NCBI RefSeq assembly: GCF_910592395.1
Contig: NC_088314.1
Location: 1,736,001 to 1,800,000 of the forward strand
DNA length: 64,000 bases
Direction of reading: 5' to 3'
Source of the DNA: Lineus longissimus
Taxonomy: Eukaryota > Nemertea > Pilidiophora > Heteronemertea > Lineidae
Positions 1-64,000 of the stretch are shown here, one piece after another; positions within the stretch are counted from its first letter, which is position 1, and each line of letters opens with the position of its first letter. The notes under the pieces are model-generated. The model searched no databases. It was not told the DNA's origin and saw nothing but the letters and a program-made list of their open reading frames with translations. Position numbers and translations under genes: made by a program.

Positions 1-2048
1 CACTCAGTGCAACTCACCCTAAATGACAAACTCCTAGCCGATTATACGATTACCCGTCTTCTTTCAGATCAGGAGGGACGTTGTCCCATCGAATACAAGC
101 TATTTGGCGACCTGGCGTTGCGGTTATGGCGATCCGAACCCAGTGATTTCATCAGCTTTGAAAAGATTATTAGTCCTTTATTCAAATGTAAGTAGAGACA
201 ACTTCATTCGGTTAACGGTGCAGTTGAAATCAGGGATTTTTTGGAAACAAGGGCCAAGGATTAAGGGCTCAAGAGTCTGATGAGGAAAATAGCCTGATAG
301 TATGTCTCTTCATAAGCCAACAGCCTGCGTGACCGACGTGTCAGTCTTTTCATTGTCATCGCCATACTTCTTGTCGGTGTCAAATTAATGTAAACATTGA
401 TATTATCAATGACCATAGATATGTTTGGTTACCGAAGGATTCCATTAGATTGGCAATACGTAACCCCATTAATCACTTATATCAATTAATCACTTCGACA
501 TTTAAGTTTACAAACAATAATATCAACAAATTGATCTTAAGTCAATAGCCACGGTGTACTGGTGATAGTACATTACAGGTCAGTGAACTGAACACACGAT
601 GAATTTCGTTACATTTTTAGCATATTTGAGTATTTTGCGGAGAACTTGATGCCGTTGTCCAATCAAAAGCCTGCATTCCTGCTTAGCCGGGGCAATTATC
701 AGACATAGCCAATCAAAATGGGCTGTTTGCTTGAGGAATGTATTGTGAAACTAAAGGCCCTGCTTCTGTCATGTGTTTGATAAGCTGGACTATTCGGCCG
801 ACAATTAGGCCTAAGCCAATTGTGTTCACATTTTCAGGTCGGGGTCACATTTTACCGTGTTTTGGCTCTATTCCAAATATTTCTATTTTCGTATCGTATA
901 TCATGCTAATTGGTTGATAATAGGATAGTGTTGTGAATGAATAATTCATAATGATAGACAACCTGCCAACCAGTTGTCGCCTAATCAAATCAACGGGGTA
1001 ACTTTCTGTTCGATACGAACACGCAACGGTCAATCTCTGCTCTCTTCATCCTTTGTACCAGGAGTTCTATGGCTAATCGCTTCAAGCTGACTATTTCGGG
1101 AGCATTGCTCTCAAGAATGTTGTTTCTGCAGCTGTTAGTATTAATGTTTCGGCGGTTTTTGTACTTGCAGGTCTTGAGACGCGCAGGCCATTCGGCCTGG
1201 AATTGTTCCAACTGATGCGCTCCATCGAGGGGGGTGATGTCACATCCGTCGACGAATGCTACCCAGATCGCAGTGCAAACAGTTTCCCGTTTGGTTCATC
1301 ACCACGGTTACCATTCATTTCGAGTAGCAGACGAGGGGATCTACCAAGGATGCCGAGAATCCAATTAGATGTAACCAAGGAGAAAACTCCCGCGGAAAAT
1401 ATTCCGGCGTCGACTAGGAGGATTGGCGTCAAATCAGCGCCGATTGGCAACAACATGGAAGCCTTCGCGGAATCACTTGGTTTACTCGATGACCCTGTGA
1501 GTAACCTTGGAGACGGTTTACTCGATGACCCTGTGAGTAACCTTGGAGACACTTTCCAGGACGATGACCCTCAGGATCAGACAGGGAGGAGCCGAAATGT
1601 TAGGACGACTTCTTCGGGAGGGCAGTCTGTTGCGTTGAAAAATATAATGAAATTACTAACAAATAAGAAGGGAAAGTTAGTAGGCCTACCGTTTAAACAA
1701 AAGTTAAAGGCTCACAGAGCCAAAGATATGAATGTCAGAAACAATAAGTTGAATGAGGGAAAGGCGTTGGCCGACTCGCGATTCAAAAATCTCTGGAGGA
1801 AGTTATCGGACATTAGATTGAACAAGGACAAGGGTAGAAGGGGCTTAGACCTCCCGAGAAAGCAGAGGGAGAGGGGAGAGAAAGGGCGAATTACTCGGCG
1901 GGAGAGGGACTTTTTGCTTGAGCTTATCTCTGCAATGAGAGTGAACGGTGACGCTCCTGATGGAACCCTCATGTGTACCAAGCAGTGTCGGCGGTTGATA
2001 GCTGAGCGATTACGGCTAGCTCCACGGGTGCGCGATGAACACGACTAA
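1..2048 (+). CDS. Unrecognised protein, last two exons (5' partial)
   Basis: Two exons, 1-187 (open at the window edge) and 1171-2048, join in phase: the first ends with a single T before gtaagt and the second starts GT after ttgcag, giving a Cys codon and one open frame to the stop. About 354 residues are visible. The first exon is compact and hydrophobic-rich. The second is mostly low-complexity and polar: an RGD tripeptide (SSRRGDLPRMP), a 12-residue tandem duplication, a Lys/Arg-rich stretch, and a C-terminal CTKQCRR motif. There are few cysteines and no membrane segment in the visible part. I do not recognise the family. It could be a secreted precursor or an intrinsically disordered nuclear protein; the upstream exons outside the window would decide. 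The splice model is well supported; function is unknown. Confidence 0.6.
1479..1550 (+). repeat. In-frame 36-bp tandem duplication
   Basis: Two identical 36-bp units (1479-1514 and 1515-1550) each encode GLLDDPVSNLGD in the frame of the surrounding exon. Perfect nucleotide identity points to a recent duplication that kept the frame, which also supports the exon being coding. Confidence 0.9.
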
Positions 2049-2940
2049 GGCAGTCACAGGACCGCGAATTCTGTGTTGCCTTTCATGTCTTCTTTGCTAC
2101 CAATGGTTCACGTCACAACGCACTTTCACACGTCGTTTCGTGTCTTCGGGCGGAACAGTCGACTGACTTTAGGCTACAACGCCCGGAAACCATCTTAAAC
2201 GAGTCTAAAAGTCAACATTGGCGATTAACCCTAGAACAGTTCCGTGTTGACCTCCGTTACTACCCTTTGGTTGGCCTTGCCATCTCTAATGACCTTGAAC
2301 CTTGAAATGTGGACTGCCTTGGGGTATGGACCTTGACATTGGTCTAGGCTGCATCAGTGTATACCCCTTTAAGGATGTTGAATCAGCACCGCAGTCCATA
2401 TCCCGCAGTCGGCAAAAGTTCGAACAAGTTTTCCCGAGTTTGCGTCTGGTTACGCCTGCGCGTTATATATACCTTGGTAACGGCTTGGTCACCATGGTTA
2501 CTTGGTCAATGTGCATGCTTAACCGGAGGCAAAATCAGGACATTATCTTCCTATACTTCTGCCGACCGCGGTGTTGATTCAAAGTCCTCATTGGCGGTTG
2601 CGTGATACGTTCCATCCTGGAGTTCCATATTCCGTATTAGGAAGAGAAAACAAGCTGTGATACTCAGGGTTGACCTTCTCCTTGGATACCGTTCGTCCAA
2701 TCACATGACTTAGCCGGGGAGCGTATAAGACATACGTTAGAACTTAGGAGGGATAGAAATTCTGTTCTAAATGTGTGTGATTTTATTTATTGATCGATAT
2801 TGTATGGCTGACATTTCTGACGATATTTTGACAGTTTTGCAACATAGTAGCTTTGTCGTGTTGAGTCCTAATTTGTTTCATTTCCCTAACACATTACAAG
2901 TTATACAGCACCTTATATCATCTTATATCGGGAAATTGTG
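2049..2940. other. No gene seen; probable 3' flank of the first gene
   Basis: This stretch follows the stop of the first gene. The short open frames in it have no recognisable domain and no consistent splice sites. It probably holds the 3' UTR and intergenic DNA. Confidence 0.5.
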
Positions 2941-3095
2941 ATGTAAAGTAGGGGGAAACCGGAGAACCCCCGAAGGAGACCTACGTTGTCGAAGAGAATC
3001 GCCGTCTATCACTTGAGTCTATCGGAATCGAACCCGGGACCTCAGGGGTGTCAGGCGCTGGTGTTTCAACTACGCCGCTCCAACAGCGGGTATTG
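2941..3095 (-). repeat. tRNA-derived SINE, family 1
   Basis: Read on the minus strand, a tRNA-like head has an A-box-like stretch (GGCGTAGTTGAAACACCAGC) and a good B box (GGTTCGATTCC), followed by a tail region with GGGGGTTCTCCGG. There is no acceptor-stem pairing, so it is a retroposon and not a working tRNA gene. It differs from the SINE family at 5690, 30150 and 54726. Confidence 0.6.
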
Positions 3096-3109
3096 TTCTT
3101 ACCTCGCAT

Positions 3110-5248
3110 CATGATCCATAGAGAGGTTGAGATTTCGATTCGACAACGAGAATGAGATGTTGACATATTGTCTTGTTTTATCGTTCTGAGGCATGCCAGG
3201 CAATAACGACAAACTCATGTACTGATTTATGACACTTCATGCAAAATCTGAATCTCTCTATTGATACGACTTATTCACCTCCAGACTAGATGACCTGCTA
3301 CACGGGTGAGCTTCGGTTTCGTGTCACGAATTTGCTATGAATGTTGTAAAAATGCATTTATTTTTGCATTAGTTGTTTCACTGAAGAAGCACACATAGTT
3401 GTCAATATGCCCAGTATTAGTCACGGTATGATAAATATGAACAAGAATTACCAAATTATGCGTGTATGAAGTATATTTTTGTGACTCACGCAAACAAAAC
3501 TCGTCAATTATTTATTTCAAAAAGCTACCAATTTCCAAGCAGCTCAGTAACGAGACGAGTCCAGATGAGATCAGCGAGGTTCACCCAGGGGCCAGCAACC
3601 ACGTCTGTCCTCTTAAGATTTTTCCCCATCACTTGATGGAGCTATAATCCCTTCAAGATCTCTGGACGTCGGTTTATTCCACGGCCCTTCCGTTACAAAA
3701 AACTTCGTGCCGAAAAGCGTGGTAGTTATGAACCCTTCCTGAAGACACCCGTCTCCAACATGAGTGAGGACAGTCGCCTCCAACGTGACTGAGAACGGTC
3801 TCCTCCAATCCTGTGAATCCTTCCTGAAGACACCCAAAGTCCTATTCTTGAGGTGATCAATGAAATAATACCAATACATCTGCTACAATTAGCTGGACGT
3901 TTATTCATTTCACACACAGTCAATACCACGGAGACTTACACTGATCAAATAAGACGCCACTTTCACTCCTGAACCATACATGTACAATAACACAAGTTGT
4001 GAGTCTCATTCCATAACAAGGCAATACTCACTCTCTGCAGAAAGAGTGGCAATAATACTCCTCCATTTCAAACACTCCTGTGTAAGGTGTCGCATGGGAT
4101 AGACAGCTGGGTTTGATTACTATTCATCTTAATTCAGACTTATGTCAGGACATTGTCACAACCAGAACACTTCAACCCTTCACAAAACGAGAAAATCAGC
4201 ACATGTTAAGTGTTACAAGTGAAAATTATCGAAGTTTTCTGCAAAAAGATGTTACGCTGCCAGTTAGACATTCGATTTTGCAGTAGCCATGAGCTGTATG
4301 GAAAGATACCCAGAACCCAATGCTTGACCTTTCATGAGACAACACACAAATAAACCACCTGTCCACCATTTTGCGGTAGACTATGACTGTTCTGGCCAAA
4401 TCAGATATCGAACGTTCCCGGATGCTCCAAGTTTCAGAATTTGGGAAAGCTTCCAAATTTAAAGGATACCCGAACTGGTCACAATATATATAAAACATTT
4501 ACAAAAATAGGCTACAGCGCCATCTATGGATTACATGATAATCATGATTTCATTGTTGCCGCAATTGTGTCCACAAGTTATCATTATAGTGATCCCAAAC
4601 CTAAAGATTGTATTTTTATATACCCATTGGGGGAGTAGGCCTACTCATTTCCAACCTTCACATTCAGTGGCTTATTTTGAGAACTCAGAAAAGTCACATC
4701 CATGAAATTGTTCACCAAATATGTTTAATTGACAGGTCTGAACCTGCAAATATGAAATCCAGACAGAATATTCATAACAGAAGACATAAAACTGTAATAC
4801 CACGGACTGCTGCGAGGGCAGAAGCATTTCCAAAAGACTCCCTCCACCCCCGTCTTCAGTAACAAGTGAAACCTTTCAAATTATAGACGCTAAAAAAACC
4901 CATTTTTGTAATCAAATAACAATGTACAATGTCACAAAAACAAAGGGATTATGTCGAAAAGATACGCTCTTATATTAATACTGACTCTTCTGACCTATCA
5001 TTCTGACCCCAGGGACAACACCAAAGCATATCAAAAAGCAGATAGAGAGGATCTATTATGTGGACATCTTCGCATTTACATTGGCCCTGTGCTGACATCT
5101 ACTGCTATATCATTGAACTAGAATAAGAGATCTGTAGGCTCTACTTTTTGAAGAAAAAAACGAAAAAAACGAGGAAAAAAACAAAAAAACTAGAATAACC
5201 AACTCCTTGAAGCACCTCACCTCGATAAGCTCTGATATTGAAATGTAA
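3110..5248. other. Intergenic, no gene seen
   Basis: About 2.1 kb, AT-rich, with only short open frames that lack recognisable domains or paired splice sites. Part may be regulatory, but nothing specific is readable. Confidence 0.5.
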
Positions 5249-5250
5249 TA

Positions 5251-5500
5251 CAGTAGAACCTCCATCAGCGAACACTTCTCTAATAAGGACACCCTCTCTA
5301 TTAAGGACACCCTCTCTATTAAGGACACCCTCTCTATTAAGGACACCCTCTCTATTAAGGACACCCTCTCTATTAAGGACACTGGTTTTGGTCCGAAATT
5401 GGTTGTTACCATTCAATTTTACCTCTCTGATCAGGACACCTCGCTATTAAGGACAGTACTTTTCAGTCCCACGGGTGTCCTTAATAGAGAGGTTCTACTG
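5251..5500. mobile_element. Pogo/Tigger-like MITE, 250 bp
   Basis: The ends are inverted repeats: CAGTAGAACCTC on the left and its complement GAGGTTCTACTG on the right, flanked by TA dinucleotides (5249-5250 and 5501-5502), the target duplication of Tc1/mariner and pogo-type transposons. There is no transposase. Its interior carries an amplified 18-bp repeat. Related ends occur at 25579-26633 and 26726-26895. Confidence 0.8.
5276..5382 (+). repeat. 18-bp tandem repeat inside the MITE
   Basis: About six units of CTCTCTATTAAGGACACC, the last five essentially identical. The unit is a near match to the subterminal inverted repeat of the host MITE, so it arose by amplification of the transposon's own end. 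Because 18 is a multiple of 3, it creates long spurious open frames on both strands (repeats of SLLRTP and of REGVLN). Confidence 0.9.
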
Positions 5501-5689
5501 TACTACTTCAGAGGCTTTTGAAATAAACAAAAAAGACAGATAGGCCACCGTTGGAGAAAACTAGTCAGATAGTTGACCATGAGATGACAAACATTATTTG
5601 AACTTTACCACAGATTTTGATTATTTATTTTTGAATACCCTCCACATGATTTATCTACACCCCAAGCTATCACCTATTCTACATATCAT

Positions 5690-6000
5690 ATCATTACCGG
5701 CGTCGTAACCCTATTGGATTTTTGCCGGAGGTATGGAGTCCATTGTAGGCTACTGTCCACCTATGTAGGATCTTTTACTTGCCCTGGCACAGACACTCAG
5801 GTACAAGGGACCACAGCTTTTAGTCTCATCCGACAGACCCTCGAGTATTTCATACGTTAATGTACGTGTTGTGAAGAGCCAGGAATTGTAGTTCCTTGAA
5901 AGCCACGCCGGTTCATCCAGAAATACAATCCTGGGTTCTCCCCGGGATCGAACCCGGGCCCTATTGCGTGGTAGCCAGCAGTGTTAACCACTCCCATGAG
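5690..6000 (-). repeat. tRNA-derived SINE, family 2, copy 1
   Basis: Near-identical over about 300 bp to 30150-30475. In minus orientation it has a tRNA-like head (A-box region GTGGTTAACACTGCTGG, B box GGTTCGATCCC), then a body containing CCGGCGTGGCTTTCAAGGAA, and ends in an ATGATATG-rich tail. The first bases of the head are altered near 5990-6000. Confidence 0.85.
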
Positions 6001-8033
6001 GGGAGCGAGTTATCATAACTATGACACAGGTTTTGTTTGTATTCAGGTAAAACATACAATCACACAAAAGAAACGTCTTAGGCAGCCAAGTTCTCAACTT
6101 ACACGAAGCTACATTATATCTTTACCCTGTTTTAAAAAACATTTATATTTCATCAAAACTTTACACTGCCATTTCAAGCAAACTACATTCATACACGTAC
6201 TGAACATGTTGTATCAGGCATTGAAGCTGTCCTGCAGGAGAACTACAAAACAACAATAGAAAAAGTGACCATCAAAAAAGAGATTTGGTTACAAATTCCA
6301 TGGAACAACTTTAGAACAACGTAGAATGATGCATATTTTCATGACACCAATTTAAAAGGTGCTTCTCAACACCCATTAAAAATTTCCCAAAGTTCCTGAA
6401 AATAACTCAGTTCATTATTGTTGTATTCAGGGCCTTCATTTGATAGGACAGACAGGCCATATCATCATCATCATTCGTCACTCCCACTTTGTAGCAATCT
6501 GTCTTGATTAAATGCAAGTCACTTTGTGCATTACTTTTAATACTCCAGTTACCACCATCCACCAAGATTGTCGAGAATAACAATGTCCACATGATTAGAC
6601 GAATGCGTTTACTCAATAGCAGGTTGAATAGCGCACCCAGAAATATGCAAGCAATAAGTTACAGTACTACACTAAGATGTTCCCATGAAACATAAAAAAA
6701 GTTGGTGTAAACTTCTTTTTAAAATATTAAGAATTACAAACTTTACAATACAATATTGCACACAAAGAATGCAGCACCAAACCGTTGCTCTTATAGCTAG
6801 GGCTAAGACACCAATTATCATACCTGAATAGCAGGCTGAAGCACAAAAAACCACTTGTACAAATATAGGTGGGAGGATATTTTAAAAGTTTACCAGAAGA
6901 CACCTTTTACAATATAAGTACTGGGGAAAGAATGAAAATAAAACTTTGAAGTCAAGTGTCACTGTCACTGTATCTCATTCATGCTGCCCAATTTTGAAAC
7001 TTGCTTCTTGAAAAAAAATTGAAGTTTTCAATTCGGCAACCTTTTTTTCTCATGTCACCAGTTTACCTGTGCGAAGGTCCTCAATTCAGATAAAGTAATT
7101 GGTGTGGCCTTATGACACATTTTAACACCAAATAACATGAGAAAGTCATTGCATTACTGAGGAATACTCACCGAACGGCCTCGAGGACTCGGGGCTGGCC
7201 CTTTTATATGAACAATGTGTACAGAAACAACAGTTCTTCTCACTGACCCATGCCTGTATCAAAGGGCTTTATAACTGTCAGTATTATAGGCCGCTTTGCA
7301 TCAAGAAGCTGCCTTTCTGTCTTAGAAGGCAAGCAAAAACCAAAACACCCCGTTAACTACCTCGGCAACAGCAGGAGTCCCTCCAGTAAAGCAAGTGACT
7401 TAGACATTTTATCAACAGCGATAATGACACAGTCATGTTACAAACAACCTTATCAGTGGATTCAGCCGAGTAGAGATGTACATGTAGGAAGGTAGAAACA
7501 GATACAAAACTCATGCTCATGCCAATTCCCTCAATTTCTCAGCAACCATTTGATAAAGGAGGAAAATCATTCTGGTGAGATCAACGAATCACCTACGTGT
7601 ACATGAACAATAGCTATGTATTAATGATTATAACTAGAACACAACTGATGATGAGAATGATGACTGCACCCATTTGATTCTCAAAGTTCCATCACCGGGA
7701 ATAATCAGTTTAGTTGGCCATTGATATGTACGTATGAGTTGCAGCATAATGACAGGGATGTCAAGGCATTAAAATTACAGGTGTGATAGACCTTGTCACC
7801 TTCCAATCTGCCCAGGTGACTTTCAAGCAGAGCTCTCACAGTGACACACTTTAAGCAGATCTCAATGACACCAACGCCAACTTTAAAGTAGAAGTTCAAA
7901 CAAAGCTTTTGTTTTACTCAAAGAGGAGCATATTGAGAATGAAGAGAGACTACGAAGGATAAAAATCTGAAGAAATAAGGAAATCTGAACCTTCGAGTGA
8001 CTAGTAAAGATGGAATGCCTCTGGAGCTTTGGG
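6001..8033. other. No gene seen; includes the 3' flank of the ASB gene
   Basis: AT-rich DNA without convincing coding potential. The portion next to 8034 is probably the 3' UTR of the minus-strand ankyrin/SOCS gene. I see no domain in any open frame. Confidence 0.5.
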
Positions 8034-9406
8034 TCAGCTGAGTTCATTGAGGGTGATGTATTCTTTCAGAGGTTCAGGCACAGGTAGTTCCTGGTTCTTC
8101 TGCATAGGGTATTCCCCCAGACACTGGCGTACAGCAGTGCGGCACAGGGCCTTCAGGGGCTGAGGATTCGTAGAAAGATGATGCAGATAGTCACAGAAAT
8201 CTGGATGGCAGGATAAAGCTTTTGGAACTTCTCCAGTTTTCTGAAACAGAATAAAGAAGCACAAATAAGATTGTTTAGACAATGGGCGGATCAACACAAA
8301 GACTTCTTAACTACCTCAAAGTAGTGTTTAAGATCATTTATCATTTTTCTCCCCAAAGAGCGGCACTGCTCTTTCCTCTCACACTGGACTCACCTTATTT
8401 TTATAAGTGAGGTCAGCACCAGCAGCAATCAAGTAATAAATGATATCAATCTGTCCGTTGCAAGCAGCTAAGTACATGGGTGTGACTCCCCAGTTATCTT
8501 GACGGTTCACATCAGCACCATGCTGAAAAAAGAAAACATCTAATAAATGGTCAAGGTTCAAAACACTCTCAATCTCACACACCAAGACACACTATCTTCT
8601 TCTTAATCAGCGACTCAGACAGAGACAGAAGCAGTATCCAGGACTGTCTAATCAAACATAACTAACCCCTGGTGCCGCTTTCTTGTAATAAGACCTCAGC
8701 ATGCAGAGAGCTTTGACAGTAGTGTTCTTGCTCACCTTTATGAGTATAAGTGCACACTCTGGATACAAACTAACCACAGCATGTAGCGGTGTTCCACCAT
8801 GGCGACATTGTAAGTTGATTTTAGCACCGAATTTCAACAGCTCTTCAATTGTCTGTTTGTGGCCTTTGTAACAGGCCCAGTAAAGAGGCGTCTTTCCATA
8901 ATAATCCTGTTTATTCAAGTTAACGACACCTGTAAAAGATGTAGATATTAGATTAGAAAAACTGCCTGCAATCTGTTGGCAACTACCTTGATGCATAATC
9001 TAATGTTTTCAAGGACCAACCATACGATGACGATATATTGTACCAAACTGAACAATGCACAGCAAGAGTCTGTAGTGTACAGTATGCAGGCAGCATGTAG
9101 CTACCGTGGCAGTCAGTAACCTTTAAAATGGTTGTTGTGTCCTCAACTCTTCTTTCTAATTTTTCAAACTTTTGCCCTGATCATTTTTTAATTCAAGGCA
9201 TGCTTACCTGCTTTGTGTATGATTTCATTGATCCTTCTGATGCTTCCATGGCTGGCTGCATAGTGAACATCTGTCCAGTTATGATTGTAATTTGGCGGTG
9301 GCACCTTGTTATAGTACCAACAGTGTTTCCTCTTTGATGACGACATATGGATGGGGCTCTCAAGACACTGTATTCCTGCATGCTTGTTTCCCATTCTGGC
9401 ATTCAA
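8034..9406 (-). CDS. Ankyrin repeat and SOCS box protein (ASB-like)
   Basis: Four minus-strand exons: 9406-9208, 8929-8736, 8522-8394 and 8240-8034. All junctions are GT-AG and in phase, giving about 242 residues from ATG 9406 (9346 is an alternative start). Four ankyrin repeats are visible, such as GKTPLYWACYKGHKQTIEEL and WGVTPMYLAACNGQIDIIYY. A C-terminal SOCS box follows, with a BC-box-like LKALCRTAVRQCLG and a Cul5-box-like LPVPEPLKEYITL. Known family role: ASB proteins are substrate receptors of Elongin B/C-Cullin 5 ubiquitin ligases, with the ankyrin repeats binding the target. Four repeats is short for the family, so a 5' exon could be missing. The exact ASB subtype cannot be assigned. 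It is divergent from the nischarin gene, whose ATG is 2.25 kb away. Confidence 0.85.
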
Positions 9407-10298
9407 TGAAGCAGGAGAACTCTACACCCAGCCTGTTCTCCACTGCCACTCAATACCATCTATAGCTACATTGAAAAACTGTCAATTTTGTAACAGGTCA
9501 CACAAACACTGTAGCCCAATGAAAACATTGGAATTTTGATCTGAAATGAAACACAATGCAATAAGTATTTCTTTGTGTACCGGCTATTGAATATCAATTT
9601 ATCAAATCATTAGTTCAGTGTTTATTCTGTCAACTTGCGATATCTTATCAATCATGTTTATCAACTGATTCATTGTTTTATCTACACTCGGCATATTTAC
9701 AAACACCTGCACTGGCTGCAGGATAAGACATACAACAGGATAGTCAGATTAATAGGAATCATAAATGGGCATAGGATTTCTTTTCGTGGGCCTGTCTCAA
9801 CAAGAGTGGACGTCACCCTGCATAGTGCATCCCACTCAAAAAAAATCAACATCATGGGAGCTCAGTCAGTCAATAGTCATGGTTATCTGGGCTGCTGAGA
9901 GACGAGTGATTTTTTACCATTTTTTGGATCATGGATAAGGTCTTTTGTTCTTAGATGCAGTCATTGCACTTGAATGAAGAGACATGAGCCAGTGGCAGTG
10001 CAGAGTGGAGGTCAGAACTCTGAACAGTCAGAAATGTCAACAAATGCACACAAATTTCCCCCAATTTCGATATCAGATTCTATCTTTGGTGACCTTTAGA
10101 CAGTACAGAATAAGTATAAAGTTACCAACATCAAGGTGGGGGTGGGTGGTAAGAGATCGATTAGTTTACTGCCCAAAATGATGAAAAAAACATCAAAATT
10201 GTGACTTTTCTGGAAAAATTGCGATTTGTTACATCCTCGATTTACACTTCGAGGGATGTCAGGGAAGTACATGTGACGCCACCATTGATTCATTACAT
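9407..10298. other. Intergenic between divergent ASB-like and nischarin genes
   Basis: This forms part of the 2.25 kb separating two divergent start codons, so promoter sequence for one or both genes is expected here. I see no coding exon and no clear core promoter motif. Confidence 0.45.
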
Positions 10299-11558
10299 TC
10301 TCCAAGCGTTGTCAATGGTGAGCAAATTCAAATTCAAATTCAAATTCAAATTAGTTTATTAATCAAAAGGCCCGGAGGGCAAAGGTACACATGGTACAAT
10401 AGAAATACAATGATTTTGATTGAAAGTACATAAGACATACAAAGGATACATGACAAAAGTAACAATATAAAGTCTACTACCGGGGTCAAACCTGGAGTAG
10501 ATACTAGTAGGTGGGAGAGAGGAGGTCCTTATTTTATGCGATCAGAAAAGCATTTCTGTAAAAATGATGATAGCTTCTGACAAATTCCAGGGTCCTCATT
10601 TGAAAGAAGCCAGATAAACTTATTTCCTGGTGAGAGACCTGAAAAGTTGATGTTGTTCTCATTGATAACTGAGAAAAAATCGTTCCTTGAAGCATCATAT
10701 TTTGGGCAGGCAGTTAGAAAGTGAACCTCGTCTTCTATTGAAGTCCCATCACAAGAACACACCCTCTCTTCAACTTTAAGTTTTTTGTATCTACCTCTTT
10801 CAATGGCTAGATCGTGACAGCTAATGCGGAAACAACAAAGGGATCTTCTTAAAGAAAAACTTGAAATTGAAGTCAGATATTTCTCACAGCAGAGTTGCGT
10901 TTTGAAGGACCTATAAGTGCGTAATTTGTTTTTAGCATTTGGATTCCGAGAATCATCCCAAATTTCTAGCTTCCACTTTCTGTAAAATTCTTCACCTAAT
11001 TTATGAACAAGACTGGAGGTTGAAACACTTTCAGCATTGTTTGCATCCAGATTCAGACAACCACAAATAAATTTTATACAAGAAAACCAAGACTGTTTTC
11101 CTTTGTTGTCTAGATCCTTACTAACTTGTAAGGCACTGGTTAAAATAGACTTCGAACTAATTTCCCCATCCACTGTGTTGAGAGACAAGGATTCAAGCCT
11201 TAGCCAGAAAGAGAACATAGATTTGGCTATCATTAAATACAGTGGATGTCTGCCCAACTCGCCATACACGGCCAGATTTGTGGCATTTGTGTTAACACCC
11301 AGTACATATTTACAGAACTTCATGAGCAACATCGCGAAGTCTCACTCGACCAACTGACTTTGTAAGAATTTCAGCGGGTGCATGTAAAATTCGACAGGCG
11401 GACCGAAGACCGGGAGATTGTTCATTTCAATCTCCAAGCGTCGTCAATGGTGAGCATCGCGGCCAAGTCTCACTTGACCTACTTACTGACTATGTAAGAA
11501 TTTCAGCGGGTGCATGTAAAACTCGACAGACGGACCGAAGACTGGGCGATAGCGGCCA
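10299..11558 (+). repeat. 128-bp tandem duplication, first copy split by a LINE
   Basis: The sequence starting TCTCCAAGCG occurs at 10299 and again at 11431. The shared stretch continues (GTCAATGGTGAGCA, then a block ending in CAGCGGGTGCATGTAAAA and CGGACCGAAGAC). The first copy is interrupted at TGAGCA by 10325-11322; removing that insert gives a period of about 128 bp. The copies differ at scattered bases, so the duplication is not recent. It lies just 5' of the nischarin start. Confidence 0.8.
10325..11322 (-). mobile_element. 5'-truncated non-LTR retrotransposon (LINE) fragment
   Basis: A minus-strand open frame runs from the 5' truncation point to a stop at 10529. Its C-terminal part has a Cys-His pattern (CSCDGT, then DEVHFLTACPKY) like the region after the reverse transcriptase in some LINE ORF2 proteins. 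The 3' end is a run of AATTTG units (10325-10351). It is flanked by a 6-bp target duplication, TGAGCA (10319-10324 and 11323-11328). No reverse transcriptase motif remains in this copy. The clade is uncertain. Confidence 0.75.
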
Positions 11559-11656
11559 CCTATCGGAAAATAAAAAACTAAGAACCTAAACAAAATGGTT
11601 TCCTGATTGCAGATTTGTCTCGTGATCTCGAAAATAATCAGCAAACCATCGCCGAA

Positions 11657-14600
11657 ATGGCTCAATTTGGCAAAAATGTGGTTGCGTACAGCGCATCACG
11701 TACACTGAAGATAATAGGCACGGAAAACTATGAGAATTACACGGTAACTTACTTTAGGGAGCTTATATTTCATCTTCAAAAACATGATCATGAACTGTCA
11801 ATCATTCATCATGCATTCATTCATTGGTGGGGGGGGCTTTTCGAAAGTATTATTTCGACAATAAAGGCACCACGGCAGGGCCCAAACATCAAGTTTGACA
11901 TATGTCATCATGATCATGTTCCAACCCTTCAGCTTTGCCTTTGGGCTTTTTGCCGTGTGACTGACTCACTCCTGTCGCTGTTAGGCCTACAATAGGCCCT
12001 TCGCCACCTACCTAGGGTGGGACCAACTAACCATCTAAAGTTACAATAGATCTTCACAGTAAAAGAGGACAGACAATGGCTCGCGAGGCATTTTCTGGTG
12101 CCATTGACCGTGAAGATCTATTGTAAAGATGTTTTGTTGGTCCGACCCTAGGACCTAGTGGTACTGGTGAATCTGGAAAATGTCCTATTGGTATTATGGT
12201 TAATGCAATTTGCATGTTGTGATGTTGCATTGCATAACCACTTTTTTATATTAGGCCTGTTTGGTTTTAAATATATATATTGTAGTATCGCCGCTAGTTT
12301 GAAGTGATTAAGTATTGGTACCTTTTCTGGCTATTTGTAACCTCGTCAATTCTTTCCACTTCAGCTCTATGTTATTGAAGTGTCAATTGGTTGCTTTAAC
12401 TGGAGGGTCAAACACAGATACAGTGAATTCTTCGACATGCATGAAAAGGTGAGTTCAACCTGGGAAGACAAGAGAATGTCAAGTTTTAAAGGAGCAGTGC
12501 ATTTAAAAGTGGCATTTCCGTTGACTAATGTGACCAAGACATGTTTTACATGCTATTTTCTTTTTCTTTTCAGCTTGTATCTGATTACAAGATTGACAAA
12601 AGCATTTTCCCTCCAAAGAAGATATTTGGCAAAATGTCCGAAGCATTTATTAAGAAACGGCAAACTGACTTAGAAATCTACCTTCAGACAACTCTCCACC
12701 ACCTTAACTTTGTTGTTCCTCCAGTTCTCGCGAACTTCTTAGATTTCCACAAATATGTAAGTACTCTTCCTCCCTAGACTCGAAAGCTTATTGGATGGTG
12801 TCGCCAAAATAATGCCTATTTCAATAAAGTTACACAAAACCTGCCCTAGCACCTATGTACATGGGTACATTGTTGATCTGAAGGGCATCTGCATGAAGCC
12901 GAGTGATTTTCCGTCATTTCTCAACTCCCTCTGTTATCTTGAGATGACACAGCTTTCACCCTCTAGGGCTGCCAATTTACATCAAAATTGGAGTGTTTAA
13001 AAAGTGTTAACCAATTCTGTTTTCTAGGAAATTCATGGGATTACAGAAACTTTGGCAGAGATCTTATACACAAAAGGTAAGCTAGCCATCATCAAAGTGT
13101 TTCACATCACCACTGTCCTTGGTCTGTTGCAGTGGACACAAGAACGAAGAAAGTCTTAACAACCACATTAACAGACCTCTTGCCATTTCAACAAGTCGGT
13201 GGGAAGACTCACTGTGTATGCAGGACAGTTTGATATGTGTTCAGTTCAAGACAAAAGATTGTGTAACTTTATTTTTCAGGTGAAATCCTTTTGAATTCCA
13301 AGGAGATGTTTACCTTACAGACACTGCAGTTGCATGCAGTGAATGAGCGTCTCAAGTTAGCAGAGCCCACATGTGGTAAGGACCCCCCATTTCTCTATCT
13401 TGTAGACATTGAGCTTATGTGGCTAGTAGGTTATTCACAGCTTACTGTATTTCGATTGCTTCGTTATCTGGTTGTTTAGATTTCATAGTTCTTTTAATTT
13501 AGTTTTTGACTGTCTTGCACATGCTCTTGCTTTGGTAGTGTGAAGTATCTTGCCTCTCTTGATTTCTGTTGAGATTTTATTCTCGAGGCATCTTCTGATC
13601 ATGTGTTTACCGTATGTACGGTCAAATGTCAATCTTTTTTCATCAATTTTGTACAGAACCGCTCAGGTCAAATGTGCATGATGTTTTCAGAAAAATTGAC
13701 TCGACTAGTCTTTGTTTATATCACATTGTAGTGTACGACTGTTCTAGTATCCTTCCTTGTTATCATGTGACAAACAATCATCATGAGACATGATCTTACT
13801 GATAATGGATGAGTGGGTTTTCACCTCATGTCTGACCTATTTTGTTTTTATCATTTTGATTATCATTTACTTTCGATATTTCATGACCTTTCATCTCTTT
13901 ATATTTCTGGTGTCTTTCATTCAGGTGAAGACCAGGGTATCAATGGTTTGTTTGTGTTGCCTAACTCCTCTCTCATTATAGAAAGATAAAACCGTATTAA
14001 AACCTGTCTTCAATTGATCTCACTCTCAGTCTCTGCTATACGTGTAATAGGTCTTGTCTGGCCTGTTAGTGTTGGCTTGAACTTCATTTGCTTACCATTT
14101 TGTGATTGTGCAGTGTGATGACATCACATCAAGACGAGAATGTCTTTTTACTATTCTATTCCATTTACTCCCTGCACTCTGCAACTTTTCTCTCCAAATC
14201 ATATGATTACCTTTCTTGCCAACACATGATACACTGATTGTATTCTCCAGTAGGCTGCATGTAGTCATCCTTTAGTTTAGAGAGGTCATTGACGACTAGA
14301 AAATCTTATCCCTTCATTTCCATGTTAGACATGTCTCAGTGAGGAGAGTGGCTGTGCTCTCTTCTGAATTTAGACAACTTACAAAGGCATTGAGTGAAAA
14401 AATGTAATGGTACCATCAGAATATTAAAGAGCTTGGAGAACGCATGACATAGTGCTATTTTGAAAGTATTGAGTTGCTGACAAGAGCAGATAGACCATCT
14501 TTCATAAGAATCGTGCATTTTCAAGCAGTATGTACTCACCAAGAGCTTTTTAAGCATGTTCCTATGGATGTTGATTGCTGGCAGAACCGTTCGTTTTCCT

Positions 14601-17600
14601 GTGAAATGATTCAGTCTCTGTCTTTTGTGGAAGTAGTAAGGCTCTACAAAGTCTTTTTACTGTGGCATAAGTTTTTCCCTTGGTAGAAATCACAGGTACT
14701 TTCATTGATTATTTGTTTATTTTTCAGAATCTGGTGATAAAAGGAAAGACCTTGGTCATGTGTTAGATTTCATCACGAGGGTAAAAGCTTTAAGGGTAAG
14801 TGGGACCCCTAACAACAAACAGTCAAACTTGATACTCCCATTGAGGAGTTTTATAACCCAGTGGATAACACTCTGGTAGAAACTGCAATGATAGGCGTCT
14901 ATTGAGAAAGAAGAATACTTCATTCATTGTTTGTTTTCAGTTGTTGAATTGTTTTCTGGCTATGAAATCCGATTGCATACTGATGTGTTGTTTTTTTACA
15001 GATCTTTGGCTCACGAGACCCTGTTGGTACGAGTAACATTGACATGAATCAACTAAAGTTTGATCTGACAATATTTAGAGGCTTGGAAAAGGTGGAGGTG
15101 AGTATTGTTTTGAACCAGAATTGATGTCACCCAAATTATTTCATCTCTTTAAAAGAAGTCTACCAAAAAGCAGGACCTTGTAGTAAGTTGTGCTGATGTC
15201 ACTCTAGTATGAACATTTTTCACAATTCTCATATGCTTGCATTTCTTTCTGCAGATTGTCAACTGTAATACGTCCGTGATTGCCGGTGTGGAAATCTTAA
15301 AAAGAACTGTCAAAAGGTTAAAAGTTCATCATTCGTTGAAGGAAATCAAGGACATCCTACTCCAAGACATTGCCTGTATTCCAATAGAAAAACAAGGTTA
15401 CCTCGTGCCTGCCTGGACGTGTCTCAGGGTGGCAGACTTCAGTCATAATGAGATTACAGCGATTGATGAATCCGTGGTGAGCATGTCATATCAACATATC
15501 AACATATCTGAACTTGAGACTGTAACAATAGAACTTATCAAGAACTTTGTACTGGCTGATGTCTAACTTGTTACACTTCATAGATGTCAGTGGACAGGGT
15601 TCTATATAACTTTTTGTTCCAAGGGGGAATAGGCTCTCTGAGGGGGGACAGTTGCTGATGTATATCATGTTTCTCCTTAATATTGAAACACTTTGCTATA
15701 ACATGGCAGTGTTTTCCTTTCTTCAGAAACTCATGCCCAAGGTTGAGATGCTATCGTTGAGCCATAACCAGCTGTCCCAGATCCAGCACCTGTCACATCT
15801 GAGTGCGTTGACCTGCCTCGACCTCTCACACAACAAAGTCAAATACCTCGATGCCTTACACACCAAGATTGGAAACCTAAAGATGCTCAATCTGTCTGGA
15901 AATCATATAATATCTTTACAGGGTAAGTTAGACATAAAAAAATTGGTTGATGCCTGACTGCACCATTGCATTGTCTGTCTATCAGTGCCATGGCACCAGT
16001 TCGCTGTTAGCGTAAAAGTAACAGTGATTCACTAACCAAGTAGGAGTGAGTGATTACAATTCCATTTGGCTCGGAATTTCTATTTCAATATGTATTGACT
16101 TTTCAGTTCTTTCCAAGCTGTATTCTTTAGAAGTTCTGGACCTGAGCAGTAATGATGTTAGCCAGGTGTCAGAGATCCAGCACATCTGTCGGCTACCGTG
16201 CTTGGAACATCTGACACTCACAGGCAACCCGGTCACAGCTGTGTGTGATTATAGAACCAAGGTGTTTGAATTGTTTGGGGAGAGAGCTGCTGAGGTGAGT
16301 ATGGTTTCTCTAGGAGATGAGAATCCTCCGGATTTCCGGATTTTGTATGCTTTAAATTGACTTTTTGCTGTGAGGAAACAGTTAAATTCCAATCGACTGT
16401 CTGAGTACGGAGTTGTTATGAAGTCTGAGCGGTGTCTATAAGTTAGTGATCATCATTATTTCCTTTCCACGTGCAGTTATGCCTTGATAAACTTCGTCCT
16501 AGTCAGAAGGAGCTGGATACAGTTGCCATTTTACAAGCTATACAGAAGGCGAGGGAGGGCAGAGAGAAAGCCAAGAAACACTCAAAAAAGGTGAGCTTAG
16601 AGAGGCATTGTTATCTATTACAGATTCGGTATCGTCACATGATGTGACTTTGACCAATCCGGTAACTTTGAACACACTTCATCACTACTGACATGACAGG
16701 TCATCAAGATACTCTTCTGAAAAATAGTTACAAAATATTCCCTTGGGATTCCATGTGAAATGTTGCAACACTTAAGTTCTCTATTACAGTTGCTATAAAA
16801 GTTGGTCAGTAACAGTACTTTATGTTGTCCTTGGCCTGTGAAGAGGCCGTCTCACAGCTTCTCTCTTGATGAACAAACTCCCTCAAATATCTGCACTACC
16901 TTGGAGCATCTTAATCTTGTTGCTAACCAGCCCTCCACTCTTTCCTTCCAGCATGTGCATGAGGTGCCTATCACAGATGCCAGTATCACAAGTGAGGAAG
17001 GTGCTAGTTCAGGACCTGAACCAGGTAATCATGTATGTATGAGTGACAGCCAGCAGTTTTTATCATTCATTTGCTCTTCTGTCTTACCTACCCAGTTAGC
17101 ATATTGCAAACCCTGACTATGTCAAAATCGCCATTCCTTGTCGCTGCACTGTCCGCTGGCAATCTCAGTACTCATCTATACTCCTTATATTTCTTCTACA
17201 CAATGCCTTCCTTCGTGTCCTTTTGCTCTTACCTTTTAAACCATTGTCTATCAAAAGCAATTTATTTGTGTTAGTGTTAAGTAATGGTGTTTGTGTCAAA
17301 CCTATAATCAAATGACTACAATAAAACCCTTCCCAATAGTTAGTGTAGTGGTTGTTATATCCCGTTCTGCCTCTTTTAGTAGTGTTTTACTTTTGGCTGT
17401 CACAGTGTTTCATTTCGGTGGTATCTGGTTTGATATATATTCATCTGCTTACCATATTGCTAAAAAGATGATGTCATCTGAATAGGAAGCTCCTCTAGAT
17501 TTTAAAAAGTGTTTGAGACCAATAACTTAGTCATGTATGTCAAGTTCTTACAGGTATATCAAATGGTAAAATGTTTATTTTATGGATTGAATTCCTTATC

Positions 17601-20600
17601 CGAATTGCTTCATGCTTTCTTTGCGATCCAAAATCATGGTCACTGAATCTGTTGCTTGAAATAGAAATAGAAATAAGCTATAAAGTACCTTACCTTTTCA
17701 ATTTCTTGTATTTGCATTCTTGAGTTGTGTGTTTCAGTGACCTATGTTGATACAGACAATAGAAGCAGGCAAGATTCCGACCCAAAAGATGAACTATTTC
17801 GCCAACGAGTTGAGTCAATTCGTGCGCAGGGAGGAGAGGCATGGTTGGGTTTGCTGAATGAGATGCAAAACCCTGAGGATGTAAGTCGATGATGGGTTGG
17901 TTGGGAACATTAATAGATTTTGCATCTTGACTTGTTACAGGGTGATGTGAATCATTCTAGTTCAGGAGCGGGGTAAGAGGTCACTTGTTCTCATCATAAT
18001 GCTTTGAAGCCCGGTGGCAGAGTGTAAATGCTGTGTCGCTTCATGCTTTCCACAAATGGCTCAGGTGATAGAAGTTGGACGAATTCCCAGCATGAGAATG
18101 GAATGCCAATTGCTTGAGCAAAGATTACTTGAAAAAGGCCTCAGGTAAGCTGGGCCATATGTTTTAAAACAACTGTAAAAAGATGATTAACCTCCTGCCT
18201 TCTTTGCCTTCAGGGTTCAAGCCTGACTAGTTCCCACCTTTCGACTGCCTCATTCCCACCACTAGATGGCAGGGAGAGCTACACGACACCCTCTTCCTCT
18301 TTCGGAGCCTCTTCAGAGCCACCACTCCTAGAAGAGGACGCACCTGCATGTGAAAGGTGCCTGTCTCTTTAGTTTTTGTCCATACTTGGATAGAGTTCAA
18401 TGTGTCTGTCCGATCATTGCTTGGCCTGTGAAGCCAAACAGCAGATGGTATTGTCATCATTCCTTGTCCTACACAAGGAACAGCTGCACTCGTCAAGTAA
18501 GCCACAACCTGGACACTCTGCAGTTACTATAGAATGGTAGCGCCTCAATCCCTGAACAAACTTTATGATTAGTTGCAAATGAGGTTTAATACCTGTTTGT
18601 CACTTTAGTGATAAGCACATAAGATGAAGATATTTTGAAAAGAAACAGTAGCTAAAATGATTTATTGGCTTATTAAGATTGTTTCGTTTTTTCAGCAAAA
18701 ATGAGGGTGAGACCAACAGCTATGCGACATGTGATGACAGCCAGACAACTGATTTGGAGAACAGTTTCGAGTTCGGCAGCACAGCAGGCGTGCCTATGAA
18801 CATGCCAAGCATCACTGACCCTCACTTCGTCCACCACATGCAGGTGTATATTGGCAGCTTGAACATTCAAACGCACATCCCTGGGATCACGGGATCACCC
18901 CATGACAAACCAGAACAGATCCTTTACATCATGTGGGTTGTCTGCCATCCGTATCACTTGAAGCGTGTCGAGTTCCCAGGCTGCGCGGTCTTAACGAATG
19001 AGATGGTTCATATTTTTGAGTTGGTTGATGCTTTTCAAGACACTTATCCAACCCTGTCACATTATTATAGCATGGCGGTGAACAATGTACAAGAGACTGT
19101 GACAGGGTACAGGAATATGTATGTCCGCTTAGAAGAAGCGTTCATGGTCGCGCAAGGTACCTTTACTCTCATTCCACAGAACTCTAGCAAAACACAACAG
19201 TTTACGTCATCATTGCGCGACGCCTGTAAAATTAACGAAGAGGATTTTCTGATCACAGTACCGTATCATGAGAATGCCGTGCAGAAACTTGTTCAGACTC
19301 TACAAGAGCATGAGAAGCCTGGCCTCACTGAGGACGATATTGTTCATTACTCGTACGTGCAGATACCAGATTCCGATCGAAATGGCACGAAGAATTCTGC
19401 ATTCGCTGCCGCACTGACCAAACACAACTTGTATCTAGTCAGGGAAGATGTCGTTCATTTCCCGAATCCGACATTTGAAGTTGATCATGAGGTAGGAACA
19501 ACACAATATGGTGTCTTACAAGTGCATTCCCTCCAACACACTGTTAAGGATGTGCAGTTCTGTAATGACATCAATAAGTTGGAATGGACGTCCCAGTCTC
19601 CTGGAACTGACCGGACATCTCCTGTCAAGCAGGGCAGTGCTTATGGTTTGACTTTGTTGTTCGAGAGTGCTTCACGAGAGCAGAAGGATGGTGGAGAGAG
19701 TGATTCGAATTCCACTAAGAGGGGGCGCTTTCAGTGTATTTTCCCGACACCTGAGCACCGTGACTTGTTCCTGTGTCAGCTGATGCAGCTGCGACGTGAG
19801 ATTGCACCACAAGTTGCTGAATCTGACTTGGAGACCAGTATCCATGACCGAGATATCGATGGACAGAGTTTGAACACGGAGGAGAAGAGTGAGTTTGACG
19901 TGTGTGAGATTGGTGAGGACTGTTGTGTGACGATTAAGGTGCCTGAGGACGAGCAGGAGCCATCATGTAGTGGTGTCAGCCCAAATGTGGGGAGAATGAA
20001 ACTGAAACTCTGCCTGGATGGAAAGGCAGGCCCAAGAGAAATGACTGTGACTGAATATAATAAGCTAGAAAACTGGTATGGGCTTGGCAAGGGTGCCACC
20101 TCCCTTCAGGAGCATCTGGCGTCTAGTCCTTGTGTCTACCCAAGTGCTGAACTTTTAAAAACTTTGACCAGTATTAATGCAAACATTGAGTTGTTGTCAC
20201 CGATGTCACCCCAGCTTAAAATAATCGGCAATATGACCGGCGAGGAAGTCTTTAACTATTTCCACAACCAGGTGGCTCAGATTGGCATCGAACAGGAGGA
20301 GTTGAAGTGTATCACATGGTGCCCTGTGATACCGTATGTCCTACCACAGATGGAGATTCTGACGTGTGTTATGTTGAGCAGCCGGGCTGTCTACCTCATC
20401 TCCGACCGATGTTTGCCCCCTGCTCCAAGTACAAGCAGCGGGACCCCGTGGAAAACACATCTCCGCCACCAGTCCGACTCATTGTTGTCACATAGTATGT
20501 TCAAGCGCTCTGATCTTCACCACAACGCAGCCTCTGGTATCATCCACAAAACATCCAAGGGAGAGGAATCCCGTTTGCATTGTTACGCTGTCATACCTCT

Positions 20601-21438
20601 GAAAGATCTCAAACAAGTCCATATTGGAATGTTTGACCAGTTTTTTCGCCTTGCTTGCTCTAGCGGTGATATGACATTCACTTGCCTCACCAGGGACTTC
20701 ACTGTAACTGATTCGTTTGTCAAGTACCTTATGTCTGCGTTAACCAGACTCAATGCTGCATCATCCCCTGATCTATCCAGCAGCGATTCCGAACAAGACT
20801 TTTATAAAATGTACTCGCAGTCTGAGCCGACGGCTGTCTCTGGTTTTAAGCAAAGAAACCGAGTCAAGTTTGTGTATGCAAGTGACGATGCGATCACAGA
20901 CCTCTGTTACTTAATCCAGGAAAAACAGGGTGTTACTGATGAGAAGAAGGTTTCACACACGACCATGGATATTCTACACTATCTTCTTGTCTTTGAGATC
21001 ATTGCACCAGAGACAGTGGAAAATTACAAAAATCCAGTCCCGCGTACATTGATTCTAACCAATCAACACTTGTGCCTCGTTTCCGAGGACTATATCAACT
21101 ACCCACTCCTGGACTTTGTCCGATTTCCGCCAGGGAAGCCCAATCATGAATTCTTGGATGTAAGGCGCCCAGAATACCTAAAGCGGGTTGTCGTGAGTGA
21201 TTTCACATCCAATGACATCTCGCTCATGTTTTCTGATCATAGTGAAGATATTGTTGTGGATACAAGTGTCGAGCATTTCAGTTCTGGTCCAGATATTGGT
21301 CGGACGTCCCCTGGCGAGATCAGGTGGACAATCCTGATCCAGAATATCCGTGATAAGGATCGGTTGCTGAAGTTGCTCAGTAAGCATTGGAGTGATATTC
21401 ATGAAGGGCGGGAGCTCTCCATTCAAGTTAATGCGTGA
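11657..21438 (+). CDS. NISCH: Nischarin (PX-LRR protein)
   Basis: Fifteen exons in phase: 11657-11743, 12365-12448, 12574-12756, 13028-13076, 13280-13375, 14728-14795, 15002-15097, 15255-15476, 15727-15922, 16107-16294, 16477-16590, 16952-17024, 17738-17880, 18214-18356, 18696-21438; about 1494 residues, close to the vertebrate length. The N-terminal PX domain has KHRYSEFFDMHEK and FPPKKIFGK. Leucine-rich repeats span about residues 280-420 (LTCLDLSHNKVKYLDALH, YSLEVLDLSSNDV). A Lys-rich, coiled-coil-like LQAIQKAREGREKAKKHSKK and a Ser-rich linker follow. The last exon carries the long conserved C-terminal region (TRDFTVTDSFVKYLMSAL). Known for the family: nischarin binds phosphoinositides on endosomes through PX and interacts with integrin alpha5, Rac and PAK to restrain migration. 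ATG 11657 gives an in-phase first exon. The largest intron is 1.35 kb. Confidence 0.93.
12011..12152. mobile_element. Fold-back MITE in nischarin intron 1
   Basis: Long imperfect terminal inverted repeats: left CCTAGGGTGGGACCAAC then ACAATAGATCTTCAC; right, on the complement, CCTAGGGTCGGACCAAC then ACAATAGATCTTCAC. The flanks share ACCTA (12006-12010, 12153-12157), a possible 5-bp target duplication. There is no coding capacity, and the superfamily is unknown. Confidence 0.7.
18065..18144 (+). CDS. NISCH: Candidate alternative (mutually exclusive) nischarin exon
   Basis: An 80-nt open stretch is bordered by ctcag on the left and gtaagc on the right. It starts in phase 0 after the exon ending 17880 and ends in phase 2, the same phases as the 143-nt exon 18214-18356. 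It would encode 26 residues, VIEVGRIPSMRM followed by a charged helix-like ECQLLEQRLLEK. Joining it straight to 18696 keeps frame. Joining it to 18214 gives an immediate TGA. No transcript evidence; it could be a chance open stretch. Confidence 0.4.
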
Positions 21439-22339
21439 CTAGGTAAAAAGGTTCAAGCTGTTTGGTGATCATGTTAGAATGAATGATAGTGAAATCATGG
21501 TCACTCTGTGCCTGGACTTAAGTATGAACAAAGGAACTTGAATATTACAGATCTTTCTCCACACTACCAGGTTTCTTTATTTACAAGATGTTGTTTAAGT
21601 TGCATTAGATCTGGTTGTGCAGAGACTGAACTGTGAATGTGTAAACTGTTAACCGAAATCGATCATGAGCTGTGTCACAACAAACCTCCAAAATGGTCTT
21701 CATCACTGTACATCGTATGAAGTATGTTTGCATGAATGTATCACTGCATGTTTGTACATTTATCTGCACTAAAACCTCTCCATTAAAGACAAATACTGTC
21801 CTTAGTGGAGAGATGTCCTGATTATAGAGGTCGAAATGAATGGAAACAACCAATTTGGGACCAAATCTAGTGTCCTTAATAGAGAGGGTGCCCTTATATA
21901 GAAAGTTGTCCAATAAGGGAGGTGCTTCTGTACTTGGATTCAACAAATACTATACTATTCAAATCTGTATTATTACAAATTTTCACATGGGTTTTGGCCA
22001 AGGGCTCTTATCAAAAAGTATACATGTTATAATTAAAGTGTGTTTCATGAAAGGCACATTGACATTTCTGCCCTTCCCTTGTTTGTTCTGAAATTATTGC
22101 ATCCTATTCTAGTTATCTGTGATGTCACCAGGATAGAAACTGAGCTCTTTGACCATAAAGTGTACCACAAGTGGCCTTTCTCATCATCCCTTGTCGAGCT
22201 CAGTGTCCTTATGTGTGAATGGACAATGATCATGTGATTAAACTGTTTTATTATCATAATCGTCTGTGCTATTCGGTCCTTTAAAGTGCTGGTTATGGCA
22301 GTTTAGCCCAAAAGAGGTTTCCTAGCATCAACATTCAGT
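21439..22339 (+). other. Nischarin 3' flank, probable 3' UTR
   Basis: Non-coding DNA after the nischarin stop. It includes a degraded pogo-like MITE (21766-21932) and no other gene signal. Confidence 0.5.
21766..21932. mobile_element. Degraded pogo-like MITE
   Basis: The ends resemble the MITE at 5251-5500 (AAAACCTCTCCATTAAAGAC on the left; TGTCCTTAATAGAGAGG and GGAGGTGCTTCTGTA on the right), but the terminal repeats have diverged and the TA flanks are unclear. Confidence 0.5.
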
Positions 22340-24917
22340 GTACCATGGACAAATCAACAACTTGCAGGCTGCATCGACAGCACAACTGGTCCATGGAAGG
22401 CTCTGTCAACAAACAATCCTCATCAATGGCAAAACCAGTTTGTGCTTTGAGTGCTCCATTAGTATCAACATCCCAAAGACAAAACCAAAACAGGCTGAAT
22501 CGATGACACAACCTGTCCTCGGAATGAGTGCTCCGTAGCATCAACACCCCAGGGACAAGCCGTCAACAGGCTGCATCGACGGCACAAACTGTCCATGGAA
22601 TGAGTGCTCCGTAGCATCAACACCCCAGGGACAAGCCGTCAACAGGCTGCATCGACGGCACAAACTGTCCATGGAATGAGTGCTCCGTAGCATCAACACC
22701 CCAGGGACAAGCCGTCAACAGGCTGCATCGATGGCACATCCTGTCCTTGGAATGAGTGCTCCGTAGCATCAACACCCCAGGGACAAGCCGTCAACAGGCT
22801 GCATCGACGGCACAACCTGTCCATGGAATGAGTGCTCCGTGGCATCAACACCCCAGGGACAAACCGTCAACAGGCTGCATCGACGGCACAACCTGTCCAT
22901 GGAATGAGTTCTCTGTAGCATCAAGTCCTAGGGACAAGCTGTCAACAGGCTGAATCGATGGCACATCCTGTCCATGGAATGAGTGCTCCGTAGCATCAAC
23001 ACCCCAGGGACAAGCCGTCAACAGGCTGCATCGACGGCACAACCTGTCCATGGAATGAGTTTTCTGTAGCATCAAGTCCTAGGGACAAGCTGTCAACAGG
23101 CTGAATCGATGGCACATCCTGTCCATGGAATGAGTGCTCCGTAGCATCAACACCCCAGGGACAAGCCGTCAACAGGTTGAATCGACGACACAACCTGTCC
23201 ATGGAATGAGTGCTCCGTAGCATCAAGTCCTCGGACAAACCGTCAACAGGCTGCATCGATGACACAACCTGCCCATGGAATGAGTGCTCCGTAGCATCAA
23301 GTCCAGGGACAAACCGTCAACAGGCTGCATTGATGACACAACCTGTCCATGGAATGAGTGCTCCGTAGCATCAAGTCCTCGGACAAGCCGTCAACAGGCT
23401 GCATCGATGACACAACCTGTCCATGGAATGAGTGCTCCGTAGCATCAAGTCCAGGGACAAACCGTCAACAGGCTGCATTGATGACACAACCTGTCCATGG
23501 AATGAGTGCTCCGTAGCATCAAGTCCTCGGACAAACCGTCAACAGGCTGCATCGACGGCACAACCTGTCCATGGAATGAGTGCTCCGTAGCATCAACACC
23601 CCAGGGACAAGCCGTCAACAGGCTGCATTGATGACACAACCTGTCCATGGAATGAGTGCTCCGTAGCATCAAGTCCTAGGGACGAACCGTCAACAGGCTG
23701 CATCGATGGCACAACCTGTCCATGGAATGAGTGCTCCGTTGCATCAAGTCCTAGGGACGAACCGTCAACAGGCTGCATCGATGGCACAACCTGTCCATGG
23801 AATGAGTGCTCCGTGGCATCAAGTCCTAGGGACAAACTGTCAACAGCCTGCATTGATGGCACAACCTGTCCATGGAATGAGTGCTCCGTAGCATCAAGTC
23901 CTAGGGACAAACCGTCTATAGGCTGCATTGATGACACAACCTGTCCATGGAATGAGTGCTCCGTAGCATCAAGTCCTAGGGACAAACTGTCAACGGGCTG
24001 CATCGATGGCACAACCTGTCCATGGAATGAGTGCTCCGTAGCATCAAGTCCTAGGGACAAACTGTCAACGGGCTGCATCGATGGCACAACCTGTCCATGG
24101 AATGAGTGCTCCGTAGCATCAAGTCCAGGGACAAACCGTCAACGGGCTGCATCGACGGCACAACCTGTCCATGGAATGAGTGCTCCGTAGCATCAAGTCC
24201 AGGGACAAACCGTCAACAGGCTGCATCGACGGCACAACCTGTCCATGGAATGAGTGCACCGTAGCATCAAGTCTAGGGACAAGCCCTCAACACGCTGCAT
24301 CGATGACACAACCTGTCCATGGAATGAGTGCTCCGTAGCATCAAGTCTAGGAACAAACCGTCAACAGGCTGCATCGATGACACAACCTGTCCATGGAATG
24401 AGTGCTCCGTGGCATCAACACCCCAGGGACAAGCCGTCAACAGGCTGCATCGATGACACAACCTGTCCATGGAATGAATGCTCCATATCATCAAGTCCAG
24501 GGACAAACTGTCAACAGGCTGCATCGACGGCACAACCTGTCCATGGAATGAATGCTCCATATCATCAAGTCCAGGGACAAACTGTCAACAGGCTGCATCG
24601 ACGGCACAACCTGTCCATGGAATGAGTGCTCCGTAGCATCAATGTCCTAGGGACAAACTGTCAACAGCCTGCATTGACGGCACAACCTGTCCATGGAATG
24701 AGTGCTCCGTAGCATCAACGTCCTAGGGACAAGCTGACAACAGCCTGCATCGATGACAGAACCTGTCCATGGAACGAATGCTCCGTTGCATCAACGTCCT
24801 AGGCACAAACCGTCAACAGGCTGCATCGATGACACAACCTGTCCATGGAACGAATGCTCCATCGCATCAACGTCCTAGGGACAAGCTGATAATAGCCTGC
24901 ATTGATGGCACAGCCTG
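22340..24917 (+). repeat. Minisatellite, 74-76 bp unit, about 34 copies
   Basis: The unit core is CGTCAACAGGCTGCATCGA, then ACAACCTGTCCATGGAATGA and GTGCTCCGTAGCATCAA. Unit length depends on the junction: ACACCCCAGGG gives 76 bp, AGTCCTAGGG gives 75, AGTCCAGGG or AGTCCTCGG gives 74. The 76-bp type dominates the left end and the 75-bp type the centre. The outermost units (22340-22500 and after 24800) are degenerate, as expected for an array that homogenises from within. Runs of 75-bp units keep one frame open on each strand, producing apparent 25-residue protein repeats. Confidence 0.95.
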
Positions 24918-25576
24918 AGGACGGATGATACAGGAGGGATGGACGAGTGCCAGACGGGGAAAGGTAACAGATTGCCATTACAAGATAGTTGTCTGTGTCA
25001 AGAGAGTTGGAGGAACGAGTGGTGCTGCTTGTGATGAGGTACCATCCACCAGGGACAGAGTCACAATCAGGCAGAACTGAAGACATGTTTTATCCCATCA
25101 AATCTATGAACCAATGTACCTGTCCAGTAGTTTTGGTGAGGATGCAATAATATATTAAGAAAAACCAACAGTTTATAAGAATCTACATGTAGTCTTTATT
25201 AAACTATATTCCACATTATATTGTTAGCACGTTAAAAGGAGGAGGCAATGTTCATCTGAAATGCTTGAAACTGAATAGTTTTTCATTTAAGAACCCCAAA
25301 CCCCAAAGGCAAGATTAAGGCCAGCACTTGCATACCTTTGGTACCAATATAGTACCACATAAACTACAATCATGAGATTCAAACATGAACATTCCAATAT
25401 AAATCTAACACAATACAATTATCTGCCTTAAGTATCACTTCTTAAGTAACATTAACAATGTCATATAAAGCTAGGTATAAATTTTCCAAACTTAAATTTT
25501 CCAAATATGCATATGTACATTGTATTGCTTGTAGTCGAACAGAGCTCCATATACAGAAATTATTTTCAAAGCAAAA
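24918..25576. other. Intergenic, no gene seen
   Basis: AT-rich spacer between the minisatellite and a pogo-like element. No domain or paired splice signals were found in its open frames. Confidence 0.5.
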
Positions 25577-25578
25577 TA

Positions 25579-26633
25579 CAGTGGAACCCCGGTCGGCGAC
25601 CACCTCAGTAACGCGACCACCCCGCGAACACGACCAAAATTCTCCGGTCCCGAATGGTTTTCTCTCTAATTCCCATTAACTGGCCCTCGCTAACACGACC
25701 ACCCCGGTACCCAGACCGCGACCACCAGCTTGGTCGGTCCCAAACTGCAAATTAACCCCGCTAACGTGACTATGAGGCCTAATTGCCGTAATCAACCATG
25801 ACTGCATGGTATCAATTGGCACCTTCTCGCAAATCCGTGTTGATAATTAGCACCTCGAACACAATGACCATGGGAATCCATATGAAAATAAATGATGTGT
25901 AAGTGAGTTTGATCTTGGAGGAACTATACTTCAAGTATAATTCCTCCAAGGTTTGATCAAATGTAAGCGCAAATAAAATGAAGAATAAACTTTCTTTTCG
26001 ACTCACGGTTTGTTTTTTCATCATTTAGTATTAAATGATGTCAAGAGGCATGCACACGTAGTTTTTAGGACAAATAAATTATGTTGATTAGTAAGAGTAC
26101 CGATACTCAAAGTAAAGAATGCTTACTACGTCGTAATGTTGATAAAATACGTTATTAAAAAGATGATTTAATCAGTACCAGTACAAATTGGCTAATGTTA
26201 AAGCAGGAAGACATCAGGAAGAATTCTCAACATCTTCTCACATCACCTCTCTCAATGTTAGCGGGAATATTAGCTTGACATCAAGAAGGGCAGCTGCCGA
26301 TGGTGTGAATTACATGCTTGTTCTAATTAGCATGCTCAAGTTTTAATGTAATGTTTGGTCTAATTAGCTCTCGTCAGTTTATTTACTCATTTACATAAGT
26401 TGCAAATTAAACGCAAAACACTCAAGAAAATGATTTTTTATTCGTAATATACACACAAAATTATCGAATCACCCGGTGGCGTAGTCATTAATGCATGTCA
26501 ATGTACACACAGCAGGACGATGTTTTGGCGGGAAAACCTACTTATGATTCTTAAATTCACTAACGCGACCACCCCGGTAACACGACCACTTCGGCTTAGT
26601 CCCTTGGGTGGTCGTGTTACCGGGGTTCCACTG
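25579..26633. mobile_element. Non-autonomous pogo/Tigger-like element, 1055 bp
   Basis: Inverted terminal repeats CAGTGGAACCCCGGT on the left and ACCGGGGTTCCACTG on the right, with TA on both sides (25577-25578, 26634-26635). Both ends also carry copies of a CGACCACC motif. The interior is AT-rich with no transposase frame, so it is an internally deleted or MITE-type derivative. Confidence 0.8.
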
Positions 26634-26725
26634 TATCAGAATAAGTTAAATAGTACTGAGAAAATATAATCTTCCACCAGTGTGTCCCCAAATGATGAAT
26701 GATTGTTGTAATGACCAGTGAAATA

Positions 26726-26895
26726 CAGTAGAACCTCCCTTAGCGGACACCTCTGTAAGCAGAACTGCGTCTCTATCAGGTACAGTGATTCTGCAACCAG
26801 ATGAATTGTCTTTTGACCTCTGTAATCAGGGCACCTTTCTATCAAGGACAGGATTAGTCAGTCCCAAGGGTGTCCTTACCAGAGAAGTTCTACTG
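26726..26895. mobile_element. Pogo/Tigger-like MITE, 170 bp
   Basis: Terminal inverted repeats CAGTAGAACCTCCC and GAGAAGTTCTACTG with TA flanks (26724-26725, 26896-26897). Same family as 5251-5500. It sits 42 bp past the SLC35E3 stop codon, so it lies in that gene's 3' UTR or just beyond it. Confidence 0.78.
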
Positions 26896-26937
26896 TACAT
26901 AAAGTTAACTTTGACTATGAGTGTTAAAGGCCAGTCT

Positions 26938-29185
<2,248 letters not shown>

Positions 29186-29932
29186 TCACGCTGGCTTCAG
29201 AAAGTTTATGCGCAAGACTTTAGGGTACTGTCGCAGTTCAACTTGGCGAGAAAGTTGCATTCTGACACATGTCAATGAATGTCAGGACAAGTTTTGTTAG
29301 CGGGAATATTTGAAATATCTTAAAAGTCGAGTAAGCCCTTCATTGGCAAATAAGGGCAATTTGAGAAGAGGGGGTGTCCATACCACATTGCATGATTGTT
29401 AACAAATTACAACATTTTGGTGTACCGGTTTATGGGGACTTTAATTTGCTTTTTTCCAAGTGTGACACTGATAGTGATATATTTTGGAATTCCCCACTCT
29501 GCAGTCACTTCCTGGTTGTTGCTTATCATATCATGTTATTCAAGCCATTGCCTCCCAGGCTGTTTGTGTTGAATATCTAACTTTGAACAGAGTAAGACTA
29601 AGAGATATATCTCGGTTCTTGAATTATTTGGCTGGAGCAAGATAGGGGAATAGGACAGACGGAGATGCAGAGCTTAGGTCATCTGGCTCATCATGTCATG
29701 GTGACCTGATTGGTTTGGTGTCACTTGTCAGTGACCATCTTTTTGAACAGCCTCGCCAATTCTCCTTGCTTTGCACATCATGCTGTTTTTGGGAACCATG
29801 CAGCTCTAGCTCTGAAACCTTCATGCAATCCCTTGGATGGAATTGTTGAGTTGATTTACTTTCCTCTTTCCATTTCACTCCAGACACACCATATCATGAT
29901 ATATCCAACCATGGTGATTTTAAATTTTCAGG

Positions 29933-32900
29933 ATGGCTGCAATTCGCAGTTACACAGAAACGGACGTCAATAACCTGGTGGATCTTCCTAGTGGTATTGC
30001 CTTCTGTATTCAGCACAACATTGAATATGATGACCTGGAAAACGTGGATGAGATTAAGGAAAGGGCAAGAAGAAATCTCCTTGGGAGAATTGCTCCTGAT
30101 TGCAGGACTGAGGTAAGTGACTTTATCACAAGGTTTCATCATCATATCATATCATCATATCATTACCGGCGTCGTAACCCTATTGGATTTTTGCCGGAGG
30201 TATGGAGTCCACTATAGGCTACTGTCCACCTATGTAGGATCTTTTACTTGCCCTGGCAATAGACACTCAGGTACAAGGGACCACGGCTTTTAGTCTCATC
30301 CGACAGACCCTCGAGTATTTCATATGTTAATGTACGTGTTGTGAAGAGCCAGGAATTTTAGTTCCTTGAAAGCCATGCCGGTTCATCCAGAAATACAATC
30401 CTGGGTTCTCCCCGGGATCGAACCCGGGCCCTATTGCGTGGTAGCCAGCAGTGGTAACCACTAGGCTATGAAGCTCTATCTCCTTGCTCAGTTTGTTGTT
30501 GAGAAAAATACTTACATGTATATCAATCAATAAGATCTGTTCATGTGTCTTCATCCGGGTTTGTAATTGTCTCCAAACTAGCCTTCTCTTGGGATAATTG
30601 GGATTCTTTTGGTATGGTTATTGGAAGTCAAGTATTTTTTAGGTATTGCAGTATTGCATTGTTTTTACAGATGCAAGAGAAGTTCAGAGGTTTCACAGCA
30701 AGAGATGCTGGGCTTCGGACACTACACTGCAGTGTTTATGAAGAACTGCTGCATTTCTTCTCTCTTGAACAATGCACAGATGATGTAATCCAGTTGGTTA
30801 ACATGGCTGTTCCATACTGTGAAGACAAAATTGTTCAAAATTATAACCGATTCAAGGATAATGGTTGTCCCATACTTGTGGCAGGTTTGTCAAAGTGCTT
30901 AATTAGTTTTCTAGCAGCCAGTAGCACATGTGAACTCCTATCTCAGCCTAACATGATATGGCTGTAGTGTAAACATCAAATCTCTCTTTTTATTAATTTG
31001 ATCAGAAATGTACTTCACAGAGTTTGAGATTATGATCTTCGCAGGAGGACAGAAGAACTTGTCACTGTCCACACTGACATGTTATATGAGAGAAAGCATC
31101 AATTAGATTCTTCATGTTTCAAGATCAGGGCTCCCTCTTAGCGTGTTATCGTTATTTTTTGCAGGTGAAAGTGGGGCTGGGAAAAGCAGCTTTTTAAATC
31201 TCTTGATTGGCTCGAAGATAAACCCAGTCGATGACAGCTTGAATGCAACTTCGACCATCTGTGAACTGCATAACGACGACAATAAAGCTGATGCTGAGAT
31301 CACATATGGCCCACATCACCCGGAGATAAACAAAGGAAAGAATCGGGAGATTCTAAGCCTTGATATTCAGAATCCTGAATCTGCTCAAAAGCTGCTGCAG
31401 AGGTACACCATTGGACAGGATCGGACAAGGAGAATCTATGACTTGATCAAAATACACTGGCCTATTCCAATGCTTCAGGTATGACCCTCCACGCTTCCCT
31501 TTTCATTGGTCTCATCCTCGTATTATTGTAAATTTCTTTGCTTTTTAGGGCAATAAATTTATCCTAGTGAAAAAAAATCGAATTTTTTGGCACCTCTAAA
31601 TGTTCTGATCCTAAATCCTACATGAATTAATCACTGAAAAGTCGTCATTTTCTGGTGAAGATAGCAATATCAGATACGCACAGCTTGTCGTTGTCTTCAG
31701 ATAAGGCAGAATAGTAATAAAAACACGTCCAAAAAAGTTACAAGGTGTAAAAAACGGTGTTACTCTCAATCTTTGCATAACGAGGTGTGAAGGTGATCAT
31801 GTAAATGTAATCATCAGTTTATGCTAGAGGAAGTCTCTTTGCTAGAACATGTGCTAGTAGTCACTAGTTTCTCTTGTCTTGCTCCGGCAGGGGAAGGTGT
31901 TCTTGGTGGATAGTCCTGGTGTTGGTGAGAGTAAAGCTATGTCAGAAAAGGTATTGAGTTACCTTCCAAAGGCAGCTGCGTTTATCTACATTATCAATTG
32001 CAGCATCAATGGAGGAGGGATTTCAGAAGGACGGGTATGTGAAACAGAAAACTGAATGGGACATGTCATCTAAAAATACGTCACATTCATTCATGTTTTC
32101 ATCAGAAATGATGGCATGACACAGACTAGTTTGCATTAGGTAGCAAAACCTTCTCTAGGAAAATAGACATGTTAGATTTGCTTAGCTTTCTAGTCTCAGG
32201 TCTTTTCGATTGGTGAATATCATGAAGTGCTGCATGCTGGGGTGACAACATTTTTCGTGTGACCTGGCCTACTTAGAAGAGAACATAAGATTGCAATTTA
32301 AAACTTTCCATTTAGGTCTACCTATTCTTAATTGGTTGGTTACTATTTGACCATTTTTTAAATATTTGTTTTGAAAAGTACTGATACCTTCATAATGTCT
32401 TCATTTTCAGCTTGAGGTTCTTCTGGAGCCAGTGACCAATCAAAAGGATGTCGAGGAACTTCAGGTGTTCAATCCAGAGTCGGCCATATTTGTTCTCAAT
32501 CAATGGGACGAAGTTGAAAACAGTGCGAGGGAGAACGTTCGAAGGCGCAATATCAATAAGCTCAAGAGACTCTGGCCTGGGCTTAAGGAGGAAAAACAGG
32601 TTTACTGTTTGTCAGTAAAGGAGGTGAGAATTGACTTTCACAAGCCATGCACCACGATTGTAGGATCTTGATATGGTACAACAGACTTCTTACTTACTTG
32701 GTATTTCATCTTCTCCGGCTGTAAGACAGTTGTGATAGATGCAGCTTAGACAGTTAGGTTGATTCTATCACTGGTACTTGAGGTACCATCATGAAGTCAG
32801 GTGGTCAACAATTTTCCAACGGAAGGTCATATTAATAGTTATGACAACTCGCAACTTTTAAAGCTGGGCCTACGGTAGATCAAATATACCAAGTGAAGAC

Positions 32901-35900
32901 ACTTGCAGGTAGTTTTCTAATGCAGATTGGAATGCATTACCTGATGTATTATGAGATGCTCTCTACCTAAAACGAGTGGATGACACCAGGTATTAGACTT
33001 TTTATTTCAGTGTCAATGGAATCTTAATGTCAACACACCCTAAATTTCAGGCTCAAAAGAAGTTGGACATGGGAGGTGGAGAAACAAGGGAGTACAAGGC
33101 ACTATTAGATGGCCTGTATCACTTCATGGAGACAAGCCTCAATCTCACTATTGATAACCATCACAGGTAATTATAAGGGTCTGTATCTGCAACTGAAATG
33201 ACACCGGGTGAAAACAAAAAGGATTAAGGAGAAAGGAATCGTAAAGAGTGTCGATGATTTGGTTCTTGTCACGTACACGTGTCTCTGCAACATGGCTATT
33301 TACTGTGAAGCTGAAATTGATGTCCTAACCACATGCTAAATAACAAACATTTGTGGTTCTACTCCAAGCACTAAAGTCCTTTGCAACTTGCCATACTTTG
33401 TTGTTCTACGGCCCAGAAATGGTCGGACTGTAGCCCTCTTAACTGCAGGACAATGTCACAACCGGGCCTCAGATTGTAGTCCTTGTGACCTTTGTTTATT
33501 TTGCAGGTGGCTGAGTTTCGTTCACGGTAGGCTTCTGAATATTGTTCAGACAAACTTCACCAGTGCGAAGAGAACCAGACATCAAAATGCAATGTTGGGT
33601 AAAGAAACAAAGGAAAAATTGGACCAACTTAAAGAGGAGGCAGATAATGTCATTGGAACATTGGAAGAGAAACTGAAGACAAAAATGGATGAAATAGCTG
33701 CTGCGGTAGTTGCTCATTTAGTTGACGATGCAACTGTGGAACGTCTGGCAGTGGAATGTTACATGCTCGATGACCATGAGACTGCAGACGAAATGAGTGA
33801 GAATGAGAGCTGGTGCAACGAGTACATTGTGAAGGTGATAACAGAAGAAGTACGTGTATGGGAATCAGACAAAAGGTTGATTGAAAATTCAAAATCCGAA
33901 CTGATTGCCGAGTTCAAAAGGAGCTTCTACAGAGTGGGAAGTATGTTGCAGGAGATTGAAGGAGGGATGCAGGGAACTGCATCAAGTGGGACAAACACTA
34001 CACCTCTGTTCATCAAACCAGGCAGTCCCGGTCAGGGGCTATCATTTACCTCCACAGAGAAGCTGGTTATGGGACTGACTGCACCTGTGTGGTTGCCACT
34101 GGCTGTAATAACATTGACAATATCCCTACCTATCTTAGCAACAATAGCATTGCATGACATTATCACACAACACCAAGAACTGGTGAGTTACAAAAGGGAC
34201 AGGATGCCTTTTATAAGGAGGTGGACACGTGCAGCAGTGGAGGGCCTAACAGCAGAGATGATCAAGGAGCAGGTTGTGAAGAAGCGGATGATGCAGATCG
34301 GTGAACAGCTTGAGCACTTCAAGGGACAGATCCCACAGATTATCGATGCAGATGTGAAGCTGATGGAGAAAGTAGAACGTGAGATGAGGAAGCAGGCTGA
34401 CATTGAAGGACAGTACAGTCCACTGCACAAACAGTTGAAGAAAAGCTTCGGGAAATTACAGTACATCAAGTTAAAGTTAGTAGGCCTATGGATCTGAACT
34501 TTTTATTCACCAGGTTGTAGAAGTAGAGGGCCATACAACTCATCATATCTCAACAAATTCTGAAGCACCGACTAGTAACTCACTACTCCAACCAACCCAC
34601 AGGGACTTGATGCAAAATATGGGTTAATATGGTAAAGTCGGGATACCGGGGCCCTATATACATGTATAGGCCTAGGATTTTTTCCAAGGCCCCGGGAGGT
34701 GTTCTCTTCCCACCCCGGACCCTGACTTGACCATATTAACCCATATTTTGCATTAAGTCCCTGTGAACCAACCTTGAGCCAGCTTTATTGAGAAGACGCA
34801 TTGTGGGTAGTAATGCTCCTACATGTAGTTGTTTTATGGGTGTTTATTGACAAGCTCAAGAGCTGTTTCCTATTATGCGACCAATTTGAAATTGTGTTCT
34901 TTCCAGGTTTCTTCAAGAGGAGGAGCCGGACTTCTATCCCGATTCTGCCATCGCCGTTAAGGAAAAACTTGGTGGCGGGTCATTCGGTGAAGTGTATGTA
35001 GTTTCCCTTATAAGAAGAGGAGAGACAGAACCATGTAGAGTTGCAGCTAAGGTGATGAAGGATGAGCTCACTGAGAGAACATCGGTTGAGTTTACACAGG
35101 AGCGAGACATCCTCAAGTGAGTGAGATCTGTTTCTTATGTTTGATCATGTGAGCATAAGTCGAGCGCCACACAGCTTGATGCTAGTTGGGGTTACTGGCC
35201 TATAGTAGTTTCGTCTTTGGCTCAAAGGAGGTGAAGTCGATCCCAAGCTACTAACTTCTCTCACCTGGATGGGTTACTTCGGCATGGTGACAGGTACAAG
35301 GAAGACGCTCTATGTCATATTTAAAGAACATGGCATCAAAGTGTTAGTGTCTGGTGTCAGATTCGAACTGATAAGTCCAAACTCTTGACCAGTAGAACAT
35401 ACCATATTCAACAAGAGATGAACCTGACCATTGCTTAATGTGTATCCACAGGTCGCTCAGCCATGAGAACATCATCCAGTACATAGGTACATCTATCAAT
35501 AACGACAACAGATTCGTCCTTCTGATTGAGTTGTGCAGGTGCACCCTCGCATATGAAATCTTTGGAGGCAAGGTGCCAGTCCCAGGGAAGCAGACAGATC
35601 AGGAGGAGTTTGTACTGGCTTTCAAGGAGATGGTGGACCGATCCCGCCAGATTGCCAATGGTTTGGTGTTCATCCACAACAAAAAATTTGTGCATCGGGA
35701 TGTAAAGATGTCAAACATATTGGTGAGTGTTATACATTTGTAGACCCATCACAATGGCAGAGCCATTGCAGTGTATTTGTACATGTCCTATCAGAAGTCT
35801 CTGAAGCCTAGTTTCGACTCTAACAATTCCCTCACATCATTCTGAGTGTTCCTCTTAGTATCGTTTTCTGCTCACCCATTCACCAACGAGCCTATTATGG

Positions 35901-36498
35901 TGCTTGTGGATGATGTAAGATACAAGCAAATTTGTGAACATCAAGCCAACTCAGATTGCACCCATTTCGATTGCAGGTGACTGATACAGGTGTTCTCAAA
36001 CTGAGTGACATGGGGCAGGCCAAACCTGAGTCTAGCATCACCGGCACATTCCGAGGCACACGGTTCTACCGCGATCCAGAAGTTTTACGCGGCGGTCTAG
36101 CCACACAGCAAGCAGACATCTACAGCCTCGCTATCATCATGTACCAACTATGGTTTGGATTCATCGTGTATAGTGACGTCTTTGCTGCACATTTAACCGA
36201 CTTGGAGGCAGTTGAAGAAGAAATTCGTCGAGGAGAACTTAAACCACATTTTGATGTCTCAGGCTATCGACACCCAATACCCGAGTGGTGCCAACTCCTG
36301 GAGGACAGCTGGCGAGACAAGACAGCTGCTGACCAATCACCTAAGCGTAACACTAGTCAACAAATTTATGAAAGTTTGGGGAAAATGCTCACGGTTGAGT
36401 TCATCACAGAGAAGGTTCAGCCGTACGTGATGGCTGTGGATGTCTCTCAGCACATTGATAGTGCTGGGAGAGAGGAATCATCACCCTACTTTTTCTGA
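29933..36498 (+). CDS. Gene A: mitofusin/dynamin-like GTPase fused to a protein kinase
   Basis: Ten coding exons: 29933-30112, 30671-30884, 31165-31478, 31891-32034, 32411-32623, 33051-33166, 33507-34469, 34907-35116, 35452-35722, 35977-36498; about 1048 residues. A helical N-terminus leads into the GTPase: G1 GESGAGKSS (132-140), a Thr-containing NATST switch, G3 DSPG (243-246), G4 NQWD (314-317), G5-like SVK (352-354). A helical stalk follows, with a hydrophobic stretch at about 580-613 (LVMGLTAPVWLPLAVITL and onward). The kinase starts near residue 726: LGGGSFGEVY, Lys763 in AAKVM, HRDVKMSN (866-873), DMG in place of DFG (886-888), and DPE in place of APE. Catalytic residues are kept, so activity is likely. 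The 5' UTR has an intron ending one base before the ATG. Inference: a membrane-associated GTPase controls, or is controlled by, the kinase. The exon 7 donor (gttaaa) is weak. Confidence 0.85.
30150..30475 (-). repeat. tRNA-derived SINE, family 2, copy 2 (gene A intron 1)
   Basis: Nearly identical to 5690-6000, and its head is better preserved (minus strand: GAGCTTCATAGCCTAGTGG, then B box GGTTCGATCCC). It fills much of the first coding intron of gene A and ends in an ATGATATG-type tail near 30150. Confidence 0.88.
34598..34765. mobile_element. hAT-like MITE, 168 bp (gene A intron 7)
   Basis: A 35-bp terminal inverted repeat with one mismatch (CACAGGGACTT, then ATGCAAAATATGGGTTAATA) is flanked by a perfect 8-bp target duplication AACCAACC (34590-34597 and 34766-34773). 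Eight-bp duplications and CAGGG-type ends are typical of hAT transposons. It lies between the exon encoding the membrane segment and the first kinase exon. Confidence 0.85.
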
Positions 36499-36710
36499 GA
36501 GGACACAAGAACACCGATGCAGATTGGAGAAGCCAGATAATCTGATTAGGATTAAGTGTCTCCCCGACTTCTTACTTCAGAGGGGTGAAAGGGCGTCCTC
36601 AGTCTCAACAGAGAAGTGTTGTGACACCAAGTATTCTGTGCCATTTATAAATAATCACAATAATACTCTACTATTCCGAACTGTGATAACTGTTATCTCT
36701 ACCACAAATG

Positions 36711-36896
36711 TGACCCGTCACAGCAAAACTAGGCGCTTGTCGCTCTGAGCTTGGCAGGTTGAGACGGACTGTTTGTTCATTTCTCTATTGTCTGCCTTTT
36801 GTGAAATATGAGCACATAGATTTCTTCCATTATCTCTTGGTGTCATTTAGGCTCATCTTCTGTGCGACATGCGCCTGGTTTAGCTGTGACGGGTCA
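36711..36896. mobile_element. Palindromic MITE in gene A 3' UTR
   Basis: The left end TGACCCGTCACAGC and the right end GCTGTGACGGGTCA are inverted repeats that continue imperfectly inward (AAACTAGGCGC versus its partner GCGCCTGGTTT). CAAATG flanks both sides, a possible 6-bp target duplication. There is no coding capacity. If transcribed with gene A, the RNA could fold into a hairpin. Confidence 0.7.
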
Positions 36897-37728
36897 CAAA
36901 TGCAGCACACATTCAAGGAGTAAAGTGGAATCGTATCACATTGGATTCCCTCTAGTTCCAGTGCTTGTAATAATGTCATACTTCGGTATTGTATTAGCAG
37001 ACAATCTTCTCTTGTAAGATGTATGAGATAATCTAATGTGCTAATCTAAAGTGTTGAGAAACTCGCATGTAGTCCAAAATTTGGTTGAGATTAATGGCAG
37101 ACTTTTATTGGGTCTACATGAACATTACCTGCAGAGAACTCTGAAGTGACACACTTCCACTTTTTACATCATACTTTTATGTAACCGCCATACACTATAA
37201 CGATACAGATGACGATAAGTTTACCTTTTTTATATAGCACTCTTCTATAGGCTTTTACGACTTTTCATAATGTTGGTGCTAAATACAAAATGGTGCTATA
37301 GCAGAATAAGGTACTGTAAAAAGAATTCAAGCAATGACATGTACAAGTTCATCATCATCAGATGTATCCCGCCACATAACATTGCCTCATGTGGACACTG
37401 CAAATGCTTTAATCTTGGAGTTTGAACGGAGGTGGTTTGAGGTTGCAGTCCAGGAGACAATTCACATCGGGTCTCTCCACCCCAATCTGAATTAGGACAA
37501 TGCAACACCGTCTGGAACTTCCTTCTCAAGTCACGAAAGAGGGGGGTTGGCTGCACTTCGAACTTGAACTATGCCACCTAGAGACAACACGAAGAACCAC
37601 ATGAGATCATGAAGTCATGAACTTGAAGTTGTTTGGCCCCGTTTAATGTTGTACTCCTACATAATATGATTTACTGCAACTTATGATTAGTAAATAGATA
37701 AAATGATGGTGTTGAGTAAGCTTCAGAA

Positions 37729-37734
37729 AATAAA
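37729..37734 (+). terminator. Probable poly(A) signal of gene A
   Basis: AATAAA, 1.23 kb after the gene A stop and the last clear one before gene B's 3' flank. The opposing signal of gene B is only 23 bp further on. Confidence 0.5.
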
Positions 37735-37756
37735 TAATACAAGTGTCTCTTTTTTG

Positions 37757-37762
37757 TTTATT
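37757..37762 (-). terminator. Probable poly(A) signal of gene B
   Basis: AATAAA on the minus strand (TTTATT on the plus strand), 0.7 kb after the gene B stop. It nearly abuts the gene A signal, so the mature 3' ends of the two convergent genes would meet or overlap. Confidence 0.45.
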
Positions 37763-38476
37763 GCATTTCATTGATAATCAAAACTATATGTCTCGGTCGA
37801 TTCAAATGTTGACGGAGTTCCAGCTTTGGTGTGCTGCAGATACACGGCCAAAGGTCTGCACAAAGTACAGAAACACCCATTGATTATGGGCCTACCATCA
37901 TCTTAAGATCCCTCTCAATGTGTCTGCAATCAACCTCGTTGGAATTAGTCATCACCCTTGCAATCTCCTCGGCAATAGTATTCATATACATAACATCATT
38001 GTTTCATAGCACCATGTCTAAAAGCACCTTTTATAATGAATGTTGTACTCAAGAAGTGTCATAAATGGAATGGTAAGGAATCCTTCAAGAGAATATCAAA
38101 CTGCATTTCTATAAAGTAGTCGACTAATCTTAACAGCGTGAATCTAACGTTCCGGGTAAGATATAAAAATTATTCAGAAGATTTGAAATATGGCAGTTTG
38201 GCAGCTGAACAGACATGAAAAGCCAACAACTTAATAATGTGTCCATGTGCATGACGTTGTCAGCCAATAAGCTACTCGTAATGAACCCTCCCGGATTCGA
38301 TTTTCTGTACAAAGAAAGCTGAACAATTTAGCACTAATTCTATAGCCGACTTCTCTGGTTAGAGCGAATTATAGAGAAGAAACACTAGAAGTCTCACAAC
38401 TGATCATTGTATTAGAATACCACAACTCCCATTCCAGACTCTAAAGTACGATTGCTCAGCATCCTCAACAAACCTT
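37763..38476 (-). other. Gene B 3' UTR region
   Basis: Non-coding DNA downstream of the gene B stop on the minus strand. No other gene or repeat is recognised. Confidence 0.5.
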
Positions 38477-41400
38477 TCACACTTCAGCAATCTCCTCCTC
38501 GTCTACAACCCTTTCGTACTTGATCTCCCTCATGATCGGACCCGGTGACGACTCCTCACCACTCCTGGAGTCAAGTGTACAATCAATGCTATTGACCAAC
38601 CGCAGTTGTCTTACGTATGACGAGTAGAAAGACTCCTCTTCATTGGGCATCATCACCTGCCCATCATTTGGCAATGGCTCATCAACTTCTGCCTCTACTA
38701 CCATCTGCAGGACGTATTCTCTTTTTGACCACTTGCACAACTCGTCATAAACCTGTTTGGTATTTTTACGATCTTTTGGCTTTGCACACCAGCAAGATTC
38801 AATCAAATTCTGCCAATCTTGACTTGGGGGAACACATCCTTTGATTGTAAATGTAGGTCTGTAGTCGTCCTTCTGGATTTTTCCCTCAAGTTCAATCCAT
38901 GACATCCCTGCATCCAGCAGGTCGAAAAAAACACGCTGGCCATACCAAAGCTCCCACATGACCATGGCAAGGCTGTAGATGTCAGCTTCCCTTGTTGCCA
39001 GGCCAGTCTGGAGGATGTCGGGGTCTGTGTACAAGTACGTCCCTCTCTGGGTACCGGTCACATCCCGCTCCCTCTTAGCTTGGCCCAAGTCGCTAAGTTT
39101 GACAACACCATTATCCGTCAGCTTGAAATAAATGTTGACACAAATACAGTGAAATTGTTTTCTACATAAAATGGGATGCTGTCAGTTCAACCTATCTCAT
39201 AGGTATTTTACAATGACTGCCTTAAATCAGAAATAACTTTCTTTTCCCAGAGAAAACATGAGCACTCCAACCCAGATTTCATCAGGCTGGCTCATTTCTA
39301 TAGTCTCCCTTCAAAGACAGTAGGCTACTGGTAAACTGTACTAACTCAACTTCACTTACCAAGACATTGTCTGTCTTGAGGTCACGATGTATGTAGCTCT
39401 TGCGATGAATGTACAGCAACCCTTTGGCAATCTGCTGAGAGACATCTGCAATGAACTCGAATGCAACCGAACGTTTCTCGGGATCTGTCTGATGTCCCGG
39501 GTTCTTCTCTCGCTGGGTGTAGACGATGTCTGCGAGGGTACACTTGCAGAGTTCAAGCAGTAGTGTCAGGCGTTGGTTGCTGTCGAGGATCGTCCCGATG
39601 TAGCGGATGATGTTTTCATCTTGCAAGTTGCTGTGGAAGAGAAGGAGAGCCATGACACAATGTGAGGAACATGACTGATTTCCAACATTCAACAATTCAA
39701 CTTTTTAATGTTGGTTAAAACTTACATCAATGTCTCCCTCTCCAATGCATAATCCATAGCATTGTCAGCAGTCAGCTCGACCTTCATGACCTTGGCTGCG
39801 ACCTTTTCCACTTGACCTTCATCCCGCTTCAGATTTACCACCCAAACATCAGCAAAACTACCTGTCCCGATGATGTGTTTTCGTTCAATGTCTGCCTCAC
39901 TGAAAACATCTGGGTCGTCACTCAGCAAGTTCCTGAAACCACAACATAGTCAGAATGTGTGAGCGAGGATATTATCCAGTGTGCTTCCTGTCCAGGCACG
40001 GCACCCGGACAAATTCAAATTTTTCCACTTTAGCGCTCGGGGAAAAAAAGGTTCGCCCCAGACAGATTGATGGAGTAGGCCTAATATTTTTGTAATACGA
40101 ATGAATAGACTGTTTGCCCTATCAAAGAAATTAGGAACAAATCCTATTGGATACACCCACCTGAATCTAAACAGCTGAAGGAAGCCATGACTAGTGTTAA
40201 CCTGCTCCAATAGAGGGCTGTACTTTTTCAGTATATCCTTGGTGGCTGTGATATCCCCTTCAACATCCTCGATAAGTTTCTTGTCCGCTTCAACAAGTTC
40301 TGGAATAATACTCTCAAACTTCATAATGTAATCCGATAGACCAGAAAGCTGGTTTTCGACGAATGTCTTCTTGATGTCCTCATCCTTCAGGGCATCAATC
40401 ACCTGTTTGGTCCACTGGAAGACGTACTTGTACTTATCCTTTCGATAAGCCAGTAATTTGCGATCGTGTTGGATTTTATCCCGTATTGCCAATGAACCCA
40501 TGATTGGCAGGGCAATGGCTGATGCGATGATTGCCAATGGTAGCCAAATTGGTGAGGTCAATCCTAGAACTAGTTTTTCTGCAGCAGAGAATAGTGCCCC
40601 GTCTTCTGGGACATCCTCCATTAACCCACCGGAAGCTGATGTCTGAGGCAGCGACCCAGCACCCTGCATCAGTCTCTCAATTCGCTGGAGCTCATTCTCA
40701 ACATGTGCAAACTTCTTGCGGAATGCTCCAAACAAATTTTTCTTCGTCGTCTCAAATATTCTGTGCTCTGATTCCCAGTCTGCGACTTCTTTAAACAAAG
40801 CCTCGCGAATCAAGTCCTTACAAATGAACCGATTCTTCTCCATGTCCTCTTCATCGGGTATTTCCTGTTCACAGCAATGGCGTGCTATTCTCTCCATGGT
40901 TTTTTTAAGCCGGAGATTCTCCGCAAGTTTCGTCACAATTTTCACAGTCTTCTTTTCAAGTAGCTCCTGCAAGTCTTCTATGATTTTTTTGGATTCATTC
41001 AGTAATCGTGAAAGCTTGTGTTTTATATGATTGGCTATCTTCAGTCTCTCTTCATTACTACGCTTAGCATTGGTGACTCTCGTCTGGATCGTGTTGGTGA
41101 TCCTACCATGGACATACTCAAGCCACCTGAACAACATATCAAAAAAGCGGTCAGAAACTTGAACAATTTACACTAAAAGTAAATGATTCCACACATGTTG
41201 TCATCAGACTAGTAATTTTATTTCTTCAATTCTTGTTCTTCATTCAAATAATTGTTAGCACTTGGCCTCCCAAAGCCTTTTCAAGATGGTTCAGTCAGGT
41301 ATAGTGATTGCCTGTTTCCTGAAACCAAATCGCTTCCCTCTGATAACCATTGCTCACCTCTGATGGTTCCTAATACAGATATTCAGTCCCATCTCCATGA

Positions 41401-43772
41401 AGCCATAGATGCTATCCAGTAAAAGCTTATAATCATCTGTCTCGCCAGCTTCCATTTGTAAAAGACGTCTGGCCTAAACAAAGGAAAAGTTTACTTTACT
41501 TGGCTGCCGAATTAACGAACTGTGCAGTCGACCTCTTACGGTATCCTATACATGAACAGCCCTGAACCTGGCAACATCGACTGGTAAAAAGTAAGACAAT
41601 GGTGCAGAGAAAATACTCAACTCACCTGTTTAACCGAGAGATAATAGATTTGTTTCTTTTCATCTAATCCACTCCACATCTTCTTCAACTTCTCGATGTT
41701 GCGTTTCTTTAATTCTTCTTTCGATGCGTCAGGGACCTCGTCCCACTTGTTGAAAATAAAAATGGCCGACTGCGGGTTGAAGACTTGAAGCTGTCCTTCG
41801 CTCGTGTTTGATGTGATCTGCTTTAGGATGAGCTCAATCTTGAAAAAGGAGAACAAACTTTTATCGATACAATTTCGGAGTAAGTATCACTAGTAGCAAT
41901 AAAGCTGATTGAGGAGCACTTTGAAGCTGATTTAGAATTCAGACCATTACCAGAATTGCCAGCAAGGATCAAAGCAAACCGAATCAACAAAACCAAACTT
42001 CAAAGTAATCCAACCAGAAATTTGTGCTCTGAAGCCCAAAATGATGCAGACAAAATAGTTACAACTTGACTATAGATGAAGACTTACCCGATTCTCTGAG
42101 ATGCCCCCACCATTGACACTACTGTTGACAATGTAGATGAAGGCAGCAGCTTTTGGCAAATACTGCAGGACTTTCTTGTTCATTTCTTTACTCTCACCAA
42201 CTCCAGGGCTATCCACCAGATACACATTGCCCTGCGATGAATGAAATCATTATATGAGAATGCTGCAAGGAATATGTACACCCTATTGTTTCCATCATCG
42301 CAAATCTGTCAAAATGGCCCGATTTCTCTGCTGCTAGCACGACAGTGCTGCCTGTCATATCGATGGAAAAAAACCACGAGTATAATAATGGCGTAAGCTG
42401 TATTGGTCCTGAATTGGTCTAATACCATTCAATACACCCTCTGTTGTCAAGACACTTCACCATTATGGATAACATTTGCCAGTCTTGAGGGTGTCCTTAA
42501 TAGGGAGTTTCTACCATATTTCATCACGGCCTATCTAGGTGTCAGTGGTCAGCAATCTCACTGAACTAACAGACGATCCTACCTGCAGCATCGGAATTGG
42601 CCAATGGATCCTAATAAGATCAAACTTGTTGACATCTTTCTCTCGGTCCTCAATGTTGGCAAACTCTTTCAATTTCTTCTGAACTTCAGGAAGGTCATCC
42701 CTGGGAAGTGTTACTGTCTCAAAGTTTTTATCTTCCTTCTTGTTCGGGTGTTTCTCCCCGTAATAGATTTCTGCCTCTGTTTTCTCACTGTTGTGTAGCT
42801 CACAGATGGTGGATGTGGCGCTCAGGGCATGATCAACAGGAAGGATGTCACTGCCGAGGAGGAGGTTCAGGAAGCTACTTTTACCAGCCCCTGTCTCACC
42901 TAAAATGATGAAAAGAACAGTGCAAATCTTCAACAGAATTGGATAGAGGGAGGGCATCAATAGTCAACTCAGTTGTGAGAATGTCAAAGATCTAGTGATT
43001 AAGTGGCTCTTGGTCCTTTTCTCCAGGACTTAATAAGACTTTTGTCTCTCCTCTCGGGTTGCAATTGTCTCAGCAAACCTGGATAAGTCAACAAAAAAGT
43101 TTGTGTTTTCCTTAATTCATGTCCTGAATCTGTTTCTTGGAAGACTTACTTACCAGTGACCAATATAGGGCAGCCATCGTTCCTTAACTTGAAGTCATGC
43201 TCCACAATCTGCTCTTTACAATTGCGGATCTGGTTATTGATATTTTCTTCCACCTTTTCATCACATCCCTCGAGTTTGAAGAACTCGAGTAACGCACTGT
43301 ATACTTCACCAAGTTGTCGTCTCTGCTCGGCGTCAGCTTGGGTGATCTGACGGAATCGATCCTGCTTCTGATCAAACAAAAGAACAGATGTCTAATTACA
43401 TTTGGCCAATGAACTTGGATAGATCTTAGTCTTCAGGTGACCACACCACCTGAGATCCTTTTCAGTTATCTAAATAACCTTTGACTTATTTGATCATCTC
43501 TACCAGATGCTCTCTTCCACTCTTTCAGTAACTTTTTTATTTCTCTCAGTGTCTCCACTCTCCAAAATCTATTTCATTAGCTTCACACAGCCTATAGTTA
43601 CCTTGGTTCGATCATCTTTCCCACAAGCTCTCTTACGATCTTTCAGTAACTTCTTAAATTCTCCCAATGTCTCAAGATCTCCAAAATCTATACCATTATC
43701 ATCACATAAGCTCATTGCAGACAATAAGTCATTTAGTTCATCAACATCAGCTTCGGTGTACTTCAGCGACAT
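38477..43772 (-). CDS. Gene B: mitofusin/dynamin-like GTPase fused to a protein kinase
   Basis: Ten coding exons on the minus strand: 43772-43602, 43367-43154, 42899-42583, 42231-42088, 41838-41626, 41473-41358, 41126-40161, 39932-39726, 39630-39360, 39121-38477; about 1087 residues. It is a paralogue of gene A with matching exon order and phases; five exons have identical lengths (214, 144, 213, 116, 271). GTPase motifs: G1 GETGAGKSS (129-137), G3 DSPG (241-244), G4 NKWD (312-315). The stalk has the hydrophobic LVLGLTSPIWLPLAIIASAI and onward. Kinase: IGTGSFADVW, Lys761 in AAKVM, HRDLKTDN (864-871), DLG in place of DFG (884-886), DPD in place of APE. The acidic C-terminal tail is about 40 residues longer than A's. 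As in A, a 5' UTR intron ends a few bases before the ATG. Role inferred as for gene A. Confidence 0.85.
42400..42516. mobile_element. Remnant of the pogo-like MITE family (gene B intron 3)
   Basis: GAGGGTGTCCTTAATAGGGA followed by GTTTCTACCAT matches the right end of the 5251-5500 element. The left end is barely recognisable (ACCATTCAATACACCCTCTG). An old copy in the intron between the G1 and G3 exons. Confidence 0.45.
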
Positions 43773-43779
43773 CTTTGTA

Positions 43780-44898
43780 CTGAGAAAGTAACTAGCACGG
43801 AAATGTCATCTCTACTCCACCTAAAGCAGCTGAAAAATTATGAAAAGTGGACAAACACAGTACATGTATCATTCCATTGTATGATATGAGACAATAGGGC
43901 CCTATTTACACCGATAGGGTATGGTGGGTACACATAACATAACAATAGTCACAAATAGCATACACAAGGCTGCTGGTGTTACACTGAATGTATGTGGGGG
44001 TTAAAATCGGAAATGACCTAGTTCAATCGCATTCAACTATAAATTCATTGAACAGTTGCGCTTCTTTAGTCAACCGATTACCTTTTTTTTGGGCAGTGAA
44101 CGGGGGATTGTAAGGTCGTTCCTATATATGTTGGCAAAGGCCTATACCGGTACTCACTTTAGGCCTATACTGTACTAACTGACTTGCTGACTGTTGATTT
44201 TGTTGTTGCCTATACCGGTACTCTAGGCCTATACTGTACTAACTGACTTGCTGACTGTTGGTTTTGTTTTTCACTAGCATCGCCATCATCATCATGATCA
44301 TGTTGAGTGTTGTTGGTCTCCATTCGATATCAATCATTTTACCATTAATATTCAGACAGTCAGAGACTTCATTCAGAAGGAGCAAGGGAGTGACAGTTAC
44401 CTTCCTTGTAAAGCCAACAAAGTCGAGGGATTGGTAATTTCTGGTACCTTCCTTTCAATCACCGGAAAAATCACAGAAAATAAAGAGAAATGCTATTTCC
44501 TGGAATCGGGTTTTCCCCAGGGTGAATTTTAGTTCCTTGAGAGGTTGAAAGAGGGCGATCGACAACTTGAGGACAAGCAGGATATTGGGGTTTGAAGTAT
44601 AATGTGACAAAATCATATATTCCACCAAAGTTCTTTGGAGGATATGTACAAAAATTACATCATTTTACTGACATATTTGCTGCAAAATTACTGAAGTATA
44701 TTTTGGCTATATTATTATGACTTTTTGCTTCAATTATATCATTTCCGAACATTGACTTGAACCTCAATTCTCTGGTTTTCCCTTGTTTCTAAAAATAGCC
44801 CAACCCGGAAATGTTCGTCTGGTACAAATGAGCAGATTTGGGGTTGTTTTTCATACAACAGTTTTCACTCGTTTCTAAGGCTTGTTTCTGCTGTGATC
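43780..44898. promoter_or_regulatory. Divergent intergenic region between gene B and gene C
   Basis: 1.13 kb separates the gene B and gene C start codons, which face away from each other, so the promoters of both probably lie here. It contains a 68-bp tandem duplication (44141-44270), a Rel/Dorsal-type site GGGAAAACCC on the minus strand (44508-44517), and GGAA-containing ETS-like sites (CCGGAAA near 44463 and 44807). No TATA box is obvious. Site matches by eye are weak evidence of function. Confidence 0.4.
44141..44270 (+). repeat. 68-bp tandem duplication
   Basis: CCTATACCGGTACTC at 44141 and again at 44209, each followed by the shared block AGGCCTATACTGTACTAACT and GACTTGCTGACTGTTG. Two copies, with a small deletion in the second. 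Confidence 0.85.
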
Positions 44899-47800
44899 AT
44901 GGACCGACGTGGTGGAGAAACACCAGAGAAGGCCGCTGATCGCCTGAAAGAGATTTTTAAGGGGTTTTCGAGTGATAAAAGGACGTTTGTGAAGTTGGTT
45001 CATGACACTCGAAAAGTTGCGGAAGAGGTGAGATGTCAGAAACTTGAAAGTGAGTTTAGAGCTACCCAGACCTAGTTAGTATCAAGAGTTACATATGCTA
45101 TAGATCGTGGTTGACTATAAGTCCTTATTTGGCTCACATGTCTCGACATCATTATTATTCAATACAGTATTGTTATTACCGAGACCACTTCTACAATTCA
45201 GATTCAAGAAAAGCTGACAAGAAATGTCGACGATGAACGCTTCAAAGAGAACATAACAACCCTGCTGAAAGAGAAGGAAGAGGTTGACCAGGTCGTGAAC
45301 CAAGAACCGTCCATTATTGTCGTTGGACAGACCAAGTCGGGAAAGAGTTCTTTCATCAATGAACTACTTGAGAAGACCGTCCTAGCTGCAGACCAAAGGC
45401 CTTGTACAGCCAGGTTGACCCAGTTAGAGCATGTCGATTGCCAAGAGAAACCGAAGGTTATAATTGTAAGCCAAGGAGGAAAGGTCCTGTCAGAAGAGCG
45501 ACTCTTGAAGAAGTACATTCCTGCTGATTTGGTGAATCTGCCATTTGAGAAGCGAGAGAATAAGGAGGCGGTTTACGCTAAAGTGATCGCGAGGATCGAG
45601 AATGATTTCCTGAAGAGCGGGGTGCGGATTATTGATTCACCGGGACGCAATGAGAACAGTCTTCTTGACGACCTTGTGATGGACCATATGAAGTCAATCC
45701 TGCCCCTTGTTATCTATGTCATTGACGGAAGAAATCAACTCACACTCAGGGTAAACAGTTACAAACTTTGCCTTTAACCCTCATCCAAAATTAAAATCAT
45801 ATTACCTGAGGGGGAGGATATTTTGAATGGCAGCCATGTTCAGCGATGAAATCAAATGCACCTGCGAATGACCATGATGATATTGATAGGTTTGGACAAA
45901 TTATAACAAATGCTTAGGAGTCTGTGACCCATGGCCACAGATGTGTGAGTGTGACATCTCTATTTACAGTACACTTCCATCCATGCCCTGGTAATGAAAG
46001 CAAATCATACATTCGTGTAGTGCCGTGCCATGAAATATGGTGTGTTTGATGTCCCAGCAAGAACACTAGACTACTCTCTTGTTTCAGGTTACCTGTAGAG
46101 TTGACTCCTTATGGTTTATTCATTGATGTTTGTATGTTTAATCCTTTAGGATAAGGAAGATATCAACAGCATCCTCGGGCAGACGCTGCCTGAAAATATG
46201 TTCTTTGTCGTCACCAAGATTGAGGCAGATGAGGATGACATGTCCAGCAGTGAGGAAGAGAGTGATGAGGACGATGATGATGATGACGATGATTACAAGA
46301 AAGAAATTGAAGAAAAGGAAACTAAGAACAAGAGCGCAGTAAGATGGCCGAACTTTGGTGGAATTACATTAATTTGGAGACCTCAGCTGATGGCTTCTTA
46401 AAGCCTGTATACATAGTAGATGGTTGCACCTGATTGGTAGTCCCCTCCAGGCTGCTACACTGATCCCCTCTCATAACTTCCTTGAGTGGCACTTTCTGAA
46501 AACTATTTTGAATGACTTCCTTCATGTCCTTTCTGAACCGTTAAGGTTCCATATTTCGAATTTTTATTTCTTCCTGCCCACTAAATGGACTAGTGAATGG
46601 CCCCAAAAGTGACAGGTGAACAAAGTTTTAGTTTGCTTTACTACCAATTTCAGGTTTACCGCAAGTTGTGTGATGAGGGGTTCCTGGATGGTTCGGTGGC
46701 AATGGAAGACTGTCCTCGGTTCCATGGGTTGTCAGCATGGAAGATTAAAACACATCGCAAGAAGGCAGAGACGATGCCAAATCGTTACACAAAAGCTTTT
46801 GACAGATTCAAGAGCTGTCTTGTTGATTTCACCAAAAAACAGCTGCAGTACCATATTGATTGTGCCGCAAAAAGCCTTGCGGATAATCACAGAATGTGTA
46901 TTGATGTCTTCATCGATGAGGCTAATCGTATATACGATGAGAGGCATGCCTATAAGGATACTGTGGAGCGGGCAGAGAGAAGTGAGGATAAGCTTCATGA
47001 TGAAATCCTGGGAAAGATCGCTGGTGATGGACAGAAATTAGAAGAGGTGATCAGAGCATGTTTCAGCGAGGAAATCTTTGATGATATCAAGAAAGGTGCT
47101 GCAGAATACAAGTACAAGCCCTACCAGCCGAAGAAGAAGCGAAATTCAATGATCAGTAGCACAGAGACTCTGCCATCAGAGGGAGCTGCTGCAACCATGA
47201 CATTTGATGGGAAAATGGTCTATGGGATCGAAGAAACGAATGTGATAGAAATTACTGTTCCAGCAAATGGGTTCATAAATAATGGTGAACTGGTCCAGGA
47301 ATGCCGTCAGCAAATTGAGCGGTTTGTGTACAACAGACTTGGGAACTTGTTGTCACGGAAGGTTTGGGCACACTTCAGTGAGGACGATGGGTTGTTGAGT
47401 CAAATGTGGTCCGAGTTGAGTAACCTCAAGTTGGAGGACACAGACGGCAAGAGTGCAACTGTGGAAAGTCTGAAGGGCATGATGATAAAGAATTACAAGT
47501 TCGACCCGAAAAAGGAGCATTTTGAGGAAAAGCTGAAGATGAAGATCAGAAATGCTCTGCGGAATTTGTTGCGGCGCTTCGTGGGTATGTTCAAGGGTGA
47601 AATGGGCCGTACTGGAGTTGGGATGCCGGAGTGGAAGGTAGCGATTGCAGGTGATAGCCTGGAGAAAGTGAGTGCCACACGCATCAAGGATGGCGTTATG
47701 AGGGAATTGGTGGACCACATCAAATCTGGACACACCAGTTTTAGGAAGGAGATTAGAATGATGAAGGAAGTCTACCAGAAGCAGCTTGAACTTGGTAAAG

Positions 47801-49252
47801 CGGCCAGGAAGGAAATCCGAGGATACACCCCACGCATTGCATCACTCGAGCTAAGGTCATTAGACTTGGTGGACAGGCACATTTATGGAATTCCACAATG
47901 CTTAAGAACCTTAGGCTCTGGGACACAGGGAAGTGTTCACGGGACAAAGCTTCGAGGTCCGAATGATGAGAAGTTGGCCATGAAGGTCATCAGAGGAAGG
48001 TGCATCAAGGGGGCTGATCCCCTTGATAAGATAGCAACAGAAGTCCATCATCTACGGTAGGTACTTTTAATGTTTTCTTTGAGAGTAAGACAGAGGAAGA
48101 ACTTGCTTGGTGGTCCGGATAATCTTAAGTAATGTTTTTTTCACCTTTTTCAGGCAACTAAGTCATCCGAATTTGGCCAAGCTCCATGGCTGCATCATCC
48201 TGAATGATACAAGCGAAGATGGAGCCGGGACGCCTTCCACTGAGATTGGTATGCTCATTGAGGAGATGAAGGGTGACCTGTTAGCATTGTTACCACAGTA
48301 CTCTCGTCTGAATGATCGCCTAAAGATGGCGCTGGAAGCAGGATATGCTGTCAGGTATCTCCATCAGCGTAAAATGATTCATCGCGACATCAAACCAGCA
48401 AACGTTTTGGTAAGTTTGTTCCGAGTTATGTAACAGTAGTTGAGGTCACGAGGGTCCAGATATATTGATTATACATGGCTTTGATCCAAATTGGTCCTTC
48501 AGGTTAAAGCTAAGGTCACTATCGAGAACTTCTGACGCTACAGTAATTGAGCCAGTTTCCATGAGCTTATCTTGGTAAAGAGTCTTGCTCAACAACAGTA
48601 AGATAAAGCAGTCGTGGTGGTATTTCCAAGAGTCAAACTTATAACCTCCTGCTTATAAGCAGTTCACCATCACCACACTAATCCAATTTTAATACTATTA
48701 GATCATTCTGGTACTGCAGGATCTTCTGCAGTGATATCCAATACAACGCATTTATCATATTGAGGGTTGCAACAGCCCTTGAGTGACTTCACAGTAATGA
48801 ATCTACTTTAATGCAAATGTAAACATAAAAGATAATTTTCTTCTTCCTTCCTTCAGCTTGGTGAGAATGGCAGGGTCATTCTGACTGATTTTGGTTGTTG
48901 CAAGCCGATTGGATTGATGAACGAATCCTTACTGGGGACGCCAATCCACATGGCACCGGAAATGCTCACCACGGACACACAAGACTACGACAACAAAATC
49001 GATGTCTATGCTTTTGGGATTTTCCTCTGGTATTGCGCCGAAGGAGCTGGAAATCATCCTATCGATCCTGCTGTCGAAGATAGCGTTGGAGTTGTTTTTC
49101 AGAACACACGCCTGGGAAGGAGACCGAAATGCCAACCACACTTTCCAGTGGCGCTTTGGGGGCTTATGGAACGTTGCTGGGACGAGAATGTGCAGAAACG
49201 ACCAACCATGGACGAGGTCTGTGCTGAACTGGAACGAATGATCAGAGAGTAA
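44899..49252 (+). CDS. Gene C: DSTYK-like GTPase-kinase
   Basis: Six exons in phase: 44899-45027, 45202-45750, 46150-46338, 46654-48056, 48154-48409, 48857-49252; about 973 residues (human DSTYK has 929). The N-terminal half has a P-loop GQTKSGKSS (85-93), G3 DSPG (188-191) and a G4-like TKIE (248-251), followed at once by an Asp/Glu-rich insert (about 252-285). A long helical middle region has no membrane segment. The kinase is canonical: LGSGTQGSV (709-717), Lys733 in AMKVI, HRDIKPAN (833-840), DFG (853-855), and APE (875-877) in GTPIHMAPEML. GTPIHMAPE plus the YDNKIDVYAFGIFLWY stretch closely resembles DSTYK. Known role of DSTYK: a dual-specificity kinase linked to FGF/ERK signalling and development. 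Ortholog or divergent co-ortholog is undecided. Gene C is head to head with gene B. Confidence 0.85.
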
Positions 49253-49734
49253 TGAACAATTGCAACATATTCTAAATCACCTCGGTTAGAATGTTTCATC
49301 TTTATGACGTAAGCTTCATAGGCCTTGTTTTAATCACAGAGGTTTCGGTGAGAAAACCTTCTCTGTGTCAAAATCAGATTTTTAGTGGATTAGGGGTATG
49401 CCTGTACTATATCGAGCTATTATTGTGTGTGCTATTATGATTGCCCATGATCAAAGTGAACATTGCCGCAAAGCCACACAGCTTTCTTTATTGTGTGAAC
49501 GAAAGCAGTGAACCACACTGACATTCAGATTAGACGTCTCACAGTACATGGCAGCGTCTTGCATAGAAATGGCAGCGATATGTTCAGCAGTGATGGGAGG
49601 AGAGATTAAGCGAATGATCACCAGCGCTGGGAATTCAGGATTCTCAAAATGAATGTGCTAAATGTATATAAAATATATTTTGATAATTTCTATCTATTGC
49701 CAGTGTGCCAATTTACTTGAATTCATTCCATTTG

Positions 49735-49740
49735 AATAAA
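49735..49740 (+). terminator. Probable poly(A) signal of gene C
   Basis: AATAAA about 0.48 kb after the gene C stop, followed within about 20 bases by a T/G-rich stretch (CCGTTTGTTGC), as expected downstream of a cleavage site. Confidence 0.5.
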
Positions 49741-49759
49741 ATATGATTAGAATAGCATT

Positions 49760-52700
49760 CCGTTTGTTGCTTCGAGTCCATCCCAATATGGTATTACCGT
49801 TGATTGGAACAGACAAAGGTCCCAAAGGCGTTTAACTGCTTTGTTTTTTTAATTCAAATGTAGTTTAGCTGCAAATTGAAGCTATTGCCACCATAAACCA
49901 ACTGCTTACATTTCTCAACAAGGAGGACATTAAACAGATCAGTATTTGTACTTTATTTGGACTGTTGTGTAGTCAAGTACAGTATCTTCATTTCTGTTTA
50001 GACACAAAGCGAGTGTTGTCCAGTCAAGAGAGGTCGGTACAACCATTTTTAGGTCATCTCAGAACTGTTCCGAAGGCAGTAGGAGGTGTTCAGGAAGTTC
50101 CACAATACCAAGAATAACGGCAAATTCGTCATGAAAACGTCCACAGATTTTTAAAATATCAATGAAGAACTCGGTGAATTTACTTGCAAAAGAAATCTGT
50201 TTATTGACAAAAAGCCTAGAATAATCTACAGAATATTTATAGAACACCAGGGTGTTCTAATAGTTGTGAGAACACCAAAGAGTGTTCCTTCTAGAGCATG
50301 GTCAGTGTTAACACTTTTTAGTGTTTCTCATTATACACTTTTGATAATCCTCTGCACCAACTGTTTTACACCCAGAACATCGATGCTCTTAAAACAACAT
50401 GAAATGCTTTCAAGACGTCAGTCTCTTCATTCCCGCCAAGACGCAACTCAACATCTACTCTAGCTTATATCAACAACTCACAACGTCTTGAAAACCCCTC
50501 TTCTTTTGAATTGAACTGGACCAATACAGCATAGATGTTGTGTATATTCTAATATTCCACACAACTTTGCTCGGCGGCAGTAAACGTAACCTCACAATAA
50601 TAACAAGACATAGGACTTTCTGCTGTTTTACGAGCACCAGTGTTCAAATCTTGCTGGATCTAGGTTTAAGATTGCACAAAAATTGATGAAATAAGTGTAA
50701 CTGTACATCTGTGTCATGAGGAAAATGGAACTAGTTAACCTGTCAGATGTATGAGGGAGACTGATGTACTTTCAATGTTACACTGAGTACATGAACACTC
50801 CCTTGCAGCCCCACAGACCTACAAGTAAGGCCAATGATACCAAAAATTTCCATTTTCCATATATTTTTCACTTGCACTGAAATGCACTTCTCAGTGAACA
50901 ACAGATTCCCTTGATTCACTTCACTACAATATACAAATTCATGAATGGGGTTGTTGCAGAAGTACCAATGTGATGTTTACTTTTTTCTCAGTGATATTCT
51001 GGATCTTATCCACTGAAATTTCGGCAAACTGTTTGATACATTGGCAATAGAAAGACTGACCCCCATAACAAGCCACAAATGCTGCACATTGTGAAGTGTT
51101 CATCGGTTGATTGACTTAGTCTGAAAGAGTGGTGCAGTGGAAGGACATGATGGAGATTGGCGCATGGCACCACCGAAGTCATAGGTTGGATTCCCAGTTG
51201 GAGCACGTCTCCATGTGTCAAGCTGTATCAAGAACAACAATAAACAGCAATTGTGGCTTATTATCCAAATCCCCGACGTAAGCATGTTTTAATGACTAGC
51301 ACGGGACAAACAAAGCATATGGCACCAAAAGTAGCAACTTCAGAATCACTTTTAAAAGTTAGAGCTTTGAAATCTGTGATATGCTTACGTCTTATTTCAT
51401 CTGAATATGATCCCGATGAAATCATAAAGGGGTCAAATTCTAAGAGTACCTTAGATTCGGCTGAAATATTTTCAAAAATGCCCTGAAAGGGAGTTACCCA
51501 CACTTGAAAATCGGAGCTGCAGCCCCTCTTTTTGAGAACTAAATACATGTTTAATCTACTCTGCCAGCTGATTGGATACTCATAAATGATTATTGTGTAC
51601 GTGCACACTACACAAATATATCTCCTCTATTTACAAACCATTGAGAAATGAAATGAGACTAAACCACAAGGCGTAACGATTCAGAAAACCTTGGAGACAG
51701 AGCACTTGTAATTGATTCTTTGAAACAACAAGTAAACCGAAGAAAGTCATCTATTTGCAAAGTATACTGTACGATGGCATTTTTAACTCCAACACCACCA
51801 CCTTTTTCGCAATTTGCTTGAAGTATTTTTGAAGTAACCCAAACATATCTCACCATCAATGACTTTACCATGTCTCTATTTTCAAGATACTCTGAATCCT
51901 AGCCGTGCGGCAAATATAAATAGAGTGAACAAATGGAAATGTAAGACCTGAACACAAACAGCTGAATGTTTATCACAAGAACAGCAGACGTCACAGCAGA
52001 CGTATGCTAATGAGCAAACTACAGGATGTCCCGAGGAAAAACTCATGGTTCACAGTATCCTCGAATCAACAATGTCATGAATGTCTTGGGTAATGTTCCT
52101 GGGACAACCAAAACAAAGAGCATACGTGCAATTTGAGACCAGGCTTGATACAGAACAACGAAATGATTCTAATTATCTGTGCAGCTAAGAAACAAACCCC
52201 AACATTATTCTGTCAACATTTCACCAACTCCAGCTAGCAACATATTGACTTCACTATGCAAAGAATGAAATTATTAGAACATGATCAAAAGGTCCACCAT
52301 ATAAAATTGCAGCATAAAACGTGCCCAAAAATTTGATGTTAAAAGACCCCACAGAATAAACTCATCTTGTACAAACCCCATCAGTAAAATATCATCCGGC
52401 ATTGAAAAGTGCCAAGGATGAATCACTCATTAATTGGTCGTTTAAGGTGAAACAAAGACTGATGATACCTGTAGTCCGTAGATGCCTTATCCTTTGTCCA
52501 GGAGTCAACTATAATACCTCAAGGCTTTAATACCAACACAGTGTAACAATATTCTCTCACATTCATAACAAAAAGTATGTCGGCAACAAAAAAAAACAAG
52601 AGTGATAAAAAAGTTATTCTAGAACAATTATTCATGGGCATTTTTTTTTGCAATGTGCATCATAATGTGTCAGAAAGACATTTTGTAGACAAGGTGCAAT

Positions 52701-54720
52701 TTGACAACAGCATATACAGATAAATAAGTGAATTATGCACTGCATCAACAGCTAAATGTCAAGTGAAAATGTTGGCCAGAAAAAGTCAACCAGGGAAGGT
52801 ATCGACAAAGGCCGGAGCAACCCATCAGGACTTTTCCGTGCCAACAATTCCCTACACTCCGATCGAAACGTTTACGGACACCTACAAGTTTCCTAGGCCA
52901 CAAACAAATCTTGAAATGACATCATTTGACGTTTACTGCGTACATAGTGATCCCAGTTTGCTACGTTCCATTCTATCCATTTAATCACTAAATGCAGGGA
53001 CAGATTTGGGGGCTAATACAGCGTGTGTCATTCGAGTGTTAGTGGGCCAAAGATAGCAGTAGGTGTGCGTAAACACCAAGAATGGCTTCCAATAACTTCC
53101 ACAAGACTGAATGCAGAAATCTGAAATGTACAAGGCAAATACCCTCTACTGCTAATACATAGCGCTCTTCTGATTAAAATGTTCATTATAACAGGTTTCA
53201 CACACTACATTGTAAGTACAGTACTGTATATCTCCCCAACTGTAAAAGGAATTATTCTTAATTCAAAATGTTCACATTTTTAAAGTACAGATTTATCCCT
53301 ATTAAAAACGGGCTTCTAACCCCATAATTTATAGGAATTTATTGCAATCATATGAAGGTGCATCTAACATGCAATATCAGCCCCATGATTTTGCCTCTCA
53401 AAATATAACCTTTTATACATTTGGCAACATTTTCAGCAAAACACATTTTTTTCATCTAATAATATTTAATTATCTTGAAAATTCCCCAGTCACAATTTCT
53501 CCACGTTTATTAAGGAGAGCACCAACATGTGTTGAAAATAAATCATGGGTACACTAGTTATAAATGCTTGCTAGTTGCGCCCCCTACCAGTGAATAACGC
53601 ACCACATCTCCAGCACCTCACAGCTTCAACACCGGCAGTGCGTATTATTCCTTTAGAAGGTTCTACAAATAATAAATCTATGACGTCAGCACCAAGGCAA
53701 TTCGTAGGTACATCATCTGCGTTATGCTGTGAATTTAACAGTTTTGCTGTCAGCAGGCAAAGTTGCTAGAAACTGATGGACAGGACAGTCTGCCAGGTCG
53801 TGAATACAACCCTGTGTTGAACACCGAAGTCCAGCGTGTAGCGTCCACGGTGATCAGGACAAACCACAGACTCTTTTGTTCAGCAATGTCTAAAATGACT
53901 TAACACATGCAACAAACTTTGAAGTAAAAGTCACTGTAACTGCAAATAGATCAAAACCCGCCCCTTTTCAGTGACCTTGGAACGACCCTGAGATTACTTC
54001 AGGTCAAGGTTATTGGAATTTGGTGTCACGTCCCTCTGGCATATGTCAGGTAAAACAACTTGAATATATGCAATAAAATCAACAAGACCCAGCCGTTGTT
54101 TTCTCACATCGAGACAACGTTCAACTCATCAAAGAATTTAAAATTCAACATGATTTTAACCAGTGTCGTGGACCACCAGTGGTTCCAACAGATATGCCCT
54201 CAGCTAGAAATCAAATTCCACAACAGAATCAAGCTCTGCTTCATCCCATAAGGATACCCTCTACAACTTCTCAGCTTGTGCCTGGTACTCCAATGGGAGT
54301 TCCAGGATTTCCTCAGTAGCTACTGTGACCCCTTGCAGAGTGCAACCTATTCCTAACATCTGCCAGACTTTCACATCTCCCAACATCACAGCACTAACAA
54401 AGCAAAAGCAAAGCTTCAGCGACTAGGTCGACACACGATATTTTCTCCTATACAGACAGTACATTGTGTCAGTACATGGTACTGGCATCATAACTTGATT
54501 CTTTAAGGACTGGTTGCAGTGTGTGCGGCCAAGTGCAAGACAAAAGAAATGTCTCAATATCCTGTCGTTTAAACCTATTTACATGACCATTCATCGAACA
54601 GCTAACAATGACAACTTTCTGATGGAGCCATTGCCAAAGTACCTCCAGTCCCTAAAAGGGTTAAGTCATACGGGCCAACATCATAAGCCACTTGAACAAA
54701 CAACTTTTGTTCTCCCTAAA
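49760..54720. other. Long stretch with no gene seen
   Basis: About 5 kb of AT-rich DNA. All open frames are short, lack domains and cannot be chained with consistent splice sites. The right part may be 3' UTR or the unlocated last exon of the minus-strand CDK gene. A weak tRNA-like segment is at 51115-51230. Confidence 0.45.
51115..51230 (+). repeat. Possible degraded tRNA-derived SINE
   Basis: GTGGTGCAGTGGAAGGACAT resembles an A-box region, and GGTTGGATTCCC, about 65 bp downstream, differs by one base from a B box. There are no paired stems, so it is not a tRNA gene. Weak call. Confidence 0.3.
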
Positions 54721-54725
54721 ACAAG

Positions 54726-55097
54726 GAGCCTCATGGCCTAGTGGTTAACACTGCTGGCCACCACGCAATAGGGCCCGGGGAGAACCCAGGATCGTATGTC
54801 TGGATGAACCGGCGTGGCTTTCAAGGAACTACAATTCCTGGCTCTTCACAGTCCTTCGAATGAGACTCAAAACCGAGGTTCCTTGTACCTGGTGTCTATG
54901 CCAGGGCAAGCTAAGAACCCACCAAGTGAAAAACATGAGTAGCTTGCGTGGACTCTATCTCTCTCGCCAAAGTCGGACCACTAGGCCAATAAACCCAATT
55001 GGTGCCTAACCGTAGTGGCACGCAGGATACGCTCATCCCGCCTTGGAGGAGGATTACCCCTAGGAGAATGACCCCTCCAAGTGCAGAGCGAACGCTG
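54726..55097 (+). repeat. tRNA-derived SINE, family 2, copy 3, with GAA tail
   Basis: The head GCCTCATGGCCTAGTGGTTA continues through ACCACGCAATAGGGCCCGGG and the shared body CCGGCGTGGCTTTCAAGGAA. The B box is damaged: bases between GGGCCCGGG and GAGAACCC are missing. The 3' part differs from the other two copies and ends in a run of GAA (55087-55101), so it represents a subfamily with another tail. Confidence 0.8.
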
Positions 55098-55778
55098 AAG
55101 AAGAAGAAGAAGTTCTCCCTAAAGGGAACCAGCTACTCCCTTGAATCACAAACACCTTGGTCTGAGATTCAGAGATGCTTTCTTGAAAGTAGTCCTTGCA
55201 TTGGCACTTTGGATCGATTGAACGTCAGGCACTTTGACCTGAAAAGTGTGTCTCTCCTCTCACAAGACCAAATGACACTGTTTCTACTGAAACTTGCAGC
55301 GTCGATGTCGAGTATAAACTAACTCTTTGAATGAGGCCACTGTGATCCAAGATTTGTTATCTATGGCAACACTATGACGTGAACCACGATAACCGCACGT
55401 CACGCAAATCACCCAAGACTGGTGAACCTTGCAGGAGAAGTATTAAAGTCTCAAGCAATCCATGATTCAGTCACTATGTCTGGCGCATTTAGAACAGCAT
55501 GCTCTGTCTCCGTCTGCTGTTACCGACAGCGGCTAGCGTTGACGATCGGATGCCAGGATCTTTCTGAAGTGATAAGCTGGGGATTGAGAAGATGGAAGAT
55601 GCTGAAATGGAAAGTGGACAGTTTTTAGAAAAATTTTAAGTTATTTTCGTAAAATATCAAGTTGAGGGCTGAGCGTTTGCATTTATTTCAGAACAAAGTC
55701 GGACGATTTAATGCCGGATGAAAAAAGAAGTCTGCTTTCCCCCTAAACCCATAATTCGGAACAAAAAGAATCACTTAC

Positions 55779-61266
<5,488 letters not shown>

Positions 61267-61402
61267 CTGAAAAGAGACAGAGAGAAAACATGCCATGAGT
61301 ATAAATGTATTGAGTAACACAAGGGAGGTGGGGGGGGGGCTATAAAGTGAAGTGTTGAAGTGTTCCTTCTGGGGTACTATTCTGACTGAGGAAAAGGGAT
61401 AC

Positions 61403-61417
61403 CTGTCGCTGAGGTTC
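61403..61417 (-). CDS. Candidate 15-nt microexon of the CDK gene
   Basis: On the minus strand, ttttgcag precedes GAACCTCAGCGACAG, which is followed by gtatcc. It is phase 0 on both sides and would add EPQRQ directly before SEIGFGK, where related kinases have a basic Ser-containing stretch. It is short enough to be chance. Confidence 0.3.
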
Positions 61418-61419
61418 CT

Positions 61420-64000
61420 GCAAAATCAACATGAATGAATCGGAATATGGGAAAAACTCGTGATATCGCATTTACAGAATACGGAACAGATTGTGGGTAA
61501 AAGAAAACAAGACCCGAGGAATATTATGGTTTCTGGTAACTCAAGTGGAAATTCTCCGGAGAATATGTTTTTATGATTGGCTCATCTGTTTACTCAACAG
61601 CCAGCACCATTCTGGAGCAAGCAGGGAGTCTGGTGGGAGATGGAGGAATAGCCAGGATAGCCAGGGGAAGACTCTCCTGGCTGGGTGAATATCTCCACTG
61701 GTGAGATCCAGGGGCCAGCCTTGCAGAGAAAGCAATGGGGATTGGAGATGGGAGTTGGATGCACGAGGAATGGACTTGATCCTTGATCAAGTTGGGTGCC
61801 CTCAGAGAGCTATTAATAAGGGGTTTCACGGTGACTCCAAGACCAGCTGAGAAGTAGTGGCAACAGAAGACGTTAGGGCTCCTGAGTGAGTTAGCAGTAA
61901 CATGCATGGAGCTGTGCTTTACTATGATTAGCCTACCTATCAATGGTTGCTACCTGACTGGAGCAGGGGATTTAAAGACCATTAGCAACTGCAGCTTGAG
62001 TTATCTGTTTACATAACACTGATGGAGGCAAGCAGATACTCCACAACTTGGTGCAGGGAACAGACATTTACGCTTTTTATGATGAATGGTAGACTTTCAA
62101 GTTTCACATGAATCATTCACAAATATAGAAAGTGAAGGTTCTGTGGAGGTTTTTCTCACGCAAATTCAAAGGTCAAAGATACCTCATGGGCGATCTTCAT
62201 TTCCAATCTTTACCTCACCCTGTGACATGACGAAGGCAAGGACCTTGAAAAAAGTGGTCAACTTAACCTACCAAATGTCGCCGATTTTCTGCCCGGCGAT
62301 TCTTCTCCACCTTCATCTTCATCGCGGTCGTATAATCTACCGACTTTGACCTCGAGTAAAGGTCATACGGAGATGGCGCACTATCAAACACGGTCACCTC
62401 CGACAACTCTGGAATCAGCATCAATCCTACGCTCAACATGATGGAAATGTCTGGTCCTCAACAGAATGGGCACAAAAATTGAAAAGTTGCAAATCAAATA
62501 TGACTGTAGTATGAGTAGGCCTATCACCGAGCCCTATCACAAACTATCAAGGTCACTCTGAGATCCTCCTCCCAACGTTATCTTCGTGTCTCCTCCAACC
62601 ACTTGGAACACCAAGGACGAAACAACTTCAAAATCAGGTTGAAGCACTTCAGTTCCAGTTAGCAGTCAAGAGCTTCATAAGCTTTCCTGACAGCGATGAC
62701 AGCTCATATCCTCCAAGTTGACAGAATGTGCAATGTCCAGTGGTTCCAAGTTATTTGCCTGACAGAAAACTACCATATGGCAGAAGATCAACTGCCAAGG
62801 TTCTTTCAATAGTCCAGCATTCCAAGTGCAATCTGTCCTTACTCGCAGCTCTGATAACTTTGATTTCACTAAGTTAGTGGAAGACTTCCGTATTCTGCTG
62901 TGGATGCACACTCCCTGGCATCCAGCCTCTTGTTGCAATGTTAATCTCAGCTGAGAATCATTCAATGATGGCACAACCTCCAAACATGCCCAGGCAGAGT
63001 AGTGCAGTTCGTGATGTTTACTGAGCAATCTCTGGGTGGCTCAGTAACAACCCAAGAACATGCTCCTACTATCACATGGAATCTTTCTAATCCATAAGCT
63101 TGTATTGTTTGTAATCCGGGTGCTATTGGCCAAGCTTTCAGCGGCTCCTGCTCCTCCCAGGCCCCAGCATCAAATGAGCAAACAGCAGCTAAGTATCCAC
63201 TCTCCAGGTAAACACGCTGATGTCACTTGTTTTGGCTCTGTCGGTAGACCTGGCTGGTTTGTGGGAAGAGACCATTCAGAGCAGGACAAAGCCAAGAAAT
63301 AACCAGATGATTCCTTGTTGCTGTTGCTGCCAACCGACCCAACCTCTGAATGATGTGGTTGATTCAGAATGAAACAAGAAAGGCTTGCATCACCAAGCTG
63401 CACTCCTAAATCAGTATCAAAAGCTGGACAAGTTGTGACAGGCCTAAAACAGGCCTTTCAGATTCGAATAGGATAGGCCTATGAACTGCACCCTCCACAT
63501 TCCAACTAATTGATCTAGAACAATTCGGTAGCTTGAAATAGACATACTGCCTTTTTTGCATCCGGATGTTTGACACAATTATTAACAGAGAGGCCTTGAG
63601 AATTAGGTTCATGACAACAGATGTGTCATATGGATACAATGACATCCTGAGACGGGAGCATCTTGACACGATTTGTCAGCTGACGGATCTGATCAGGACT
63701 GCCAGGATACAGACATGCAGAAAAAGGTCGACTAGAAGAGCAGTTGGGGACGGCTGTCAGCCACACACACAGCTCCGGCAAGAGAGCCAGGGCCCGTGGG
63801 TAAAACCCCTGGAGATGAGGCCCTGGGTTTGAACAAGGGGAGAACTGAGATTTGTGTGTTTGGACTGCAGTGATATGCATTACCATCGAACATGAAATGC
63901 AGAGGAAAGAGGAGATGAAAGTGAGGCATGATATGATTCTGCCTCAACAAATGGACGTTTCTCCCAAGAAGGATCAAAATATGCCAGTATGCACCAACCT
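61420..64000. other. No gene supported; upstream part of the CDK gene
   Basis: Non-coding DNA upstream of the first CDK exon found, probably a large intron or the promoter region. No open frame shows a domain or matches the expected CDK N-terminus. Confidence 0.45.

Follow-up and report, generated by a model that had tools for sequence, protein, structure and literature searches.

Genes A and B of Lineus longissimus are probably intact genes that represent the membrane-inserting side of a family of animal GTPase-kinases, of which the other branch, that of the adjacent gene C and its paralogues, appears to include DSTYK (dusty protein kinase), a disease-linked human kinase. The GTPase-kinase fusion and the membership of A and B in this family are, taken by themselves, very likely. 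All coordinates are given as positions within the window, i.e. the 64,000-nt stretch of NC_088314.1 (1,736,001 to 1,800,000) that was analysed.

Genes A and B encode a GTPase, a stalk and a kinase in one predicted chain

Gene A (29933-36498, strand +, 1050 aa) and gene B (43772-38477, strand -, 1087 aa) were each predicted to comprise 10 exons (Table 1). GT-AG introns were found throughout both models with zero internal stops, the intron phases of A and B were identical pair by pair, and the two proteins shared 43.6% identity over a 1025-column alignment. Each predicted chain runs from a GTPase through a helical stalk with a hydrophobic segment to a kinase, and both the Pfam Dynamin_N (2e-13 in A, 8.5e-18 in B) and Pkinase (5.8e-38 in A, 3.4e-37 in B) matches were above the curated cut-offs. 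The core kinase motifs are intact in both genes (HRDVKMSN/DMG/DPE in A and HRDLKTDN/DLG/DPD in B). A prior sequence-only reading had placed a GTPase and a complete C-terminal kinase in one chain, which is borne out by the 10-exon models with matching phases, the two Pfam domains and these motifs. By eye, alternative in-phase donors were seen near the end of gene A exon 7, e.g. 34460 versus 34475, use of which would alter a few linker residues.

Table 1. Predicted exons of genes A, B and C (positions in the window)
Feature	Position	Strand	Content
Gene A exon 1	29933..30112	+	residues 1-60, start ATG
Gene A exon 2	30671..30884	+	region preceding GTPase
Gene A exon 3	31165..31478	+	P-loop (G1) GESGAGKSS
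Gene A exon 4	31891..32034	+	DSPG (G3)
Gene A exon 5	32411..32623	+	NQWD (G4), SVKE (G5)
Gene A exon 6	33051..33166	+	stalk begins
Gene A exon 7	33507..34475	+	stalk and hydrophobic segment (residues 580-613)
Gene A exon 8	34907..35116	+	kinase glycine loop, catalytic Lys
Gene A exon 9	35452..35722	+	kinase up to HRDVKMSN
Gene A exon 10	35977..36498	+	DMG, DPE, C-tail, stop
Gene B exon 1	43602..43772	-	
Gene B exon 2	43154..43367	-	
Gene B exon 3	42583..42899	-	P-loop (G1) GETGAGKSS
Gene B exon 4	42088..42231	-	DSPG (G3)
Gene B exon 5	41626..41838	-	NKWD (G4), SVKQ (G5)
Gene B exon 6	41358..41473	-	
Gene B exon 7	40161..41126	-	stalk and hydrophobic segment (uncharged run 577-606)
Gene B exon 8	39726..39932	-	kinase N-lobe
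Gene B exon 9	39360..39630	-	kinase up to HRDLKTDN
Gene B exon 10	38477..39121	-	DLG, DPD, C-tail, stop
Gene C exon 1	44899..45027	+	start ATG
Gene C exon 2	45202..45750	+	GTPase GQTKSGKSS, DSPG
Gene C exon 3	46150..46338	+	poor G4 (VTKIEAD), acidic run
Gene C exon 4	46654..48056	+	stalk and kinase N-lobe, one continuous exon
Gene C exon 5	48154..48409	+	kinase up to HRDIKPAN
Gene C exon 6	48857..49252	+	TDFG, APE, stop

The GTPases are of the mitofusin/BDLP class

The G4 and G5 motifs, NQWD with SVKE in A and NKWD with SVKQ in B, are those that the sequence-only reading had described, and mitofusins have a G4 of the same NxWD kind. The bacterial dynamin-like protein BDLP (PDB 2J68) was the solved structure best matched by the GTPases of A, B and C, with 1.5e-7 for the A+B GTPase profile and 9.6e-10 for B, followed for B by MFN1 (8.7e-5) and MFN2 (3.2e-3); gene C matched yeast FZO1 as well (5.5e-10), with BDLP scoring higher. 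Classical dynamin, GBP and atlastin were all absent from the 23 solved-structure sequences matched by the B GTPase at E≤0.5, classical dynamin was absent from the 33 matches of the A+B profile, and IRG chains scored poorly, at E 0.07 or worse. Of the Pfam families listed at E≤1, a range in which HMMER filters remove most matches above about 0.1, neither a classical-dynamin middle, GED or PH model nor, for A, B and C, any mitofusin model, the C-terminal one included, was found. By sequence comparison the A/B GTPase is nearest BDLP and then mitofusin, and A and B were rejected as classical dynamins, in agreement with the class proposed before; of the families suggested with it, Dynamin_N was matched by profile and MFN1/MFN2 as solved structures, with GBP absent and IRG weak among the latter. 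BDLP and mitofusins are not known to carry a kinase. BDLP has a hydrophobic membrane paddle inside its stalk, and mitofusins have a two-span outer-membrane anchor; one uncharged run was seen in A/B-type genes.

NCBIfam gave only weak P-loop matches, and PADLOC gave one weak match (LeoBC, 9.2e-6) to stalk residues 404-675. Scans covering prokaryote and viral contigs turned up a single match, which was confined to the kinase (residues 762-944, 28%) and came from a Planctomycetaceae bin, and otherwise no relative.

An uncharged segment is conserved within a divergent stalk

The hydrophobic segment (A residues 580-613) is identical between A and B at 19 of 34 residues, versus 3 of 23 just before it (A residues 551-573), 31 of 103 in the second part of the stalk and a mean of 34% over 34-residue windows of exon 7. 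The longest uncharged run of each protein falls in the segment (31 residues in A, 30 in B), and a run that long occurred in only 1.2% (A) and 0.3% (B) of composition shuffles; the peak hydropathy alone lay inside the range of the shuffles. Two further A/B-type genes, D and E, were found in the same genome, which keep the GTPase motifs but have altered HRD and DFG. Their stalk exon is 18-21% identical to A/B in the BLAST-aligned parts and has the segment at the same place, so that an uncharged run of 28-31 residues occurs in the stalk exon of all four A/B-type genes found. It was absent from the C-type stalks, in 0 of 10 frames examined (gene C plus 8 of 12 C-type loci). Conservation of the segment amid varying surroundings, as read earlier from A and B, extends to the four A/B-type genes found.

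The best 19-mers scored +1.5 and +2.7 kcal/mol on the biological scale, which is poor for a normal transmembrane helix, and single-sequence structure models (pLDDT 35.2 and 50.5) were too poor for the fold of the segment. Nevertheless, we consider that the segment probably inserts into a membrane. Because a single span would put the GTPase and the kinase on opposite sides of the membrane, insertion as a paddle or in re-entrant fashion would be the more coherent arrangement.

Gene C has the same domain order and points to DSTYK

Gene C adjoins B head-to-head, with 1126 bp between the start codons, and has the same order of GTPase, stalk and kinase without the hydrophobic segment. Both kinase introns are common to A, B and C (2/2 columns and phases identical), versus 0/2 shared, by eye, with the single control, a CDK-like kinase gene elsewhere in the window; these common positions and phases suggest one ancestral GTPase-kinase fusion behind the three genes. 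The A and C GTPases resemble each other only weakly (hhalign probability 59.7, E 8.9e-5), and phmmer gave 9.0 bits from A to C and 18.9 bits from B to C. The GTPase introns of C lie near those of A, alike in phase 0, in an alignment too loose for identity.

The DSTYK query is a presumed human sequence, whose letters agreed with print at 4/4 positions compared. With it, the gene C kinase scored 152 bits, compared with 101.8 for the best solved kinase, and the gene C N-terminus aligned in three colinear stretches spanning its GTPase and stalk (2.2e-9 combined, each weak singly). Judged on this presumed sequence, the gene C kinase is DSTYK-type by sequence. In contrast, the A/B kinase scored 47.7-58.8 bits with DSTYK, below TrkB (76.5) and FGFR2 (78.6), and A and B were therefore not filed as DSTYK.

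Twelve C-type GTPase loci were found in the genome, three of them within about 30 kb on C2; kinase-like pieces lie downstream at 8 of the 12 (E≤0.01), 4 of these being strong, and kinase motifs are altered at several of the divergent loci. Compared exon for exon, the last kinase exon of locus L018, which adjoins an intact P-loop and DSPG, scored 118.4 bits with DSTYK and that of C 96.5. The DSTYK N-terminus as query matched the stalk of L017 (4.7e-14) and a GTPase frame of L015 (residues 81-252, 6e-6), with E-values for 3988 open frames of 20 stretches. The most DSTYK-like stalk and the most DSTYK-like kinase thus stand at different loci; with that stalk at L017, where no kinase piece was found, L018 is only a candidate for a plain DSTYK orthologue. 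The N-terminus of the presumed DSTYK sequence gave no direct GTPase match in Pfam or solved structures, and by sequence its link to a GTPase is transitive, via gene C and other loci. By eye, the presumed human letters differ in having a degenerate P-loop and DSPG and no long hydrophobic segment.

The named relative here appears to be DSTYK, whose N-terminus is termed noncatalytic in one paper. The sequence-only reading knew of no named animal family with this domain order, which is right only in part; the neighbouring gene C joins the same order to a DSTYK-type kinase. Among the open-access matches listed, no title on point linked DSTYK with dynamin, GTPase or mitofusin, and no mitofusin-kinase fusion was found in the open-access literature.

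Discussion

Several other explanations were weighed. That the GTPase and kinase are two separate genes wrongly joined by exon models, which were drawn from genomic sequence only, is very improbable: intron 7 has phase 2 in both A and B, and the stalk and kinase N-lobe share one exon of C. In neither A nor B does exon 8, which opens the kinase, contain a Met ahead of the catalytic lysine, and a stop lies six codons upstream of the exon, so a kinase with a full N-lobe cannot start there. Pieces of GTPase, stalk and kinase, as yet unassembled, also follow one another in the same order and strand at D, E, L018 and L019. It is improbable, too, that A and B are true mitofusin homologues that have gained a kinase and serve in mitochondrial fusion, as the GTPase similarity to MFN1/2 and FZO1 and the NKWD/NQWD and SVKE motifs might propose, given the lack of a mitofusin C-terminal Pfam model at E≤1 and what looks like one short hydrophobic segment instead of two clear spans.

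Two readings carry more weight, each of them still unlikely. The segment could be a buried stalk core or a protein-protein interface, making A and B soluble scaffolding GTPase-kinases; it has only 28-31 uncharged residues with prolines inside, its energies on the biological scale are above zero, and C-type members keep the architecture without it. However, its position, length and chargelessness persist through A, B, D and E despite the low stalk identity of D and E, and BDLP has a comparable paddle. A lineage-expanded immune GTPase family, IRG/GBP-like, whose kinase or kinase-like heads signal or act as decoys, would account for the many divergent and partly clustered loci with altered kinase motifs, and the part that DSTYK plays in STING signalling, as described in PMC11933320, would fit; the solved-structure matches, however, favour BDLP and mitofusin over IRG. 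This reading overlaps with the preferred one.

For A and B as membrane-inserting GTPase-kinases, the GTPase would dimerise upon GTP, and the stalk would put a paddle or re-entrant hairpin into the membrane, with GTPase and kinase both staying cytosolic. Assembly or membrane tethering would then cluster the kinase domains and lead to mutual activation and signalling; such GTP-driven clustering is proposed tentatively. In two papers, DSTYK is placed at the late endosome/lysosome, fusion of which is promoted by its overexpression (PMC6981171, PMC11933320), and the latter has it phosphorylating STING there. By analogy with this relative from the other branch, the likeliest site of A and B would be the endolysosomal system, an assignment made with low confidence, and their likeliest use would be to couple the state of membranes with signalling in stress or innate immunity.

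At about even chances, DSTYK and its relatives derive from one event that fused a kinase to a GTPase of the mitofusin/BDLP class, what is called the 'noncatalytic' N-terminus in human DSTYK being a decayed GTPase, and the membrane-inserting A/B branch, switched by GTP assembly, may occur in other animals. This hints that the DSTYK kinase family descended from a membrane-remodelling enzyme, and joining a membrane-fusion-type GTPase to a kinase would directly link membrane remodelling to phosphorylation signalling.

Genes A and B are predicted to encode GTPase-kinase fusions

The window (C7:1736001-1800000) is part of a contig of 21 Mb in a genome of 391 Mb. For genes A and B, which are tail to tail with their stop codons 1978 bp apart, 10 exons each were rebuilt, every intron being GT-AG and internal stops being absent; intron phases agree at each corresponding intron, and exons 2 to 9 have the same or nearly the same lengths. 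The proteins share 43.6% identity over a 1025-column alignment (GTPase 141/240, stalk part 1 77/207, hydrophobic segment 19/34, stalk part 2 31/103, kinase 127/275), and both exceed the Pfam cut-offs for Dynamin_N and for Pkinase. In both genes exon 8 contains no Met upstream of the catalytic lysine and a stop codon lies just upstream, so that a kinase with a complete N-lobe cannot start there. The GTPase-kinase fusion claimed for A and B by the sequence-only reading is borne out, within a larger family than it described.

Features of the window
Feature	Strand	Position	Remark
PX- and LRR-like frames		from about 12341	by eye; upstream of the Nischarin-type PH domain
Nischarin-type C-terminal PH domain		18661-21438	1e-47
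Tandem array		22448-24917	repeat unit of about 76 nt in about 33 copies; both strands hold open frames
Gene A	+	29933-36498	GTPase-stalk-kinase
Inverted repeats		34598-34765, 36709-36898	A intron 7 and 3′ flank; arms 53 and 40 nt; perhaps small transposon remnants
Gene B	-	43772-38477	GTPase-stalk-kinase
Copy of exon 1 end		43489-43555	B intron 1; 81% copy of 43607-43673; possibly a duplicated exon fragment
Gene C	+	44899-49252	GTPase-stalk-kinase
CDK-like kinase gene	-	56300-58400	name by eye; one frame Pkinase 7.5e-6

The full set of G motifs was found in A and B. Against solved structures, the B GTPase matched the bacterial dynamin-like protein (BDLP, 9.6e-10), MFN1 (8.7e-5), MFN2 (3.2e-3) and, weakly, the GTP-binding protein 5owv (6.6e-4), with no classical dynamin among the 23 sequences matching at E≤0.5; these matches uphold the proposed likeness to mitofusins and bacterial dynamin-like proteins. 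The A+B profile ranked BDLP (1.5e-7) above MFN1 (0.02), with IRG chains from 0.07, and the A GTPase searched alone matched BDLP (6.2e-7) and IniA (0.094), no mitofusin being among its solved-structure matches.

Both kinases have the glycine loop, the catalytic Lys and HRDxKxxN, the HRDxK pattern being that of the Ser/Thr kind; the DFG position reads DMG in A and DLG in B, and the APE position DPE/DPD. Their closest solved relatives are receptor tyrosine kinases (76-79 bits), a match that assigns no group.

A hydrophobic segment marks the A/B-type stalk

At one common place in the stalk exon, A, B and their paralogues elsewhere in the genome, D and E, carry uncharged runs of 31, 30, 28 and 31 residues, respectively, with peak hydropathies of 2.08-2.69. 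Ten C-type stalk frames (gene C plus nine frames drawn from L013, L014 and L017-22, eight of the twelve C-type loci described below) had longest uncharged runs of 11-17 and peaks of 0.55-1.81. In shuffles of whole-protein composition, such a run arose at 1.2% for A, a modest result, and 0.3% for B, a better one, and peak hydropathy by itself fell inside the shuffled range; the recurrence in distant paralogues is a stronger argument than this test. Since the segment hardly has the length for two full spans and, on the biological hydrophobicity scale, makes a poor single span of the ordinary kind, it may be a paddle or re-entrant hairpin.

Gene C resembles DSTYK and shares kinase introns with A and B

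Gene C (973 aa, 6 exons), head to head with B and 1.1 kb from its start, combines Dynamin_N (8.4e-19, Pfam) with a kinase domain, one exon holding both the stalk and the kinase N-lobe. Only four sequences matched its GTPase region at E≤0.1: BDLP at 1.5e-10 and three chains of yeast FZO1, the best of them at 5.5e-10. Against a provisional human DSTYK sequence its kinase scored 152 bits, versus 101.8 for the top solved kinase, and its N-terminus matched the same sequence in three colinear stretches of 10-17 bits apiece (jointly E 2.2e-9; 227 of 500 shuffles were reported, at 1.7 bits at most). The provisional sequence agreed with print, including a figure legend of PMC8490499, at 4/4 compared positions; the putative link between gene C and human DSTYK depends on this sequence and is transitive for the GTPase.

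Compared directly, A and C show weak similarity in their GTPases and moderate similarity in their kinases (phmmer E 2.8e-8 at the size of the PDB set). Both kinase introns are identical in alignment column and phase across A, B and C, which suggests common ancestry; those of the CDK-like gene, the one control, lie elsewhere (by eye).

Relatives across the genome and their kinase state

Searching the genome with Dynamin_N gave 27 rows, of which three are A, B and C, 23 fall within 20 fetched stretches and one (C3:17492070) was left out. The A/B/C GTPase profile matched 13 of the 20 (L013-15, L017-22, L024-27) and not the other seven (L010-12, L016, L023, L028, L029). Among the 13, L027 is A/B-type (gene D) and 12 are C-type; a fourth A/B-type gene, E, is in L031, on C7 like D. 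Candidate kinase-like pieces, seen as open frames downstream on the same strand, were found in eight of these 12 C-type loci when either the A/B/C profile or the provisional DSTYK sequence had to match at E≤0.01 (E-values scaled to 3988 open frames), strong in L015, L018, L019 and L022 (1e-5 or better) and weak in L024, L025, L021 (0.0098) and L026 (0.0055). Pieces in L013 and L014 reached 0.018 at best, above the cut-off, and neither query found any in L017 or L020.

By eye, A, B, C, L018 and L019 have an intact HRD; in D, E, L015, L022, L024, L025 and L026 it is altered, its Asp being retained in all but D; the DFG Asp is substituted in D, E, L015 and L022. With both motifs altered, D and E are probably kinase-dead, yet their GTPase motifs and hydrophobic segment persist; in D, a long insert of low complexity additionally precedes the kinase.

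Over the last kinase exon, the provisional DSTYK sequence scored L018 (118.4 bits) above C (96.5) and L019 (66.4), and L018 also contains GQTKSGKSS and DSPG. The N-terminus of the provisional sequence matched best the L017 stalk (4.7e-14), then the L013 stalk (1.6e-7), the L015 GTPase frame (residues 81-252, 6e-6) and, lower, L018 (1.5e-5). The most DSTYK-like stalk and kinase exon thus belong to separate loci, L017 on C2 and L018 on C8.

Implications for the family

PMC6981171 places DSTYK at late endosomes/lysosomes, with overexpression promoting fusion of that system, and PMC11933320 describes phosphorylation of STING by DSTYK there and the kinase-dead mutants K681A and D777A. PMC8636471 calls its N-terminal domain noncatalytic and of low conservation, and PMC9573974 treats RIPK1-7 and DSTYK as distinct. 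The predicted GTPase-kinase family comprises one branch with the putative membrane segment, to which A, B, D and E belong, and another of DSTYK type, which includes C and L018 among others, and we infer that GTP-driven assembly on a membrane would cluster the kinase domains.
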